Assembly: GCF_003627795.1 (NCBI RefSeq)
Contig: NZ_CP032684.1
Span: 3,387,001 to 3,451,000, forward strand
Reading direction: 5' to 3'
From: Rhizobium sp. CCGE531
GTDB taxonomy: Bacteria > Pseudomonadota > Alphaproteobacteria > Rhizobiales > Rhizobiaceae
Length of the DNA stretch: 64,000 nt
Program-made: the position numbers and the translations under genes
The notes under the pieces: model-generated
Told to the model about the DNA's origin: nothing
Database searches by the model: none
Seen by the model: the letters and a program-made list of their open reading frames with translations, nothing else
Part shown: piece after piece, positions 1 through 64,000 of the stretch
Position numbering within the stretch: position 1 is the stretch's first letter
How the letters are laid out: every line of letters begins with the position of its first letter

Positions 1-953
1 CGCTTGTAGGTTTCCTCTACCGACGTACCGACATCGGTCACCTTATAGCCGCTCGCCATGACGACGCCGAGCTGCACGCTCGGATGGCCGTTATAGAGGA
101 ACTTGGCCGTGTAGGGATCCTGTAGCCCGGCGGTGACGGTGGCGATATCGCCGAGGCGCGTCACCTGGCCGCCGGCGTTGAGCCGAAGGTTCTTGATATC
201 CTCGATCTTGTTGACATCACCCTCGACGGAGACGCGCACCGACCGCGTGCTGGTATCGACGGTGCCGGCCGGATCGACATTGTTCTGCCCGACAATGGCA
301 TTCTTCAGGTCGTTGAGTGTCAGCCCGCGCTCGGCCAAAACCTTGGAGGAGACGTCGATATAAATCTGTTCCGCTTGGTCGCCGATAATGGTGGCCTTCT
401 CGACTCCGGGTGTGGAGAGCAGCATGTCGCGGGCCTGGATGGCGAATTTCTTCAGCTCCGGATAGGTGTAGCCGTCGCCGCTGATCGAATGCAGCGTGAT
501 GAAGGTATCGCCGAATTCATCGTTGAAATAGGGGCCGAGCAAGCCGGACGGCAGCTCGTTGCTGATATCGCCGACTTTCTTGCGGATCTGGTAGAAGGCG
601 TCCTTCACCTGTTGGGTGTTGGTGTCGCCCTTGATCTGGATTGTCGTGATGGCAAAACCGGCGCGGGTATAGGATTTGACCCAATCGAGATGCGGCGTTT
701 CCTGCAGCTTGCGCTCGATCTTGTTGACCACCTGGTCTTCCATGTCCTGCATCGAGGCGCCGGGCCAGACGGTCTGCACGACCATGACGCGGAAGGTGAA
801 ATCCGGATCTTCCTTCTGGCCCATATGGGTCAGGCCGAGCGCGCCGGCGATGATGATGAGCCCGAACAGGAACCGCGCGATGCTCGGATGGGCGATCGCC
901 CAACGAGACAGGTTGAAACGCGTCCTCTCGCCGGAGGTGCTATTGATGGACAT
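1..953 (-). CDS. RND multidrug efflux permease, N-terminal part (runs off the window)
   Basis: This is the inner-membrane pump subunit of a proton-driven tripartite efflux system of the AcrB/MexF superfamily. About 317 codons are visible and the frame stays open to the window edge. The ATG at 953 gives a short cytoplasmic head, a first membrane helix at about residues 22-41 and then a periplasmic porter segment. Seen motifs are GQKEDPDF after the first helix and VWPGAS followed by an E-D-x-V run, both typical of RND pumps. It starts 23 bp after the stop of the membrane-fusion gene, so the two are co-transcribed under the TetR gene. The divergent-type porter sequence suggests a drug or solvent pump rather than a metal pump. 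Substrate unknown. Confidence 0.9.
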   Translation of the reverse strand, partial: MSINSTSGERTRFNLSRWAIAHPSIARFLFGLIIIAGALGLTHMGQKEDPDFTFRVMVVQTVWPGASMQDMEDQVVNKIERKLQETPHLDWVKSYTRAGFAITTIQIKGDTNTQQVKDAFYQIRKKVGDISNELPSGLLGPYFNDEFGDTFITLHSISGDGYTYPELKKFAIQARDMLLSTPGVEKATIIGDQAEQIYIDVSSKVLAERGLTLNDLKNAIVGQNNVDPAGTVDTSTRSVRVSVEGDVNKIEDIKNLRLNAGGQVTRLGDIATVTAGLQDPYTAKFLYNGHPSVQLGVVMASGYKVTDVGTSVEETYK

Positions 954-976
954 GATGTCGTCCCCTCGATCCGGGT

Positions 977-2125
977 TCAGCGTACGATATCCGCCGAGGC
1001 GGCGTTGGTTTCTGCGGAAGCCTGCTGAGCCGTGGCGCTCGGAAGCTTGACCTTCATGTTCTCGGTCATGAATTGCGTGCCGGCCGCGACCACGACATCG
1101 CCGGTTTTCAGGCCATCGGCGACGCGAACGCCGTCATCGGCGAAATCGGCGATCTTGATGGCGCGGGAATGGACGGTGCCGGCATTGCGGTCGACGAGCC
1201 AGACGATCTGCTGCCCATCCTTCTGCGCAATAGCGCTCAGCGGAATGGAAACATAGGGTTCCGTATTGTCGGCGAGTGCTTCGATGGTCGCGGTCATGCC
1301 AAGCAGCACGCGCGGATCGTTCGGCAGGCTCACCCGCACCGCAAACGTGCGCGACTGATCGGCGCTGCCCGATACTTCCCGCACCTTTCCATCCAGAACG
1401 AGAGCCGAGTCGGACCAGAAACGCGCCTTGACGTCCTTGCCGACCTTGAACTGGGCAATATCCATTTCCGGCACGGCGACCTGCGCTTCCTTCTCGCCAT
1501 CGACGGCAACGGTAATGACGGGCGTGCCGGAGCTGACCACCTGGCCGACATCGGCATTGATTGATGTGACGATGCCGTTCATGTCCGAGGTCAGGCCTGC
1601 ATAAGCGACCTGGTTCTTGGCCTCGGTCAGTGCCGAAGCCGCGGAATCCCGCGTCGAAACGGCCTGTTCATAGGAGAGTTCGGCCTGTTCGAGCTGGGAC
1701 TTGGAAGTGACGTTCTTGTCGAAGAGCGTCTGCGCACGCGTGCGGGCAAGCGCGGTCGTCTGCACCTGCTTTTCCGCCGAATCCAGATCCGCCTGCGAAC
1801 GGCGCACCGCAAGGACATAATCGGTCGCATCCATGCGGGCGAGCACATCACCGGGCTTCACCCTCTGGCCGATATCCACCTTGCGTTCGACGATCTTGCC
1901 GCTGACGCGGAAACCGAGGTTCATTTCGGTCCGGGCGCGCACGGCGCCGGAATAATCAAGCTTGCGCGTCGTGTCCGCCTGGGCGATCTCGACCACTTTC
2001 ACCGGCCGGATCACCTCCGCCGCCTCTTCCTTTTTCTCGTTGCAGCCGGAGAGCGTCAGCGCGAATGCGGCAAAAAGCGCCGCGCCGGCAACGGTCCGTA
2101 GAGTGTTGGTCGTCAGCGAAACCAT
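977..2125 (-). CDS. RND efflux membrane-fusion lipoprotein (HlyD/AcrA family)
   Basis: This is the periplasmic adaptor that links the RND pump to an outer-membrane channel. The 382-residue protein starts with a lipoprotein signal whose lipobox LSGC places the lipidated cysteine at residue 28. A beta-barrel/lipoyl half-motif follows, then an alpha-hairpin (about 95-170, rich in Q, A, D and K), the second lipoyl half and the beta-barrel domain ending in a conserved VVAAGTQFM segment. The length is normal for the family. The gene lies between the TetR gene and the pump gene, all on the minus strand. No TolC-type outer-membrane gene is in the window. Confidence 0.93.
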   Translation of the reverse strand: MVSLTTNTLRTVAGAALFAAFALTLSGCNEKKEEAAEVIRPVKVVEIAQADTTRKLDYSGAVRARTEMNLGFRVSGKIVERKVDIGQRVKPGDVLARMDATDYVLAVRRSQADLDSAEKQVQTTALARTRAQTLFDKNVTSKSQLEQAELSYEQAVSTRDSAASALTEAKNQVAYAGLTSDMNGIVTSINADVGQVVSSGTPVITVAVDGEKEAQVAVPEMDIAQFKVGKDVKARFWSDSALVLDGKVREVSGSADQSRTFAVRVSLPNDPRVLLGMTATIEALADNTEPYVSIPLSAIAQKDGQQIVWLVDRNAGTVHSRAIKIADFADDGVRVADGLKTGDVVVAAGTQFMTENMKVKLPSATAQQASAETNAASADIVR

Positions 2126-2186
2126 GTCGCTCTCCTAAAATCGAACAAAAGAGTGGGAGCACGCCGGCCTTCCGGTGCGCGCATTG

Positions 2187-2795
2187 CTATTTCTTCAAAG
2201 CCCTGATGACGAATTCGATGATATCCTCGGGTTTGGCCCGGTTCGTCTTGGCGAGGCACTGAGCCACCATCTGCGGATGGCAAAGATTGATGGTCGCTGC
2301 GCCGAAACATTTGGACGCGACATAGGGGTCCTGTTCGAAGAACTCGCCGGCGGCAATGCCCTCCGCAATGATCTCGGCGATCAGATCCTGGATGCGATCG
2401 ATATGTTTTTCGATGACGTGCCAATCACGCTCGATGGCGACAATGACCATCTCGTGAACCTTCTGCTCGTCCAGCATGGCCTCCAGCGTCATCTTGTATT
2501 GGGCCATGGTATAGGCCCGCAGCCGATCGGCCGCGCTGATGGGCTGATTGCGGATGGAGAGGGCCATCTGATAGCTCTGGCCGAGCATGCGGCCGCAGAG
2601 AGCCTGATGGATTTCTGTCTTGGAGCCGAAGAAACGGTAGATATTCGCCGTCGACATGCCGAGATCCCGGGCAATATCGGCCACGTTCGTCTTGCTGTAG
2701 CCATAGTGGCGAAACAGCTTTTCGGCGGTATCGAGAATGCGCGTGATGTTTTCCTGGCGGGCAGGATCGGCGCTAACGTCGGAAAGATCGAGCAT
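2187..2795 (-). CDS. TetR-family repressor of the efflux operon
   Basis: This is a DNA-binding repressor expected to be released by a pump substrate. The N-terminal helix-turn-helix is clear (TNVADIARDLGMSTANIYRFF at about residues 36-56) and is followed by a helical ligand-binding domain. The longest frame starts at TTG 2831, but that codon lies inside the loop of a large palindrome. The ATG at 2795 gives a 202-residue protein of usual length and leaves the palindrome in the leader, so I prefer it. The gene is first in the operon, ahead of the membrane-fusion and pump genes, so repression would be autoregulatory. The C-terminal domain (TetR_C-like with HEMVIVAIERDWH) resembles regulators of RND pumps in rhizobia. 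Start uncertain. Confidence 0.88.
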   Translation of the reverse strand: MLDLSDVSADPARQENITRILDTAEKLFRHYGYSKTNVADIARDLGMSTANIYRFFGSKTEIHQALCGRMLGQSYQMALSIRNQPISAADRLRAYTMAQYKMTLEAMLDEQKVHEMVIVAIERDWHVIEKHIDRIQDLIAEIIAEGIAAGEFFEQDPYVASKCFGAATINLCHPQMVAQCLAKTNRAKPEDIIEFVIRALKK

Positions 2796-2803
2796 GAGCA
2801 GGC

Positions 2804-2869
2804 CTGATGGTTTACGAGTGACGATTTTCAATTTTCGTCACTCGTAAACCATCAGAGCGCCGATGTCAA
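2804..2869 (-). promoter_or_regulatory. Promoter and palindromic operator of the TetR-MFP-RND operon
   Basis: On the minus strand a perfect -35 box TTGACA (2864-2869) is followed after 17 bp by a weak -10 TACGAG (2841-2846). A perfect inverted repeat with 21-bp arms (2804-2824 and 2835-2855, 10-bp AT-rich loop) covers the -10, most of the spacer and the start of the transcript. The core half-site is TTTACGAGTGACGA. This is where a TetR repressor would block RNA polymerase. The coordinates and pairing are read directly; the binding protein is inferred from position. Confidence 0.75.
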
Positions 2870-2870
2870 G

Positions 2871-2898
2871 AAAACCACCTGCAACCACAGGCGGTTTT
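2871..2898. other. Short inverted repeat AAAACCACCTG/CAGGCGGTTTT
   Basis: An 11-bp stem with one G-T pair and a 6-base loop lies just upstream of the -35 box of the efflux operon and downstream of nothing on the plus strand. It could be an additional regulatory site. There is no terminator-style T run placed for any neighbouring gene. Confidence 0.35.
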
Positions 2899-3025
2899 CG
2901 GATGCTATTCAATAAACCGAGAATGCGCCGAACAACTTGAAACAAGAGTTAAATCATCGACAACGCTCCTCGCGGAACGCAGCGAAAGTGTCCGGCATTT
3001 TGTCGCAGCAGCGAAAGTCGCCCGC

Positions 3026-3505
3026 TCAGGCGCTCATAAGCGTCGGATGAAAGCGGCGAAGGCTGAAAAAGCCGACGAACACAATGACCACCAGCAGCGC
3101 CACCTGCGCGGCTAATACCGGTGGCTCGTTGCCATTGGGCGCCAGCGCATTGAGTACCGGTATCTTCTGGAACGATTGGACGATCAGCACCAGGCAGTTG
3201 AAGAAGAGCAGCACCAGCGCGCCGATCACGAAGACGGGACGCCAGATGCCGGAAAGATGAAAGCTGTAGCGCGCCAGCGCCGTCGGAATGAAGATGAGAA
3301 GACAGACAGTGCCGACGATGATCGCCGGCGTGACGCCGTGAAACGGGAACAGAAAGCCCGTCAGGCTGGTGAGAACGGTGGTCAGCATATAGACAAGCGT
3401 CGATCGATTATGACGGTTGCCCGCGAGAAACCCCTGGGCCACGACGACGCCGCTGATGATGGCAATCAAGCTTATGACGACATGAATTAACAGAATTCCA
3501 GACAT
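3026..3505 (-). CDS. Small four-helix membrane protein of unknown function
   Basis: The 159-residue protein has a good ribosome site (AAGGAGGGG, 3 bases from a spacer to ATG 3505) and four or more predicted membrane helices: about 3-25, 35-58, 62-85, 90-112 and 130-150. Charged residues are few and lie in loops (GNRHNRS near 30). It resembles the DUF2306/DUF2231-type small rhizobial membrane proteins in layout, but I cannot assign a family with confidence. It is a single gene between the efflux operon and osmC, on the same strand as osmC. Confidence 0.7.
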   Translation of the reverse strand: MSGILLIHVVISLIAIISGVVVAQGFLAGNRHNRSTLVYMLTTVLTSLTGFLFPFHGVTPAIIVGTVCLLIFIPTALARYSFHLSGIWRPVFVIGALVLLFFNCLVLIVQSFQKIPVLNALAPNGNEPPVLAAQVALLVVIVFVGFFSLRRFHPTLMSA

Positions 3506-3621
3506 TCGCCCCTCCTTTTAAGCGCCGCATTTTAGTGAAAATGACAGCGCAATGCCCGAATGCGAACTGTATATCAAACGCGCCGCGCCAGCCAGCGCGA
3601 CGCGAGAGCTGAAATTGTCGT

Positions 3622-4053
3622 TTACGCGGCGTGAACTTCCAGAGTGATCGGAACGGAAGCAAGCGCCTTGGAAACCGGGCAACCCGCCTTCGCCTTGTTG
3701 GCAAGCTCGGTGAAAGTTGCCTCGTCGGCGCCGGGAACCTTGCCCGTCAGCGTCAGATGGATCGCGGTGATGGCAAAGCCGCCTTCGACGCTTTCAAGCG
3801 TGACCTTGGCCGTCGTCTCCATGCTTTCGGCGGTGAAGCCTGCCTCATTCAGGATCAGCGACAGGGCCATGGTGAAGCAGCCGGCATGCGCAGCGCCGAT
3901 CAACTCTTCCGGATTGGTGCCCGCGACGCCTTCGAAACGGCTGGCAAAGCCGTAAGGGTAATGATCGAGCGCGCCGCTTTGCGTCGAGATCTGACCCTTG
4001 CCATCCTTCAAGCCGCCGGACCATTGAGCCGAAGCTGTACGATTGATCTGCAT
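3622..4053 (-). CDS. osmC: OsmC-family organic hydroperoxide peroxidase
   Basis: This cytoplasmic thiol peroxidase reduces organic hydroperoxides. The longest frame starts at 4254, but ATG 4053 follows a near-perfect ribosome site (AAGGAGGAC) and gives a 143-residue protein of exactly the family length, so that start is used. The two redox cysteines are present: C59 in HAGCFTMAL and C125 in KAGCPVSKAL, the same spacing as in E. coli OsmC. The glutamate that polarises the first cysteine (EE at 49-50) is also kept. It diverges from the GntR gene across a 336-bp region containing an operator-like repeat. Ohr is the alternative, but the GANPEE-type and length features favour OsmC. Confidence 0.92.
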   Translation of the reverse strand: MQINRTASAQWSGGLKDGKGQISTQSGALDHYPYGFASRFEGVAGTNPEELIGAAHAGCFTMALSLILNEAGFTAESMETTAKVTLESVEGGFAITAIHLTLTGKVPGADEATFTELANKAKAGCPVSKALASVPITLEVHAA

Positions 4054-4229
4054 GTCGTCCTCCTTGTCGTTGAATGAATTTGGGGAGCGGAGCCCGCCTT
4101 CCCCGCGATGATCGACGGCAAGCGGCTTGGCCACCTGCACCGACACCATAATCCTTCTATCCGCCGAAGACGACGCCGCCGTAACAGAAGCGGCGTCGAA
4201 CCTGAAAAGGCAATTGCGCAAGCCTTTTA

Positions 4230-4266
4230 AATCATCATACAAGAGTATTGCCAATGTATGATGATT
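4230..4266. promoter_or_regulatory. Inverted repeat, likely GntR (DgoR-type) operator
   Basis: AATCATCATACA (4230-4241) and TGTATGATGATT (4255-4266) are perfect 12-bp arms around a 13-bp centre, in the divergent region between osmC and the GntR/dgoD genes. A further partial copy (ATCATGATTT) follows at 4272-4281. ATCATAC/GTATGAT half-sites are common for FadR-type GntR regulators, so autoregulation together with dgoD is likely. The rest of the 336-bp gap shows no gene. Confidence 0.6.
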
Positions 4267-4389
4267 ACCGTATCATGATTTCAACACGGTCACGAAACAC
4301 GGCCGAGCATCGCCTGCATGAAAGACCCGCCTGCCTCTGGTCGAGGGCGATGTTCGGGAGAGCATGCGAAACGGTGTGGAGGAGATAGG

Positions 4390-5184
4390 GTGGAATCGCT
4401 CGAAAAACAGGGGCATGGCTCCTCGACTCAGCCGGCGCGCCGTCCGCGCGTGCGCAAAAACGTGACCGCCGCGATCGCCGAAGACATCTGCGCCGAACGC
4501 TATCCCTCCGGCTCGACCCTGCCGCGCGAAAACGATCTCTGCGAAATGTATGGCGTCAGCCGCACGGTTATTCGCGAATCCCTCAAGGTGCTGGAATCGA
4601 AGGGACTCGTGCGCGGCAAGCCGCGCATCGGCACGTCAGTCTGCAACAAGGACGACTGGAACATTCTCGACCAGGATGTCCTGCAATGGATGGGTCCCTT
4701 TATCGCCGATTTCGATATTCTCGGCTCCATTCTGGAGGCGCGCCGCACCATCGAACCCGCCGCCGCCGAATATGCGGCCGAGCGCGCCACCGCCCGCGAG
4801 ATTGCCGATCTGGAGAATGCATGGCAGCAGATGCGCGACAGCGGCGATGATCCGGAAGGCTTTACCGAGGCCGACGTGATCTTCCACAACGTACTTCTGA
4901 GCGCCAGCCACAATCAGGTATTCCGGCGCCTGTCCAGCGCCATGCATGCCGGCCTCAAATATGCGCTCCACGCCTCCAACGTCGCCGCCCATAGCCGCGA
5001 CGAAGCGATCGCGGTTCATGGCGAACTGGTGGAGGCGCTTCGCCTGCGCGACCGCGCCGCCGCGCGCGACTGCGCCCATCGCATGCTAGATCTTGCTGCC
5101 CGCGATCTTGCCGTCGAACGGCGGCTGGACGAAGGCCGGAAAACAAATCCCGTAACCCAGAGATCCGCGGCATCGCGCCGCTGA
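4390..5184 (+). CDS. GntR/FadR-family regulator, probably of galactonate use
   Basis: The protein has an N-terminal winged helix (LPRENDLCEMYGVSRTVIRESLKVLESKGLVRGKPRIGT) and an FCD ligand-binding domain with the metal-binding histidines (FHNVLL, AVHGELVEAL, CAHRML). The longest frame begins at 4318. The GTG at 4390 is chosen because GGAGGAGA lies 5 bases before it, giving 264 residues, usual for the family. It lies 30 bp ahead of dgoD on the same strand, so it probably senses galactonate or its 2-keto-3-deoxy product. This matches E. coli DgoR in context, but the assignment is by neighbourhood. Confidence 0.85.
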   Translation: MESLEKQGHGSSTQPARRPRVRKNVTAAIAEDICAERYPSGSTLPRENDLCEMYGVSRTVIRESLKVLESKGLVRGKPRIGTSVCNKDDWNILDQDVLQWMGPFIADFDILGSILEARRTIEPAAAEYAAERATAREIADLENAWQQMRDSGDDPEGFTEADVIFHNVLLSASHNQVFRRLSSAMHAGLKYALHASNVAAHSRDEAIAVHGELVEALRLRDRAAARDCAHRMLDLAARDLAVERRLDEGRKTNPVTQRSAASRR

Positions 5185-5214
5185 CGCAACCCAAAGCCAA
5201 ACGGAATCATTCCC

Positions 5215-6363
5215 ATGAAAATCACCAAGCTGACGACCTACATCGTTCCCCCGCGCTGGCTGTTCCTGAAGATCGAGACCGACGAAGGCGTTATCGGCTG
5301 GGGCGAGCCGGTGGTCGAGGGTCGCGCGCTCACCGTTCAGGCGGCTGTGCACGAGCTGGAAGACTATCTGATCGGCAAGGATCCGTTCCTGATCGAGGAT
5401 CACTGGAACGTCATGTATCGCGCCGGCTTCTATCGCGGCGGCGCCGTCCACATGTCGGCGCTTGCCGGCATCGACCAGGCGCTGTGGGACATCAAGGGCA
5501 AGGCGCTCGGCCAGCCGATCCATTCGCTGCTCGGCGGCCAGGTGCGCGACAAGATCAAGGTCTATTCCTGGATTGGCGGCGACCGCCCCTCCGACGTCGC
5601 CAACAATGCCAAGGATGTCGTCGCCCGCGGCTTTAAGGCGATCAAGCTCAACGGCTGCGAGGAAATGCAGATCGTCGATACCTACGACAAGGTGGAGAAG
5701 GCTGTCGAAACCATCGCCACCATCCGCGAGGCGATCGGCCCCTATATCGGCATCGGCGTCGATTTCCATGGCCGCGTCCACCGGCCGATGGCCAAGGTGC
5801 TCGCCAAGGAGCTGGAACCCTACAAGCTGCTGTTCATCGAGGAGCCGGTGCTGTCGGAAAACCGCGAGGCGCTGAAGGAAATCGCCAACCATTGCTCGAC
5901 GCCGATCGCACTCGGCGAGCGCCTCTACTCGCGCTGGGACTTCAAGCAGGTCTTGTCGGACGGCTATGTCGACATTCTGCAGCCCGACCTTTCGCATGCC
6001 GGCGGCATCACCGAATGCCGCAAGATCGCGGCCATGGCGGAGGCCTATGACGTGGCGCTCGCCCCGCATTGCCCGCTCGGCCCCATCGCGCTTGCCGCCT
6101 GCCTGCAGGTCGATGCCGTCAGCTACAATGCCTTCATCCAGGAACAGAGCCTCGGCATCCACTACAACAAGGGCAACGACATCCTCGACTACATCTCCAA
6201 CAAGGAAGTGTTCCAATATGCCGACGGCTTCGTCTCGATCCCGCAGGGACCCGGCCTCGGCATCGAAGTCGACGAGGCCTATGTCATCGAGCGTGCCAAG
6301 GAAGGCCATCGCTGGCGCAACCCCGTATGGCGTCACGAGGACGGCAGCGTCGCCGAGTGGTAA
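5215..6363 (+). CDS. dgoD: D-galactonate dehydratase
   Basis: This enzyme dehydrates D-galactonate to 2-keto-3-deoxygalactonate, the first step of the De Ley-Doudoroff branch (EC 4.2.1.6). The 382-residue protein matches E. coli DgoD in length and over most of its sequence. The enolase-superfamily residues are all in place: metal ligands D183, E209 and E235, and catalytic H185 and H285 ([24 protein letters not shown]). The N-terminal capping domain (MKITKLTTY to about 125) and C-terminal [11 protein letters not shown] are conserved. It sits behind its GntR regulator and is followed by a strong terminator. The kinase and aldolase of the pathway are not in the window. Confidence 0.96.
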
Positions 6364-6413
6364 AACCACGGTCCGGTCCTGATGGACGAAGAACCGCATG
6401 TCCCTAAAGATCG

Positions 6414-6456
6414 AGGGCCCGATAGCAGCTGATCCGCGCTATCGGGCCCTTTCTTT
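6414..6456 (+). terminator. Rho-independent terminator of the GntR-dgoD unit
   Basis: AGGGCCCGATAGC (6414-6426) pairs perfectly with GCTATCGGGCCCT (6438-6450) and is followed by TTCTTT. It lies 50 bp after the dgoD stop. Confidence 0.9.
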
Positions 6457-6544
6457 AAACCGGTGCTCTCTGAGTTCGGCACCTTCCCCCTTGCCGCGCT
6501 GCGGCGAAGATGGCTCTTCCATCGTAAGCCCAGCTTCCCTTCTC

Positions 6545-6588
6545 CAAAAAAGTTGCGCCTGCAGTATCGGCGCAGATACTGCAGGCGC
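6545..6588 (-). terminator. Rho-independent terminator of the Bax-inhibitor-like gene
   Basis: Perfect 14-bp arms (6555-6568 and 6575-6588, GCGCCTGCAGTATC) with a 6-base loop are followed on the minus strand by a run of six T (6545-6550). It stands 106 bp after the stop at 6695. The 331-bp gap 6364-6694 holds only this, the dgoD terminator and a short GCGTCTC inverted repeat. Confidence 0.85.
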
Positions 6589-6694
6589 GTCATGCGTCTC
6601 AACAAGCCCCCAGGGAGACGCATTCCCGGAGCATGATCACCGAAGGCGTGGAGTGCCCTTCAGCTCAGACCATGCTCAAGCAGGCAATTTCAGA

Positions 6695-7411
6695 CTATTC
6701 CCGCTCGCCGGTGAAGTTCAGCAGCAGCTGGAAGATGTTGACGAAGTTCAGGTAGAGCGACAGGGCGCCGAAGACGGCGAGCTTCTGCTGCGATTCCTGA
6801 TCGTGGTTCTCGGCATACTGTTCCTTGATGTTCTGCGTATCCCAGGCGGTCAGGCCGACGAAAACGACGATACCGATGACCGAGATGGCGAACTGCAGCA
6901 CGCTCGAACCCAGGAAGATATTGACGATGCTGGCGATGATCACGCCGAACAGGCCCATCATCAGGAAGGAGCCGATGTTGGAGAGATCACGCTTGGTCGT
7001 GTAGCCGTAGAGGCTGGTCGCGCCGAACATGGTGGCGGCAATGAAGAAGGTGCGGGCGATGCTCGTGCCGGTGAAGACCAGGAAGACCGAGGCCAGCGAC
7101 AGGCCCATGACCGCGCAGAACGCCCAGAACATCATCTGCGCCGTGCTTGCCGACATCGACTGGATGCGGAACGAGAAGAAGAACACGAAGGCGAGCGGCG
7201 CCAGCATGACGACCCACTTCAGCGGCGTCTGGAAGATCGGCACGTAGAGCGCCGGTGTCGTGCCGACGACCATCGCGACGATACCGGTCAGCACAAGGCC
7301 GATACCCATGTAGTTGTAGACGCGCAGCATATGTTTGCGCAGTCCCTCGTCGAAGAGCGCCTGCGAGCCGGCGGCGGCTCCGTAGCCGTATCGCGGATTG
7401 GTCGGGTTCAT
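6695..7411 (-). CDS. Bax inhibitor-1/YccA family membrane protein
   Basis: The 238-residue protein carries seven hydrophobic helices between about 30 and 230 and the family signature region FGALSLYLNFVNIFQLLL at the C-terminus, followed by the short NFTGERE tail. The N-terminus (YGYGAAAGSQALFDEGLRKHM) matches alphaproteobacterial YccA-like proteins. Members act in membrane-protein quality control with FtsH or as proton-sensitive calcium leaks; the role here is not known. It is a single gene with its own terminator, 22 bp after the anti-sigma stop, and may be co-transcribed from the sigma promoter. Confidence 0.93.
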   Translation of the reverse strand: MNPTNPRYGYGAAAGSQALFDEGLRKHMLRVYNYMGIGLVLTGIVAMVVGTTPALYVPIFQTPLKWVVMLAPLAFVFFFSFRIQSMSASTAQMMFWAFCAVMGLSLASVFLVFTGTSIARTFFIAATMFGATSLYGYTTKRDLSNIGSFLMMGLFGVIIASIVNIFLGSSVLQFAISVIGIVVFVGLTAWDTQNIKEQYAENHDQESQQKLAVFGALSLYLNFVNIFQLLLNFTGERE

Positions 7412-7433
7412 GGTCGTTCTCCTTTAATCCAAA

Positions 7434-8204
7434 CTAGTAGAGACTGCGGGCGAGCTTCTTGGCATCGCCATCGATTTCATCAGCCTTGCCATTGCCGATC
7501 AGCGCATAGGCCACTTCGCCGATCTGCCAATAGGCAGCCTGGACATCGTCACGCTTGATGTGACTGACTTCCTTGACGGCAAAATTGCCCGGACGAACGG
7601 CAAACAGCGACAAATGCCCATCCTGACCGGCATCGACCATCATCTCGACGCTCGGACCGAACTCGGACGGATAGATCTGGGCATCGGTGACGCGCCAGCC
7701 GCCCGGCAGCTCCGGCAATATGATTGCCGTCGATGCGCGGATTTCTTCCGGATTGTAATTCTCGGTCGCCGATTGCGGCTTGATCTCTTCCCGCACGGCC
7801 GTCGTTTTGTAGGCGCGCACGGCATCGTCGACGAAAGACGGCGGCCGCGTGGAGGCGCTGACCTCGCTCGCCGTGAAGGCGCCGAAGGATGTATGCGCGA
7901 TCCAGCCGGTCGCCACCAGCACGGCAACGGCCGCGACCCGCTGGAACGAGCCCAGCATGCGTCCATAGACCAGCCCGCGCTCCAGCCGCCGGGCGGCTTC
8001 GCGCGTTTCGGCCCGGACCACATGGCCTTCTCCAGCCAGCGCCATGCGCAGCTCGCCGCGGATGCTCATGTCGGCCATCACCTTGGCCGCGATCTCGGGA
8101 TGCTCCGAGAGATAGGATTCCACCTCGACACGGCGCGCGAGCGTCAGCTCGCCATCGACATAGGCATCGAGATCGGTATCGATGATCGGATCAACGATTT
8201 TCAT
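7434..8204 (-). CDS. Membrane-anchored anti-sigma factor
   Basis: This protein should hold the ECF sigma factor inactive at the inner membrane. The ATG at 8204 (256 residues) is chosen over 8225 because it follows GGAGGC and overlaps the sigma gene by 14 bp, a typical translationally coupled pair. Residues 1-60 form an anti-sigma-like helical domain (DAYVDGELTLARRVEVESYL), but the HxxxCxxC zinc motif is absent. One membrane helix spans about 89-108 and the rest is periplasmic with a DUF-like beta domain (LPELPGGWRVTDAQIYPS). The stimulus is not known. Confidence 0.88.
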   Translation of the reverse strand: MKIVDPIIDTDLDAYVDGELTLARRVEVESYLSEHPEIAAKVMADMSIRGELRMALAGEGHVVRAETREAARRLERGLVYGRMLGSFQRVAAVAVLVATGWIAHTSFGAFTASEVSASTRPPSFVDDAVRAYKTTAVREEIKPQSATENYNPEEIRASTAIILPELPGGWRVTDAQIYPSEFGPSVEMMVDAGQDGHLSLFAVRPGNFAVKEVSHIKRDDVQAAYWQIGEVAYALIGNGKADEIDGDAKKLARSLY

Positions 8205-8730
8205 TGCCGCCTCCGTCGATAACACGCAGATGGGAAACCTTGGAGGTAGCCTCCTCGAAATGACGCAGCGTCGCGCGAGCCCGCGCGATGCGGGACATCA
8301 GCGTGCCGACTGGAATGCCAAGCGCGGATGCCGCCTCCTGATAGGAGAGATCCTCGATCGCCACGAGATGCAGCGCCTCGCGCTGCTCCTCGGGCAGGCT
8401 GAAGAAGGCTTCGCGGACCTGGCTCAAACGCACGGTATGATCCTGCGATGCCGGCAATACCGGTTCGAGCTCGGCCGCCGCCTCCTCGTGGCGACGGTTC
8501 TGCGATTTCGTCTGGCGGAGGCGGTCGATATGCACATTGTGCAGGATCGACAACAGCCAGGTGCGCAGATTGCCGTCGCGCCGGAAGGACGCCTTGCGCT
8601 CGTATGCCTTCACCAGCGCGTCATGCACCAGATCCTCGGCCTCGTCCGCATTGCGCACGAGCGAGCGGGCATAACGTCTCAGCGAACCGAGCTGCCCCAA
8701 AACATCGAATGTGCGTCCTTTGCGTTCCAT
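8191..8730 (-). CDS. ECF RNA polymerase sigma factor
   Basis: The 179-residue protein contains sigma region 2 (about 13-80: YARSLVRNADEAEDLVHDALVKAYER) and region 4 (about 118-165: LPEEQREALHLVAIEDLSYQEAASALGIPVGTLMSRIARAR). It has no region 1 or 3, which defines the ECF class. It overlaps the anti-sigma gene. The sequence resembles alphaproteobacterial ECF groups paired with single-helix anti-sigmas, with a candidate self-promoter just upstream. The target regulon is unknown; the exported msrA next door, facing the same way, is a plausible member. Confidence 0.93.
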   Translation of the reverse strand: MERKGRTFDVLGQLGSLRRYARSLVRNADEAEDLVHDALVKAYERKASFRRDGNLRTWLLSILHNVHIDRLRQTKSQNRRHEEAAAELEPVLPASQDHTVRLSQVREAFFSLPEEQREALHLVAIEDLSYQEAASALGIPVGTLMSRIARARATLRHFEEATSKVSHLRVIDGGGNENR

Positions 8731-8737
8731 ACCCCAA

Positions 8738-8765
8738 TATACGGAAGCACGCCGGATTCTATTCC
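8738..8765 (-). promoter_or_regulatory. Candidate ECF-type promoter of the sigma gene
   Basis: On the minus strand GGAATA (8760-8765) and CGTATA (8738-8743) are separated by 16 bp, resembling ECF -35/-10 boxes. The -10 lies only 7 bases from the annotated ATG at 8730, so the transcript would be nearly leaderless or the true start lies further in. Position is seen; function is inferred. Confidence 0.4.
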
Positions 8766-9025
8766 ATGGCGCGACGAATATTTTTGCCGATATTTATATC
8801 AGCACGAAATTCTTGAGCTGCGGCAGGATGCGCCGAATGATCGAGCTGCGAACGATGAAGGGAAGCTGGAGGAGATTCGGCTGGTCGCGGACGATCATGA
8901 CGAAACGCACTCTCGATGAATGTATGGTGAGGCAGCAATACACCAGACGAGGCGGGAGTAACGAGCATTTCTTGCAATGCAGCAATGCAGGCAATCGCAT
9001 ATGAAATGAAGTCGTTGCCGCAAAC

Positions 9026-9049
9026 TCCTTCTCCCCTCGGGGAGAAGGA
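9026..9049. repeat. Dispersed REP-like palindrome
   Basis: TCCTTCTCCCC and GGGGAGAAGGA pair perfectly around a 2-base loop. This core is very common between genes in rhizobia. It lies downstream of msrA and has no T run, so it is not a standard terminator. The rest of the 402-bp gap 8731-9132 shows only the ECF promoter candidate. Confidence 0.6.
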
Positions 9050-9132
9050 ACTTGCTGCGCCGACGTGCCTCACATGAGATTGCCCTAGGCGGCCGTGAAC
9101 GGCGGGCATCGCTCGCCGGTCACACATCTCAA

Positions 9133-9885
9133 TCAGTTCGCGCCGGCGCTTGCCGTCACCAGGACCGGCTCGGCGCGATAATCACTCGGGAAAAGATGCT
9201 GCAGGTTCTTGATCTTCGGCAGATCGTTGATGACGATGTAGGGATAGGTGGGGTGCGTCGTCAGGAAATCCTGATGATAGTTTTCTGCAGCATAGAATTG
9301 CCGCGCCGGCTCGATCTTGGTGACAATGGCCGCGTCGAAGGCCTTGGCGTGGTTGAGCTGATCGATATAGGCCTTGGCAATGTCGGCCTGCGACTGGCTG
9401 GTCGGGAAGATCGCCGAGCGATATTGCGTACCGCTGTCCGGCCCCTGATAGTTCAGCTCCGTCGGATCATGGGCGACCGAGAAATAGATCTGCAGCAGGT
9501 GCCCGTAGCTGATCTTACGCGGATCGAAGACGATGCGCACGGATTCGGCATGGCCGGTATCGCCCCCACTCACCATTTCATAGTGAGCCGCATCCTTGCT
9601 GCCGCCGGTATAGCCAGACGTCGCGCTGATCACGCCGTTGACATGCTGGAAGACGCCTTGGACGCCCCAGAAGCAGCCGCCGGCGAGCACCGCCGTCTCC
9701 GTGGCTGATGAACCCGCTTTCTCGTCCATGCCCGGCGCGGGAATTGCGCGCGCATCCTCGGCCGAAGAGAGGCCGGTAAATTGCAGCGCAACGCCGCCAA
9801 GCAAGACCGCCACCGCCGTCAGGCCGGCAAAACGAGCAACGCGCGCTGAAAAGCTTCGGATCATGTCCGTCGATAGAGTCTTCAT
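9133..9885 (-). CDS. msrA: Exported peptide methionine sulfoxide reductase A
   Basis: The enzyme reduces the S-form of methionine sulfoxide in damaged proteins. The ATG at 9885 (after GAGAGGAAAT) gives 250 residues and replaces the longer frame from 9978. Residues 1-42 form a signal or anchor (hydrophobic VARFAGLTAVAVLLGGVAL), so the protein works in the periplasm. The catalytic GCFWG motif holds C71. The fold residues GYTGG, HAESV, YFSVAHDPT and QYRSAIF are all present. No other cysteine occurs in the mature protein, so the usual resolving cysteines are missing and an external reductant is needed. It is a single gene. Confidence 0.95.
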   Translation of the reverse strand: MKTLSTDMIRSFSARVARFAGLTAVAVLLGGVALQFTGLSSAEDARAIPAPGMDEKAGSSATETAVLAGGCFWGVQGVFQHVNGVISATSGYTGGSKDAAHYEMVSGGDTGHAESVRIVFDPRKISYGHLLQIYFSVAHDPTELNYQGPDSGTQYRSAIFPTSQSQADIAKAYIDQLNHAKAFDAAIVTKIEPARQFYAAENYHQDFLTTHPTYPYIVINDLPKIKNLQHLFPSDYRAEPVLVTASAGAN

Positions 9886-10008
9886 GGTGATTTCCTCTCG
9901 ACCGCGATTGTAAATGCTCCGGTCACAAGGGAATACGGGAAGACAGGCGCTTTTGTTACACACGCACGCGTGTAACACCGAAACGTGAACGAGGTGGCCG
10001 AACGGCCC

Positions 10009-10218
10009 TCAGTAATGCGGCGGCTTGGTGATGGCCGGCGCGTCGAGCGATTGCTCCTCCAGCGTCAGAAAGCGCTCGGTCAGCCGGTCAAGCTTCTGCC
10101 GCGTCTGCTCCACCACCTTCCATTGCTCGGCAATCTGGTCGGACAGCTCCTCGATCGTCTTCGCCTGGTGGGCGACCGTCTCCTCGAGTTTGGTGATGCG
10201 GCTCTGTTCGTCTGACAT
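10009..10218 (-). CDS. slyX: SlyX-family protein
   Basis: This is a 69-residue protein made almost entirely of an amphipathic coiled coil (about 5-50: heptads in ITKLEETVAHQAKTIEELSD) ending in the hallmark KPPHY tail. ATG 10218 follows AAGGGA. The role of SlyX is unknown in all bacteria. It diverges from the phosphodiesterase operon across a 236-bp gap. Confidence 0.93.
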   Translation of the reverse strand: MSDEQSRITKLEETVAHQAKTIEELSDQIAEQWKVVEQTRQKLDRLTERFLTLEEQSLDAPAITKPPHY

Positions 10219-10367
10219 GTCTGATCCCTTTCGTAACGATCTATAACATCGGGGCGGCTGCGTACAGTCCCGGAACCCGGCGTGAAGCGGAAGCCGGCGC
10301 CGTTTGACGGCGATATGACAAAACTGAAAAACAGCTGAAAAGAGCCGTTACCTAACTGACATGGGGG

Positions 10368-10454
10368 CCTTCTAAAGAGAGCGCAGAGACGCGCCGGTTT
10401 GAAGGCAATTCCTTCCTCAGGCGCACCCTTTCTAAAAGACTGCGGAGAAGCGCC
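10368..10454 (+). repeat. Imperfect direct repeat ahead of the phosphodiesterase operon
   Basis: CCTTCTAAAGAGAGCGCAGA (from 10368) is repeated as CCTTTCTAAAAGACTGCGGA (from 10427), each running on to a GCGCC. The second copy provides the ribosome site (GGAG) of the TTG start at 10455. The pair looks like a local duplication of the leader. Confidence 0.5.
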
Positions 10455-11291
10455 TTGAAGATCATCCAGATCACCGACACCCATTTGAGCCCCAACAAGC
10501 CGCATTTCAACGGCAATTGGGAGCCGCTGGCGAAATGGATCGAGGCAAGCGGCGCTGATCTCGTCGTTCACACCGGCGATCTCAGCGTCGATGGCGCCGA
10601 CAAGGACGAGGATCTCACCTTCTCCATGGATCTGATGCGGCAGGTCTCCGTGCCGATGCTGATCGTGCCCGGCAACCACGATGTCGGCCACCTGCCCGGC
10701 TCCTATCAGCCCGTCAATCCCGAGCGGCTGGAGCGCTGGCGCCGCCTCGTCGGCCCCGATTATTGGGCAAAGGATGTCGACAACTGGCGCCTGATCGGCC
10801 TCAACAGCCTACTGATGGGCTTCGAGGATGCCGAAGAGCAGAAGCAGTTCGACTGGCTGAAGGATATGCTCGAAAGCCGCGGCGACCGCCGCATTGCTCT
10901 TTTCGCCCACAAGCCGCTCTTCGTCGATGCGCCGGATGAGGGCGATACCGGCTATTGGAGCGTGCGCCCGGCCCAGCGCCGCCGGCTCTATGATCTGATA
11001 TCAGCCCATGACGTCGCTCTCTTCGGCAGCGGCCACCTGCACTGGACCTGGGAAGGCCGCTTCAACGACACGAACCTCGTCTGGGCACCGCCCGGCGCCT
11101 TCATCCTCGACAAGATGGAACGCGAAATGCCGGGCGAACGCCTGATCGGCGCCGCGATCCACGAGCTTGGGGAGACGGTATCGACCGAGCTCGTCGCCGT
11201 GCCCGGCATGACCGCCTACTTCCTCGATGATGTCGTCATGGAAGTCTATCCGCAGGCAGCACCCAAGGCACAGAAGGAGCCGACCGAATGA
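10455..11291 (+). CDS. Metallophosphoesterase (cyclic nucleotide or glycerophosphodiester phosphodiesterase)
   Basis: This 278-residue dinuclear metal hydrolase starts at TTG 10455, 8 bases after GCGGAG. Motifs in order: D8-T-H10, G41-D42, G73-N-H-D76, a histidine in FAHKP (about 150) and the GHLH pair (about 190). This order matches the CpdA/GpdQ class III phosphodiesterases. Its stop overlaps the ABC ATPase start by 4 bp, so it forms one operon with the importer. That context suggests it cleaves an imported phosphodiester such as a glycerophosphodiester rather than acting only on cAMP. The protein has no signal peptide and acts in the cytoplasm. Confidence 0.88.
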   Translation: MKIIQITDTHLSPNKPHFNGNWEPLAKWIEASGADLVVHTGDLSVDGADKDEDLTFSMDLMRQVSVPMLIVPGNHDVGHLPGSYQPVNPERLERWRRLVGPDYWAKDVDNWRLIGLNSLLMGFEDAEEQKQFDWLKDMLESRGDRRIALFAHKPLFVDAPDEGDTGYWSVRPAQRRRLYDLISAHDVALFGSGHLHWTWEGRFNDTNLVWAPPGAFILDKMEREMPGERLIGAAIHELGETVSTELVAVPGMTAYFLDDVVMEVYPQAAPKAQKEPTE

Positions 11292-12448
11292 GCGCGCTCT
11301 CGCTTCGCGGCATCGCCAAATCCTTCGGCGGCAACGCCATCCTCAAGGGCGTCGATCTCGATGTCCAGCCCGGCGAGTTCATCGCCCTCGTCGGCCCGTC
11401 CGGCTGCGGCAAGAGCACGCTGCTGCGCATTCTCGCCGGTCTCGACCATGCCGACAGCGGCGAAATCATCCTGGGCGGCAGTGATGTTTCCGGCGTTGCG
11501 GCAGCGGACCGCAACATCGCCATGGTCTTCCAGTCTTATGCGCTCTATCCGCATCTGACGGCCTCGGAAAACATTGCCGTGCCGCTCGCCATGCGCCGCC
11601 TGTCGCGCATCCAGCGCCTGCCCTTCATCGGTTCGCTGATCCCCGGCCAGCGCGCAGCCCGCACCGGCATCATCCGCGACGTCCGCGAAATGGCTGTTTC
11701 CCTGAAGATCGACCACCTGCTCGACCGCAAGCCCGGCCAGATGTCCGGCGGCCAGCGCCAGCGCGTGGCGCTCGCCCGCGCCATGGTGCGCCGCCCCGCC
11801 GTCTTCCTCATGGATGAGCCGCTTTCCAATCTCGACGCCAATCTGCGCGTCCATGCCCGCGGCGAGATCGTCGATCTGCATCGCCGCGCCGGCGTGCCAA
11901 CAGTCTATGTCACGCATGACCAGGCCGAGGCGCTGTCGATGGCCGATCGCGTCGCCGTCATGATCGGCGGCCAGCTGCTGCAGCTCGCCTCGCCGCAGAC
12001 GATCTATGACGATCCGGCTCATGTCGAAGTCGCCCGCTTTGTCGGCCAGCCGCGCATCAACCTTTTGCCGGCGCGGGCTGAAAACGGCATCGTCGCCTTC
12101 GGCGGCATCCGTATTGCGCTGGAAGACGGCAGCGTTGCCGGCAACAATGTCACACTCGGCATTCGCCCGGAATTCGTGCGCCTCGCCCAAAATCGGCAGG
12201 ATGCGCTGGCCGCCCATGTCGAGCGCATGGAATTCCTCGGCTCTGAAGTCATCCTCTATGCCAAGCTCGACGCCATCGGCGAAACCATGGTCGTCAAGCT
12301 CGCCCCGGCCGAAGCCGCCGGCCTTTCAGCCGGTGCGCCGGTTGCGCTGACACTCACGGCCGAACAGGCGATGGTCTTCGCCGAAGACGGCCGCCGTTTG
12401 CGGGCGGCGGCGACGGTCGATGCGACGCGGGAGAAGGCGCATGGCTAG
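11288..12448 (+). CDS. ABC importer ATPase, MalK/UgpC type
   Basis: The 386-residue ATP-binding subunit has Walker A GPSGCGKST (36-44), Q-loop FQSYALYPHL (81-90), signature MSGGQ (152-156), Walker B VFLMDEPLSNLDANL and a C-terminal TOBE domain (about 255-360) as in carbohydrate or glycerol-phosphate importers. An extra segment of about 25 residues (104-128, SRIQRLPFIGSLIPGQ) sits between the Q-loop and the signature, where most members have none. It overlaps the phosphodiesterase by 4 bp and the first permease by 8 bp. Confidence 0.94.
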   Translation: MSALSLRGIAKSFGGNAILKGVDLDVQPGEFIALVGPSGCGKSTLLRILAGLDHADSGEIILGGSDVSGVAAADRNIAMVFQSYALYPHLTASENIAVPLAMRRLSRIQRLPFIGSLIPGQRAARTGIIRDVREMAVSLKIDHLLDRKPGQMSGGQRQRVALARAMVRRPAVFLMDEPLSNLDANLRVHARGEIVDLHRRAGVPTVYVTHDQAEALSMADRVAVMIGGQLLQLASPQTIYDDPAHVEVARFVGQPRINLLPARAENGIVAFGGIRIALEDGSVAGNNVTLGIRPEFVRLAQNRQDALAAHVERMEFLGSEVILYAKLDAIGETMVVKLAPAEAAGLSAGAPVALTLTAEQAMVFAEDGRRLRAAATVDATREKAHG

Positions 12449-13364
12449 CATTGCCGCCACCTCCCTGCCGATGCGGACGACGGCGGCGCGCGAACGCAGC
12501 GAGGCCCGCACGGCATTACTCTTTGCCCTGCCCGCCATCATCCTGATCGTGCTCTTCATCCTCGTGCCGATCGTCGCGGTCGTCGTGCTTGGCTTCACCG
12601 ACTTCCAGCTCGGCGACAAGAGCCTGCGCTTCGTCGCTTTCGAAAACTACGCGCATCTGCTGCGCGACCGCGCCTTCATGAAATCGCTCTGGAACACGAC
12701 GGTCTACACGGCGATCGTCGCACCCATCTCGATCGCGCTCGGCCTCGGCGTCGCCCTGTTGATCGAGAGCGAAGGCATCGGCCGCAGCTTCTTCCGCACG
12801 GCCTACTTCCTGCCCGTCGCCTCGCTGATCGTCGCGATGGCGACCGTCTGGCAATATCTCTTCCATCCGACGATCGGCCCGATCAACGCCATGCTCGCGC
12901 AAATCGGCCTGCCCGGCCCCAACTGGCTCGGCTCGTCGGCGACTGCGCTCTACAGCCTGTCGATCATCGGCGTCTGGCAGTCGGTCGGCTTCAACATGGT
13001 GCTGTTCCTGGCCGGCCTCACCGCCATCCCGCGCGAGCTTTATGCCGCAGCGGAAGTGGACGGCGCGAAATCGGCATGGGACCGCTTCTGGCTCGTCACC
13101 TGGCCGATGCTCGGGCCGACGACGCTCTTCATCACCACCATCAGCATCATCAACGCTGTGAAGGTGTTCGACACCGTGAAAGCACTGACCGACGGCGGCC
13201 CGAACCATGCTTCGGAAGTCCTGCTCTTCAGCATCTACCAGGAAGGCTTCGTCTATCTCCGGGTCGGCTATGCCTCGGCGATGACCACGGTCTTTCTCGC
13301 CATCCTCGTGGTGCTGACCTTCCTGCAATATCGTGTCCAAGACCGCCAGGTGCATTACACATGA
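12441..13364 (+). CDS. ABC importer permease 1 (UgpA/MalF type)
   Basis: The 307-residue inner-membrane subunit has six helices and the coupling EAA motif (YAAAEVDGAKSAWDRFWLVTWP at about 205-226). ATG 12441 overlaps the ATPase stop. It ends in an ATGA overlap with the second permease. Confidence 0.94.
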   Translation: MASIAATSLPMRTTAARERSEARTALLFALPAIILIVLFILVPIVAVVVLGFTDFQLGDKSLRFVAFENYAHLLRDRAFMKSLWNTTVYTAIVAPISIALGLGVALLIESEGIGRSFFRTAYFLPVASLIVAMATVWQYLFHPTIGPINAMLAQIGLPGPNWLGSSATALYSLSIIGVWQSVGFNMVLFLAGLTAIPRELYAAAEVDGAKSAWDRFWLVTWPMLGPTTLFITTISIINAVKVFDTVKALTDGGPNHASEVLLFSIYQEGFVYLRVGYASAMTTVFLAILVVLTFLQYRVQDRQVHYT

Positions 13365-14197
13365 CCTCGACAGGCTTTACTCCCGGCCGCATCCTGCGCC
13401 TCTCGGTGCTGATATCAGGCGCACTCGTCTTCCTGGCGCCCTACATCTTCATGATCTCGACGGCCGGCAAGGCGCAGGACGATATCTTCACCTCGGCCTT
13501 GAAGCTGATCCCGACGCATTTCTTCTATGTCGAGAATATCGCCAAGGCGCTGAGCAAAGTGTCGATGGGTACGCTGCTCTTCAACGGCGTCCTCGTCTGC
13601 GGCCTGATCTTCTTCTTTCAGGTGTTGATCGCCATCCCCTGCGCCTACGCCATGGCGAAGCTGAAATTCCCGGCCGCGCGCATGATGATGGTGCTGGTCA
13701 TGCTTGGCCTGCTGATCCCGATCCATGCGACGGCGCTGCCGCTCTATGTCGGTTTCAACAGCCTGTCGCTGCTGAACAGCTATACCGCCTTGGTCGCGCC
13801 CTTCTCGATCTCGGTCTTCGCGATCTTCATGTTCCTGCAGTTCTTCCGCGCCATGCCGGATGATCTGATCCACGCCGCGCGTCTCGACGGCATGTCGGAA
13901 CTCGGCATCGTCGCCCGCGTCATCGTGCCGAATGCCTGGCCGGCGGTCACGGCCTTCGCGATCTTCTCGGTCGTTGCGCACTGGAACGACCTCTACTGGC
14001 CGCTGATCGTCATTAGCAAGCAGGACTACGCCACGCCGCCGCTGGGCCTCATGTATTTCCGCGCCGCAGAAGCCGGCGACGACTACGGCGCCCTCATGGC
14101 GGCAACCCTGATCATCACCCTTCCCCTCGTCGCGGCATTCCTTCTCGCACAGAAGCGTTTCGTCGAGGGCATTACCATGACCGGTCTCAAAGGCTGA
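13361..14197 (+). CDS. ABC importer permease 2 (UgpE/MalG type)
   Basis: The 278-residue subunit has six helices and the EAA loop (IHAARLDGMSELGIVARVIVPNAWP at about 168-192), and ends with the family tail RFVEGITMTGLKG. The ATG at 13361 overlaps the previous stop as ATGA and gives a signal-like first helix at about 12-35. The much longer frame from 13076 only adds sequence overlapping permease 1. Confidence 0.94.
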   Translation: MTSTGFTPGRILRLSVLISGALVFLAPYIFMISTAGKAQDDIFTSALKLIPTHFFYVENIAKALSKVSMGTLLFNGVLVCGLIFFFQVLIAIPCAYAMAKLKFPAARMMMVLVMLGLLIPIHATALPLYVGFNSLSLLNSYTALVAPFSISVFAIFMFLQFFRAMPDDLIHAARLDGMSELGIVARVIVPNAWPAVTAFAIFSVVAHWNDLYWPLIVISKQDYATPPLGLMYFRAAEAGDDYGALMAATLIITLPLVAAFLLAQKRFVEGITMTGLKG

Positions 14198-14229
14198 CTG
14201 GTTCGAAATTCGAAAACGGAGAACGAGCG

Positions 14230-15495
14230 ATGAAGCATATCACCCAGATTCTCGCCGCTGCGGCCATTTCTATGGTCGTGACGGTCCCGGCCTATGCCGA
14301 AACCACCCTGACGGTTCATTATCCCATGCCGGGTTTCTTCAAGAACGTGATGGACACGATCTCGAAGAAGTTCATGGAAGAAAACCCTGATATCAAGATC
14401 CAGTTTGCCGCTCCTTCGGCCACCTATGAGGAAGGCATTCAGACCATCCTGCGCCAGGCCGGCACCAGCGAGATGCCCGATGTCACCTTCATCGGCCTCA
14501 ACCGCCTGCGCATGATGGACGAGCGCAACGTCGCCGTCGACCTCGGCCCCCTCGTCAAGAAAGAGGGCAACATGGCTGAAAAGGGCTTCTCGGACACCAT
14601 CCTGAAGCTCGCCCAGGTCAAGGGCAAGCAGGTCGGCCTCGCCTTCGCGACGTCCAACCCGATCATGTACTACAACGCCGATCTGGTGAAGGCTGCCGGC
14701 GGCAATCCGGACAATCCGCCGAAGACGTGGGATGAAGTCATCGCGCTTGCCGGCAAGATCAAGGCGCTCGGCAACGGCGTCGACGGCATGGACTTCCGCT
14801 GGCAGGGCGACGACTGGATGTTCTCCGCCCTCCTCTTCGGCGCCGGCGGCAAGATGCTGAGCGACGACGAAACCAAGGTTGCCTTCAACGGTCCCGAGGG
14901 CCAGAAGGCCGTCGAGATGATCCAGCGCTTCGTCAAGGAAGGCGGCATGCCGGTCTTCACCAAGGCTGCTGGCGAACAGGCCTTCGCGGCCGGCAAGGTC
15001 GGCTTCGAATTCCAGACGACCGGCGCTCTCGTCAACACCATCAAGAATGTCGGCACCAAGTTCGATCTGCGCACCGCCAAGCTGCCGCTGATCGACCCGG
15101 TCAACGGCCGCCTGCCGACGGGCGGCAACGCCGTCGTCATCCTGACCCATGACCCGGTCAAGGAAGAAGCCGCCTGGAAGTTCGCCAAGTTCGCCGCCGG
15201 CCCCTATGGCGCCTCGGTCGTCGTTCCCGGCACCGGCTATGTTCCGAACAACGAACTGGCTGCCAAGTCTACCGAATATCTCGGCGACTTCTACAAGAAG
15301 AACCCGCTCTTCCAGGCAGGCCTCAGCCAGATGTCGGTCATGATCCCCTGGTACGCTTTCCCGGGCAGCAACGGCGTCAAGGTCACCCAGACCATCGTCG
15401 ACAACCTCTCGCGTATCGTCGACGGCTCCGCCGAGCCGAAGGAAGCGCTCGACGACGCCGCTGCCGACGTCGCAGGCATGCTGCCGCGCAGCTGA
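14230..15495 (+). CDS. ABC importer solute-binding protein (UgpB-like)
   Basis: This is the periplasmic ligand-binding subunit of the same importer, 421 residues with a Sec signal (cleavage likely after AYA, residue 23). It is a family-1 extracellular binding protein: VHYPMPGFFKNVMDTISKKF, FIGLNRLRMMDERN and TYEEGIQTIL at the start, and a WYAFPGSNG stretch near the end typical of UgpB-like proteins for glycerol-phosphate compounds. The ligand is unproven; the linked phosphodiesterase argues for a phosphodiester. It is the last gene, with a terminator 27 bp after. Confidence 0.92.
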   Translation: MKHITQILAAAAISMVVTVPAYAETTLTVHYPMPGFFKNVMDTISKKFMEENPDIKIQFAAPSATYEEGIQTILRQAGTSEMPDVTFIGLNRLRMMDERNVAVDLGPLVKKEGNMAEKGFSDTILKLAQVKGKQVGLAFATSNPIMYYNADLVKAAGGNPDNPPKTWDEVIALAGKIKALGNGVDGMDFRWQGDDWMFSALLFGAGGKMLSDDETKVAFNGPEGQKAVEMIQRFVKEGGMPVFTKAAGEQAFAAGKVGFEFQTTGALVNTIKNVGTKFDLRTAKLPLIDPVNGRLPTGGNAVVILTHDPVKEEAAWKFAKFAAGPYGASVVVPGTGYVPNNELAAKSTEYLGDFYKKNPLFQAGLSQMSVMIPWYAFPGSNGVKVTQTIVDNLSRIVDGSAEPKEALDDAAADVAGMLPRS

Positions 15496-15521
15496 TCTTT
15501 CCAACAGATCTGAACAATCCG

Positions 15522-15549
15522 CGCCGCCTCTGATCAAGAGGCGGCGTTT
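15522..15549 (+). terminator. Terminator of the phosphodiesterase/ABC operon
   Basis: CGCCGCCTCT and AGAGGCGGCG pair perfectly around a 5-base loop, with a short TTT after. It lies between the converging importer operon and the LacI gene. Confidence 0.8.
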
Positions 15550-15566
15550 CCGTTCGCAGACGGACC

Positions 15567-16550
15567 TCAGGGTTGAACGGTGAGATTGCGCACCGTGCCA
15601 CCCGCACGCATCCGATAGGGCACGGTCAGATGACGCGGCGGCGCGGCATTTTCCGCCATATCGAGCAGCAATGAAGCCGCTGCCGCCCCCATGGTCCCAT
15701 CCGGGATTTCCACAGTCGTCAGCGGAACCTCCCCCAGAAAACCGAGGGAAATCCCGTCGAAACCGGCGACCGAAATATCGCGCGGGATCGAAAGACCCTG
15801 ACGCCGCAGCGTGCCCATGACGCCAAGAGCGAGAAGATCGTTGGAGGCGATGATCGCCGTCGGGCGCAGACGCGAAACCGCATCGGAAAGGTCGAGCTGT
15901 TCCAGGCTGTTCACGAAGGAAATTTCCAAGGCATCGAGAGGCTGATGCCCTGCCGCTTCCATGGCCCTGATATAGCCGAGATAGCGCAGCTTCGCCCGAT
16001 CCGATGCCGAAAAATGGCCTGATATGAACAGGATGCGGCGATGCCCCTTGCATAGGAGGTGGTCGGTCAGATCCCGGCCCGCACCGAAATTGTCGGTGGC
16101 GACGGCGGCCATGAAGCGGGTTGTCGGCAGGTTGCCGAGCAATACGGTTGGCGGCAGGGCGGAAGACAGGACCAGGCTGCGTTCGGGATCGCAGAGTGTC
16201 AGGATGAGACCGGTCGGCTGCTGCTGCAGGAGCGAGGTGACGGCGTCGACCTCCTGTGCCGGATCATAATTCGATTGTGCGATCAGCACGCTGTGGCCGG
16301 CGTGAAGGGCCCTGTTCTGAATACTGGAAAGTGAAGCCGCGAAAACGGGATTGGTAATGCTGGGAATGAGCACCCCGATTGCCGGCCGCCCGTTGCCCGG
16401 TCGCCCACCGGCCTTGTAGCCGAGCTCAGCCGCCGCCCGGCGCACACGCCGCACCATCTCGTCGCTGACCGGACCGTTGCGGTTCAGCACCCGGCTGGCG
16501 GTCGCGACCGAACAACCGGCTCGAAAAGCGACCTGCTGGAGCGTCGACAT
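15567..16550 (-). CDS. LacI-family repressor
   Basis: The helix-turn-helix is at residues 3-25 (TLQQVAFRAGCSVATASRVLN) with the LacI hinge region after it, followed by a periplasmic-binding-like sensor domain (AIGVLIPSITNPVFAASL to the end). ATG 16550 (327 residues) is preferred over 16562 because it starts directly with the MSTLQQVA segment. It converges on the ABC operon and diverges from the YWTD gene, so it may control either. The sensor domain suggests a sugar or polyol-type ligand. Confidence 0.9.
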   Translation of the reverse strand: MSTLQQVAFRAGCSVATASRVLNRNGPVSDEMVRRVRRAAAELGYKAGGRPGNGRPAIGVLIPSITNPVFAASLSSIQNRALHAGHSVLIAQSNYDPAQEVDAVTSLLQQQPTGLILTLCDPERSLVLSSALPPTVLLGNLPTTRFMAAVATDNFGAGRDLTDHLLCKGHRRILFISGHFSASDRAKLRYLGYIRAMEAAGHQPLDALEISFVNSLEQLDLSDAVSRLRPTAIIASNDLLALGVMGTLRRQGLSIPRDISVAGFDGISLGFLGEVPLTTVEIPDGTMGAAAASLLLDMAENAAPPRHLTVPYRMRAGGTVRNLTVQP

Positions 16551-16801
16551 GCTATCAAGCACCTCCGGCTTCGGATTTTCAGCCCAGACTGGTAGAGCCC
16601 CTAAGAATTACGGGGATTTATATCAGACCGATGACAGTTATTTGACGCCCATTCGCTGCTTCCGCGACATCAGTGCCCTTGACTTTGCTGCAGCGCACCA
16701 GATGTTCATCGTGATCGCTGCGGCGAATGATGTTGTCATCAACCGATGCCATGATTGCCGCGCTGTGATCCGCAGATCCGACCCTTTGAAAGGATGCTCT
16801 C
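16551..16801. other. Divergent gap between LacI and YWTD genes
   Basis: This 251-bp gap holds no credible gene. A TGATG-N4-CATCA repeat at 16728-16741 is the only symmetric site seen. No LacI-type CG-centred palindrome was found. Confidence 0.3.
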
Positions 16802-17722
16802 ATGTCTGAAGCAGAAGCACGGACGCCTGCCACTTCCCCGGAAAAAACCGAAAGACTGTTCTTCCTCGATATCAACGACGGACGAATTCTTTCCTCCGCC
16901 ATCGACGGCACCGACCTCAAGCTCATCATCCAGCGGCCGGGTCGCAGCCCGGACGGCATTCTCGTCGACAGCGAGAACGGCTGGATCTATTGGACGGAAA
17001 TGGGCACGGACTACAACGCCCATGACGGCTCCATCGAACGCATGGACCTCGACGGCGGTAACCACATCACCCTGATCCCGCCGGGCAGCACGCTTGTCAC
17101 GCCGAAGCAGATCCAGCTCGATCGCGATAATGGCAAGCTCTATTGGTGCGATCGCGAGGGCATGCGCGTCATGCGCGCCAATATCGACGGCAGCGACATT
17201 GAAACCCTGGTGCAGAACGGCGACAGCCCGGAAGATAGCGCCGATATCGAACGCTGGTGCGTCGGCATTGCCCTCGACCTGCCGCTCGGCCAGATCTACT
17301 GGACCCAAAAGGGACCACCGGACGCCGGCCTCGGCCGCATCTTCCGCGCCGGCATCAATATGCCGGCGGGAGAAACCGCCACCAGCCGCAGCGACATCGA
17401 AACATTGCTCGACAAGCTGCCGGAGCCGATCGACCTCGAACTCGATCTCGCCACCCGCACGGTCTACTGGACCGACCGCGGCAATCTTCCGCTAGGGAAT
17501 ACCGTCAACCGCGCCCAGATGGACGATATCGCCGCAACCTCGAAAGTCGTCCTCGAAGGCCTGGACGAAGGCATCGGCCTCTCGCTCGACCTACCGAACA
17601 ACCGCATGTTCTTCACCGACATCGGCGGCAACCTCTATTCGGCGAGCCTCGACGGCTCGGGCGAACGCGAGCTGCTGCACCATGCCGGCTCGTTCACCGG
17701 GATTGTCTACGCGGAGGTTTGA
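16802..17722 (+). CDS. YWTD (LDLR class B) beta-propeller protein
   Basis: This is a 306-residue protein of unknown function. It contains five or six YWTD-type blades: FFLD 20-23, YWTE 63-66, YWCD 114-117, YWTQ 166-169, YWTD 222-225 and FFTD 270-273, each after a GxI/GxL pattern with DLDG/NIDG/SLDG turns. The repeat set is near the six blades of a closed propeller. There is no signal peptide and the N-terminal 16 residues are polar and disordered-looking, so it is probably cytoplasmic. Bacterial homologues often sit with sugar-acid or lactone genes, but the ligand is not known. It diverges from a LacI gene. Confidence 0.85.
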   Translation: MSEAEARTPATSPEKTERLFFLDINDGRILSSAIDGTDLKLIIQRPGRSPDGILVDSENGWIYWTEMGTDYNAHDGSIERMDLDGGNHITLIPPGSTLVTPKQIQLDRDNGKLYWCDREGMRVMRANIDGSDIETLVQNGDSPEDSADIERWCVGIALDLPLGQIYWTQKGPPDAGLGRIFRAGINMPAGETATSRSDIETLLDKLPEPIDLELDLATRTVYWTDRGNLPLGNTVNRAQMDDIAATSKVVLEGLDEGIGLSLDLPNNRMFFTDIGGNLYSASLDGSGERELLHHAGSFTGIVYAEV

Positions 17723-17775
17723 GGTTTCCAAGACGCCTTACGCGGTGGGATTGTTTGGGTGGGCAGTGTGGCCGA

Positions 17776-17836
17776 CCCTCGTCCTTCGAGGGTCGCTCCT
17801 TCGGCAAGCTCAGTCGCTCCCACCTCAGAATGAGGG
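17776..17836 (+). repeat. Dispersed palindromic repeat, copy 1
   Basis: It begins CCCTCGTCCTTCGAGGG and ends CCTCAGAATGAGGG, with an inner CTCCTTCGGC stretch. It is a rhizobial intergenic palindrome, 61 bp long, and pairs in opposite orientation with copy 2 at 17911-17955. Confidence 0.75.
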
Positions 17837-17910
17837 CGGAAGGAATCCCGCCTCTGAGGCGATGATATAGAAGCCGCTTATGCTCAGCTGGGCTCGGCGG
17901 AAAAGGTTAG

Positions 17911-17955
17911 CCCTCACCCTGAGGAGGGTCCGAAGGACCCCTCGAAGGGCGAGGG
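17911..17955 (-). repeat. Dispersed palindromic repeat, copy 2 (inverted)
   Basis: Read on the minus strand it begins CCCTCGCCCTTCGAGGG and ends CTCAGGGTGAGGG. It is 45 bp long against 61 bp in copy 1. The two copies form an inverted pair between two converging genes and may act as a shared terminator. Confidence 0.75.
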
Positions 17956-17973
17956 CGGATGGATCTCGATTAA

Positions 17974-19554
17974 TTACCCGCGCACACCATCCAGCAGATG
18001 CGGCAGGCCCTTGACGCCATCGTCGCGCAATTCCCTAGGCAACAGCCCTTCCGGGAGATCCTGGTAGGAAACCGGGCGCAGGAAGCGGCGGATGGCGAGC
18101 GTGCCGACCGAAGTGGTGCGGCTGTCCGATGTTGCCGGAAAAGGTCCGCCATGCACCATGGCATGCGAGACTTCGACGCCGGTCGGCCAGCCATTGGCGA
18201 GGATGCGCCCAGCCTTGCGTTCCAGCACCGGCACCAGCTTGGCGGCCGTGGCATGGTCATCCGCTTCGATCTGCAAGGTCGCGGTCAGCTGACCCTCGAG
18301 CTTTTCCGCAACGGCGATCATCTGGTCGATGTCCTTGCAGCGAACGAGAAGGCTTGCCGCGCCGAAAACCTCGTGACCGAGGCGCTCGTCCGCCAGGAAC
18401 TGTTCGACGCCAGTCTCGAAGAAGATGCCGGGGCTGCGATTGACGCCTTCGGCCGGCGCGCCATGAGCGACGGTCTTGACCGCCTCATGCTCCGCCAATG
18501 CGGCAACGCCCTTGTCGAAGGCGGCGTGAATGCCCGGCGTCAGCATCGGTGCCGGCGCGCGGCCGGTCAGGACGTTGCTGGCAGCCTGGACAAAACGGTC
18601 GAGATCAGGGCTCTCGATCGCAAAAAGCAGGCCCGGATTGGTGCAGAACTGGCCGGCGCCGAGCGTCAGGGACTCGATGAAGCCCGTGCCGATCGCCTCC
18701 GCGCGCGCCGCAAGCGCTGCCGGGAAGAGGAAGACGGGGTTGACGCTGCTCATCTCGGCATAGATCGGGATCGGTTCCGGCCGTGCCGCAGCGATTGCGC
18801 CGAGCGCCATGCCGCCGCCGCGCGAGCCGGTGAAGCCGACGGCCTTGATGCGGGGATCGCGCACCAGCGCCGCACCGGTCTCGTTGGCGCCGGTCAGTAG
18901 CGAGAACGTGCCTTCCGGCAGGCCGCAAGCGGCAACGGCGGCGCGGATGGCGCGACCGACAAGCTCGCCCGTGCCCGGATGGGCCAGATGACCCTTGACG
19001 ACGACCGGGCAGCCGGCGGCAAGCGCCGAAGCCGTATCGCCGCCGGCAACCGAGAAGGCGAGCGGGAAATTGCTGGCGCCGAAGACGGCGACCGGACCGA
19101 GCGGGATCTGGCGTAGGCGCAGGTCCGGCCGCGGCAGCGGCTTGCGCTCCGGCAATGCCGGATCGACGCGCAGATCGAGCCACTCGCCGGAGCGGACCAC
19201 CTGAGCAAACAGCCGCAGCTGGCCGACGGTGCGGCCGCGCTCGCCCTGCAGACGCGCCGCCGGCAGGCCGGTTTCTTCCGTCGCCCGCTCTATCAGCGCA
19301 TCGCCGATGCCAATGATGTTGTCGGCAATTTTTTCGAGGAATGCCGCGCGCTGCTCCGGGCTCGTCGCGCGGTAGACGTCGAATGCCTGCGCCGCCAATT
19401 CGCAAGCCCTTGCCACCTCGGCCTCGCCGGCAACCGCAAAGGCCGGTTCCAGATTTGCGCCGGTTGCCGGGTTGACGGCGCGCGCGGTTCTGTTGCCGCC
19501 GGTGGAATCTGAGCCGATCAGCAGATCGCCGCGAATCTCGAAAGACTGTGTCAT
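17974..19554 (-). CDS. Alpha-ketoglutaric semialdehyde (2,5-dioxovalerate) dehydrogenase
   Basis: This 526-residue NAD(P)-dependent aldehyde dehydrogenase likely oxidises 2-oxoglutarate semialdehyde to 2-oxoglutarate, the last step of several pentose, sugar-acid and hydroxyproline routes. Seen: the [31 protein letters not shown] nucleotide region, the YAEMSSVNP segment with the catalytic glutamate, and [10 protein letters not shown] with the catalytic cysteine at about residue 305. This GQFCTNPG form separates the KGSADH family from other aldehyde dehydrogenases. It is a single gene. Which upstream pathway feeds it is not shown. Confidence 0.88.
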
Positions 19555-19630
19555 GGGTATTCCTTGATGATGTCGGAGCGCGAAGCTCTGCGCTCTCTAA
19601 GGCAGATAGCAGGATGGGATGACAGATGTA

Positions 19631-19648
19631 AGATGATAATCGTCATCT
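19631..19648. promoter_or_regulatory. Inverted repeat AGATGA-N6-TCATCT upstream of the dehydrogenase
   Basis: It lies 77 bp before the start of the semialdehyde dehydrogenase gene, in the gap it shares with the divergent channel gene. Symmetric ATGAT-type sites are typical of FadR-type GntR regulators. The cognate regulator is not next to it. Confidence 0.4.
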
Positions 19649-19779
19649 AATTATCAAGGTACAAGCCCTGAGATCAAGGTGTCAGCGCCAAATAGTCATA
19701 CTTTATCTGCGTATGGCGCTACGGCCTCTTTCGTGCCAATTTAGCGGCCATCCGAAAGATCGAGTGCGGCCAAGTCCCT

Positions 19780-21297
19780 ATGTCCATTGCGCTTCTTGGT
19801 GATCCGATCGTCCAGTTCTGTATCCTGGTCGTCATCGGCACTTTTATCAGCCGCATCATGCTGCGCCATCAGCGCGCAGGGCGGCTCATCGGCCAGATCG
19901 TCTTCTTCACCTCGCTGACAGTGCTTTTGCTCTATCACGGCATCGTCCCCTATGAGCCGAGCCCGCCGCAGGATTCGGTGACGCTGCGTACCTTCACCGG
20001 TTTTGCCAAGATCGTCTGGTGGATCAATGGCGCCTGGGTGCTGATAGCCTGCGTGCGGCTGTTCCTGATCTTCGAGCGCAAGCCCCGCGAGGGCCGGCTG
20101 CTGCAGGATCTGATCGTCGGCATTATCTATCTCGGCGCCATTCTCTCCATCGTCGGCGATGTCTTCAGTGTCCCGATCGGCACGTTGATCGCGACATCAG
20201 GCGTGTTCGCCATCATTCTTGGTCTCGCCCTACAGAGCACCTTGAGCGACGTCTTTTCCGGCATCGCGCTCAATCTCGGCCGCCCCTATACCGTCGGCGA
20301 CTGGATCGTCGTCGACAACGATATCCAGGGCCGCGTCGTCGAAACGAACTGGCGGGCGACATATCTCTTGAGCGGCACCAACGATCTTGTCGTCATTCCC
20401 AACAGCGTCCTCGCAAAGACACGGCTCACCAACCTTTCGTCGCCCGAAGAGAGCCACGGCGCAACGGTGACGGTACGCATTCAGCCGACTGTTCTGCCGC
20501 GCATCATCGCCGACGTGATGCAGAACGTGCTGATCAGCTGCAACTCGATCGAGAAGATGCCGGAGCCCAGCGTCGCCATCAATTCCATCGATGGGCAGGC
20601 GATCGAGCTGCAGCTTTCGTTCCGCGTGCGCGACATGTCGCTGACGATGGCGGCGAAGAACGAAATCTACGATCTGCTCTACCGCCATTCGAAGGCGGCC
20701 GGCCTGAAATTTGCCGGGCCGCCCGGCACGATCACGATCGAGGCGGAGCATGGCGCAGAGCCATCGGCAGAGCAGCAGCAACACGCGCCGGGCACCCCAT
20801 GGCGGCTTATCAGCAACATCCCCCTGTTCTCCTCGCTGACGGAGGATGAGAAGGAACATCTGGCTTCGCACATGCAGCGCCGCACCTATCGCAAGGACGC
20901 GGTGATCGCCGAACAGGATGCCCAGCTGCGCTCGCTCACCATCGTCCGCTCGGGTGTCGTCAGCATCACCCGCCGCGAAGGACGCCGGCAGATCGAACTG
21001 ACGCGCCTCGCGCCAGGCGACTATTTCGGTGAAAACGGCCTTTTGATGGGATCGGGCGAAGTCGGAACCGTTCGCGCCCTGACTTTCGTCGTCACCTATG
21101 AAATTGGCGAGGATTGCCTGTCGCCCCTATTGCACGACAGACCCGCGCTCGCAGAGGAACTCGGCGCCATCATGGCCAAGCGCATCGACGCGGAGCGCCA
21201 CCTGTTTGCCAATGCCGATATGCTGGTCAACGGCTCGCCCGTCAGCACGCTGAGCTCACGCATCAAGCATCTGTTCCAGCTGCAGCAGCACGACTAA
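19780..21297 (+). CDS. MscS-family channel with C-terminal cyclic-nucleotide-binding-like domain
   Basis: The 505-residue protein has four N-terminal membrane helices (about 8-28, 38-57, 80-100, 108-128), then the MscS pore helix and beta domain (VFAIILGLALQSTLSDVFSGIALNLGRPYTVGDWI, about 140-190). The C-terminal third (about 355-475) is a CNB fold with PGDYFGENGLL. This combination defines the bacterial cyclic nucleotide-gated channel subfamily of MscS. The phosphate-binding arginine of CRP-like domains (E-R-S-A-W-V-R) is replaced here (G-E-V-G-T-V-R), so cAMP binding is doubtful. Its stop overlaps that of the converging peptidase gene by 3 bp. Confidence 0.9.
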   Translation: MSIALLGDPIVQFCILVVIGTFISRIMLRHQRAGRLIGQIVFFTSLTVLLLYHGIVPYEPSPPQDSVTLRTFTGFAKIVWWINGAWVLIACVRLFLIFERKPREGRLLQDLIVGIIYLGAILSIVGDVFSVPIGTLIATSGVFAIILGLALQSTLSDVFSGIALNLGRPYTVGDWIVVDNDIQGRVVETNWRATYLLSGTNDLVVIPNSVLAKTRLTNLSSPEESHGATVTVRIQPTVLPRIIADVMQNVLISCNSIEKMPEPSVAINSIDGQAIELQLSFRVRDMSLTMAAKNEIYDLLYRHSKAAGLKFAGPPGTITIEAEHGAEPSAEQQQHAPGTPWRLISNIPLFSSLTEDEKEHLASHMQRRTYRKDAVIAEQDAQLRSLTIVRSGVVSITRREGRRQIELTRLAPGDYFGENGLLMGSGEVGTVRALTFVVTYEIGEDCLSPLLHDRPALAEELGAIMAKRIDAERHLFANADMLVNGSPVSTLSSRIKHLFQLQQHD

Positions 21298-22829
21298 TTC
21301 GATTTTGCCGCCGGCGCTGCCTGAACCTGCCGGGCATAAAAGGCCCTTGCATCCATGGTGAACTGCTCGCGTGACGTCGGCCGCGTGTAGAACATGTGAC
21401 CGCCGCGATAGAGCTTCAGCGCCACGCGACCGGCAAGGGTCTGCGGCAAGTGGTCGAGCACATATTTGTTGACGCCGAAGGGAATGATGAGATCGCTGTA
21501 ACCCTGCCCTACCAGAACCCGGAAGGATGGCGACAGCGACAGCAGCTCCTTGAGATCGTCGGCGGCACCGGCGGTCACGCGCGAGCCGCCGTTCCGCCCG
21601 CCCCATTTCCACTCCCTGTTCACGGTTTCAGACAGCAGCGTGTAGGTCATGTCGGTGTGGAAGCCCAGCTCATCGCGGGCATAGCTCGAAAAGGCGCCGC
21701 CATAGGCGCGGACGAAACCGTCGAGAACCGGATCGCCACCGTGCTCCGCCTCCGATTGCGGATAAGGATCCGGTGCCAGGAAGGAGGCGTCATAGGCACT
21801 CGCCACATCCGCGCCGTTCCCATCGGAATGCTTGCGGTAGACTTGACTGAGAAAGCCCTGGTTCTTGGCGACGACATCTTCGGGAATGCCGGTCAGCTTC
21901 GCCAGACGACCATAGAAGGCCCGGCCGTTATCGCCCGACGGCGGCTGCCCGGCAAGAACAGGCAGATATTCATTCAAGGCGAAGGCCTGGGCATCCTGGA
22001 CCGCTTTCTCGCTGAAGGCATTTTGCCGTTCCAGCTCGGCGGCCGCCAGGGAAGGCAGCTCCAGGGCAGCGCCGAGCGCATCTCCACTATCGCCGAAGAC
22101 GAATCGGCCCTCCAGCAGGGGCGAAAGCATGACGATTCCGGAGATCAGAATGCCCTGATCCCCGCGCAGGCTGTTGGCGACCTTGACCGAGCGAAGGCCG
22201 CCATAGCTTTCGCCGAGAATATACTTCGGCGACGCGGCTCGACCGTTATGGCTGACGTAAAGAGCAATCGCTTTGGCCAAGCTTTCGGCATCGCTGCTCA
22301 CGCTATAGAAATCATTCTGGTCATCAGGCTTCACCGTCCGGCTCCAGCCGGTACCGATCGGGTCGATCAATACGAGATCGGTGAATTCGAGCCAGCTTTG
22401 CGGATTGTCGACCAGCCTGGCATTGGCGCCATCGCGGCCATCCGGACCAAAATCGACAATGCGCGGGCCGACGAGCCCGAGATTGAGGAAGGCTGAAGCC
22501 GCGCCCGGCCCACCGTTGAACACGAAGGTCACGGGCCGGTTCGCATCGCGGTTCTTCGCGGCATAGGCGGTGTAGAAGATTGCCGCACTGCGCTGGCCGT
22601 CCTGACCGAAGAGATCGAGCGTCCCGGCCGTTGCCGTATAGGGAATGGTCTTGCCATACGCATTGAGCACGTGGTCGCTTGCGGCATCCGCCGGCAGGAG
22701 CGAGAGGACGCTACCGCCACCAGTAGATGCGCCGGCGCCATGACCTTGCTCGGGTGGCGCGGCGGATGCCGTCGCGGATATCAGCGAAAGAGCCAACACC
22801 AGGCAAGGAACCATCTGGCGAAAAGACAT
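21294..22829 (-). CDS. Exported S10-family serine carboxypeptidase
   Basis: The 511-residue protein has a Sec signal (VPCLVLALSLISATASA, about 6-22). The longest frame begins at 22901, but ATG 22829 follows GGAGG and starts directly at the signal peptide. S10 motifs are all present: oxyanion FNGGPGAAS (about 130), nucleophile in ILGESYGG (about 215), aspartate in VGQGYSDLIIPF and histidine in YRGGHMFYTR near the end. It probably trims peptides in the periplasm. Such enzymes are uncommon in bacteria but recurrent in rhizobia. It is a single gene. Confidence 0.9.
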   Translation of the reverse strand: MSFRQMVPCLVLALSLISATASAAPPEQGHGAGASTGGGSVLSLLPADAASDHVLNAYGKTIPYTATAGTLDLFGQDGQRSAAIFYTAYAAKNRDANRPVTFVFNGGPGAASAFLNLGLVGPRIVDFGPDGRDGANARLVDNPQSWLEFTDLVLIDPIGTGWSRTVKPDDQNDFYSVSSDAESLAKAIALYVSHNGRAASPKYILGESYGGLRSVKVANSLRGDQGILISGIVMLSPLLEGRFVFGDSGDALGAALELPSLAAAELERQNAFSEKAVQDAQAFALNEYLPVLAGQPPSGDNGRAFYGRLAKLTGIPEDVVAKNQGFLSQVYRKHSDGNGADVASAYDASFLAPDPYPQSEAEHGGDPVLDGFVRAYGGAFSSYARDELGFHTDMTYTLLSETVNREWKWGGRNGGSRVTAGAADDLKELLSLSPSFRVLVGQGYSDLIIPFGVNKYVLDHLPQTLAGRVALKLYRGGHMFYTRPTSREQFTMDARAFYARQVQAAPAAKSN

Positions 22830-23043
22830 GAAATCGTATCCTCCAAAGGTTCGTCGCATAGAGCTTGTTGCCGGCGATACTATGTCATGGAACATGCTCA
22901 CCGAAACTCAAGAGATGTTGATCGACGGATCATCGATCTCTGCTTTTTGAGGGAAGACGCTCTTGAGGGCCTATCGGCCATTTGCCAAGGTGCCTTACAG
23001 CACCGGGGTCATAGGCCGCTAAAAATTCGCAAGGAATTCGACG

Positions 23044-23775
23044 ATGAAACAGGATATCGAAATCAAGACAGCCGACGGGACTGCCAAGGCCGCCCTCTTC
23101 CGCCCCGGCAACGGCGCTTCCTCCGAACATGGCGTGATCCTTTATATGGATGCCATGGGTCCCCGCGCTTCGCTTGACGGCATGGCGCAGCGGCTGGCGG
23201 ATGCGGGCCATATCGTGCTGCTTCCCGATCTCTTCTATCGCTTTGGCGCTTACGGCCCCTTCGATGGCAGTGCCTTCGGCAATCCGGCATCCCGCGAGAC
23301 GATCATGACGATGCTGCGCGGCACGACACAGGAAATGACCAGGAACGACAGCGCCGCCTTCCTCGATGCGCTGTCGGCCGCCGGCGCCAGGGATCCGGCC
23401 GGCGTGGTCGGCTATTGCATGGGCGGAGGCCGCGCCCTGACAGCCGCTGCCGCCTATCCCGATCGCATCACGGCAGCCGCGAGCTTCCATGGCGGCAATC
23501 TTGCCAGCGAGGCGGACGACAGCCCACATCGTCTTGCCGCCAATCTCAAGGCGCGCGTCTATGTTGGTGTCGCAGGCGTCGACAACAGCTTTCCGCCGGA
23601 GCAATCGGCTCGCCTCGCCGAGGCGCTGCGCACCGGCGGGGTGGATCACACCATCGAAAATTATGTCGGCATGGCGCATGGATGGACGGTGCCGGATCAT
23701 GGCGCCTATGACGAGATCGGCGCCGAAAGGCATTGGAAACGACTGCTGAACCTGTTCGCCGAGGCTTTCGCCTAA
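23044..23775 (+). CDS. Dienelactone hydrolase family protein
   Basis: The 243-residue alpha/beta hydrolase has a cysteine nucleophile C125 in GYCMGGG, aspartate in GVAGVDNSFPPE (about 180) and histidine in GMAHGWTVPD (about 214). These are the DLH triad positions. Classical members open dienelactone in halocatechol breakdown, but many act on other lactones or esters. It is a single gene with a terminator after it; the substrate is not known. Confidence 0.88.
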   Translation: MKQDIEIKTADGTAKAALFRPGNGASSEHGVILYMDAMGPRASLDGMAQRLADAGHIVLLPDLFYRFGAYGPFDGSAFGNPASRETIMTMLRGTTQEMTRNDSAAFLDALSAAGARDPAGVVGYCMGGGRALTAAAAYPDRITAAASFHGGNLASEADDSPHRLAANLKARVYVGVAGVDNSFPPEQSARLAEALRTGGVDHTIENYVGMAHGWTVPDHGAYDEIGAERHWKRLLNLFAEAFA

Positions 23776-23787
23776 CAACTCATATCG

Positions 23788-23825
23788 ACATCCCGTTGCC
23801 GCGCAGGACAGCGGGATGTTTTCCT
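23788..23825 (+). terminator. Terminator of the dienelactone hydrolase gene
   Basis: ACATCCCG (23788-23795) and CGGGATGT (23812-23819) pair around a 16-base loop, followed by TTTTCC, 12 bp after the stop. Confidence 0.75.
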
Positions 23826-23856
23826 TCCGATCGGCCGCAGGGCAAACCGCGCCAGA

Positions 23857-24561
23857 TCAGAACTTGATCCGGTCGATGCTGGTCAGCGTCGTTTTCTGCG
23901 AGACACCGGGCGCGTTGACCATGTGCCAGGCCACATATTGCTCGCCGTAGAGCTCGGTGGACGACATGCCGTCGACGGGCAGCACGATATTCATGCCGTT
24001 GAGCGCTGCGTCTGTTGCCGTATCGAGCACCGCACCTTCCGAGGCCGTGCCGGTCACGATGATGGTCTTGATGCCCTTGTCGGAGAGAATGCCGCGCAGA
24101 TTGGTGCCGATGAACTTATCCGCCCCGGATTTGACGACCGGCTCGCTTGCCAAAGGTGCCAGCGCGGTCGCGATATCCTGCGCCTGGCCAGTACCCGCCA
24201 GACTGAAAACGACGAGCATCTCCTTGGCGCGGGCCTGATCGAGCAGGGTTTTCACCTTGGGCACGGAGGCGAGGCAGCGCGGTTTGGTATTCTTGTTGCA
24301 CGGTCCCTTGGTCGGATCCTGCGCGCCGTTGAAATCGAGGATCAACAGCGCCGTCATCTTCGGATCGACCGTAACCTGCTTCAGCTCCGGCGGTGCCGGC
24401 GGCTTCACATTCTGCCAGTCGTCGATAATCGTTTGCGCTGCCGCAGCTGACGGAAAAGCGACGCTGAAACCCGCACAAAGAACCGCAAAACCTGCGCACA
24501 ACGCAAAGCTTGCCCTGCCTATCGCGCTGCCTTCATATCGAAGTCCATTGCTCTTCCGCAT
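23857..24561 (-). CDS. Exported isochorismatase-fold protein lacking the catalytic cysteine
   Basis: The 234-residue protein carries a Sec signal (about 15-43, ending AAAAQT), which is unusual for this mostly cytoplasmic family. The core fold is seen in LLILDFNGAQ (catalytic aspartate), VVKSGADKFIGTNL (catalytic lysine at VVK) and IIVTGTASEGAVLDTATDA. In active members this last stretch is GxATxxCVxxTA; here alanine stands at the cysteine position. The mature protein has only two cysteines, in CNKNTKPRC, well before. So it is probably not a standard cysteine hydrolase and may bind a ligand. It diverges from a solute-binding protein gene. Confidence 0.8.
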   Translation of the reverse strand: MRKSNGLRYEGSAIGRASFALCAGFAVLCAGFSVAFPSAAAAQTIIDDWQNVKPPAPPELKQVTVDPKMTALLILDFNGAQDPTKGPCNKNTKPRCLASVPKVKTLLDQARAKEMLVVFSLAGTGQAQDIATALAPLASEPVVKSGADKFIGTNLRGILSDKGIKTIIVTGTASEGAVLDTATDAALNGMNIVLPVDGMSSTELYGEQYVAWHMVNAPGVSQKTTLTSIDRIKF

Positions 24562-24737
24562 CTACGTCCCTATGGGTTTGACGATGGTGCAGGATTGATA
24601 GGCCAGAAACTGCGCGAGCGTAACGAAACTCTTCGTGATGGTCTGCCGGGGCAATCCGCCGTTGACAAAAGCCCGACAGCCCATAATCTGCGCCTAAGCC
24701 CTTGCGATTGCCTATTTTTCTTTCGGAGATCGGGATC

Positions 24738-25628
24738 ATGCCGGCAAATTGCATGAGACGACTGGTTCTGGCAGGTATTGTCCTCGGGATATCCGTCTGC
24801 ACGGCCGCCGCCGCACAGACGCTCGACCTCATCGCCCAAAAAGGCACGATCCGTATCGGCTATATCAGCGACGAAGAACCATTCTCCTTCAAGAAGAAGG
24901 ATGGCAACCCGACGGGCTATGCGATTGATCTCTGCGGCAAGATAGCCGATGCTGTCGGACGCAAGGTCGCCAATTTGAAGCACGATTACGTGCAAACCAC
25001 GCTCGGGGACGGCTTCGATGCGGTAAAGAGCGGCCAGATCGACCTTCTCTGTGGTGCCCTGACCATCAGTCTTGGCCGGCGCCAAAACGTCGACTTCTCG
25101 CAACCGATCTTCATCACCGGCGCCAGCGCCCTGCTGCGCAAGGATTCACCCGATTATCTGATGGCTCTGTTCCTCGACAAGCGGCTGGCGCAGGTCTCCG
25201 CCAAGCCGGCGCCTGCGACGAGCACGATCGGCGTTCGCGCCGACACGACAACGGGCGCAACGCTACGCGATGCACTGGGTTCCGACGTGCCGAAGACTCG
25301 CATCACCGATTTCGCCACGCATCAGGATGGCTTGAATGCGCTCGAAAACCACAAGATCGACGCCTATTTCGCCGATCGCGCCCTGCTCTTCGATCTGGCA
25401 TCGCATGCCCGCACCCCTTCCGCGCTTGCCATCGGCAATCGTCTGTTCACGCACGAGCCCTATGGCATCGCGCTCCGGCAAGACGATTCCAGCTTCCGCC
25501 TCCTCGTCGATCAGGCGCTGACCGAGACCTACCGATCGGATGATTTCGCCAAATTGCTGACGACCTATTTCGGCGAAGAAGGCCCGATCCTGCGTCGCGA
25601 GATCATGATGCAATCCATCCCGCAATAA
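24738..25628 (+). CDS. Periplasmic amino-acid-type ABC solute-binding protein
   Basis: The 296-residue family-3 binding protein has a signal peptide (MRRLVLAGIVLGISVCTAAAAQT, start ATG 24738 after CGGAGA) and the class features GTIRIGYISDEEPFSF, GYAIDLCGKIADA, GQIDLLCGALTISLGRRQNVDFSQP and GIALRQDD. No permease or ATPase gene follows, so it is an orphan binding protein that must share a transporter or act as a receptor. It is followed by the FAD/GcvT oxidoreductase 183 bp on. Confidence 0.88.
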   Translation: MPANCMRRLVLAGIVLGISVCTAAAAQTLDLIAQKGTIRIGYISDEEPFSFKKKDGNPTGYAIDLCGKIADAVGRKVANLKHDYVQTTLGDGFDAVKSGQIDLLCGALTISLGRRQNVDFSQPIFITGASALLRKDSPDYLMALFLDKRLAQVSAKPAPATSTIGVRADTTTGATLRDALGSDVPKTRITDFATHQDGLNALENHKIDAYFADRALLFDLASHARTPSALAIGNRLFTHEPYGIALRQDDSSFRLLVDQALTETYRSDDFAKLLTTYFGEEGPILRREIMMQSIPQ

Positions 25629-25811
25629 ACCGCACTGGAAGCGATGCCGTCGCCTTTGCGACATGATCACCGGCGATTGTCAACGCGGCTTCTCGGTGGG
25701 GGACGGCATTGCGGTGGTCGTGCAAGCATCTTGAATATGTCGTAGACAGGCTCTGGTCGTCGTCGCACACATCATAAAATCCGTCTCCAGTATCAATCAG
25801 GGTCGCACGCA

Positions 25812-28373
25812 ATGGCAGTATTTCCTCAAAAGGCGAAGGTCGTCATCATCGGGCTTGGCGGTATCGTCGGTGCATCGATCGCCCACCATCTGATCGAACG
25901 CGGCTGGGACGATATTGTCGGCATCGACAAGTCCGGTATCCCAACCGATATCGGCTCGACCGCCCATGCTTCCGACTTCTGCTACACGACCAGCCATGAT
26001 TTCCTCTCCTGCTGGACAACCCTCTATTCCATCGATTTCTACGATAAGCTCGGCCACTATGCCCGCGTCGGCGGCCTGGAAGTCGCCCGCGTCGGCGATG
26101 ATGACCGCATGGCGGAAATCAAGCGCAAGGTCACCTCGGGCAAGGCCTTCGGCACGCGCGTGAGCCTGGTCGACCCAGCCGAGATCAAGGAGAAATTCCC
26201 GCTGATCGAGGAAAGCATGGTACAGGGCGGCATGTGGGATCCGGATGCCGGCCTCGTCATTCCCCGTTCGCAGACGGTTGCGGGTAAGCTGATCGATCAG
26301 GGCGAAAAGAGCGGCAAGCTGCAATCCTTCGCCAATACGCCGGCTCAATCACTCATTGCCAAGGACGGCCGCATCAGCGGCGTCGTCACCCACCGCGGCA
26401 CGATCGAGGCCGAATATGTCATCGTCTGCGCCGGCCTCTGGGGCCGCCTGATCGCCGAAATGGTCGGCGAAGACCTGCCGGTCATGCCGGTCGACCACCC
26501 GCTGACCTTCTTCGGCCCCTATAATGAATTTGCCGGCACGGGCAAGGAAATCGGCTTCCCGCTGATGCGCGACCAGGGCAACTCAGCCTATATGCGCGAC
26601 ACCGGCGATCCGAAAACGGCCGAAGGCGGCCAGATCGAATGGGGTTACTACGAAGAGAAGAACCCGCGTCTCTGCCATCCGCGCGACCTCCTCGAAAAGC
26701 ACGAGGCACGCCTTTCGCCTTCGCAACGCGACCTCGACATGGAACAGATCATCGAGCCGCTCGAACGCGCCATGGAACTGACGCCGATCCTCGGCGAGCT
26801 CGGCTATAACGAAGGCCATTCCTTCAACGGCCTGCTGCAGGTCACCACCGATGGCGGCCCTTCGGTCGGCGAAAGCCAGAAGGTTCGTGGGCTTTGGTAT
26901 TGCGTCGCCATCTGGGTGAAGGATGGTCCGGGCTTCGGCAAGCTCGTCGCCGACTGGATGACGGACGGCCGCACGTCGATCGACCACAACAAGATCGATT
27001 ATTCCCGCTTCTATCCGCATATGCTGGAAGAAAGTTTCATCGAAAGCCGCTGCACCGAGGCGGCGCAGAAGATCTACAATCCGGCCGTCCATCCGCGCGA
27101 ACCTTACGCGACCGGCCGCAGTGTCCGCCGCTCGCCCTTCTGGGAGCGCGAAAAGGAACTCGGCGGCCATTTCATGGAGCTCGGCGGCTGGGAGCGCGCG
27201 CATGGCTACGCCGCAAACGAGCACCTGCTGGAAAAATACGGCGATCGCATACCGGTGCGCGAGAACGAATGGGACAACCGCCACTTCTGGCGCGTCTCCA
27301 ATGCCGAGCATCTGGCCTTGAGCGAAGATTGCGGCATCATCAACCTCTCGCATTTCGCCATGTATGACATCGAAGGGCCTGACCAAGTCGAGCTGCTGGA
27401 ATGGCTCTGCGCGGCCAAGATCGGCGGCGACGCCAACATCGGCAAGGGCATCTATACCCACTTCCTCGACGACGAGGGCATGGTGCGCGCCGATTTCACC
27501 GTGATCCGCATGGCCGATCGTTGCCGTCTCATCGACGGCGCCGATGCCGGTCCGCGTGATTTCCACTACATGCGTCGTGTTGCCGAGGATAAGGGTTTCG
27601 ACGTCACCATCACCGACGTCACCGAACGTTACGTCACGATCGGCATCTGGGGACCGAATGCCCGCGCCAAGCTGCAGAAAGTGGTCGAAAGCCCGGAAAG
27701 TCTGTCGCACGACAACTTCCCCTTCGCCGCGATCAAGCAGATCCGCATCGCCGGCAAGAATGTCACCGCGTTCCGCATTTCTTATGTCGGCGAGCAGGGC
27801 TGGGAACTGCACATGACCTATGGCGATGCGCTTCCGGTATGGGATGCGCTGCGCTCGACGGGCGCCATCGCCGTCGGCGTCGAGACCTATGCCAACAGCC
27901 GCCGCATGGAAAAGAGCCTTCGCCTGCAGAATGCCGACCTGCTGACGGAATATAATCTGCTCGAAGCCGATCTCGCCCGCCCGAAGGTCAAGGAAGCCGA
28001 TTTCCGCGGCAAGGCGAAGCACCTCGAATATCGCGCCCGCGAACACCAGCCCGCCATGCTCTGCACGCTCGTCGTTACCGATAATGTGGATTCCAACGGC
28101 GTGGCACGCTACCCCGTCGGCATCCTGCCGGTCATGGACCCCGAAACCGGCGAAACCCTCGTCGACGATCTCGGCCGCCGCTCCTTCACCACATCGATCG
28201 CCTACGGCCCGACCATCGGCAAGAATATCGCGCTGGCCTACCTCCCCTGGTCCCATGCCCAGGAAGGCCGCAAGCTGAAGGTCGAATATTTCGGCGAGAC
28301 CTACCCGGTGGAAGTAGCGGGCGTCGGCTACAAGCCGCTCTACGACGCGGAGAACCTGAAGCCGAGGAGCTGA
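25812..28373 (+). CDS. FAD oxidoreductase-GcvT fusion (dimethylglycine/sarcosine dehydrogenase type)
   Basis: This 853-residue protein oxidises N-methyl groups and passes the one-carbon unit to folate in the same chain. Residues 1-430 are a DAO-type FAD domain with GLGGIVGASIAHHL (dinucleotide motif) and the GSTAHASDF segment near 50, where covalently flavinylated relatives have a histidine. Residues from about 490 to 850 are an aminomethyltransferase (GcvT) domain: NLSHFAMYDIEGPDQVELLEWL, RISYVGEQGWELHM, VGVETYANSRRMEK. Substrate in this subfamily is dimethylglycine, sarcosine or methylated amines and cannot be picked from sequence. A poor ribosome site (GGTCG) precedes the ATG. Confidence 0.9.
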   Translation: MAVFPQKAKVVIIGLGGIVGASIAHHLIERGWDDIVGIDKSGIPTDIGSTAHASDFCYTTSHDFLSCWTTLYSIDFYDKLGHYARVGGLEVARVGDDDRMAEIKRKVTSGKAFGTRVSLVDPAEIKEKFPLIEESMVQGGMWDPDAGLVIPRSQTVAGKLIDQGEKSGKLQSFANTPAQSLIAKDGRISGVVTHRGTIEAEYVIVCAGLWGRLIAEMVGEDLPVMPVDHPLTFFGPYNEFAGTGKEIGFPLMRDQGNSAYMRDTGDPKTAEGGQIEWGYYEEKNPRLCHPRDLLEKHEARLSPSQRDLDMEQIIEPLERAMELTPILGELGYNEGHSFNGLLQVTTDGGPSVGESQKVRGLWYCVAIWVKDGPGFGKLVADWMTDGRTSIDHNKIDYSRFYPHMLEESFIESRCTEAAQKIYNPAVHPREPYATGRSVRRSPFWEREKELGGHFMELGGWERAHGYAANEHLLEKYGDRIPVRENEWDNRHFWRVSNAEHLALSEDCGIINLSHFAMYDIEGPDQVELLEWLCAAKIGGDANIGKGIYTHFLDDEGMVRADFTVIRMADRCRLIDGADAGPRDFHYMRRVAEDKGFDVTITDVTERYVTIGIWGPNARAKLQKVVESPESLSHDNFPFAAIKQIRIAGKNVTAFRISYVGEQGWELHMTYGDALPVWDALRSTGAIAVGVETYANSRRMEKSLRLQNADLLTEYNLLEADLARPKVKEADFRGKAKHLEYRAREHQPAMLCTLVVTDNVDSNGVARYPVGILPVMDPETGETLVDDLGRRSFTTSIAYGPTIGKNIALAYLPWSHAQEGRKLKVEYFGETYPVEVAGVGYKPLYDAENLKPRS

Positions 28374-28383
28374 TCTCTCACAG

Positions 28384-28416
28384 ACCGGAAGGCGAGGTCA
28401 TGCCGAGCTTTCCGGT
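28384..28416. terminator. Imperfect bidirectional terminator-like hairpin
   Basis: ACCGGAA and TTTCCGGT frame a partly paired stem in the 45-bp gap between the converging oxidoreductase and hydrolase genes. There is no long T run. Confidence 0.45.
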
Positions 28417-28418
28417 TG

Positions 28419-29282
28419 TTAGGCCGTGTGATCGATGATGGCCTGCACCATCTCGTCAATGTCGCCTTCATGGATCTCGTGCCCTCCACCATCGAACCGG
28501 TGCAGCCGTCCATTTTGCACGACCTTGGTGAAGGCCTCCCCGTACTCTATGGGAAACAGCGGATCCGCTGTGCCGTGGATCGCAAGGACCGGCAGCTTGA
28601 TATCGGAGGCCTGCAGCCTTGTAGGCCTTTCCTCACTCACGAGCGTGAAATGGTTCGTGGCGCTGACAAATGACGGCGCCCGCGCCATGTCGCGGGCGAT
28701 CAAGGCACTTGCAGCATCAGGATCATGCGGATGCCTGGTGCCGGCAAGCATGGCCGTCTCGCGACGCAGAAAATCGGCGATATCCTCAAGGTTCGACCAG
28801 TCGATTGCTTCGGCCGACCTGGAATGCTCCTGATAGGCTCTTGTCGAGGAGGGCAAACCCTCGACCGCAAGCGGTGATGTGCTGATCAGCGTGACCGTCC
28901 GCACACGCCGGGGATGGCGCAACGCTACTTCCTGCGCAACGGCGGCGCCCATCGACATGCCCGCCACATGCGCCGTTTCCAATCCATAGCCGTCGAGAAT
29001 GGCGATGGCATCGTCGGCCAGATCGCTGAACGAATAACGGGGCTCGCCTTGCGGATCGTGCGTCGAGAGGCCGGTGTCGCGCTGGTCGTATCGGATCACA
29101 TAGCGCTGGCGGGCGGCGAACGCCTCGCAGAACCTGTCCGGCCACCACAGCATTGAAACCATCATCCCTATGATCAATACTATGGGCGGACCGGAGGGAT
29201 CACCGAAAGCCTGGGTCTGCAGCTTCGCTCCCCTGACCTCGACTGACATCCCGGTGACGACGAATGGTCCCGTTCGTTCCAT
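28419..29282 (-). CDS. Alpha/beta hydrolase (esterase or lactonase type)
   Basis: The cytoplasmic alpha/beta hydrolase has nucleophile GMSMGAA (about 118), aspartate in HGTADPLFP (about 235) and histidine in GGGHEIHEG (near 265). A tryptophan-rich stretch SMLWWPDRFC follows the oxyanion region, as in aclacinomycin methylesterase relatives. The start at 29282 (287 residues) is chosen over the 309-residue frame from 29348 because a purine-rich TGGATGGA precedes it. The substrate is not known. Confidence 0.8.
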   Translation of the reverse strand: MERTGPFVVTGMSVEVRGAKLQTQAFGDPSGPPIVLIIGMMVSMLWWPDRFCEAFAARQRYVIRYDQRDTGLSTHDPQGEPRYSFSDLADDAIAILDGYGLETAHVAGMSMGAAVAQEVALRHPRRVRTVTLISTSPLAVEGLPSSTRAYQEHSRSAEAIDWSNLEDIADFLRRETAMLAGTRHPHDPDAASALIARDMARAPSFVSATNHFTLVSEERPTRLQASDIKLPVLAIHGTADPLFPIEYGEAFTKVVQNGRLHRFDGGGHEIHEGDIDEMVQAIIDHTA

Positions 29283-29520
29283 GACAAAATCCATCCAATT
29301 GCAAATTGCAACTGGAATCCACATTGCATAACTGATCCTATTATGCAATCAGTTTATGAAGAAGGTGCCGCACGAGAAGCGACTTCCATTAGAACAACTC
29401 CAGAAAAGTGCACAGCGATTTTCCATCCGGAATTGCGTAAGAACAATGAGTTAGAGCTGTTCTGATATCTCGCGGGAACTGAACACCATGGCGGTTAAGA
29501 CGAGATGAGGGAGGCTTGTA

Positions 29521-30296
29521 ATGTTGCAATGTGCCGATTTTTACGACGCTGAACTGTCCCGGCATAACCGGCATTTACGGGCCGTCGCCGGCGTCAAGGC
29601 GCATGACCGCGTGCTTGATATCGGCTGCGGCGCCGGCCAAACCACCCGGGAAGCAGCCCTTGTCGCAATAGAAGGCGGCGCGGTCGGCGTGGATACCTCC
29701 GCCGAGATGCTTGAGATTGCGTGGCAACGTTGCGCGGAAGCGGGACTACGCAACGTCGCCTTCGAACTGGGCGACGCACAAAGCCACAACTTTCCAGCGC
29801 CCGGTTTCGATCTCTGCATCAGCCGGTTCGGAGTTATGTTTTTTGCCGATCCGTCGGCGGCATTTGCCAATATCGCCCATGCAATGCGCCCGGGCGGGCG
29901 CCTCGCCTGGATGGTATGGCAAAGCCAGGAGCGCAACAAATGGTCTGGCGCCATCAGGCATGCGCTGGCTCCGGGAGGCGCAATTCCAGAAAACGCCGGC
30001 AAGCCGTTTTCGCTCGGCGATCCCGCCATAGCCAAAGAGCTACTGAGCGCTGCCGACTTCACCTCGATCGACTTCTTCGAGGTGGAGGAACCGTCTTTTA
30101 CGGAGCGAATGTCGACGCCTCCCTTAATGCCCTTAGCGGCCTCTATATGGTCAAGGACGCGCTCACGCGCACCGATGAGACACCCGATCAACCACTGCAG
30201 CGGCTGCGTAGTTTGCTGGAAGCGCATATGACCCCCGAAGGCGTGCTCTTCGACTCCCATGCATGGATCATCACAGCTGATCGGGCCAGTGCCTGA
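29521..30296 (+). pseudogene. Class I SAM-dependent methyltransferase broken by a frameshift
   Basis: The reading frame opens at ATG 29521 after GAGGGAGG. It runs through motif I (DIGCGAGQTT), motif II (VGVDTSAEML) and FDLCISRFGVMFFADP. Around 30091-30096 homology continues in another frame: EEP is expected to be followed by VFYGANVDASLNALSG, which is read from frame +2 to the stop at 30296 (VLFDSHAWIITADRAS). A one-base loss fits. In the first frame translation ends at 30231 with a nonsense tail. A sequencing error is the alternative. Confidence 0.7.
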
Positions 30297-30555
30297 GGAG
30301 GCGCAGCCCACGGAGTTGGGGCGCCGCGATAGCTCGGAGCTTGGCCATTGGTGCATGGGCTGGTGTGTGTGGCTGCTTTCGGATTTCTATGGGGAAGGTT
30401 TTGGTTCCGCCGTGAGGCTCTTCCCGGCCCGATGCTTTTCGCGGTCTGGTGACCTATGTGCTCGAGCATTTAGTCACGCGGCTCGGTGTTTGTGGAGCGG
30501 CGTGTTGTTTTTTGGGCGGAGGTTGGGCGTTGCTTTGGGGGGCAAGAACGCAAAG

Positions 30556-30757
30556 AGCCCCTGGGTCGGGGCTTTGTTGATACGTGTCGGGAAGGATTGG
30601 TTTTGTGTGCAGGATTTGTGGTTTTTGTGCCGCGGCGTTGGCTCTGGCTGCTTACGGGCTTGTGAGCAGGCGTTAAATCCTCGACCCGTTAGCAAATACA
30701 CGAACGCCCGCGCGATGGCGGGCTTTGGTGATATTGGTTGCGGGGGCACGCAACCAA
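30556..30757 (-). ncRNA. Structured region resembling phage C4-type antisense RNA
   Basis: Three or four stable hairpins occur in series: TTGGTTGCG/CGCAACCAA (30734-30757), GCCCGC/GCGGGC (30706-30723), GCCTGCTCAC/GTAAGCAGCC (30646-30671, one G-T pair) and AGCCCC/GGGGCT (30556-30573). The minus-strand stretch between them, with AACGGGTCGAGGATTTAACG, looks to me like the C4 antisense RNA of P1-like phages and prophages. This is a resemblance from memory and is not verified. The overlapping 109-codon minus frame is probably a by-product. The whole 523-bp gap 30297-30819 holds no convincing protein gene. Confidence 0.4.
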
Positions 30758-30819
30758 CGATTCCTGCGATTGGTTGAGCGCGGAATACCGAAGCTGGCAG
30801 CATAAACCGTTATCGGTAG

Positions 30820-32034
30820 TCAGATCACTCCATGCGGAGCCGCAATCGTCGATTGGCGAAATGAGATCGCTGGAATGAGAAGCAGGGCGACGATTGCCAA
30901 TAGGCCGACGCCAGCAATTGCATTTGCAAGCCCAACGAGTTCGGCAGCGTGACCGATGAGTGCGGGTCCAATCAAAATTCCAGCATAACCAAGCGTTCCC
31001 GTCGCGGCGATCGCTTGGGGCGTCGGCATCGATTGCTGTACCGCGGCGAGCGAGAAAAGGATCGGGACAATATTTCCCGCAGCCAGCCCTGCGATAGTGA
31101 TGGCCGTCAAGGTCATCAAGACCGTCTCGGCGAAGGCTGTGAAGATGATACCCAACGCAGCCACTGAAATGCCGGCGAAGAGCATCCTGGACTGCCCGAG
31201 GCGTTCAACCGCTTTGTCGCCTACAAATCTACTAACGGTCATCGCGATCGCGAAGAGAGCATAGCCGCTTCCTGAAAATGAGACGTCCAATTTCTTGGAG
31301 GTCAGCAAAATGGCTCCCCAGTCGAGCATCGCGCCTTCCGCCAGGAAGATGACCATCAAGAGCAAGCCGACGAGGAGCACCCCTCCTCTGGGAATCGCAA
31401 AAGACGCCTCGTCCGACGCTGGCTTCGTCTTGAGAAATCCTGGGACCGCCCAAACAATGCAGATGATCATAACCAGTGACGCAACCGCGGAAGCGGCAAG
31501 GACACCAGGCCCGACCGCAACAAGAAAGGTCATACCTGCCGCCCCCACCAGTCCCCCGATACTGTAGACGCCGTGAAACCCTGACATCAGCGGCACGCCT
31601 GCGAGGTCTTGAACTTCAGCTCCATGCATGTTGGTGGCGACATCAATCGCGCCGATTGAGCAACCAAACAGTAGAAGTGCGATTGCGAGGGTTATGGGGT
31701 TCGCCAGCACCGCCATGAGAGGCAGCACCGTGGCTAAGCCCACAGCTCCGGCAATCAGGACTGGCCTGCTTCCCATTTTGTTGGACACTATACCTGCAGT
31801 CGGCATGCCCACGACCGCGCCAAGACCAAGGCACAGAAGCACCGATCCGAGGGTTGCGGAATCTGCGTCGATGCGGCTTTGCGCATACGGCACCATCGGT
31901 GCCCAGCATGCCAGCGCGAAGCCTGAAATGAAGAACGAAAGCCGCGTTGCGCGCTTACTGCCTCGCAACTGCGCATCAGCCTGGGGGTTGGTCGCAAAAT
32001 CCCTGCGGACCAGTTTCAATTTGGAATCTGTCAT
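30820..32034 (-). CDS. MFS transporter (YbjJ-like)
   Basis: The 404-residue protein has twelve hydrophobic helices and the MFS half-motif between helices 2 and 3 (GIVSNKMGSRPV). It resembles E. coli YbjJ and other small-molecule exporters in the placement of SGFHGVYSIGGLVGAAG and GYAGILIGPALIGHAAE. There is no partner gene; the substrate is not known. Confidence 0.85.
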   Translation of the reverse strand: MTDSKLKLVRRDFATNPQADAQLRGSKRATRLSFFISGFALACWAPMVPYAQSRIDADSATLGSVLLCLGLGAVVGMPTAGIVSNKMGSRPVLIAGAVGLATVLPLMAVLANPITLAIALLLFGCSIGAIDVATNMHGAEVQDLAGVPLMSGFHGVYSIGGLVGAAGMTFLVAVGPGVLAASAVASLVMIICIVWAVPGFLKTKPASDEASFAIPRGGVLLVGLLLMVIFLAEGAMLDWGAILLTSKKLDVSFSGSGYALFAIAMTVSRFVGDKAVERLGQSRMLFAGISVAALGIIFTAFAETVLMTLTAITIAGLAAGNIVPILFSLAAVQQSMPTPQAIAATGTLGYAGILIGPALIGHAAELVGLANAIAGVGLLAIVALLLIPAISFRQSTIAAPHGVI

Positions 32035-32273
32035 GGACCTGTCTTTTGATTTGCTGAGGTCCAGCCATGTAATCCTTAGATTGGAGAACGTGTTTTCGAT
32101 AGAATGCCGAATTATGTCGCTATTCCGTCAATCACATGATCAAGATCGGTCTAGGCGCGTGTCCGTTCTTATCGGCTTTATGACGATCGCACGATGCCCG
32201 ACCATCGGGAAGGTTCGCGGGTCCGTCATACCTCTATGCTTGCCGGACGATCGATGCGGCAACCAACGCAGCG

Positions 32274-33002
32274 TCAGTCAGGATCGCGATGATCCGCCAC
32301 GCCTTTCTTCCAATACCCGCTCGCATGAACCGCGCAGGCCTGAAGCGACTGTTGTTTTTTCAGCCCGGCCCTGATCGCAGCAACCTGGCCTGATTCTGCT
32401 GTTAGCCATACGAGGGAACCCGATGGGATGGACAGATCGTTAGCGGCATCAACCAGTGTCTCGCCGAGCTCGCGGCAGAGCCAGCGCACTGAAACCGCCG
32501 CCTCTACGCTTAAGGGCTGCATCTCCTTAGCATTGGCGATCTCAATGAACACGCGCGCTTTCGCTGTTGCAGGAAGCGCCTCCACGATGGCCGCGACAGC
32601 CGGCAGACCCGTCTCGTCTGCGAAAAGGAGATAGTTCCTGGTTTCCGGATCAATCGAGATTCCGCTCCGCGTGTTCGGCCTGCTTATTTCCAGGGTATCA
32701 CCGGCTTTTGCTCGGGACGCCCACCGGGATATGTTGCCCTCGTCGCCGTGCAGCACGAAGTCGAGTTCGAGTTCACTCGTCTTCGGATTGAATCGCCTGA
32801 CGGTATAAGCACGCCCAGGCTGGCGGATCCCATCGGCGTCGCGAACGAAGACTTTAAGGTATTGACCAGACAAATCCGCTCGCAGCCCCGATACCTCCTG
32901 CGCGTCCACGCTTATGCGCTTCAAGAGCGGGGTTATCAGCGTCGCCTTTTTTACCGCCACACTGAAGATATCGTAGGGAGGATTTACATCCGCTTTGTTC
33001 AT
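32274..33002 (-). CDS. Siderophore-interacting protein (ferric-siderophore reductase)
   Basis: This FAD-dependent reductase releases iron from imported ferric siderophores in the cytoplasm. The 242-residue protein begins at ATG 33002 (GAGG 8 bases before; GTG 33008 is possible). Family features: FAD-binding RAYTVRRF, VLHGDEGNISRWA, NADPH-side LLFADETGLPAVAAIVEALP and the C-terminal SGYWKKGVADHRD. No siderophore receptor or ABC system is nearby. Confidence 0.9.
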   Translation of the reverse strand: MNKADVNPPYDIFSVAVKKATLITPLLKRISVDAQEVSGLRADLSGQYLKVFVRDADGIRQPGRAYTVRRFNPKTSELELDFVLHGDEGNISRWASRAKAGDTLEISRPNTRSGISIDPETRNYLLFADETGLPAVAAIVEALPATAKARVFIEIANAKEMQPLSVEAAVSVRWLCRELGETLVDAANDLSIPSGSLVWLTAESGQVAAIRAGLKKQQSLQACAVHASGYWKKGVADHRDPD

Positions 33003-33309
33003 ATCCACACGGCCTCGTCGCTATTGTCCAATTCACCAGGCGCTCTCAAAAACGCTTAAAGGACTTGCGCGACCACCGATATTGAGGAACGGACAGCCTT
33101 TAGCGATATCCTGACACCGGCAGCCGGTTTATGAATTTCTGGCGCTCATCGAGCGTGTTGCAGCCACGGAACGCCGTACTTCTCGAAGACGTTAGCCGAC
33201 GAATCCCGTCGGACGTCATCAAGCCGAGCGTTCCATCTTCCAGGTTCGCTCCATTGTTGGATCCGAGACGTTACCGACTATCGCCGTATCCTGATCTGCG
33301 TGTTCGACA

Positions 33310-34134
33310 TCAGCGCTTGGTGAAGGACCTGCCCTTTTCGGCATACCGTTTTGGGGGAAGACCCATGACCCGACGGAACATGGTGGTGAAGGCGCCGATA
33401 TTACGATAACCCGCCTCGAGCGCGACTGATGTCACCGGCTGTCCCGCCGAAAGACGAGGCATGCTTGCAAACACTATTGCCTGTTGGCGCCAATCGAGAA
33501 AGCTTACGCCCGTCTCTCGGCGGAAAAACCGCGTGAAGGCTCTGCGGCTCATCCCCAGCCTCCCCGCCCAGTCATCAATATGATCGCCTGGCGTCGGAGC
33601 TTCCAAAAAGCCTCGGCATAGTCCTGCCAGCCTTAGATCTGACGGAAACGAGAGCGCAAGATGTTTTTCTTCCAGATTCGTGATCTCTTCGAGCAGGAGT
33701 TCCTGCACGAGACAAGACCTTGTGTTCGCGATGGCAGCTTCCTGAAGTTTGACGGCTTCCAGCAAGAGGCTACGAGCGAGATCCGTCACCTCGAAAACAA
33801 ACGGCTCTTTTCGCCCGGCGCCATCCGTCGGATTCAAGTAAACGGAAACCATCGCAACGTCGCTGACGACGATGTGAGAGTGCGGCAGTCCAGCAGGCAC
33901 CAGGAGGCCATGGCCGGGCGGCGTCATGAAGCGCCCATCGTCCGTTTCCACAACGACCACGCCGGCAAAGACGCAGACAAGCTGGACACGGGCGTGAAGA
34001 TGGCGGGAAACAACGTGAGCCGACGGGTAATGATGCCATCGGAAAACGACACGCTGGTCGCCAAGGGCTTCATCGCCATCATCAAGCGTTTCGGGTGTCG
34101 CGTTCGACACCGAAATCGTGAGATCATGATCCAT
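33310..34134 (-). CDS. AraC-family regulator with cupin sensor domain
   Basis: The 274-residue protein has an N-terminal cupin barrel (RHLHARVQLVCVFAGVVVVETDDGRFMTPPGHGLLVPAGLPHSH, about 45-90) and a C-terminal pair of helix-turn-helix motifs (WAGRLGMSRRAFTRFFRRETGVSF and PVTSVALEAGYRNIGAFTTMFRRVMGLPPKRY). It precedes no gene on its own strand within 300 bp, so its target is uncertain. The gap 33003-33309 shows no gene. Confidence 0.9.
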   Translation of the reverse strand: MDHDLTISVSNATPETLDDGDEALGDQRVVFRWHHYPSAHVVSRHLHARVQLVCVFAGVVVVETDDGRFMTPPGHGLLVPAGLPHSHIVVSDVAMVSVYLNPTDGAGRKEPFVFEVTDLARSLLLEAVKLQEAAIANTRSCLVQELLLEEITNLEEKHLALSFPSDLRLAGLCRGFLEAPTPGDHIDDWAGRLGMSRRAFTRFFRRETGVSFLDWRQQAIVFASMPRLSAGQPVTSVALEAGYRNIGAFTTMFRRVMGLPPKRYAEKGRSFTKR

Positions 34135-34517
34135 CGTGACATTCTCTGATTTGCGCCGTGTGCGAAAGGAATGAACTCTTCAGGATATCTGCTTTCGTCC
34201 TCTCCGCGGGTTCTGACTCATGCAAAACCTACCCGAGGCCGCGATTTGGCAGTCCAGTCACCAATCCACGTGCTCGACACGATCCATTGGCTGCGAAACA
34301 ACCGGCGCGCCGCGCAACACTGCAGCCCTCGCGTTGCGTCTGTCGTACACTCAACTTTTGGGGCAGAATATCAGCCGATTCAGCGCGTAAATATCTGCCG
34401 CCGGCCAATGTGTATTGATGACACGACACTCTGAGATCGGAGCCGCGATCTGCGCCTGAAGCCCGCGCCGTCAACGAGGATGGATAGCGCGACGATCTAT
34501 CGATATAATCGGCGCCG
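34135..34517. other. Divergent gap between two AraC genes
   Basis: This 383-bp gap separates the minus-strand AraC gene from the plus-strand one. It reads as lower-GC, unconstrained sequence. Overlapping short frames have no recognisable product. No clear palindrome was seen. Confidence 0.4.
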
Positions 34518-35288
34518 ATGTTGCGCGCTCGTCAAAATGACTCCGATCCTGATTTCGCCTCCGCTCCTGTTGTGGGCAGGGTCGAAAGCTGGTCGTCAAC
34601 AGAGGCATCGTTCCACAATCACCGGCGCCATCAACTCATTTACGCGATAAAGGGCGTGATCCACGTCTCGACACAAGGGGGCCGATGGGTGCTGCCTCCC
34701 ACACGGGCATTGTGGATATGCGCGAACACGGACCACAAACTGAGTGTGGCGAGAGCAGCCGAAATTCGCGTTCTTTACGTCGATCCGGCAGTTGGTTGCG
34801 CACCCACCTCATCGTCTTGCGTTGTTGTGGAGGTGACGCCGCTCGTACGTGAACTGATCTCGTCGTGCGCGGGTCTGCCGTGGGATTACCAGCCGGGATC
34901 GAAGGAGGCCCGGCTTTGCGAGGTGTTGCTTGATCAGATCGCGACGCTCGACCGCTCGCCTGTCGATCTTCCTATTCCCACCGATCCACGGGGCTTGCGC
35001 ATAGTGGACATGCTCAAGCGCGACCCCTCAAGTCGCGAACCTCTCGCCTCATTGGCTGCACGAGTGGGGGCGAGTTCAAGGACCATCGAACGAATCTTCG
35101 TACGGGAAACCCATCTTGCGTTCGGGGCCTGGCGTCAACGGTTCCGCCTGTTGGCGGCCCTTGAACTTCTGGCCTATGGAGAAGCCGTGACCAATGTCGC
35201 CTTGGATGTCGGTTACGAGTCCGCCTCGAGTTTCGTAGCAGCCTTCCGCGAAACGTTCGGAACGACACCCGCCCGGTTCTTCAAGTGA
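34518..35288 (+). CDS. AraC-family regulator
   Basis: The 256-residue protein has an N-terminal cupin-like domain (FHNHRRHQLIYAIKGVIHVST, about 32-52) and a C-terminal AraC DNA-binding domain (LASLAARVGASSRTIERIF and AVTNVALDVGYESASSFVAAFRETFGTTPARFFK). It has the general layout of NimR/YdhC-type efflux regulators. The gene it controls is not obvious; the downstream ahpF remnant faces the opposite way. Confidence 0.88.
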   Translation: MLRARQNDSDPDFASAPVVGRVESWSSTEASFHNHRRHQLIYAIKGVIHVSTQGGRWVLPPTRALWICANTDHKLSVARAAEIRVLYVDPAVGCAPTSSSCVVVEVTPLVRELISSCAGLPWDYQPGSKEARLCEVLLDQIATLDRSPVDLPIPTDPRGLRIVDMLKRDPSSREPLASLAARVGASSRTIERIFVRETHLAFGAWRQRFRLLAALELLAYGEAVTNVALDVGYESASSFVAAFRETFGTTPARFFK

Positions 35289-35378
35289 GTCGTCCGGCTT
35301 AAGCGGCACCCGCTTCCAACGTCTCACCCGATCGCCGGCTCGCTATCTTCCTCAGGCTCCGACCACCGGTGCGAAAGG

Positions 35379-36398
35379 TCATTCTGCTGCAGATGAGATG
35401 GCGAGCTGGCGGGCCGGCTCCGTCTCGAGAACGTCGAAATCCTCGGCGCGGATCAGTATTCGCAGGCGGACAATGATGCCTTGGCGTCCTCGCCGATTGC
35501 CACGACGATCTGCTTGAAGGGAACGGTGGTGCAGTCGCCGGCGGCGAAAACCCCGGGGAGCGACGTTCGCCCTTGCCGATCGACGACGATCTCTCCAAGC
35601 TGCGAGAGTTCGATCGATCCCTTGAGCCATTCGGCATTCGGCAAAAGACAGATCGGGAGAAAACGCCATCAATGGTTCAGACCGCTCGCGCGAGCGAGGT
35701 AGTTCAGGCCTGTCACCTTGTCGCCGGCGCCGAGTACGTCCGTCGTCTGTGATGACAGGATTACATCAGCATTCGGCAGGCTCCTCAACTTTCGCTGAAG
35801 GACATCGTCGGCTTTGAGCTTGCCGTCGAACTCGATCAGTGTGACACGGGGACGATTCCGGCCAGATCAATCGCCGCCTCGACACCGGAATTGCCGCCTC
35901 CGATCACCGCGACGCGTTTGCCCTTGAACAGGGGTCCGTTACAATAGGGGCAATAGGCTAGCCCCCTGTTCCGGTATTCTTCCTCTCCAGGTACTCCCAT
36001 CTAGCGCCAGCGAGCCCCAGTGGCAAGAATGACCGTCTTGGCGCTAAGGGTCGCGCCACTTGAAAGTCCAAGCCGTGGGCGCGCCCTGTTGAAACGAGCT
36101 TCTCGACCCGCTGCGCCTTTACGACCTCGACCGGATATTCCTTTACATGCGCCTCGAGCACGGAGCTGGAGGACGGGCCTTCCCTCTGCGGCACGGAAAC
36201 GAAGTTCTCGATGAGCATGGTGTCGAGTACCTGGGCGCCAAATCGTTCGGCAACCATGCCGACCGCGAGCCCTTTGCGTGCAGCGTAGATGGCCGACGCC
36301 GCGCCGGCAGGCCCGCCGCCGACGACCAAAAGATCGAAAATCTCAAGGCTGCTGATCTTCGCGGCGGCGCGCTGGTCCGCCTTGAACGCGCGCGTCAC
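35379..36398 (-). pseudogene. ahpF: 5'-truncated, multiply frameshifted alkyl hydroperoxide reductase subunit F
   Basis: The remnant starts at AhpF codon about 190-200, lacking the N-terminal thioredoxin-like domains. 36398-35958 reads DLLVVGGGPAGAASAIYAARKG and ERFGAQVLDTMLIENFVSVP. After a frame change, at about 35970-35860, come [19 protein letters not shown] and [15 protein letters not shown], including the CxxC pair. More frame breaks follow, and 35644-35453 reads [16 protein letters not shown] and [20 protein letters not shown]. The tail [14 protein letters not shown] ends at 35379 in yet another frame. At its 5' break it overlaps the stop of the desulfhydrase gene. No ahpC is nearby. 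Confidence 0.85.
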
Positions 36399-37366
36399 CG
36401 TGCTGCAAAGAGAGCGGGGCTTCCCCCCGTATGCACGAAGATCACATCGCTACCTGCAGGGATTGTCTGCCCGACAGCGGCGATCAGTCCGGCGAAGACC
36501 TTTCCCGTATAAGTCGGATCCAGAAAAACCCCTTCGGCTTCTGCCACTTTGCGGATTGCGGCATTGCCTTCTTGGCTAGCGATCCCGTATTCGAGTCCGA
36601 TATGGTCATAATTCAGCAAAAGATCTTCCGCATCCCAGCGCCGATCGACACCGGCAAGTCGAGCCGTGTCATTTAACAATGAAGCCGCGCATTCGCGCGC
36701 AGCAAAGCCCGCCGTCGTAATAACGATACCAAGAACTTGGGTGTTGGGTAGATGACGCGCACATCCTGCGACGAGACCGGCGTACGTGCCACCCGAACCC
36801 ATTGCGACAACGATGTAGTCGGGATGTCTCTGTCGCCGCGCATCAAACTGCTCGCGCATCTCTTTGGCGCAATCGACGTAACCAAGAGCTCCCAACGGGC
36901 TCGACCCGCCGATCGGGATGACATAGGCGCGCTCGCCTGAGGCTTCCAACTCTGCCTTGCGGTCCAGCATCAAGTCGACGACCACGGCGTTGAAGTCGTC
37001 ACGATCGTGAAATTCCAACTCCGCGCCCAAAAGCTCGTCGAGAAGCAGGTTTCCCGAGGGGCGCGGCGGCAGTTGCCCGCGAAGCAGGGCTAAAGGCCGC
37101 ATGCCATGTTTTCTGGCAACAGCCGCGGTTTGCCGAACATGGTTTGATTGCGCAGCGCCCGCCGTGATCAGCGTCGTTGCCTTTTCCGCTTTCGCTTCGG
37201 CAAGTAGATATTGCAGCTTCCTGATCTTGTTTCCGCCGCCGCCCAGGCCGGAAAGGTCGTCCCGTTTCGCGCTCAGCGAAATGCCGAGTTCACGCCCAAG
37301 GTTATCCCACTTGTCGATCGGCGTTGGAAAGAAGCCAAGTGGGACCAAATCCAGGTGATCTGTCAT
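36395..37366 (-). CDS. PLP-dependent D-cysteine desulfhydrase / ACC deaminase family
   Basis: The 323-residue enzyme of the fold-II PLP family releases sulfide and ammonia from D-cysteine-like amino acids. Start ATG 37366 (after AGAGGTTAG) replaces 37417. Seen: PLP lysine in GGGGNKIRKLQYLL (K about 46), TAGAAQSNHVRQTAA, and the phosphate loop VAMGSGGTYAGL. The C-terminus HTGGSPALFAAR is the family end, but the stop lies right on the junction with the ahpF remnant, so the last residues may be altered. The linked cystine-type ABC importer favours a desulfhydrase over ACC deaminase. Confidence 0.85.
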   Translation of the reverse strand: MTDHLDLVPLGFFPTPIDKWDNLGRELGISLSAKRDDLSGLGGGGNKIRKLQYLLAEAKAEKATTLITAGAAQSNHVRQTAAVARKHGMRPLALLRGQLPPRPSGNLLLDELLGAELEFHDRDDFNAVVVDLMLDRKAELEASGERAYVIPIGGSSPLGALGYVDCAKEMREQFDARRQRHPDYIVVAMGSGGTYAGLVAGCARHLPNTQVLGIVITTAGFAARECAASLLNDTARLAGVDRRWDAEDLLLNYDHIGLEYGIASQEGNAAIRKVAEAEGVFLDPTYTGKVFAGLIAAVGQTIPAGSDVIFVHTGGSPALFAAR

Positions 37367-37395
37367 CGTGCTAACCTCTGAGGGTCTGGTTTTCA

Positions 37396-37815
37396 CTACA
37401 AGGCCGCCGCCGTGCATGAGCCTTTGCAGCCGTGATCAGCTTCGCCAGGAATGACGGCGACCGCCTCGATCTCGACTTGCGCGCCCATCGGCAGCGCCGA
37501 CACCTGATAGGTCGCGCGTGCCGGACAGGGCTTCGGAAACGCCGTGGCGTAAATTTCGTTCAACTGCTTGAACTTCGAAAGATCGGTCACGAGCACGGTT
37601 GTCTTCAGGACATCGGACATCTTTGCCCCCGCCGCCGTCACGATCGCTTTTATATTTGCGAGCACCTGGCGCATCTGCTCCTCAGCATCGCCAGCCATCG
37701 TTCCCGTCACCGGATCGAGTGGCAGCTGTCCAGATACGAAAAGCAGATTGCCGTGACGTCTTGCCTGGCTATACGGACCGACTGCCGCAGGTGCGTTGGG
37801 GGTGGAGATTTCCAT
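37396..37815 (-). CDS. RidA/YjgF-family enamine/imine deaminase
   Basis: The 139-residue protein hydrolyses reactive enamine and imine intermediates set free by PLP enzymes, matching its place between two PLP genes. Start ATG 37815 follows CGAGGACAC. Family residues: GPYSQARRHGNLLFVSGQLPLDP, NIKAIVTAAGAKMSDVLKTTVLV, and the catalytic arginine in CPARATYQVSALPMGAQVEIEAVAV. Confidence 0.93.
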   Translation of the reverse strand: MEISTPNAPAAVGPYSQARRHGNLLFVSGQLPLDPVTGTMAGDAEEQMRQVLANIKAIVTAAGAKMSDVLKTTVLVTDLSKFKQLNEIYATAFPKPCPARATYQVSALPMGAQVEIEAVAVIPGEADHGCKGSCTAAAL

Positions 37816-37948
37816 GTGTCCTCGCAAGAATTGGAGATGCGTCCGGATACGGTGCATCAAAGCTTTCGAAATTGAGTGGAGCGTTGTCGGCGCGATCGCG
37901 CCGACAGATAATCGGAGTCAGGGAGGAGATAGACCCGCAATGCCCGGA

Positions 37949-39169
37949 TCATCCTTCCCGGGTGGACAATGCTTGCGCCATACGCTCGAGGCCTTGAGCT
38001 AGAATAGAGTTTGGCGTGCCGATGTTCAGACGGATATGCCCTTCACCGCCCGGTCCGTAGTCTTCACCGTAGTTGAGGACGAGGCCATGCCTCGTTTCGA
38101 ACTGGTCGAGCATTTCCTGGTGCGACATGCCGTAATCCGAGAGGTCAAGCCACATGAAGTAGGTGGACTCTGTCGGGCGTATGCGAATGCGCGGCAGCCT
38201 TTCCTTGAAGAAGGCCTCGGCAAAGGCATAGTTGCCGGCAACATATTTCATGAGATCGGCAAGCCACCCATCACAATCCCGATAAGCCACCTCGGTCGCG
38301 GCGTGGCCGAACAGAGAACCGCCGTAGCCCGAGGTATCGCGCTTCAACCCCTCAAGATACTCGTGCATGAGCCTGGGATTTGCCGCAATGACCTGGGAGT
38401 GCTTCAGCCCGGTCAGGTTGAACATCTTGCTGGCCGAAAGCAGGCTCACCGAATTCATTAGCGCATCGGAAGACACGCTGCCGAAGGGCGTGAAATGAAA
38501 GCCTTCATGCAGCAGGCCGCAATAGACCTCGTCGGAAACGACGACGATGTTGTGTTGCTGGCAAAACTCCGCAAGCTGCGCCAACTCGTCACGCGACCAG
38601 ACACGCCCGACGGGATTATGAGGATTGCAAAGCAGGAGCAGCTTTGTGCGACTGCTGACGCAGCGGGCAAGCTGATCGAAGTCGAACTCATAGCGGCCGT
38701 TGCGAAGGATCAGCGGATTTGCAACGGGCACGCGTCCAGCGGCGGCCACGATATTCCTGAATTGGAAGTGGACCGGGGGCTGGTAGATGATTTCGTCTCC
38801 CTCGACGCTCAGGCGATCGATCAACGGTCGCATGGAGGGATAGATGCCAACATTGTGGGCGATCCACTCGCGCTTGATCTCCCACCCGAAATGCCTCTTG
38901 TAAAAGCCGATCAGGGCTTCGTAGTAGCTGTTCGGCTTGTAGGGATAGCCGAAGTGGCCGAGGCGAGCAGTGCGCTCGAGAGCCTCGGCAATCGGCTTGG
39001 GAGAGCGGAAGTCCATGTCCGCGGTACCGAAACCGAGCAGGGACTTGTTGCCGGTCCGGTCAATTTCCATTTCCCACTTGACCGAGCTCAACTGCGAGCG
39101 GTCGAGGATTTCGTCAAAGTCAGTGGTTTGCGCGGCGGCATCAGCCGGCGCCCGGTGCAAATCGTGCAT
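37949..39169 (-). CDS. PatB/MalY-type C-S lyase (cystathionine beta-lyase-like aminotransferase fold)
   Basis: The 406-residue fold-I PLP enzyme has the active-site lysine in SASKMFNLTGLKHSQ (about 240), the CNPHNPVGRVW and SDEVYCGLL cofactor motifs, and the C-terminal arginine in EGHIRLNIGTP. These mark the PatB/MalY branch that splits sulfur-containing amino acids such as cystathionine, cystine or S-conjugates. It is co-transcribed with the importer genes and the desulfhydrase. Confidence 0.88.
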   Translation of the reverse strand: MHDLHRAPADAAAQTTDFDEILDRSQLSSVKWEMEIDRTGNKSLLGFGTADMDFRSPKPIAEALERTARLGHFGYPYKPNSYYEALIGFYKRHFGWEIKREWIAHNVGIYPSMRPLIDRLSVEGDEIIYQPPVHFQFRNIVAAAGRVPVANPLILRNGRYEFDFDQLARCVSSRTKLLLLCNPHNPVGRVWSRDELAQLAEFCQQHNIVVVSDEVYCGLLHEGFHFTPFGSVSSDALMNSVSLLSASKMFNLTGLKHSQVIAANPRLMHEYLEGLKRDTSGYGGSLFGHAATEVAYRDCDGWLADLMKYVAGNYAFAEAFFKERLPRIRIRPTESTYFMWLDLSDYGMSHQEMLDQFETRHGLVLNYGEDYGPGGEGHIRLNIGTPNSILAQGLERMAQALSTREG

Positions 39170-39207
39170 TGTTATTCTCCGAATATCTTTTGGTCGGTGC
39201 CAGGCGG

Positions 39208-40005
39208 CTAGAGGACTTTGGCCAGGAACTCACGTGTTCGCGGCGACTGGGGATTGGCGATCATCTCGCGCGGATCGCCCTGTTCCATGACGGTTCCCCC
39301 ATCCATGAAGATCAACTGGTCGGCGACTTCGCGGGCAAAACCGATTTCGTGCGTCACCACGACCATCGTCATCCCGTCGCGCGCGAGATCCTTCATGACA
39401 GACAGGACTTCGCCGACAAGTTCGGGATCGAGCGCCGAGGTTGGTTCATCGAACAGCAAGACCTTCGGGCGCATGGCAAGTGCGCGCGCAATTGCAACTC
39501 GCTGCTGCTGGCCGCCAGACAGCTGTCTTGGGAAGGCGGTGGCCTTTTCCGCAAGCCCTACGCGGCTTAGCAACTCCATAGCGTGCAACCGCGCCTCGGC
39601 ACGAGGTTCGCTACGCACTTTGATCGGGGCTTCGATCAGGTTCTCCAGCACGGTCATGTGGGGGAACAGATTGAAGTGCTGGAAGACCATGCCGATTTCT
39701 GCGCGTCGAGCACAAATTTGCGACGCTCTCAGTTCATGGAGTTTGTCGTCTTTCAGGCGATATCCGACGAAATCCCCGTCGACGAGCAGCAGTCCGCTGT
39801 TGATCTCCTCGAGATGGTTGATGCATCTGAGAAATGTGCTTTTGCCGGAGCCGGACGGCCCGATAATGCAAGCGACCGAACCGTTCGGCACAGAAATATT
39901 CACGCCCTTCAGAACTTCGAGGCTGCCGTAGGACTTCCTGACGTCTGACGCGTGGATCATCACGGAGGGCGAGATAGCGAACCGTTCAAAGTGATTGGCT
40001 TTCAT
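39208..40005 (-). CDS. Polar amino-acid ABC importer ATPase
   Basis: The 265-residue ATPase has Walker [10 protein letters not shown] (about 48-56), [16 protein letters not shown], signature LSGGQQQRV and Walker [18 protein letters not shown] 40005 after GGAGAGG is chosen; it overlaps the permease stop as ATGA. It resembles GlnQ/TcyN-type subunits. Confidence 0.95.
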
Positions 40006-40946
40006 TGTGCACCTCTCCATTTTTCACGCATCATGAGGATCGAACCCAGTCGCGAGAAGCCGCCCGGAGCGGGCTTTGGTCCGGCTTCGTCCCTGGAATA
40101 ATGACGTTCGAGATAGCCCTGACCGATGGTCATGATCGAGACGACGACCAGGTACCAGAAGGTTGCGACGAGCAGGAGCGGGATGGTTTCGAACGTCCGA
40201 GCATAAATCGCCTGGGCCGAGTACAACAGGTCGCCGACGGCAATGATACTGACGAGCGAGGTCGTCTTGAGCAGGTTGATGGTCTCGTTACCGGTCGGAG
40301 GAATGATGACGCGCATTGCCTGTGGAATGACGATCCGGCGCAGCAGCAGAGAGGGCTTCATTCCCAGACACAGCGCAGCTTCCGTCTGGCCGCGATTGAC
40401 CGATTTCAAGCCGTTTCGAATGATCTCCGCCATATACCCCGCTTCATGAAGAGACAGGGCAACGACAGCCGCCACCAACGGCGTCATGATGGTATTGGTC
40501 GGAATCGAAAAGACGGTCCCGAGCCCCGGCAACCAGAGCGAAATGTCTTTGAAGATAAGGGACAGATTATACCACAGGATAAGCTGGACGAGCGCCGGCG
40601 TACCGCGGAACCACCAGATGAAGGCCGCGGCCGGGACCGACAGCATTTTGCTTGGAGAGAGCATCATCAAGGCAACGATCATGCCGATGACACTGGCAAA
40701 AAACATGATGGCCAGGGTCAGTCCGACCGTCACCCAAAGACCCTGCACGATGATCGGGTTGAGGATGTAGGAGGCGACCACGGGCCACTGAAGATTGGGA
40801 TTGCTGACGACTGCCTGCAGCAGCAAGAGCAAAAGAATCGCGACGATCGTAGCGGCAGCCCAACGCCATGGGTGACGGAGAGGCACCACGGTAAACCGGG
40901 TGCGCGCGGCTGATACGCTGTCGTCTTTGAGGGGGAGAACGTTCAA
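40002..40946 (-). CDS. Polar amino-acid ABC importer permease
   Basis: The subunit is a HisM/TcyL-type permease with five helices and the EAA motif ([40 protein letters not shown]). The longest frame begins at 41051, touching the binding-protein stop, but that stretch contains a stable hairpin. The TTG at 40946 lies 8 bases after GAAGGAG and gives 314 residues of normal length, so that start is used. A long hydrophobic helix (about 30-55 of this frame) precedes the usual TM domain. Confidence 0.85.
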
Positions 40947-41012
40947 GTCCTCGACTCCTTCTTCGGGTGATATGATGACTTTTCGCAAACGCGTTGCAGC
41001 TGAAGTACGGGG

Positions 41013-41042
41013 CCCCGCTCCGCCGAAACCGGCAGAGCGGGG
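41013..41042 (-). other. Intercistronic hairpin after the binding-protein gene
   Basis: CCCCGCTCCGCCG and CGGCAGAGCGGGG pair with one G-T around AAAC, 8 bp after the binding-protein stop and before the permease start. Such hairpins protect the 3' end of binding-protein mRNA in ABC operons. Confidence 0.75.
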
Positions 41043-41050
41043 GCATGACA

Positions 41051-41896
41051 TCAGTTCTTGAGCTGAGACACGTCGGTATAGATCACCGGCTTCGCGATTG
41101 CGTTCGACGACATGCCGTATTTGTCGAGAATGGTCTTGTAGGTGCCGTCGTCGATCAATTTCTGGATCGCTGCCGCCAGCATCTTCGCAGTTTCGGCGTC
41201 ACCCTTCTTGATGATGTGGCCAACGGGCTGCTTTGCGAAAACCTCGCCTGCCAGGACCAGCTTTCCTTTGCTTATCGTCGAATAGTATCCAGCGGAGGTT
41301 GCGTCATCCAGGTAAGCGTCGGCGCGACCGGTAATCACGGCCTGAACAGTATCCTGCTGAGAGGGATAGATATCCTTCTTGATTTCCTTCAGGCCCGCGG
41401 ACTTGCACTCCTTGTTCAGCTGATCGGCGGAAAAGTCGGCCGAAGTGCCGGATTGGACGGCGATGGTGCTGCCGCACAGGGCTGTGCGCTTGGCATATTT
41501 GTCTTTGTTTGCGGGCAGCGTCGAGGCGATAGTGCCATCTTGCAACCAAGAGACGAAATCGGCCTGTTTCAGACGTTCTTCGGTCACCGTTGCGTCGAGC
41601 CAGGCGATCTTGATGCGGTCAGCGCTCAAAGACGGAATGAGCGACGTGAATGGAACCTGGTCGATGATCAGCTCGACACCGAGTTCTTTGGCCGCCGCCT
41701 GGGCCAGTTCGATGCTGAGGCCGACCTGCTTGCCGTTCTCGTCGATATAGGAGAAGGGAGCATAAATGGTGGTCGCAATCGGCAGCTTGCCGCTGTCCTT
41801 GACGTAGGACGGAAGCGCGATATCGCCAGCCAGCGAAACAGTCGCGCTCGCAACCAGCGCCACTGTCGAAAGAATTGCAGATTTAATGGCAGTCAT
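41051..41896 (-). CDS. Polar amino-acid ABC solute-binding protein
   Basis: The periplasmic protein of the same importer has 281 residues and a Sec signal (MTAIKSAILSTVALVASATVSLAG). ATG 41896 is chosen; the ORF continues upstream to 42259 only through the regulatory region. Family-3 motifs are KLPIATTIYAPFSYIDENGKQVGLSIEL, DRIKIAWLDATVTEERL and VAFTSLIPSL-type segments. Together with the neighbours the likely ligands are cystine, D-cysteine or a related sulfur amino acid. Confidence 0.9.
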   Translation of the reverse strand: MTAIKSAILSTVALVASATVSLAGDIALPSYVKDSGKLPIATTIYAPFSYIDENGKQVGLSIELAQAAAKELGVELIIDQVPFTSLIPSLSADRIKIAWLDATVTEERLKQADFVSWLQDGTIASTLPANKDKYAKRTALCGSTIAVQSGTSADFSADQLNKECKSAGLKEIKKDIYPSQQDTVQAVITGRADAYLDDATSAGYYSTISKGKLVLAGEVFAKQPVGHIIKKGDAETAKMLAAAIQKLIDDGTYKTILDKYGMSSNAIAKPVIYTDVSQLKN

Positions 41897-42082
41897 TTCA
41901 TGTTCCCTTGTTCGCGTTGTCTTGATCGCTCTGTTTTGCGCGCAGTTCCCCGATCGAAGATGAAGGCATGACCTTGCATCTGCGTTGGAAAGTGGCGCTA
42001 TAACGGGCTTCTCCGGGTGCTTCCTCTCTGCACCCGCGATAAAAATGATAGCCGCAGGCGACCGGGACTGCGAATGAATATT

Positions 42083-42097
42083 CATAATGTTAATATG
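42083..42097. promoter_or_regulatory. LysR-type site CATA-N7-TATG
   Basis: CATAATGTTAATATG fits the LysR T-N11-A pattern and lies in the divergent region between the binding-protein gene and the LysR gene. The AT-rich neighbourhood (ATGAATATTCAT at 42074-42085) is likely the promoter zone of both. Confidence 0.5.
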
Positions 42098-42145
42098 AGC
42101 CAGATTCATTATACTGGCATGGGAATGCGAGAAGAGGACCTCCGC

Positions 42146-43108
42146 ATGAGAAGCGATTTTACTCTCAATCAGATCGACCTCAACCTGTTGAGGGTATTCG
42201 ATCTGCTCATGCAGGAGCGGAGCGTTACGAAGGCTGCGGACCGCGCCGGTCGCACCCAATCAGCGATCAGCCATTCGCTAAACAGGTTGCGCGAGATTTT
42301 CGGGGACGAGTTGTTCGTCAAGCATGCCGGGTCGATGAACCCGACAGCACAGGCACGGGAACTGGCGACCGTGATCACGCAGGCACTTTCGGATATCGAA
42401 GGAGTGGTGTCCCAGCGCATCAACTTCAAACCCAGTGAGAGCCATCGTCAATTCCGGATCGGCGTGACCGACTACACCAGCGCGCTCTACCTGCCCACGT
42501 TGCTGGAAGAATTCAATTCGAAGGCTCCCAATGCGAGGCTGCGCATCGTACCGGTCTACCTCTACGAGGCCGCAGAATTGCTCAGCGATCCCGATCTCGA
42601 CTGCGTGTTGATCGGAAATCCGATCATTCGGGAAGCCCATATCGTCGAAACGGTTCTGGCACGGCACGAAATGCTCTGTGCGGCCTGGAGCGGGAACCCG
42701 GTGATAAAAGATCTCACGATGGAGAAATATCTGGCCATGCCTCACCTGCAGATTTCTCCAGACGGCGACGAGTCCGGCGTAAGCGATAAGGCACTCGCGA
42801 CCATTGGATTGTCACGGCGCGTTGCCGCTACAATCCCCTATTACATGGTTGCGCCTAAAGTCCTCAGAGGCACACAAATGATTGCCGCGTTCGCGGACGG
42901 AATGCTGTCGCTTATCGATGAGAGCAGCGAGATACTCGTCACACGCCCTCCCCTCGCCTTGCCCGATGTACGGGTGTCGCTGATCTATGTCCGAACAAAA
43001 CAGACCGACGCCGGTCATATCTGGTTGAGAAGCTGTATCCGCTCCGTTGTGACGGCGTGTGAGGAGAGGAAGCGCGCATTCCTCCATCAAATCATCCCTC
43101 TTCCTTAA
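42146..43108 (+). CDS. LysR-family regulator of the sulfur amino-acid cluster
   Basis: The 320-residue protein opens with a winged helix (NQIDLNLLRVFDLLMQERSVTKAADRAGRTQSAISHSLNRLREIFGDELFVKHAG) close to the NodD-like branch of LysR, then a two-lobed sensor domain. ATG 42146 fits the usual distance to the HTH; the longer frame from 42017 extends into the promoter. It diverges from the importer operon, so it is the likely activator. Confidence 0.88.
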   Translation: MRSDFTLNQIDLNLLRVFDLLMQERSVTKAADRAGRTQSAISHSLNRLREIFGDELFVKHAGSMNPTAQARELATVITQALSDIEGVVSQRINFKPSESHRQFRIGVTDYTSALYLPTLLEEFNSKAPNARLRIVPVYLYEAAELLSDPDLDCVLIGNPIIREAHIVETVLARHEMLCAAWSGNPVIKDLTMEKYLAMPHLQISPDGDESGVSDKALATIGLSRRVAATIPYYMVAPKVLRGTQMIAAFADGMLSLIDESSEILVTRPPLALPDVRVSLIYVRTKQTDAGHIWLRSCIRSVVTACEERKRAFLHQIIPLP

Positions 43109-43174
43109 GTTCCCGCCTCGACCGGTACGGGCCTGCGCGTTCCTCGCATGGCTCGGCAATAGCAGCCAGCACCT

Positions 43175-43209
43175 GAAAAAAAGCGCCCGGCACTTGGGGG
43201 TACCGGGCG
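43175..43209 (-). terminator. Rho-independent terminator of pyc
   Basis: CGCCCGG and CCGGGCG pair around a 12-base loop, followed on the minus strand by a C and seven T, 35 bp after the pyc stop. Confidence 0.85.
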
Positions 43210-43243
43210 GAGATAGGCAGCGTTTGCGGCCTTGGGAAACTCG

Positions 43244-46200
43244 TTACGAACTGTAGACGATCAGCAGGTCCTTGGCGTCGATCTGATCGCCGGTGCGGAC
43301 CAGGACTTCGGCGATCGTGCCGTCCTTTTCCGCGTGCAGCGCCGTTTCCATCTTCATGGCTTCGATCGAGAGCAGCACGTCACCGGACTTGACCGTCTGG
43401 CCGGCGGACACCGCGACCGTGGAGATGACGCCCGGCATCGGCGCACCGAGATGGGCGGCATTGCCACTGTCGGCCTTGCGGCGGATCGCGCTGGAGGCAG
43501 CCCGGTTGCGATCGGGAACCTTGATCAGGCGCGGCTGGCCGTTGAGTTCGAAGAACACCTTGACCATGGCCTGTTCGTCCGGCTCGCTCGTCGCCTGATG
43601 CAGGATGACGAGGGAGACGCCCTTTTCGAGCGCCGGCGACAGCTCTTCCCCGGCCGAGAGACCGTAGAAATAGGCGGGCGTCGGCAGGACCGAAACGGGG
43701 CCATAAGTATCCGCGGCAAGCGCATATTCGATGAACACCTTCGGATACATCAGGTAGGAAGCGAACTCGTTGTCGGAGACCTCGCGGCCGAGCTTTTCCT
43801 CGACGGCCTTGCGTTCGGCATCGAGATCGGCCGGCGCCAACAGCGATCCGGGAACCGCGGCATACGGCTTCTCGCCCTTCAGCGCCTTCTTCTGCAGGGC
43901 CTTCGGCCAACCACCTGGCGGCTGGCCGAGATCGCCCTTCAGCATCGACACGACCGAATCCGGGAAGGAGACGTCCTTGGCCGGGTTCTCGACATCGGCC
44001 ACCGTCAGATCCTGGGAGACCATCATCAGCGCCATGTCGCCCACCACCTTGGAGGACGGCGTCACCTTGACGATGTCGCCGAACATCTGGTTGGCGTCGG
44101 CATAGGCCTGCGCCACCTGATGCCAGCGGGTCTCGAGACCCAGCGAGCGGGCCTGTTCCTTGAGGTTGGTGAACTGGCCGCCCGGCATTTCGTGCAGATA
44201 GACTTCCGAGGCCGGGCCCTTGAGGTCGCTTTCGAAGGCGGCATACTGGTTGCGCACCGCTTCCCAATAGAAGGAGATGCGGCGGATCCATGCGGGATCG
44301 AGGCCCGGATCACGCTCGGAGCCGCGCAGCGCCTCGACGATCGAGCCGAGACAGGGCTGCGAGGTGTTGCCGGAGAAGGCGTCCATTGCTGCATCGACGA
44401 CGTCGACGCCGGCATCGACGGCCGCCAGAACCGTTGCAGCCGCAATGCCCGACGTGTCGTGGGTGTGGAAATGGATCGGCAGGTCGGTCGCCTCGCGCAG
44501 CGCCTTGAACAGCACGGTCGCCGCCGCTGGCTTCAACAGGCCGGCCATGTCCTTCAGCGCGATCATGTGCGCGCCGGCTTTCTCCAGCTCGGCGGCCAGC
44601 GCAGCATAGTATTTCAGGTCGTATTTCGGCCGGGCGGAGTTGAGGATGTCGCCGGTGTAGCAGATCGCCGCTTCGCAGATCCTGTTTTCTTCCGCAACCG
44701 CGTCCATCGACACGCGCATGTTTTCGACCCAGTTGAGGCAATCGAAGACGCGGAAGACGTCGATGCCGCCCCTGGCCGCCTGGCGGACGAAGTATTTGAC
44801 GACATTGTCCGGGTAGTTCTTGTAGCCGACGCCGTTGGCGCCGCGCAGCAGCATCTGCAGGAGAAGGTTCGGCGCATCCTCGCGGATACGCGCGAGGCGC
44901 TCCCACGGATCTTCCGTCAGGAAGCGCATGGAAACGTCGAAAGTCGCGCCACCCCAGCATTCCAGCGAGAACAGGTTCGGCAGCGCCTTGGCATAGGTGC
45001 CGGCGACGCGGGAAATGTCATAGGTGCGAACGCGGGTCGCCAGCAACGACTGGTGACCGTCGCGCATGGTCGTGTCCGTCATCAGAACGCGCTTTTCGGC
45101 GCGCACCCATTCGGCGAACTTCTTCGGGCCGAGCTCGTCGAGCTTCTGCTTGGTACCGTCTTTGATCGGCGTGTCGATATAGGGAACGATCGGCTTTGCC
45201 GCATCGGCATTAGGCTTCGGCCGGCCCTTGGCTTCCGGGTGGCCGTTGACCGTCACGTCGGCGAGATAGGTCAAGAGCTTCGTCGCGCGGTCCTGACGCT
45301 TGACCTGCTGGAACAGTTCCGGCGTCGTGTCGATGAAGCGGGTGGTGTAGGAATTGTCCTGGAATTTCGGGTGGCTGATGATCGCTTCGAGGAAGGTGAG
45401 GTTGGTCGCGACGCCGCGGATGCGGAATTCGCGCAGCGCCCGGTCCATGCGGGCGATCGCTTCGGCAGGGTTCGGTGCCCAGGCGGTGACCTTGACCAGC
45501 AGCGGATCGTAGAAGCGGGTGATGACGGCGCCCGGATAGGCCGTGCCACCATCCAGCCGAATGCCGAAACCGGAGGCGGAGCGGTAGCCGGTGATGCGGC
45601 CGTAGTCGGGAATGAAGTTCTGCTCCGGATCTTCCGTGGTGATCCGGCACTGCAGTGCGTGGCCGTGGAGACGGATGTCCTCCTGCTTCGGTACGCCCGA
45701 TTCCGGCGTGCCGATGGCAAAGCCCTCGAGGATGTGAATCTGCGCCTTGACGATATCGATGCCGGTGACGACTTCGGTGACGGTGTGCTCGACCTGGATG
45801 CGCGGATTGACCTCGATGAAGTAGAATTTGCCGGTGTCCATATCCATCAGATATTCGACGGTACCGGCACCGATATAGTTCGTCGCCTGGGCGATCCGGG
45901 TCGAATAGCCGGCCAGTTCCTGCCTTTGCGCTTCCGTCAGATAGGGGGCAGGGGCGCGTTCGACGACTTTCTGGTTGCGGCGCTGGACCGAGCAATCGCG
46001 CTCGAACAGATGCACGACGTTGCCGTGGGTATCGCCGAGCACCTGGCTTTCGACGTGGCGGGCCCGCTCGACCAATTTTTCCAGATAGACCTCGTCCTTG
46101 CCGAACGCGGCCATTGCCTCGCGCTTGGCTTCCGTCACCTCGCGGATCAGATCCTTGGGGTCGCGGATCGCGCGCATGCCGCGCCCGCCACCGCCCCAGG

Positions 46201-46702
46201 AAGCCTTGAGCATGACGGGATAACCGATTTCGTCGGCAAGCCGGCGGATTTCAGCTTCGTCTTCCGGCAACGGATCGGTGGCGGGAACGACCGGAACGCC
46301 GATCTCGATTGCCAGATTGCGGGCGGCAACCTTATTGCCGAGACGGCGCATGGTATCGGCCTTTGGGCCGATGAAGGTAATGCCGGCCTTGTTGCAGGCA
46401 TCGACGAATTCGGGGCTTTCAGATAGCAGGCCGTAGCCGGGATGGATGGCATCGGCGCCGGAAAGCTCTGCGACGCGGATCACCTCGTCGATCGACAAAT
46501 AACTCTCGATCGGACCAAGATCCCGCTCAAGGTGCGGCCCGCGGCCGACTTGGTAGCTTTCGTCCGCCTTGAAGCGATGAAGTGCAAGTTTGTCTTCCTC
46601 GGCCCAGATCGCGACCGTCTTTATCCCGAGCTCGTTGGCCGCGCGGAACACGCGAATGGCAATTTCAGAGCGATTGGCAACGAGTATCTTGGAAATGGGC
46701 AT
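43244..46702 (-). CDS. pyc: Pyruvate carboxylase
   Basis: This biotin enzyme carboxylates pyruvate to oxaloacetate (anaplerosis). The 1152-residue chain has the full domain order. The biotin carboxylase domain (about 1-460) starts KILVANRSEIAIRVFRAANELG and includes GGGGRGMRAI and EVNPRIQVEHTVTE. The carboxyltransferase domain (about 530-800) has DTTMRDGHQSLLATRVRT, and a PYC_OADA region follows. The biotinyl domain near the end has EAMKMETAL, with the biotin lysine at K1117. It matches the R. etli-type single-chain enzyme in length. It is a single gene with its own terminator, 94 bp after the neighbouring operon. Confidence 0.97.
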   Translation of the reverse strand: MPISKILVANRSEIAIRVFRAANELGIKTVAIWAEEDKLALHRFKADESYQVGRGPHLERDLGPIESYLSIDEVIRVAELSGADAIHPGYGLLSESPEFVDACNKAGITFIGPKADTMRRLGNKVAARNLAIEIGVPVVPATDPLPEDEAEIRRLADEIGYPVMLKASWGGGGRGMRAIRDPKDLIREVTEAKREAMAAFGKDEVYLEKLVERARHVESQVLGDTHGNVVHLFERDCSVQRRNQKVVERAPAPYLTEAQRQELAGYSTRIAQATNYIGAGTVEYLMDMDTGKFYFIEVNPRIQVEHTVTEVVTGIDIVKAQIHILEGFAIGTPESGVPKQEDIRLHGHALQCRITTEDPEQNFIPDYGRITGYRSASGFGIRLDGGTAYPGAVITRFYDPLLVKVTAWAPNPAEAIARMDRALREFRIRGVATNLTFLEAIISHPKFQDNSYTTRFIDTTPELFQQVKRQDRATKLLTYLADVTVNGHPEAKGRPKPNADAAKPIVPYIDTPIKDGTKQKLDELGPKKFAEWVRAEKRVLMTDTTMRDGHQSLLATRVRTYDISRVAGTYAKALPNLFSLECWGGATFDVSMRFLTEDPWERLARIREDAPNLLLQMLLRGANGVGYKNYPDNVVKYFVRQAARGGIDVFRVFDCLNWVENMRVSMDAVAEENRICEAAICYTGDILNSARPKYDLKYYAALAAELEKAGAHMIALKDMAGLLKPAAATVLFKALREATDLPIHFHTHDTSGIAAATVLAAVDAGVDVVDAAMDAFSGNTSQPCLGSIVEALRGSERDPGLDPAWIRRISFYWEAVRNQYAAFESDLKGPASEVYLHEMPGGQFTNLKEQARSLGLETRWHQVAQAYADANQMFGDIVKVTPSSKVVGDMALMMVSQDLTVADVENPAKDVSFPDSVVSMLKGDLGQPPGGWPKALQKKALKGEKPYAAVPGSLLAPADLDAERKAVEEKLGREVSDNEFASYLMYPKVFIEYALAADTYGPVSVLPTPAYFYGLSAGEELSPALEKGVSLVILHQATSEPDEQAMVKVFFELNGQPRLIKVPDRNRAASSAIRRKADSGNAAHLGAPMPGVISTVAVSAGQTVKSGDVLLSIEAMKMETALHAEKDGTIAEVLVRTGDQIDAKDLLIVYSS

Positions 46703-46731
46703 CGCAACTTTTCTTCACAAGCCAAGTGGAC

Positions 46732-46769
46732 GAGAGCAGGCCCTCGCCTGCTTGGCTGAGCCTGCTCTC
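46732..46769. other. Inverted repeat between pyc and the RidA gene
   Basis: GAGAGCAGGC and GCCTGCTCTC are perfect 10-bp arms with an 18-base loop. It is probably the 3' end structure of the meta-cleavage operon, or an operator of pyc; no T run follows. Confidence 0.5.
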
Positions 46770-46796
46770 TTCGATTATCGATGAAGGTATTCGCGC

Positions 46797-47204
46797 TTAA
46801 AGCGCTGCGATCGTCTGGACCTCTACAAGGAAGGGCTCCTTCACCAACCGGTCGACCATCAGCAACGTGTTCGGCGGATATTTCCCGTCCGGGAACATCT
46901 TGGGAAACTCACGCAGACGAAATTCCATGAACTTCGGGATGTCCTGCGAGTGGACCAGGTAGGTCGTGAACTGCACGACATTGCTCCAGGACGCCCCCGC
47001 AGATTCCAACGCGGCTTCGACGTTCTTGAAAACCTGTGCAGTCTGGGTGTCGAAGTCACCCTCGCCGATGACGTTGCCAGCGGAGTCACCGGACAGCATT
47101 CCCGCGATGAACAGGAACTCGTTCGCCTTCACGCGGGTGACATGCGTATACTGACCCATTGGGGGCCCAAGCTTTTCAGGGTTATAAATATTGATGTCGG
47201 CCAT
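46797..47204 (-). CDS. RidA-family protein, last gene of the ring-cleavage operon
   Basis: The 135-residue protein has the RidA fold (NEFLFIAGMLSGDSAGN, VEAALESAGASWSNVVQFTTYLVHSQD) but a diverged active site, ending in LVKEPFLVEVQTIAA without the RAT/QVSALP arginine segment. In aromatic operons this family includes 2-aminomuconate deaminases, so it may act on an enamine or lactone product of ring cleavage. It shares the operon with the FAH, permease, ATPase, binding-protein, hydrolase and dioxygenase genes. Confidence 0.85.
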   Translation of the reverse strand: MADINIYNPEKLGPPMGQYTHVTRVKANEFLFIAGMLSGDSAGNVIGEGDFDTQTAQVFKNVEAALESAGASWSNVVQFTTYLVHSQDIPKFMEFRLREFPKMFPDGKYPPNTLLMVDRLVKEPFLVEVQTIAAL

Positions 47205-47233
47205 TCTCTACTCCTAGCTTCGATGTGCGATGA

Positions 47234-48121
47234 TTATCCGACGGGGTTCTCGAGCGTGCCGATTCCGTCGATTTCGACGCGAACGCGATCACCCGGGTTG
47301 AGGTATTTCGGCGGGTTGAAGCCGATGCCGACACCGACAGGTGTACCCGTGGCAATGATGTCGCCCGCGACCAGCGTGATCGAGCGACCGATTGCGCGTA
47401 TCAGCGTCGGAATGTCGAAGATCAGGTCGCCAATTCGCGCGTTTTGACGCTGCTCATCATTCACATGGCAGCGAATGCCCTTGGACGAAATGTCGCCCAT
47501 TGCTTCCCGCGTGACGATCGCAGGCCCCAAAGGCGCAAACGTGTCGATACCTTTGCCGAGCAGCCACTGCTTGTGGCGCTTCTGCAGTTCACGCGAGGTC
47601 ACGTCGTTGATGATCGTGTAGCCGAAGACGAAATCCATCGGATCATCGTTTTCGGTGACGCGACCGGAACGACCGATGATGACAGCAAGCTCGGCTTCGT
47701 AATCCACCGACTGATAGGGATCATTTGCCCACTCGATCGTTGCGCCGGGGCCGATCACCGATGACGGTGGCTTGCTGAAGATGATCGGATATTCCGGAAT
47801 TTCGGAGCCGCCGATCGACCCGGCGTCGAAACCACTGCGACCGAACTCTGCAGCATGTTCATGATAGTTCTTGCCCACGCAGAAGATGTTCCGGCGCGGG
47901 GTCGGGATTGGCGCCAGAAGCTCCACCTCGGAGAGCTGCAATGCGCTGGCTCTCTCTTCGGCAAGCTTCTCGATCTGGGCAGTGCGCTGATCGTAGTTCT
48001 CGATCAGATCCTGCATGTCTGCTGCGAGGCCCGCTGCGGTAAGGTCGACCAGGCGAGAACCGTCGTCGACCAGAACGCCGACGGCGCTACTGCCCCGATT
48101 TTGGAATGTAACAAACTTCAT
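47234..48121 (-). CDS. Fumarylacetoacetate hydrolase (FAH)-family enzyme
   Basis: The 295-residue metal-dependent enzyme has the FAH core: IFCVGKNYHEHAAEFG, EIPEYPIIFSKPPSSVIGPG, the metal triad segment YEAELAVIIG with DFVFGYTIINDVTSRELQKRHKQW, and VAGDIIATGTPVGVGIG at the end. The family hydrolyses or hydrates acyl-pyruvate-type products of aromatic breakdown (MhpD, HpcE-like). Start ATG 48121 follows AGGAG. It stands in the ring-cleavage operon behind the permease gene. Confidence 0.92.
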   Translation of the reverse strand: MKFVTFQNRGSSAVGVLVDDGSRLVDLTAAGLAADMQDLIENYDQRTAQIEKLAEERASALQLSEVELLAPIPTPRRNIFCVGKNYHEHAAEFGRSGFDAGSIGGSEIPEYPIIFSKPPSSVIGPGATIEWANDPYQSVDYEAELAVIIGRSGRVTENDDPMDFVFGYTIINDVTSRELQKRHKQWLLGKGIDTFAPLGPAIVTREAMGDISSKGIRCHVNDEQRQNARIGDLIFDIPTLIRAIGRSITLVAGDIIATGTPVGVGIGFNPPKYLNPGDRVRVEIDGIGTLENPVG

Positions 48122-48143
48122 CAATTTACTCCTGTCTAAGGGG

Positions 48144-48167
48144 ATGGGTGGGCACTGCACCACCCAT
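48144..48167 (-). other. Intercistronic hairpin between permease and FAH genes
   Basis: ATGGGTGG and CCACCCAT pair around an 8-base loop in the 68-bp gap. A role in mRNA stability or processing is likely. Confidence 0.55.
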
Positions 48168-48189
48168 GTTGGATGCGAGATCGGGGACT

Positions 48190-49179
48190 TTATCGGCGAG
48201 CCGAGCGTTGCCGGAGCCGGTCGAGGCAGACTGCCAGCAAAATGACGAGGCCGACTGCCAGAGTTTGGAAATAGGCGGACACGCCAATCATGTTGAGGAC
48301 ATTGGAAAGCATCCCGAGCGTGACGACGCCGAACACCACATGGATCATTCCACCGCTGCCGCCCTTGAGAGCCACCCCACCAAGAACGACGGAGGCAAGG
48401 GCCTGCAAAGCGAGATTGGGTGCTGCAATCGGTTGGGCAGCGCTTGTCCAGGCGGTCACGACGACCGCACCGATCCCGGCGCAGGTGCCGCTCAAAACAT
48501 AGACGAGTACCGTATAGAAGCGGACATCAATACCGGAATGCAAAGCCGCAGAGTAGTTGGAACCCATCGCGTAAACGTACCGTCCAAAGACGGTAAAGCG
48601 CAGCAGGACCCAACAGCACGCCAAGACCGCCAGGCCAATCAAAACCATCACCGGAATTCCGGCAAGTGAGGTGAAGCCGACGAGATCGGTATATTCGCCG
48701 GGAACGTCGTAGATCGGCACGCCATTCGCCAGAATGAGAGCGAACGCCTGTGTGATGGAAAGGGCGGATAGCGTGACGATGAGCGGGCTAGCCCCCGTCG
48801 CGGCGACGACGAAGCCCGAGAAAAGCCCGCAAAAAGCGCCAACAACAACCATGACGCAAACGCCGCCGCCAATACCGAGCTGCGGCATCACGAGAACGCC
48901 GGCGACCCCGGCCACAGACAAGACGGACGATTGGGAAAGATCCAGCCCGCCGGACATGATGACAATGCCTTGGGCGGCCGCGAAAATCAGCAGTGGCGTC
49001 AATTGCCGGAGAAGATTGAGCAGGTTGTTCGTCGAGAGAAACCGCGGCTCGATCATCACTGCGACGAGCGCCAGCAATAGGATAAGCGCCGGTAACATCA
49101 AGTCGGCATAGCCGACATGTCCGAACAGATGCCGCACCTTCGGAGGACTGGCCTGGTTGATACTGCTTTGCGAACTCAT
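48190..49179 (-). CDS. ABC importer permease, RbsC type
   Basis: The 329-residue permease has about ten hydrophobic segments and the RbsC/BPD family signature (SGGLDLSQSSVLSVAGVAGVLVM at the second helix, GNYSAA-type GSNYSAALHSGIDV near 240, VVLGGVALKGGSGG near 275). ATG 49179 follows GGAGGAAG and overlaps the ATPase stop. It imports with the ATPase and binding protein. Confidence 0.93.
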   Translation of the reverse strand: MSSQSSINQASPPKVRHLFGHVGYADLMLPALILLLALVAVMIEPRFLSTNNLLNLLRQLTPLLIFAAAQGIVIMSGGLDLSQSSVLSVAGVAGVLVMPQLGIGGGVCVMVVVGAFCGLFSGFVVAATGASPLIVTLSALSITQAFALILANGVPIYDVPGEYTDLVGFTSLAGIPVMVLIGLAVLACCWVLLRFTVFGRYVYAMGSNYSAALHSGIDVRFYTVLVYVLSGTCAGIGAVVVTAWTSAAQPIAAPNLALQALASVVLGGVALKGGSGGMIHVVFGVVTLGMLSNVLNMIGVSAYFQTLAVGLVILLAVCLDRLRQRSARR

Positions 49180-50702
49180 AGAACTTCCTCCCTGTCTTTT
49201 GCATGTGTCGCGCCAACCACGTCCGCCGAGATCGATGACATGTCGCCGGTGGTCGGGGCGCTGTACGTGCGCACGCACTGTCCGTCGAACATCGTGTGAA
49301 TGCGGTCGCTGAGCGCGATCGCTTCATCGAGATCGCTGGACACAAGAAGGATCCCCCATCCCTTGCCTGTGCATTTGCGCAGTAGATTGTGAACGTCCGC
49401 TTTTGCGGCGATATCGATTCCGGCCGTCGGCTCCTCGAGCACAAGCAGACGGAGGTCGGATCCGAGCAGCCGACCGATAAGGACTTTCTGCTGGTTGCCG
49501 CCGCTCAAGCTCGTAATCAGATCTTTCGCGTTTCCATACCGGACGCCGATTTCCGACAGTTCCTTGTCAGGATCTCCGCCCGTCGGAGCGAGCGTCACCC
49601 GCTGATTGCGGCTGCGAGGACGCAGATAGAGATTTTCGCTTATACTTCTCGTCGGGAGGATCCCGTTTGAGGCGCGGCCGTTTGGAAGATGCCCTATTCC
49701 GAGCTTGCGAGCCCGAACAGGCGTATTGACGGCGATCTTTTGCCCCTCAACTTCCAACGCAACCGATGCGGCATCAGATGCTTGGCCCGATACGATTGAC
49801 GCAATGCGTTCGCTACCGCAGCCGATGACGCCATAGAGCCCGACGACTTCGCCAGGAGCTATGCGAATTGCTTCGGTGCTACCGTCCAGACGCGGCACCA
49901 CAAACGAGAGCAGATCGGCGGTGGCATTATCGGCATGTTGAACGAGCTGGCGCTGGGGTCGATGCGGCGCGGGCATCCCGCCGCCGCCGAGACGCTCGAC
50001 GATCTGATCGACGGTTTGGCGCCCTGCAATGCTTTCGACGAGAGCGCCATTGCGCAGCACCGTGACGCGGTCGGCGAGCTCGGCGACTTCCGACACGTGG
50101 TGGGTAACGAAGACGATGGCTGTGCCGTTGGCCCTAAGCTCGGCCATGATGCCGTGCAGGTGTTTGCGCTCGGCCAGGCTGAGCATGGCCGAGGGTTCAT
50201 CGAGCACGAGAATCTTCGGCTTGCGCGCCAGCGCCTTGCTGATTTCGACAAGCTGCTGCTGGCCCGGCGGGAGTTGACCGACGGGCTGCCTGATATCGAT
50301 CCTGCCGAGCCCCACCGCATCCAGAACGCTCCGGCAATCCAACCGCTCTTTCGAGCGTCTGAGCACCCGAAGCGGGTTGCGGGTCGGTTCGGCGCCCAGG
50401 AAGAGATTGTCCTGGATGCTGAGATCCGGCGCCAGCGAAAGCTCCTGGAAAACCATCGCCAAGCCGGCCGCCCGTGCTTCTTCAGGGCTGAAAAACGGGA
50501 CTTCATTGCCATCGTACCAGAAGCTGCCGGTATCTGGCCGAACAAAGCCGCCACAGATCCTGCCCAACGTGGACTTGCCCGCCCCGTTTTCCCCGATGAT
50601 GCAGTGGATCTCACCCGGGAAAATATCAATGGAGACCCCCCGGAGCGCCCTTGTCGCTCCGAAGGACTTGCTGACGTCGACTAGTCGCAGGAGTGGTGTC
50701 AT
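49176..50702 (-). CDS. ABC importer ATPase with two nucleotide-binding domains, RbsA type
   Basis: The 508-residue protein has a functional first domain with Walker A GENGAGKST (about 38-46), FQELSLAPDLSIQDNLFLG and VLDEPSAML. The second domain has a degenerate P-loop (GCGSERIASI) but a normal signature LSGGNQQKV (about 395) and VLEEPTAGIDI. This is the RbsA/MglA layout. It follows the binding-protein gene by 10 bp. Confidence 0.95.
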   Translation of the reverse strand: MTPLLRLVDVSKSFGATRALRGVSIDIFPGEIHCIIGENGAGKSTLGRICGGFVRPDTGSFWYDGNEVPFFSPEEARAAGLAMVFQELSLAPDLSIQDNLFLGAEPTRNPLRVLRRSKERLDCRSVLDAVGLGRIDIRQPVGQLPPGQQQLVEISKALARKPKILVLDEPSAMLSLAERKHLHGIMAELRANGTAIVFVTHHVSEVAELADRVTVLRNGALVESIAGRQTVDQIVERLGGGGMPAPHRPQRQLVQHADNATADLLSFVVPRLDGSTEAIRIAPGEVVGLYGVIGCGSERIASIVSGQASDAASVALEVEGQKIAVNTPVRARKLGIGHLPNGRASNGILPTRSISENLYLRPRSRNQRVTLAPTGGDPDKELSEIGVRYGNAKDLITSLSGGNQQKVLIGRLLGSDLRLLVLEEPTAGIDIAAKADVHNLLRKCTGKGWGILLVSSDLDEAIALSDRIHTMFDGQCVRTYSAPTTGDMSSISADVVGATHAKDREEVL

Positions 50703-50712
50703 CAGAGCACCG

Positions 50713-51786
50713 TCACTGCTTGATGTTCAAGGACCAATCCTTCGGCGGAAGGTCGTAGACATCGTAACCGTAGGTATCGACGTTCTTCTTCGTGATCACC
50801 GCATTGTTGGTGAAGATCGTCGGGTAGGCCATGCCCTCAGTCTTGAACTCAGCGCCTTTCGAGAGCTTTTCGTGATCTCGAATGGCGAACTGCACGATGA
50901 GGCGCCCCATCAGGATGCCGGGCTCAGAGGTGAGCGCCAGCAGACGGTCATTCTTGATCAAGGGGAGAGCTTCCCGGACAATGGTGGCGGAAACCACCTG
51001 GGCCTGGATGCCGCTTTGGCGCGCTGCCTGGGCAGCACCAAGTCCAAGCGGGATTACGGGCGTGAAAATGAACTTGGTGTCCGGATTTTTCTGAAGCATA
51101 TCCGATGCCTGGGTGAGGCCCTGCTCAAGCTCAAGCCCGCCGGTAACGGCACCCTTGACCAAGGTTACGTTCGGGCAGGCTTTGAGAGCTTGCTCGAAAC
51201 CATCGAGCCGCAAGCGCGCCCATTCAGCGCCTGCCGGTCCCGGTAGCGCGATGACGCCGGACTTGTCCGATCCTGCGGCTTCGCAGATCTCCTTGGCCAG
51301 GCCAACGCCGATCGCGCCGTCATCCTGCGTGACACCGAAGTCGACGTTCTTGCTGTCGACCGGGATGCCAGCCGCGATGACGCCGATGCCCGCATCCTTC
51401 AGCCGCTTGAGCTGGGGGTCGTAACCCTTGTAAGCAGCAGCGCCGAGAACGACATAGTCGACGCCAAGGCTTTGCAGCGTTTCGATCTGCGAGAACTGCT
51501 GCGTCACGTTTCCGTAGGCGCCGGCGATCGAGATCTGAGCAACCGTGACATTGCTTCGCTTTGCCTCGTCGGCGATCCCGTAGGCAATGCCCTTCCAGAA
51601 ATCGTCGTTGAGATGGACCAGCGTTACGCCGAGCTTGAGCGGCTTTTTCGCGACGACCGGCTCGACGATACCGGCCAGGCGGTCGGGCTCCTCGGCAAAG
51701 GTGGGCGACGCGAAAAGTGATCCAACGACGACAGCACAGGCGATGCGGGCAAAGCCGAGTGTGTATTTCGAAATTCCGGTAACCAT
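50713..51786 (-). CDS. ABC importer solute-binding protein, RbsB type
   Basis: The 357-residue protein has a signal peptide (about 1-31, ending SPTFAEE) and the periplasmic-binding fold of sugar and autoinducer importers (LGVTLVHLNDDFWKGIAYGIADEAKR, DYVVLGAAAYKGYDPQLKRLKDAGIGVIAAG, RLLALTSEPGILMGRLIVQ). TorT-like features at the end are seen. In this operon its ligand is more likely an aromatic or aromatic glycoside than a plain sugar, but that is an inference. Confidence 0.9.
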   Translation of the reverse strand: MVTGISKYTLGFARIACAVVVGSLFASPTFAEEPDRLAGIVEPVVAKKPLKLGVTLVHLNDDFWKGIAYGIADEAKRSNVTVAQISIAGAYGNVTQQFSQIETLQSLGVDYVVLGAAAYKGYDPQLKRLKDAGIGVIAAGIPVDSKNVDFGVTQDDGAIGVGLAKEICEAAGSDKSGVIALPGPAGAEWARLRLDGFEQALKACPNVTLVKGAVTGGLELEQGLTQASDMLQKNPDTKFIFTPVIPLGLGAAQAARQSGIQAQVVSATIVREALPLIKNDRLLALTSEPGILMGRLIVQFAIRDHEKLSKGAEFKTEGMAYPTIFTNNAVITKKNVDTYGYDVYDLPPKDWSLNIKQ

Positions 51787-51813
51787 GGTAGAACCCCTCT
51801 AAGGTGTTGTTAT

Positions 51814-52638
51814 TTATTGTGGTTGCGGGAATAGCGTGTGAGCGGCGGACAACAGCGCGTCCGTTCGTTCAAGCGCCACTGAGTGAGAGCAGTTTGCCAG
51901 CAGGACGACGTCCGCTTGCGGTATGTGGTCGGCAAGTTTGAGAGTGGTGGCTGGCGGGAACGGTTCGTCCACTCTCCCGTGCAGCATTGTCACTGGACAT
52001 TTGATGCGGGCCAGCACCGATGGGTCGATGATGGCTTGATCGGCATAGCGCTGCCGGTCCCCGGCAAACATGCGCGAGAAGTAGTCCTTGTAAGTGGGGT
52101 CCTCATGGAGGACCTTCACCCGCGCGTCGAGATAGGCGTCGTCGATAAGCGATTTGTCGTTGATCAGGAACCCGATCGCTTTCTTGAGATCCTCCCGGGT
52201 TTCCGGAAACGTCCAGCAAGCGACGGTCCCCTCGTTGACCGTGAATTTCGCACCCATGGCCCCGGTGGTCAGGACTTGACCGACGCGGCTTTCAGAAGCG
52301 GCGACCTGCAGGGCGAGCGACGCTGAAATGGAATGGGCGATGATCCCGACCTTTTCACCGGGGATTTTTGCCAGCATCGCCTTGCATTGCCGAATCCAGA
52401 GATCGAGATCGAAGAATGGCTCCGATGTCTTGCGGTCCGACTTGCCGAAACCGATCAGATCCATTGCATGGACATGATATCGCTCGGACAGGGGGCCGAG
52501 GACCCGGCTCCAGTTCCCCAATGTCGATGCGCCAGGCCCGGACCCGTGGATCATCAGCAGGGGATATCCCTTGCCGCCTTCGATATAGGCGACCCGATGG
52601 CCGTCAATCGAGAACTCTCGGTCTTCAAAATGAGGCAT
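51814..52638 (-). CDS. Alpha/beta hydrolase, meta-cleavage product hydrolase type
   Basis: The 274-residue hydrolase (ATG 52638 after TGGAGA) has the MhpC/BphD layout: MIHGSGPGASTLGNW (oxyanion region), nucleophile serine in IIAHSISASLAL (about 103), aspartate in LHGRVDEPFPP (about 220) and histidine in NCSHSVALER (about 250). The family breaks C-C bonds of ring-cleavage products. It follows the dioxygenase gene by 110 bp, in which a large stem-loop lies. Confidence 0.88.
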   Translation of the reverse strand: MPHFEDREFSIDGHRVAYIEGGKGYPLLMIHGSGPGASTLGNWSRVLGPLSERYHVHAMDLIGFGKSDRKTSEPFFDLDLWIRQCKAMLAKIPGEKVGIIAHSISASLALQVAASESRVGQVLTTGAMGAKFTVNEGTVACWTFPETREDLKKAIGFLINDKSLIDDAYLDARVKVLHEDPTYKDYFSRMFAGDRQRYADQAIIDPSVLARIKCPVTMLHGRVDEPFPPATTLKLADHIPQADVVLLANCSHSVALERTDALLSAAHTLFPQPQ

Positions 52639-52666
52639 GCCAATCTCCAGAAACGCCAGCTGAGGG

Positions 52667-52731
52667 GTTGCCGAACGGTATGCGAAAGCCCGCACCGCAC
52701 ATGCCTGTGCGGGCTATCGGCGTTCGGCAAC
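52667..52731 (-). other. Large nested stem-loop between dioxygenase and hydrolase genes
   Basis: Outer arms GTTGCCGAACG/CGTTCGGCAAC (52667-52677, 52721-52731) are perfect, and inner arms AGCCCGCAC/GTGCGGGCT (52687-52695, 52707-52715) are also perfect. The element occupies most of the 110-bp gap and is likely an mRNA stability or processing element. Confidence 0.8.
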
Positions 52732-52748
52732 TTGGTGGTTGACTGCGG

Positions 52749-53750
52749 CTATGCTGCTGCGTCGTAGGCGATGTAGCCCATGCCGCAGATCCACTCGACA
52801 ACCGGCTCATAGCCGATGACGTCGGCCTTCGACCCGCCCATGGCGCCCATCACGGCCATCCAGTTGAGGATCTCGTGACCACCGTGCCCACCACCCTCTT
52901 CCACGCTTTCGAAGGTGCAGTTGCGAAGATACTCGGTGTCGCCTCTTCCGAAGGCTTCGATGATTTCGCGGTCCCAGGCCGCGTTGACCAGCGGATGCTG
53001 ATGGCGCAGCGGCCACTGCATCTTGTCGGCCATCTCGATCTCGTAGGCAGCCAGGTCGGAATAGAGCGTCGGATCTTCCTCCGCGACATGCTTTCCTTCA
53101 CTTTGATACCGCTTCATGCGCTGAAGGAACTGGTCGTCTTCCGGCGCACCTTCGGTCCAGACGGGAGGCCAATGCGACAGGCCGCCGGTCGCCAGGAACG
53201 CAACCCGAAGGCCGGCCGGCAATTCGCGTTCAACGATGTCGCGCACGGCTGCACCCATGTCATATGCACGGGCCATGGTCGGTAGCGGCGGCGAGAACAC
53301 GTTCGTGTAGATCGGAATGACAGGAATGTCGTATTGCGGCCGGATCAGCTTCCACGGCACGAGAAGATTGTTGCCGTATTCGATCTCGCCCATGCGCGCC
53401 GCATCGAAATTGCGCTTGATCAGCCCGCGGAGCAATGCTTCCGCATGTTCGACATTGCTCTCGATCACGACTTTCTCATCGAACTTGAGAGCTTCCATCA
53501 TATAGTCGGCCGGGCCGCTATGGGATGCCGAGATGCCGACGGCAAAGGCCGGCATCATGTTGCGGAAATGGTTCTCGAAATGGTCGTCCAGGAAGGCGAT
53601 GATCAAGTCGGGGCGCGCGGCCTCAAGACGCCGAGCGCATTCCTGATGGGCTTCGTGGATGCTTTTCTTAACCGCTTCGGACGGCGCGTCTGCCCATCCA
53701 AGGACGCCGGGGGCATGGGACATGCTCAGGGCGCAAACAACTTCAGCCAT
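52749..53750 (-). CDS. LigB-family extradiol ring-cleavage dioxygenase
   Basis: This non-heme iron enzyme opens the ring of a catechol or hydroxylated aromatic acid. The 333-residue protein (ATG 53750 after AGGAGGAAG) has the class III extradiol features: iron ligands H12 (SMSHAPG) and H61 (DDHFENHF), the acid/base histidine H193 in TGGLSHWP and a candidate third ligand E262 in WDREIIEAF. The C-terminal GGHEILNWMAVMGAMGG is typical of the LigB/gallate dioxygenase branch. It heads the importer operon and is the key enzyme of the pathway. Substrate unknown. Confidence 0.92.
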   Translation of the reverse strand: MAEVVCALSMSHAPGVLGWADAPSEAVKKSIHEAHQECARRLEAARPDLIIAFLDDHFENHFRNMMPAFAVGISASHSGPADYMMEALKFDEKVVIESNVEHAEALLRGLIKRNFDAARMGEIEYGNNLLVPWKLIRPQYDIPVIPIYTNVFSPPLPTMARAYDMGAAVRDIVERELPAGLRVAFLATGGLSHWPPVWTEGAPEDDQFLQRMKRYQSEGKHVAEEDPTLYSDLAAYEIEMADKMQWPLRHQHPLVNAAWDREIIEAFGRGDTEYLRNCTFESVEEGGGHGGHEILNWMAVMGAMGGSKADVIGYEPVVEWICGMGYIAYDAAA

Positions 53751-53847
53751 TAACTTCCTCCTCATTGATGCGTTCGTTCAGCCAGTCAACGGCCCGATGA
53801 CGCGGTTTGTCGGCAGCGAAGGCGCCAACTTAATCTGCATGTCTTTC

Positions 53848-53875
53848 GGATACAGAATACGGGATTCAGGATACA
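53848..53875. promoter_or_regulatory. Four tandem 7-mers in the divergent promoter region
   Basis: GGATACA, GAATACG, GGATTCA and GGATACA follow each other without gaps. They lie between the dioxygenase and the GntR genes and contain overlapping ATAC/GTAT half-sites of the VanR/FCD type. This is the best candidate operator in the 321-bp gap 53751-54071. Confidence 0.55.
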
Positions 53876-54071
53876 TACGTGACAAGCGATTGCAAGTGGT
53901 TTATGATCGCAGATAACGATTTGGTTAGAGGGCAAGCTGACATGCGAAAAGCTGAGGGAGGGCCGTTGTGCGTGTCACCTTCAGGGTTCGTGGCCTGCAG
54001 ACCCGAGCGACTTATGTTTTTCAGGAGGCGCAGCCGCGCCTGCCGAAATGAACTTTGAAGGATGAATACGA

Positions 54072-54797
54072 ATGGTTTCAGAGACCGGTCCGAAGCGCCA
54101 AATGCAGCGATCCAAGCTCTCTTCCCAGCTCTACTCGATGGTGAAAAACGACATCCTACAGGGACAACTGCTTCCAGGTAGTCCCATCTCGGAAGAGGCA
54201 CTGGCCGAAACCTACGGTGTCAGCCGGTCTCCGGCTCGCGAGGCGCTGGCGGAACTGGAACGCGCCGGGCTTACCCAACGGTCGGGCATGCGGGATCGCA
54301 AGATTACGGTCCCAAGCCTCGAGATGATCCGCGAGAAATTCGAACTCTGGTGGATCGTCGATGTCGGTCGCACCTATCTCGCCTCATTGTCCGCGAGTGA
54401 GGACGACGTCGACGAGCTTGAGCGATACGCCGAACAGATGGCGACCGCAGTCGAACAGAACGATGTCAGGACCTACAAGAGCGTCTCCCACAAGTTCCAT
54501 CTCAAGATCCGGCATTCTTGCCGCAATGAAGCGGTAAACGAAGTCGGGCGCGACTGCGACGTCTACCTGGACTGGTTCGAGAACCTTTACGACCGCTATC
54601 CGGAATGTTCGATGGTCATCGTGCAAGAGCACCGCTCCATTCTCGATGCCTTCAAACGCCGCGACCTGGCAGGCTTGTCCGAAACGATCAGAAATCACAT
54701 CGAGCGGCAGCGCGACCGGATATTGGAGCATTTCCAGGCCGCACAGGAAAAGCCGAAGGCCCGGTCGAAACTGTCGGCTCGACAGCCAGTCTCCTGA
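54072..54797 (+). CDS. GntR-family regulator (FCD type), likely of the ring-cleavage operon
   Basis: The 241-residue protein has a winged helix (ISEEALAETYGVSRSPAREALAELERAGLTQR) and an FCD sensor domain with metal ligands (HKFHLKIRHSC, EHRSILDAFKRRD, IRNHIERQRDR). It diverges from the dioxygenase operon across the tandem-7-mer region. A second GntR gene follows 93 bp on. Confidence 0.9.
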   Translation: MVSETGPKRQMQRSKLSSQLYSMVKNDILQGQLLPGSPISEEALAETYGVSRSPAREALAELERAGLTQRSGMRDRKITVPSLEMIREKFELWWIVDVGRTYLASLSASEDDVDELERYAEQMATAVEQNDVRTYKSVSHKFHLKIRHSCRNEAVNEVGRDCDVYLDWFENLYDRYPECSMVIVQEHRSILDAFKRRDLAGLSETIRNHIERQRDRILEHFQAAQEKPKARSKLSARQPVS

Positions 54798-54890
54798 TCT
54801 TCACGGCTTCTGCCATAGCCGGCCAAGACAACTTGCGAGACCCATTTGCCGCTACAACGCTGACCGGCCGGAAGGCCGTAGGGAACAATC

Positions 54891-55532
54891 GTGCGTCCGA
54901 TCCGTCGTAGAAACATTTCCGAGACTGCCGCCGACATGCTGCGAGCGCAAGTGAGCGGTGGCAAATGGCCGATCGGGACGCGTCTTCCAAATGAATCCGT
55001 TCTTGCCGATACGTTGGCGGTAAGCCGGGGAACGATCCGGGAGGCCGTACGGGTTCTCGTGTCCGAAGGCGTGCTCGAGACGCGCCAGGGATCGGGAACC
55101 TTTGTGTGTTCTCCTGCAGCGGCTCCTTTCGAGAAAAACCTCAGACACTACAGCCAGCGCGACAAGCAGGAAGTGCTTGACGCGATCTACAGGCAGGCGA
55201 TCCGTTTGGCTGCCCGGCGCTCGACGCCGTCCCAGATTGAGGAAATCAGAAGCGCTCTCGTCAAGCAGCATCGATCGGAATCGGATCCCGCAGATCGCGA
55301 TCACGGCACGGCCGACTTTCACCGTCGACTCGTTTCGAGCTCCGGAAACAAGATGCTCATCGATCTTTACGTGAGCCTCGCAGCAGCGCTTCGAAACGAT
55401 CACGAGCCCGTCGTCTCGGAAAGCTGGATGTTGATCGATCGCAACGCGAGCCTGTCATCTCTTTTGAATTCGATCGAGGCAAGGGACACCGACAGCGCGT
55501 TGGCAGTCGTCGAACAGGTGATCGACAAATAG
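54891..55532 (+). CDS. GntR-family regulator (FadR/FCD type)
   Basis: The 213-residue protein starts at GTG 54891, 6 bases after GTAGGG. It has the winged helix (LPNESVLADTLAVSRGTIREAVRVLVSEGVLETRQGSGT) and a C-terminal helical domain shorter than usual. It is in a unit with the first GntR gene and the cupin gene. Confidence 0.88.
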   Translation: MRPIRRRNISETAADMLRAQVSGGKWPIGTRLPNESVLADTLAVSRGTIREAVRVLVSEGVLETRQGSGTFVCSPAAAPFEKNLRHYSQRDKQEVLDAIYRQAIRLAARRSTPSQIEEIRSALVKQHRSESDPADRDHGTADFHRRLVSSSGNKMLIDLYVSLAAALRNDHEPVVSESWMLIDRNASLSSLLNSIEARDTDSALAVVEQVIDK

Positions 55533-55608
55533 CCCTGATAGAGATTGGTGGGTTTCGGATTGCGATTTGCATCTCCCACCGCATATTCCCCGAAAAAGTG
55601 AGGATTTG

Positions 55609-55941
55609 ATGATCTATACGCTTCCTGAAAACCTCGAATGGATCGAAGTCGCGCCGGGCAACCGCCGAGCCATATTAAGCGAGCGCCCAGAACTCATGCT
55701 TGCTGCATTCCGATTCGAGGAAGGCGGGATCAGTCCGCTCCACTCTCACATGCACACCCAGGTCAGCTACGTGGCTGAAGGCACTTTCGATGTGACTGTC
55801 GACGGGCAGACCGTCCGCCTCGGTCCGGGCAGCAGTTTTATCGTTGCGCCGCACCTCGTTCATGGGGTGGTTGCCGTAACCCAGGGCCTTCTGATCGATA
55901 CCTTCAATCCGCGTCGGGACGACTTCCTGCAAAAGCAGTAG
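55609..55941 (+). CDS. Small cupin-domain protein
   Basis: The 110-residue single-domain cupin has metal ligands HSHMH (about 48-52), Q54 and H87, fitting the pattern HxHxxxQ...H. ATG 55609 follows GAGGATTTG. It may be an isomerase, oxygenase or ligand-binding protein; it is probably co-transcribed with the GntR gene 76 bp before. Confidence 0.85.
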   Translation: MIYTLPENLEWIEVAPGNRRAILSERPELMLAAFRFEEGGISPLHSHMHTQVSYVAEGTFDVTVDGQTVRLGPGSSFIVAPHLVHGVVAVTQGLLIDTFNPRRDDFLQKQ

Positions 55942-56077
55942 CAGCGGCAGGGCAATTCCGCCCCCGTCACGGGAGGAAGGGTCGCTGCTCCCATCGCCAT
56001 GGCCGGCGGTTTCTGCGCCTCCATCACGACGAGACTAGCGGCGCGGGAGCGAAATTATCCGCCCGCGCCGTTCTGGA

Positions 56078-56428
56078 TCACGTGTTTGGCAGCGCTTCGA
56101 TCGCGTCGAATACGCGCGCCGTATAGGTGAGCGCCGCGCCCGCATTGAGCGCAATAGCCACCCCAAGCGCCTCGGCGATCTCTTCCTTCGACGCTCCGAG
56201 CTCCACCGCCTTTTTCGCATGCACCGCAATGCAGCCATCGCAGCGCGTCGTGACGGCGACGGCGAGCGCGATCAGTTCGTGCATCTTCGGCTCGAGCTTG
56301 CCCGTCTTGGCTCCGCTGCCTTCGATCGTGTGAAGACCGCGCAGCACGTCCGGGCTCAGTTTGGCAAAGTCGCCGACGCGGCCGATCAGGGTATCGCGAT
56401 AGGCGTTCCAGTCCTGCATTTTGTCCAT
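56078..56428 (-). CDS. Carboxymuconolactone decarboxylase/AhpD-like protein
   Basis: The 116-residue alpha-helical protein has the AhpD-type redox motif CDGCIAVHAKKA (CxxCxxxH, about 64-71), so a peroxidase or disulfide reductase role is likelier than lactone decarboxylation. It follows the SDR gene by 10 bp as one operon under the TetR regulator. Confidence 0.9.
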   Translation of the reverse strand: MDKMQDWNAYRDTLIGRVGDFAKLSPDVLRGLHTIEGSGAKTGKLEPKMHELIALAVAVTTRCDGCIAVHAKKAVELGASKEEIAEALGVAIALNAGAALTYTARVFDAIEALPNT

Positions 56429-56438
56429 GGTCTCTCTC

Positions 56439-57206
56439 TTATTGGCGTCCGGCGGTCACACCGCCGTCGACAGGAAGGATCGTGCCGGTGATCCACGAGG
56501 CCTGCTCGGACGCAAGGAAGAGGATCGCCTCGGCCACATCGCGGGGCTGACCGTTGCGTCCGAGCGGATGGAAAGCGTTGAAGGTCGGCAGAACTTCCTT
56601 GACCTGAGTGTCCGACAGGAAGGTGTTGTAGACCGGCGTTTCGACCACGGCGGGCGCCACGGCATTGATGCGGATGTTGAAGGGCGCGAGTTCGATCGCC
56701 AGATTGCGCACCATCGCGTGGACACCGGCGTTTGCTGCCGAATAGGCCGCGGAAGGCGTCGCGCCGATTGCCTGGATCGCCCACATCGAGCCGGTCTGGA
56801 CAATGGCACCGCCCTTTTCCTTCATCGCCTTGGCAGCGGCCTGGGCCGTGAAGAACTTGCCCTTCAGAATCGTGTCCAGATACCAGTCGTAATCGCCTTC
56901 GGTCAGGTCGAGAAACGGCTTGGGATTGAAGACGCCGGCATTGTTGACGAGGACGTCGAGCCTGCCGAAGCGTGAAACGGCGGCTTCGACGAGGGCCGCC
57001 CCGGTTTGCGGCTGTGCAATATCGCCAGCGGAAACGACGATGTTCTTCCCGCTGGGGTCGATTTCCCGCGCGGCCGCTTCCAGTTTTTCAAGGTTGCGTC
57101 CGTTGATGGCGACATTCGCGCCTTCGGCGATGAAACGTGCTGCTGCTTCCTTGCCGATCCCGGAACCACCGCCGGTGACGGCAACCACTTTACCTTCAAA
57201 TCGCAT
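56439..57206 (-). CDS. Short-chain dehydrogenase/reductase
   Basis: The 255-residue classical SDR has cofactor motif TGGGSGIG (about 11-18), NNAGVF, the serine in QTGSMWA and the catalytic pair in YSAANAG. The lysine normally three residues after the tyrosine is asparagine here (YSAAN in place of YSASK), so activity is uncertain. ATG 57206 follows AGGAGCAAG. It is the first gene of the TetR-controlled operon. Confidence 0.9.
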
Positions 57207-57224
57207 TGTCTTGCTCCTGTTTCT

Positions 57225-57242
57225 CTATCTAACGTTAGATAG
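57225..57242. promoter_or_regulatory. Palindromic operator 1
   Basis: CTATCTAACGTTAGATAG is a perfect 18-bp palindrome just upstream of the SDR gene. Confidence 0.8.
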
Positions 57243-57285
57243 ATGCGGAGCGACACATAATGCTTGCCAGAGGGAAGCGCAACCC

Positions 57286-57303
57286 CTATCTAACATTAGA
57301 TAG
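57286..57303. promoter_or_regulatory. Palindromic operator 2
   Basis: CTATCTAACATTAGATAG differs from operator 1 by a single base and lies just upstream of the TetR start. The centres are 61 bp apart, so each of the two divergent genes has its own site. Confidence 0.8.
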
Positions 57304-57316
57304 AGAGGATATGCGC

Positions 57317-57820
57317 ATGAGTGAAACGGCAAATGCTATTTTGGACGCCGCCGAGGAGAGAATTCGCGACGCGGGCTACAGCGGTTTCAGCTACCGCGAT
57401 GTCGCGACCGACGTCGGCGTCAAAGCCTCCTCGGTCCACTATCACTTCCCGGCAAAGGAAAAGCTCGCTGCAGCGGTGGCGCGGCGCTACACCGATCGCT
57501 TTCTGGACACGGTCGATCGGAAGGCGGCAGCGGGCAGCGATATCGTCCAGGCATGGCGGGACGCTTTCCGTGAAGCGCTCCAGCGGGATGGTCGCATGTG
57601 TCTTTGCGGCGCCATGGCGGCGACCTCGCACGATCTCGCAGCGGAAGTCCGCGACGAGGTGAAAAGGTTCTTCCTGCTCGGCATCGAAAAGCTGACGAAA
57701 GCGGGCCTTAGCGGCGATGCGGCGATCCAGGCCCTCGTGACACTGGAGGGGGCGATGCTCGCAGCCACTCTTCTGGATGATCCTGCTCTATTCGAGCGAG
57801 GAACAGCCGCTATCGTGTAA
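57317..57820 (+). CDS. TetR-family regulator of the SDR/AhpD-like operon
   Basis: The 167-residue protein has a helix-turn-helix (YRDVATDVGVKASSVHYHFPAKEKLAAAVARRY) and the LmrA/YxaF-type C-terminus with CLCGAMAATSHDL. ATG 57317 (8 bases after AGAGG) is chosen over 57311. It is divergent from the SDR operon and shares the two palindromes. Confidence 0.88.
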   Translation: MSETANAILDAAEERIRDAGYSGFSYRDVATDVGVKASSVHYHFPAKEKLAAAVARRYTDRFLDTVDRKAAAGSDIVQAWRDAFREALQRDGRMCLCGAMAATSHDLAAEVRDEVKRFFLLGIEKLTKAGLSGDAAIQALVTLEGAMLAATLLDDPALFERGTAAIV

Positions 57821-57969
57821 CAGCTGTCGGGGACGCCGGCAGCCTTGGGTTCGACCTGCAGTGGACTATCCCGCACACCTCGAACGACCGTTCCAGGCGG
57901 GGCATGCGGTGATCGTGTCCGCCGCGTTTCCCGACGCCGTCGCAAACCGACCGTCGGCCTGCTCAGAAA

Positions 57970-58878
57970 TCAAGAGGCGTAAGTTTTCCAGAGCCAGTCG
58001 TGGAAGGCAGCGACCTCGTGGCGCCGCAACGCCTTTGGAGCCGCGACGATAAAATAGCCCCATTTCACCGGCCAGTGGATCTCCGGCAGCAGGTGGACAA
58101 GGCGACCGCTTTCGAGCTCCTGGGCAACCAGCGCCTTTCGCACCAGCGCGACACCGCGCGCGGCAATCGCCGCCTGGATCACCGCTGCTGTAGAATTGAT
58201 CTTCAGTCCGCGGTCGGCCGGCACCTGGTTGGCGCCGGAACGGGAAAGCCAGTCCGCCCATGAAGGGAAGTCGCCGCCTGGATGCGGCGTGCCGTCGTGG
58301 ATCAGCGTCTGCTCGGCGATCCAGCCGGCGGTAACGTCGCGATCCCCAGGCAGAAGCCGGTTGTGGCAGACGGCAATGATCTCCTCGCCCATCAGGAAGG
58401 TGGATTTGACGCCCTTCCAGGTGCCAAGCCCGCAGCGGATACCGATATCGGCTTCGCCCTGGGCGAGGTCGATTACCCTGTCGGAGACGTCGAGCCGAAC
58501 GTCGATGTTCGGGCAGTTTGTCGAGAAATCGTCCAGCCGTGACAGTAGCCAGTTGGCGACCAGCGCCTGCGAGGCGGTGACCACGACGACGGCGCGCGCC
58601 TTGCGGCCGCGCAGCTTGCGCAGGCCCGCCTCCAGTAAATCGAGCCCATGGGCGATTTCTTCGAGAGCCTCCTCGGCCTCGTCGACCGGTGTCAGGCGCT
58701 CGGAGCCGGAGCGGCTGCGCTTGAACAGCGGGTAGCCGACCCAATCCTCTAGGGAGCGCACGAGTTGGCCGACGGCCGGCGGCGTTACATCGAGTTCGCT
58801 TGCCGCGCCGACGAAGCTGCCATGCCTTGCCGCGGCTTCCAACGCCTGGAGTGATCGCAGTCTGGTCAGGTTTCTCAT
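57970..58878 (-). CDS. LysR-family regulator (GcvA-like)
   Basis: The 302-residue protein (ATG 58878) opens with LRSLQALEAAARHGSFVGAASELDVTPPAVGQLVRSLEDWVG and carries a substrate-binding domain ending in DWLWKTYAS. It diverges from the SDR-cupin-amine oxidase-MFS operon across a 101-bp gap and most likely controls it. Confidence 0.9.
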   Translation of the reverse strand: MRNLTRLRSLQALEAAARHGSFVGAASELDVTPPAVGQLVRSLEDWVGYPLFKRSRSGSERLTPVDEAEEALEEIAHGLDLLEAGLRKLRGRKARAVVVVTASQALVANWLLSRLDDFSTNCPNIDVRLDVSDRVIDLAQGEADIGIRCGLGTWKGVKSTFLMGEEIIAVCHNRLLPGDRDVTAGWIAEQTLIHDGTPHPGGDFPSWADWLSRSGANQVPADRGLKINSTAAVIQAAIAARGVALVRKALVAQELESGRLVHLLPEIHWPVKWGYFIVAAPKALRRHEVAAFHDWLWKTYAS

Positions 58879-58979
58879 AGCGCTCACGACAAAGTTTTTC
58901 TTTCTATCCGATATGTCCGGTTTTCCTCGTCAAAGCAATCGCTGGCGCTAGAGTCCGTGTCAGACGAGAGGATTTGTGA

Positions 58980-59726
58980 ATGCTGCTTCAAGGAAAGACG
59001 GCGTTGATCACCGGCGGTTCCAGTGGGATCGGCCTTGCCGCCGCAAAGGCGCTGCGCGCCAACGGCGCCCGGGTGGCAATCACCGGACGGTCACAGGAAA
59101 AGCTCGATCTTGCGGCCGCCGAGATTGGCGGCGGCACATTGGCGATCCGGGCGGACGTGTCCTCGCTCGACGATCTCGGCCGGGTAAAGAGCGTGCTACA
59201 GAATGCGTTCGGTTCGCTTGACGTCCTGTTTGCCAATGCGGGCGCTGCACTCGGCACGCCGCTTGCGACGGCGGACGAGGCGACCTATCACAGGATCATG
59301 GACGTGAACGTCAAGGGCGTCTTCTTCACCGTGCAGGCCGTCCTGCCGCTGATGCGCGAGGGAGGCTCGATCGTGCTCAACACCTCCTGGCTGAACCAGG
59401 TGGGCACGCCCGGCCGGGCGATCCTTTCGGCCTCGAAAGCGGCCGTCCGCTCCTTCGCCAGAACCATGTCGGCCGAGCTCATCGACCGGAAGATCAGGGT
59501 GAATGCCGTCAGTCCCGGCTCGATCGAGACGCCGATCCACCGCACCAAGGGTCAAAGCGAAGAACAGTTCCGCGCCTATGCCGAGCGGGTTGGCGCGCAG
59601 GTGCCGCTCGGGCGCATGGGCAAGCCGGAAGAGATCGCCGCCGCCGTGCTCTTCCTGGCCAGCGACGCTTCGAGCTATATGCTCGGTGCCGAGATTGTCG
59701 TCGACGGCGGCAGATCGGAGCTTTGA
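58980..59726 (+). CDS. SDR-family protein without the catalytic tyrosine
   Basis: The 248-residue protein has the SDR cofactor motif TGGSSGIG (about 12-19) and NAGAAL. The active-site segment reads AILSASKAAV, so the position of the YxxxK tyrosine is leucine; the lysine is kept. It is the first gene of a four-gene operon and may be a binding or altered-chemistry member. Confidence 0.9.
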   Translation: MLLQGKTALITGGSSGIGLAAAKALRANGARVAITGRSQEKLDLAAAEIGGGTLAIRADVSSLDDLGRVKSVLQNAFGSLDVLFANAGAALGTPLATADEATYHRIMDVNVKGVFFTVQAVLPLMREGGSIVLNTSWLNQVGTPGRAILSASKAAVRSFARTMSAELIDRKIRVNAVSPGSIETPIHRTKGQSEEQFRAYAERVGAQVPLGRMGKPEEIAAAVLFLASDASSYMLGAEIVVDGGRSEL

Positions 59727-59727
59727 C

Positions 59728-60444
59728 ATGCTGCTAAACGAAGATCTCTCGAAGCGCACGCTCGTTCACGCCGCCACGCTCGACTGGATGCCGAGCCCGG
59801 CCAAGGGCGTCGACCGGCGCATGCTCTTCCGGATCGGAGAGGAAAAGGCGCGCGCCACCTCGATCGTCCGCTACGCCGCCGGCAGCCATTTTTCGCATCA
59901 CGGTCATCCGGGCGGCGAGGAATTTCTGGTGCTCGACGGCGTCTTCCAGGATGAGAGCGGCGATTTCCCGGCCGGCGCCTATGTCCGCAATCCGCCCGGC
60001 ACCGGCCACGCGCCGCGAAGCGAAGGCGGCTGTGTGATTCTGGTGAAGCTCTGGCAATTCAAGGCTGATGACCGCGAGCGTGTGGTGATGAAGCCTGGCG
60101 AAGGCGAAACGGGCGAATTGCATGCCGGCGTCGCCGCTTCGAAGATCCTGTTCGATGGCGCGGGCGAGCGGGTGATGCTGGAGACCTGGAAACCGAGCGC
60201 GGAGGTAGCAATCGCCAATCCGCGGGGCCTCGAGCTGCTGGTGCTCGACGGCGCCTTGACCGAAGCGGTTGAGCTTATAACGCGCTGGAGCTGGCTGCGG
60301 CTCCCAGCGGGAGAGGATTTCCATGCGAAGGTAGGCCCTGGAGGCGCGCGCGTCTGGTACAAGGCCGCACCGCTCCTTCATGCGGATGTCTGCGCCTTCG
60401 ACAATACGTCATCGCAGCCCGAAACCTCCCGGAACAACACATGA
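59728..60444 (+). CDS. Cupin (ChrR-type) domain protein
   Basis: The 238-residue protein has two cupin-type halves; the first has the metal-binding pattern HFSHHGHPGGEEFLVLDG (about 51-68). The second half (about 140-235) lacks clear ligands. The ATG at 59728 overlaps nothing and starts 2 bp after the SDR stop; the longer frame from 59503 is out of context. It ends in an ATGA overlap with the amine oxidase. Confidence 0.88.
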   Translation: MLLNEDLSKRTLVHAATLDWMPSPAKGVDRRMLFRIGEEKARATSIVRYAAGSHFSHHGHPGGEEFLVLDGVFQDESGDFPAGAYVRNPPGTGHAPRSEGGCVILVKLWQFKADDRERVVMKPGEGETGELHAGVAASKILFDGAGERVMLETWKPSAEVAIANPRGLELLVLDGALTEAVELITRWSWLRLPAGEDFHAKVGPGGARVWYKAAPLLHADVCAFDNTSSQPETSRNNT

Positions 60445-61544
60445 AAACCTGCCAGATCGCTATCGTCGGTGCCGGTCTCTCCGGCCTTTATGCCGCGCGG
60501 GCGCTAAACGCCGCTGGCCTCGACGTCGTCCTCCTCGAGGCGCGCGACCGCCTTGGCGGCCGCATCCTCACGGCCGATGAACACGGTCTTCCCAGCGAAG
60601 ACGGCTTCGACCTCGGCCCCTCCTGGTACTGGCCGCAGATGCAGCCGGCGATGGCGACACTCGTCGGTCAGCTCGGGCTTTCATTCTTCTGCCAGAACGG
60701 CGAGGGCGACGTCATCTTCGAGCGCATGTCGCGCGAGAGACCGGAGCGCTACAGCCCGACCGCGACGGAGCAGCAATCGATGCGGCTTGCCGGCGGCACT
60801 GCAGCTTTAGTGCGGGCGCTCGTCGCCGATCTGCCCACCGGCCGCATTCTGCGCGGTGCGCAGGTGACGGCCATGGCGATTGCCGATGCAGGCGTTGAAC
60901 TGACCGTCGAAGCCGGCGACGGGAGCACATCTCGTCTGCTAGCCAAGCAGGTCATCGCCGCCCTGCCGCCGCGGCTTCTCGAAGCCACGGTGCATTTTGC
61001 GCCCGCGCAGGAGCCCGAGACCGCCGCCCGCTGGCGCGATACGGCGACATGGATGGCGCCGCACGCGAAATTCTTTGCGATCTATGACCGGCCTTTCTGG
61101 CGCACGGACGGCCTCTCGGGCACGGCGCAGAGCATGGTCGGTCCGATGGTCGAGATCCACGACGCGACGACGGCGTCCGGTGAGGCGGCGCTGTTCGGCT
61201 TTATCGGCGTCGGCGCGGATCAGCGCGCCGCGACCGGCGAGCAGGCGTTGAAACAGGCCAGCCTGGCACAGTTGGGGCGGCTCTTCGGCCCACAGGCGCT
61301 GAAGCCCCGCGCAACGATCCTCAAGGACTGGGCGGCCGATCCGCTGACGGCGACCGCCGACGACCGCGCCGGCGGCGCCCACCCCGTGCCCGGAAGCAAG
61401 GAGTGGGTCTCGGGACCGTGGAAGGACCGCCTTTTGCTCGCCGGTAGCGAAACAAGCTCCTCCGAGCCCGGCTATCTCTCGGGCGCCGTCACAGCCGCCG
61501 AACAGGCGGTTGCCAAAATCCTTTCGAAAGTCGACCGTATATGA
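60441..61544 (+). CDS. Flavin-containing amine oxidase family protein
   Basis: The 367-residue protein has the FAD motif VGAGLSGLYAARALNAAGLDVVLLEARDRLGGRI (about 9-42) and the C-terminal FAD stretch LLLAGSETSSSEPGYLSGAVTAAEQA. These are typical of monoamine oxidase-like enzymes, but it is shorter than most. Substrate is not known; the linked MFS transporter suggests an amine or related catabolite. Confidence 0.9.
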   Translation: MKTCQIAIVGAGLSGLYAARALNAAGLDVVLLEARDRLGGRILTADEHGLPSEDGFDLGPSWYWPQMQPAMATLVGQLGLSFFCQNGEGDVIFERMSRERPERYSPTATEQQSMRLAGGTAALVRALVADLPTGRILRGAQVTAMAIADAGVELTVEAGDGSTSRLLAKQVIAALPPRLLEATVHFAPAQEPETAARWRDTATWMAPHAKFFAIYDRPFWRTDGLSGTAQSMVGPMVEIHDATTASGEAALFGFIGVGADQRAATGEQALKQASLAQLGRLFGPQALKPRATILKDWAADPLTATADDRAGGAHPVPGSKEWVSGPWKDRLLLAGSETSSSEPGYLSGAVTAAEQAVAKILSKVDRI

Positions 61545-62761
61545 ATCGCATGCATCAGGCCCCGGCAGGCCCCGCGCTCGCACGGCGCAATTCGTGGGTG
61601 CTCACCATTGCGCAGGCTTTCGGCGGCGCCAACGCGCCGATCGTCATTTCGCTCGGTGGTCTGGTAGGCCAGCACCTGTCGCCCGACCCCGATCTCGTCA
61701 CCTTGCCCGTCAGCCTGCTCAACCTCGGGCTCGCGACCGGCACACTGCCCGCGGCCTATGTCATGCGCCGCTTCGGTCGGCGGGCGGGCTATCTGCTTGG
61801 AACGATGATCGGCATAGTCTCCGGCCTGATTGCCGCAATCGGCATCGCCCTCGGCAGTTTCCTGATCTTCTGCCTCGGCACCTGCCTTGCTGGCTTCTAT
61901 TCCTCCTATGTCCAGAGCTACCGCTTCGCCGCGACCGACAGCGCCAGCGGGGCCGAAAGCCAGAAGGCGATCGCCCGCGTCATGCTCGGCGGCCTCGCAG
62001 CGGCAGTGATCGGGCCGCAGCTCGTCATCTGGACGCGTGACGCGGTGCCCGGCACGCCCTTTGCCGGCAGCTTCCTCAGCCAGGCCGCCATGGCGGCGCT
62101 CGCTTTTCCCGTGCTCTTCCTCCTTCGCGCCTCGCCGCCGCAGAAAGTGCAGGCGCGCGACCATGCCGGCGAAAGGCCGCTCTTCGAAATCCTGACGTCA
62201 CCGCGCTATCTGCTGGCGATTGCAACAGGCGTCGTCTCCTACGGGCTGATGACCTTCGTGATGACTGCCTCGCCGATCGCCATGGTGGGGCATGGGCATT
62301 CGGTCGATCAGGCGGCTCTCGGCATCCAGTGGCATATCCTTGCCATGTATGCCCCGAGCTTCGTCACCGGGCGGCTGATGGTGCGCTTCGGCAAGGAGCG
62401 GGTTGCGGCCGTCGGTCTCCTTCTGATCGGTGGCTCGGCGGCGGTCGCGCTTTCGGGCTTCGACATCGCCCACTTCTGGCTCTCCCTTGTCCTGCTCGGC
62501 ATCGGCTGGAACTTCGGCTTCATCGGCGCGACCGCAATGGTAGGTGACTGCCATAGGCCGGCCGAACGCAACAAGGTCCAGGGTGCGAACGATTTCCTCG
62601 TCTTCGGCACGGTCGCCTGCGCCTCTTTCTCCGCCGGCTCGTTGCTTCACAGTTCCGGCTGGGAAACCATCAACTGGATAGTGCTGCCGGCTGTCGCCTT
62701 GGTTCTGGTGCCGCTCGTCTGGCGTGCGGCGCGCCCTTATGCGAAAAAGGCAGCCGGCTGA
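61541..62761 (+). CDS. MFS transporter
   Basis: The 406-residue protein has twelve helices, with the loop motif RRFGRRAGYLLG between helices 2 and 3. It overlaps the amine oxidase by 4 bp (ATGA) and is the last gene of the operon. It is likely the uptake or export system for the amine pathway. Confidence 0.9.
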   Translation: MNRMHQAPAGPALARRNSWVLTIAQAFGGANAPIVISLGGLVGQHLSPDPDLVTLPVSLLNLGLATGTLPAAYVMRRFGRRAGYLLGTMIGIVSGLIAAIGIALGSFLIFCLGTCLAGFYSSYVQSYRFAATDSASGAESQKAIARVMLGGLAAAVIGPQLVIWTRDAVPGTPFAGSFLSQAAMAALAFPVLFLLRASPPQKVQARDHAGERPLFEILTSPRYLLAIATGVVSYGLMTFVMTASPIAMVGHGHSVDQAALGIQWHILAMYAPSFVTGRLMVRFGKERVAAVGLLLIGGSAAVALSGFDIAHFWLSLVLLGIGWNFGFIGATAMVGDCHRPAERNKVQGANDFLVFGTVACASFSAGSLLHSSGWETINWIVLPAVALVLVPLVWRAARPYAKKAAG

Positions 62762-62927
62762 CGCACGACACCGGTCGGCCAGAGGTCTATGATTACCGCT
62801 ATCGGAAGCACGTGGCGGCCCCGCCTAGCGGGATCAGGCGCAGCACCGGAATCTCGGATCATGGCGAGCCGATCCCGGGCGGCGGAACTGCGCCGATCAT
62901 CGGGGCGGAAAAAGAATTCAACGTGGC

Positions 62928-63113
62928 TCACATCGTCATCTTGGTAAGCGCGTCTTTGAGCGAGGTCGCCCCCAGGCGAGCGATTGCTTGGGTTAGACAT
63001 GACCTGACCTCCCTGTCGCTTTTGCCTTGAAGCAAGGCGATGTCCGACACCGACCATCCGAGCAACGCCCAGCGCAGACACGATCTTTCAATGGGCGAAA
63101 GTCTCAACGTCAT
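62928..63113 (-). CDS. Orphan GerE/LuxR-type helix-turn-helix protein, 61 residues
   Basis: The protein consists almost only of a LuxR DNA-binding domain: LSPIERSCLRWALLGWSVSDIALLQGKSDREVRSCLTQAIARLGATSLKDAL. The usual sensor domain is absent and no broken upstream part was found. The ribosome site is weak, so it may be a remnant. The flanking gaps 62762-62927 and 63114-63172 show no other gene. Confidence 0.55.
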   Translation of the reverse strand: MTLRLSPIERSCLRWALLGWSVSDIALLQGKSDREVRSCLTQAIARLGATSLKDALTKMTM

Positions 63114-63172
63114 TATGAACGCTCATCGGATAGGTCGACTGGAAGCCGGCGCGGCAACCAGCCTTCCGGTTA

Positions 63173-64000
63173 TCAACGTTCGGCGATGCCCCCGGCATGT
63201 CCAAGAGCTTCGCCAATGTCGCTAACGAGCCGCAGCACCGGTGATTTTGACGCGTCTTCAAAGCTGGCCGTCTGATCGGGTGCGCAGTCATCATCTTCGT
63301 CAAGCTCAAGGCGAAACTCCGAAACGATCTCACGCAGACGACCGACTTCGGCTGCCAAAGCTGTGCTTGCGGAGGTGCATTGCTCCGCCATCGATGCGTT
63401 CTGCTGCGTAACCTGGTCCATCTGATTGACGGCGCTGTTGATCTCCGCGAGCGCGGCCGATTGTTCCTTTGCCGACGTCGCGACCGCTTCGAGCTGACTG
63501 TTGATGACTGCGACCTGCTGCTCGATGGTTGCGAGCAGTTGACCGGTATCCTGAACGAGCTTTACGCCAGCCTCCACTTCACTGACGGACTTGCCGATCA
63601 ATTCCTTGATCTCCTTGGCGGCCCGGGCAGATCTTTGCGCGAGTTCTCGAACCTCCTGCGCAACGACTGCGAACCCCTTGCCGGCTTCGCCGGCGCGCGA
63701 CGCCTCAACGCCAGCGTTCAAGGCGAGCAGGTTCGTCTGGAAGGCGATCTCGTCGATAACGCCGATGATGTTCGCAATTTCGTTGGATGAACCTTCAATA
63801 CCCTGCATGGCAAAGATGGTCTTCGACATGACCGCGCTTGAACTGCGCGCGGATTCATTTGCCTCGATTGCAGCCCGGCGTGCCTCCTCCGTCCGTTTCG
63901 AAGACATGGAAACCTTCTGCGTGACCTGATCGAGGGCGGCGGCCGTTTCTTCCAGAGATGCAGCCTGCCGTTCGGTCCGCCTCGATAGATCCTGCGCACT
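63173..64000 (-). CDS. Methyl-accepting chemotaxis protein, C-terminal part (runs off the window)
   Basis: The visible 275 codons belong to the cytoplasmic signalling domain. The highly conserved hairpin tip is [45 protein letters not shown], which binds CheA/CheW. Methylation helices ([37 protein letters not shown]) and a 35-residue acidic tail follow. The alternative start at 63907 is inside the domain; reading stays open to the window edge. The sensor domain is outside. Confidence 0.95.

What the first reader, a model, noticed from the sequence alone, without database searches (positions are those of the whole stretch)
46797..53750. Candidate novel meta-cleavage operon with a sugar-type ABC importer
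LigB-type dioxygenase, C-C hydrolase, FAH-family enzyme and RidA-family protein in one unit with an RbsABC importer is an unusual mix. Ring cleavage, hydrolysis and pyruvate-type product handling can be laid out, with RidA possibly acting as a 2-aminomuconate-type deaminase. Aromatic acids usually enter by MFS or TRAP systems, so the RbsB protein may bind an aromatic glycoside or similar plant compound. This is my best candidate for an undescribed system in the window.
Basis: inference. Interest (0 to 1): 0.7.

Follow-up and report, generated by a model that had tools for sequence, protein, structure and literature searches.

The report
Rhizobial operon that digests mimosine's ring
The seven genes are real, but they look like a copy of a published set with which root-nodule bacteria of Leucaena-type trees take up and break down the ring of the plant toxin mimosine; what remains open is how two small extra enzymes in it work.

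Summary
In detail: seven co-directional genes (46797-53765, minus strand) encode RidA-like, FAH, ABC permease, ATPase, binding protein, alpha/beta hydrolase and LigB-type dioxygenase. It is not an undescribed system. It matches the pyd operon for 3-hydroxy-4-pyridone (3,4-dihydroxypyridine), the ring half of mimosine, known from Rhizobium sp. TAL1145. The dioxygenase carries both PydA motifs published for primers, and counterparts of midABCD and midR stand beside it. The pyc-pyd stretch recurs at 87-90% DNA identity on five rhizobial plasmids, the mid side at 84-91%. The unit probably includes a second pyruvate carboxylase gene. The published importer in this cluster takes up the pyridone, so a glycoside ligand is unlikely. 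Two points go beyond the passages I read. FAH and Rid lie near the dioxygenase in 11 of 12 non-rhizobial loci. The Rid lacks the arginine that known Rid deaminases need (Asn in 18 of 19, Ala in 1), while a second Rid beside midD keeps it (6 of 6). Interest lies in that Rid.

The parts
52749..53750 (-). pydA: LigB-type (class III) extradiol dioxygenase, 3,4-dihydroxypyridine 2,3-dioxygenase
   Evidence: PF02900 113.6 bits; NF009913 429 bits, just under its cut-off 462; DDHFENH and EWICGM both present, the PydA primer motifs of PMC3637104; His12, His57, His193, Glu293 (numbering of the first row of A2) invariant in 10 rows
51814..52638 (-). alpha/beta hydrolase, most likely PydB (deformylase of the ring-cleavage product)
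   Evidence: PF12697/PF00561; nearest solved relatives are meta-cleavage product hydrolases, best 131 bits. Which gene bears the name pydB could not be checked: the 2005 paper is not held, and a review calls PydB a pyruvate hydrolase (EC 3.7.1.6), which would also suit the FAH gene
50713..51786 (-). periplasmic binding protein of the 3-hydroxy-4-pyridone importer (one of pydCDE)
   Evidence: PF13407 109.9 bits; solved relative 5ix8, labelled putative sugar-binding, 342.9 bits
49176..50702 (-). ABC ATPase of the importer (two ATPase domains, RbsA/AraG type)
   Evidence: PF00005, two stretches; best NCBIfam AraG 345 bits, under its cut-off 689
48190..49179 (-). ABC permease of the importer (RbsC type)
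   Evidence: PF02653 101.8 bits; start moved to 49179
47234..48121 (-). FAH-family enzyme, predicted 3-formylpyruvate hydrolase (KpiD-like step)
   Evidence: PF01557 230 bits; near the dioxygenase in 11 of 12 non-rhizobial loci; KpiD (FAH family) proposed for this step in PMC7356986
46797..47204 (-). Rid-family protein without the RidA arginine (Asn112)
   Evidence: PF01042 74.8 bits; TIGR00004 52 bits, under cut-off 106; Asn at the Arg105 position in 18 of 19 orthologues, Ala in 1
43244..46702 (-). pyc: second pyruvate carboxylase, probably last gene of the unit
   Evidence: 94 bp behind rid; 88-91% identical to genes annotated pyc in L002-L004; another copy in the genome at 87% identity
43184..43209 (-). 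terminator-like hairpin behind pyc
   Evidence: 10 pairs, 8 G-C, T-rich tail; consensus match only
54072..54797 (+). GntR/FCD regulator, divergent from pydA
   Evidence: PF00392 + PF07729; 95-99% identical in L002-L006
42146..43108 (+). midR: LysR regulator of the mimosine genes
   Evidence: LysR models, none at its cut-off; same place in plasmid islands
41051..41896 (-). midA: amino-acid-type binding protein
   Evidence: 84-89% identical in L002-L004
40002..41051 (-). midB: amino-acid-type ABC permease (start uncertain)
39208..40020 (-). midC: amino-acid-type ABC ATPase
37949..39169 (-). midD: PatB-type PLP lyase, presumed mimosinase
   Evidence: TIGR04350 359.3 bits, over its cut-off 340; 97% identical in CB3060
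37396..37815 (-). second Rid, with the RidA arginine
   Evidence: PF01042 137.8 bits; Arg in 6 of 6 copies beside midD

Best explanation
The unit 43244-53750 is the pyd operon of a mimosine-degrading root-nodule bacterium, next to its mid genes. [quoted passage not shown] if 2-aminoacrylate is the first product, as is usual for such PLP lyases, the Rid beside midD would clear it (inferred). The RbsABC-type importer takes up free 3-hydroxy-4-pyridone. PydA opens the ring to 3-(N-formyl)-formiminopyruvate; the alpha/beta hydrolase removes formate; 3-formiminopyruvate loses ammonia to give 3-formylpyruvate (by itself or with the Asn-type Rid, inferred); the FAH enzyme splits this to formate and pyruvate (inferred from KpiD); the extra pyruvate carboxylase feeds pyruvate into the citric acid cycle (inferred). 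The divergent GntR protein is the likely regulator (inferred). Reported in the papers for TAL1145 or relatives: roles of MidABCD, PydA, PydB and PydCDE, and the intermediates. Not shown here: any activity of the proteins of this window.
For: Both PydA primer motifs are present, 810 nt from end to end against a sequenced 801 bp fragment in the paper. A review places midABCD, a LysR-type midR, pydA, pydB and an ABC importer pydCDE in TAL1145; each has a counterpart here. The dioxygenase is 97.0-99.4% identical on five plasmids, then 62%; a 14.1 kb query (43200-57300) is 87.2-90.4% identical on those five, and 30000-44000 84.4-90.9% over 77-93% of the query. Sources: Leucaena, Vachellia, Acaciella, Desmanthus, Phaseolus; that the first four are mimosoid legumes is recalled. 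Hyphomicrobium proteins at 76-79% identity agree with the PydA set named in PMC3637104. The genome has nodC, 761 bits against a cut-off of 550. PydA at E <= 1e-60 is in 1 of 100 genomes of the kin set, the own one, and in none of the other 59 of the same genus. KpiB (alpha/beta hydrolase) and KpiD (FAH) do, or are proposed for, the same steps.
Against: The TAL1145 sequence (AY729020) was not in what I could reach and the 2005 paper is not held, so identity to it was not measured. PMC3637104 says the TAL1145 dioxygenase had not been purified, so PydA's reaction rests on genetics and on the pathway. NF009913 falls short of its cut-off. The passages read do not mention Rid, FAH or pyc genes in TAL1145. 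One of the five plasmid hosts came from Phaseolus, not known to me as a mimosine plant.
Confidence: 0.95

Rival explanations
1. An undescribed pathway for an aromatic or phenolic glycoside, with the RbsB-type protein binding the glycoside.
For: The importer belongs to the sugar-type families, and LigB-type enzymes act on several catechols.
Against: No glycosidase among the genes scanned; the binding protein is far under each listed sugar-specific cut-off; mid genes adjoin; the importer reported for 3-hydroxy-4-pyridone is an ABC system of this gene set.
Confidence: 0.02
2. A general 3,4-dihydroxypyridine (4-hydroxypyridine) module that rhizobia adopted and joined to mimosine genes; in other bacteria it is fed by an FAD monooxygenase instead of MidD. 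(An extension of the best explanation, not its opposite.)
For: The core (dioxygenase, hydrolase, FAH, Rid) occurs away from mid genes; an FAD monooxygenase, 73-82% identical to that of L009, lies behind the dioxygenase in 6 of 7 loci of the enterobacterial type (L009 itself counted), and one 72% identical in Novosphingobium pSA1.
Against: The monooxygenase's substrate is unknown; its best solved relative is tropone 2-monooxygenase, ahead of 6-hydroxynicotinate 3-monooxygenase. The dioxygenases, 54-67% identical, may have another substrate. L013, L015 and L016 showed no such monooxygenase. L017 has midB- and midC-like transporter genes (34% and 56%) near by, and L007 a 27% partial match to midD.
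Confidence: 0.5
3. The Rid of this operon is a true deaminase for 3-formiminopyruvate.
For: Such a step exists in the pathway and Rid lies near the dioxygenase in 11 of 12 non-rhizobial loci; RutC does an analogous job in uracil breakdown.
Against: RutC and RidA need an arginine that is Asn here; PMC7356986 holds that the step may be spontaneous; L007 has the dioxygenase without a Rid found near it.
Confidence: 0.35

Closest known systems
mid/pyd mimosine catabolic genes of Rhizobium sp. TAL1145 (PMC11524260, PMC3637104: passages seen)
   Same: PydA motifs, hydrolase, ABC importer, midABCD and a LysR gene
   Different: Rid, FAH and pyc are not mentioned in the passages seen; sequence identity to TAL1145 not measured
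mid-pyc-pyd islands on plasmids of Rhizobium sp. CB3060, Sinorhizobium americanum (two strains), S. terangae, S. chiapasense
   Same: Same genes; 87-90% DNA identity on the pyc-pyd side, 84-91% on the mid side
   Different: There on plasmids of 0.14-0.59 Mb; here on contig C1, which reaches at least 3.96 Mb, while nodC is on C4
kpi cluster for 4-hydroxypyridine in Arthrobacter sp. IN13 (PMC7356986, passages seen)
   Same: Same intermediates; alpha/beta hydrolase and FAH-family enzyme
   Different: Its ring-opening enzyme KpiC is of the amidohydrolase family, about 20% identical to PydA
rut operon (RutC, a Rid; PMC8113886, passages seen)
   Same: A Rid in breakdown of an N-heterocycle
   Different: RutC has the catalytic arginine; the Rid here has Asn

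Membership tests
pyd operon (3-hydroxy-4-pyridone catabolism) | PydA-type class III dioxygenase with DDHFENH and EWICGM | tested here: met
pyd operon (3-hydroxy-4-pyridone catabolism) | Hydrolase gene pydB beside pydA | tested here: met
   alpha/beta hydrolase 110 bp behind pydA; that this one bears the name pydB is inferred
pyd operon (3-hydroxy-4-pyridone catabolism) | Three-part ABC importer pydCDE | tested here: met
pyd operon (3-hydroxy-4-pyridone catabolism) | Sequence identity to AY729020 of TAL1145 | not testable with these tools
   I had no access to the record; paper not held
pyd operon (3-hydroxy-4-pyridone catabolism) | Induction by mimosine or 3-hydroxy-4-pyridone and growth on them | not testable with these tools
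   needs cultures
mid operon (mimosine to 3-hydroxy-4-pyridone) | midABC importer, midD PLP lyase, midR LysR regulator | tested here: met
   same order in plasmid islands
RidA-type imine deaminase (for 46797-47204) | Arginine at the RidA Arg105 position | tested here: not met
   Asn; 18 of 19 Asn, 1 Ala, 0 Arg
RidA-type imine deaminase (for 37396-37815) | Arginine at the RidA Arg105 position | tested here: met
   Arg in 6 of 6 copies beside midD
Rid subfamilies Rid4-Rid7 (lack the arginine) | Placement in a Rid family tree | not tested
   no subfamily tree was built; PMC4433059 says the residue is Trp in Rid4 and Rid7 and variable in Rid5 and Rid6
2-aminomuconate deaminase | Active site of the solved enzyme 6izh | tested here: inconclusive
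Sugar importer of RbsABC type | Binding protein reaches a curated sugar-specific cut-off | tested here: not met
   RbsB 28.3 of 337, allose 49.6 of 335; best model is TorT, 94.5 of 200

The most novel reading that the evidence does not exclude
The operon's Rid belongs to a separate Rid type in which asparagine replaces the catalytic arginine, and it has a real, substrate-specific job in pyridine-ring breakdown, acting on 3-formiminopyruvate or its neighbour. By the Rid papers seen here it would be the first arginine-less Rid with a known role. The same core, with an FAD monooxygenase, would be an unassigned 4-hydroxypyridine pathway of several Proteobacteria.
Probability: 0.35. Interest if true: 0.55.

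Novelty: already known. Interest (0 to 1): 0.3.

Why it matters
As a finding it closes a lead: the 'novel' operon is the ring-degrading half of the mimosine pathway. What is useful is a fuller parts list (FAH, two kinds of Rid, an extra pyruvate carboxylase) that the passages I read leave out, and a clean test of what an arginine-less Rid does, since the 2015 family survey calls the functions of the arginine-less Rid4-Rid7 unknown. It also suggests that the solved 'sugar-binding' protein 5ix8 may bind a hydroxypyridone.

Tried and rejected
Glycoside import: rejected because no glycosidase was among the genes scanned and the importer reported for this gene set takes up 3-hydroxy-4-pyridone. Gallate or protocatechuate cleavage: those models score 76.7 of 412 and 60.4 of 837. 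3-carboxyethylcatechol dioxygenase, near the name that one source (JGI) gives relatives: best 139.5 of 286. 16S rRNA in the own genome, to tell chromosome from plasmid, found nothing (that search also missed 5 of 14 control genomes), so the replicon rests on contig length. No tRNA in the window, so no tRNA insertion site was seen. The Erwinia operon has no near match on plasmids. Genome samples gave few hits, and by position or contig length the three genomes found besides the own one, G131, G136 and G832, look like the records of L008, L009 and L007, so they added no new locus. The iron idea (siderophore-interacting protein near the core) was kept as a remark only: present in 4 of 5 rhizobial plasmid islands and 4 of 7 enterobacterial-type loci, but these are related loci, not independent events, and no background rate was measured. 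In one search the script misread some frames (FAH of L011, hydrolase of L004 and L006) and the output was cut; gene counts were therefore taken from the tblastn places.
Full report
What is there. Seven open genes lie on the minus strand at 46797-53765 with gaps of -4 to 110 bp. Pfam gives Ribonuc_L-PSP (Rid), FAA_hydrolase, BPD_transp_2, ABC_tran, Peripla_BP_4, alpha/beta hydrolase and LigB, all above cut-off. No NCBIfam model listed reaches its cut-off. A pyruvate carboxylase gene at 43244-46702 lies 94 bp behind rid, followed by a terminator-like hairpin. A GntR/FCD regulator faces pydA. Beyond pyc come a LysR gene, midA-D counterparts, a second Rid and a D-cysteine-desulfhydrase-family gene.

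What it is. Among plasmid records the dioxygenase has five matches at 97.0-99.4% identity, and the next is 62%. The five come from Leucaena, Vachellia, Desmanthus, Acaciella and Phaseolus isolates. A 14.1 kb query (43200-57300) is held at 80% or more by five of 73 matching records, at 87.2-90.4% identity; 30000-44000 matches the same five at 84.4-90.9% over 77-93% of the query. Annotation of both sides was read for CB3060, CCGM7 (15, 72), S. terangae (16, 49) and S. chiapasense (42), and of the mid side only for CFNEI 73 (48), whose pyd side matches in one piece. The order is the same: GntR (two genes in CB3060 and CCGM7, one in S. terangae and S. chiapasense), dioxygenase, hydrolase, binding protein, ATPase, permease, FAH, RidA, pyc, LysR, amino-acid ABC genes, PatB-type lyase, Rid, D-cysteine-desulfhydrase family. 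A review describes midABCD with midR, pydA and pydB, and an ABC importer pydCDE for 3-hydroxy-4-pyridone in Rhizobium sp. TAL1145 (PMC11524260, passages; pydA and pydB also in PMC6514861, passages). PMC3637104 (passages) built PydA primers on DDHFENH and EWICGM; both are in this protein, 810 nt from end to end. The 2005 pyd paper is not held. I recall its abstract as saying that pydA and pydB are cotranscribed and that pydC, D and E have promoters of their own; I also recall a 2007 report tying pyruvate carboxylase to mimosine use in TAL1145. Neither was read here; the second was not among the 20 listed of 4,546.

How it works. PMC7356986 (passages) gives the route in another bacterium: 3,4-dihydroxypyridine is opened to 3-(N-formyl)-formiminopyruvate; an alpha/beta hydrolase leads to 3-formylpyruvate, with deamination of 3-formiminopyruvate more likely spontaneous; an FAH-family enzyme is proposed to give formate and pyruvate. 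The operon has a protein for each step. His12, His57, His193 and Glu293 of the dioxygenase (first row of A2) are invariant in 10 rows, nine of them 54-75% identical to the first; that these are the metal ligands and catalytic base is recalled from the family. The genome has a second pyc at 87% identity, so the one here is an extra copy. Breaking down mimosine yields pyruvate from both halves, which would explain it (inference).

The Rid. Tested Rid deaminases need an arginine (PMC4433059, PMC5619798, PMC8113886, passages). In 19 pyd-Rid orthologues the residue is Asn in 18, Ala in 1 and Arg in none; the Rid beside midD has Arg in 6 of 6 records. Two further Rid-like rows of that call, 30-33% identical to the second Rid (L008 14739, Ser; L015 6115, Arg), were left out of both counts. 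The rhizobial rows are nearly identical, so they are not independent; the non-rhizobial ones carry the weight. PMC4433059 also notes that about 10% of RidA proteins have Ser instead of Arg, so lacking it is not unique, and I did not place this Rid in a subfamily. So one island carries two Rids of different kind. The arginine type would fit 2-aminoacrylate from MidD (inference). The Asn type goes with ring cleavage: among 12 non-rhizobial loci (L007-L017 and L046) Rid and FAH are within the stretch fetched in 11, the hydrolase in 10 (in L011 the contig ends first), and the ABC importer in 9. L007, 75% identical in PydA, has none of them, which is evidence against a strict need. L008 has two Rids of the pyd type.

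Spread. PydA at E <= 1e-60 was found in 1 of 100 genomes of the kin set, the own genome, and with a profile in 3 of 398 of the phylum sample, own included, 1 of 345 of the order sample round G136, which is G136 itself, and 3 of 385 of the class sample, own included (limit 1e-80 in the last two). The protein search lists 120 of 367 relatives at E <= 1e-40, the nearest 99%, then 79%. R. etli sv. mimosae was reported to lack mid and pyd genes (PMC4125696, passage). The island is thus rare and patchy. GC is 59.4% for mid-pyd against 61.15% for window 1-30000 and 64.2% for 57300-64000.

Outside rhizobia. In 6 of 7 loci of the enterobacterial type (L009-L014, L017; L010 is labelled Martelella alba), L009 itself counted, an FAD monooxygenase follows the dioxygenase; the other five are 73-82% identical to that of L009. 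Novosphingobium resinovorum pSA1 has one at 72% with Rid, hydrolase and FAH. L008 (Zavarzinia) has two distant ones (25-26%). I suggest a 4-hydroxypyridine pathway; the closest solved relative, tropone 2-monooxygenase, leaves other substrates open.

Searches for prior notice. Only joined mimosine or dihydroxypyridine with RidA, L-PSP or siderophore-interacting protein: 21 papers held two or more of the terms, 12 were listed, and none of the 12 held one term of each side. In one search two listed papers hold both mimosine and siderophore (PMC10591227, PMC4907175); I did not open them. In one search, 12 of 47 papers were listed and two hold 4-hydroxypyridine (PMC7356986; PMC10005059, not opened). 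Most subscription papers are not in the library, so this is weak.

Verdict. Real, open and well explained: a further copy of a known catabolic cluster. I rate interest 0.3, for the Asn-type Rid and the fuller parts list.

Noticed in passing
window 32274-33008 (-): Siderophore-interacting protein in the same island (PF04954, 102 bits), with an MFS gene and AraC-type regulators; annotated in 4 of 5 plasmid islands (not seen in the CB3060 stretch), and SIP homologues also lie near the core in L009, L011, L012, L013. As 3-hydroxy-4-pyridones bind Fe(III) (recalled), it might free iron from the chelate.
   Followed up: partly
L009 11015-12181 and counterparts: FAD monooxygenase behind the pydA relative in 6 of 7 enterobacterial-type loci and near it in L046; candidate 4-hydroxypyridine hydroxylase.
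   Followed up: partly
window 50713-51786: The solved protein 5ix8, deposited as a putative sugar-binding protein, is the nearest structure to this binding protein (342.9 bits); its ligand may be a hydroxypyridone.
   Followed up: no
window 43244-46702: Second pyruvate carboxylase, 87% identical to another copy in the genome.
   Followed up: partly
window 36395-37417: D-cysteine-desulfhydrase-family PLP enzyme beside the second Rid and midD, annotated in 5 of 5 plasmid islands; role in mimosine use unknown.
   Followed up: no
L032 20769-22277; L006 4587-5224; L016 10001-10988: Genes that look split or shifted in relatives: the ATPase of S. chiapasense is annotated in part with a reverse hypothetical gene; the second GntR of Ensifer BR816 and the dioxygenase of Paenalcaligenes match in pieces. 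Described only.
   Followed up: no
window 56078-57206: Carboxymuconolactone-decarboxylase-family and short-chain dehydrogenase genes that also lie near the island in S. americanum CCGM7 and S. chiapasense.
   Followed up: no
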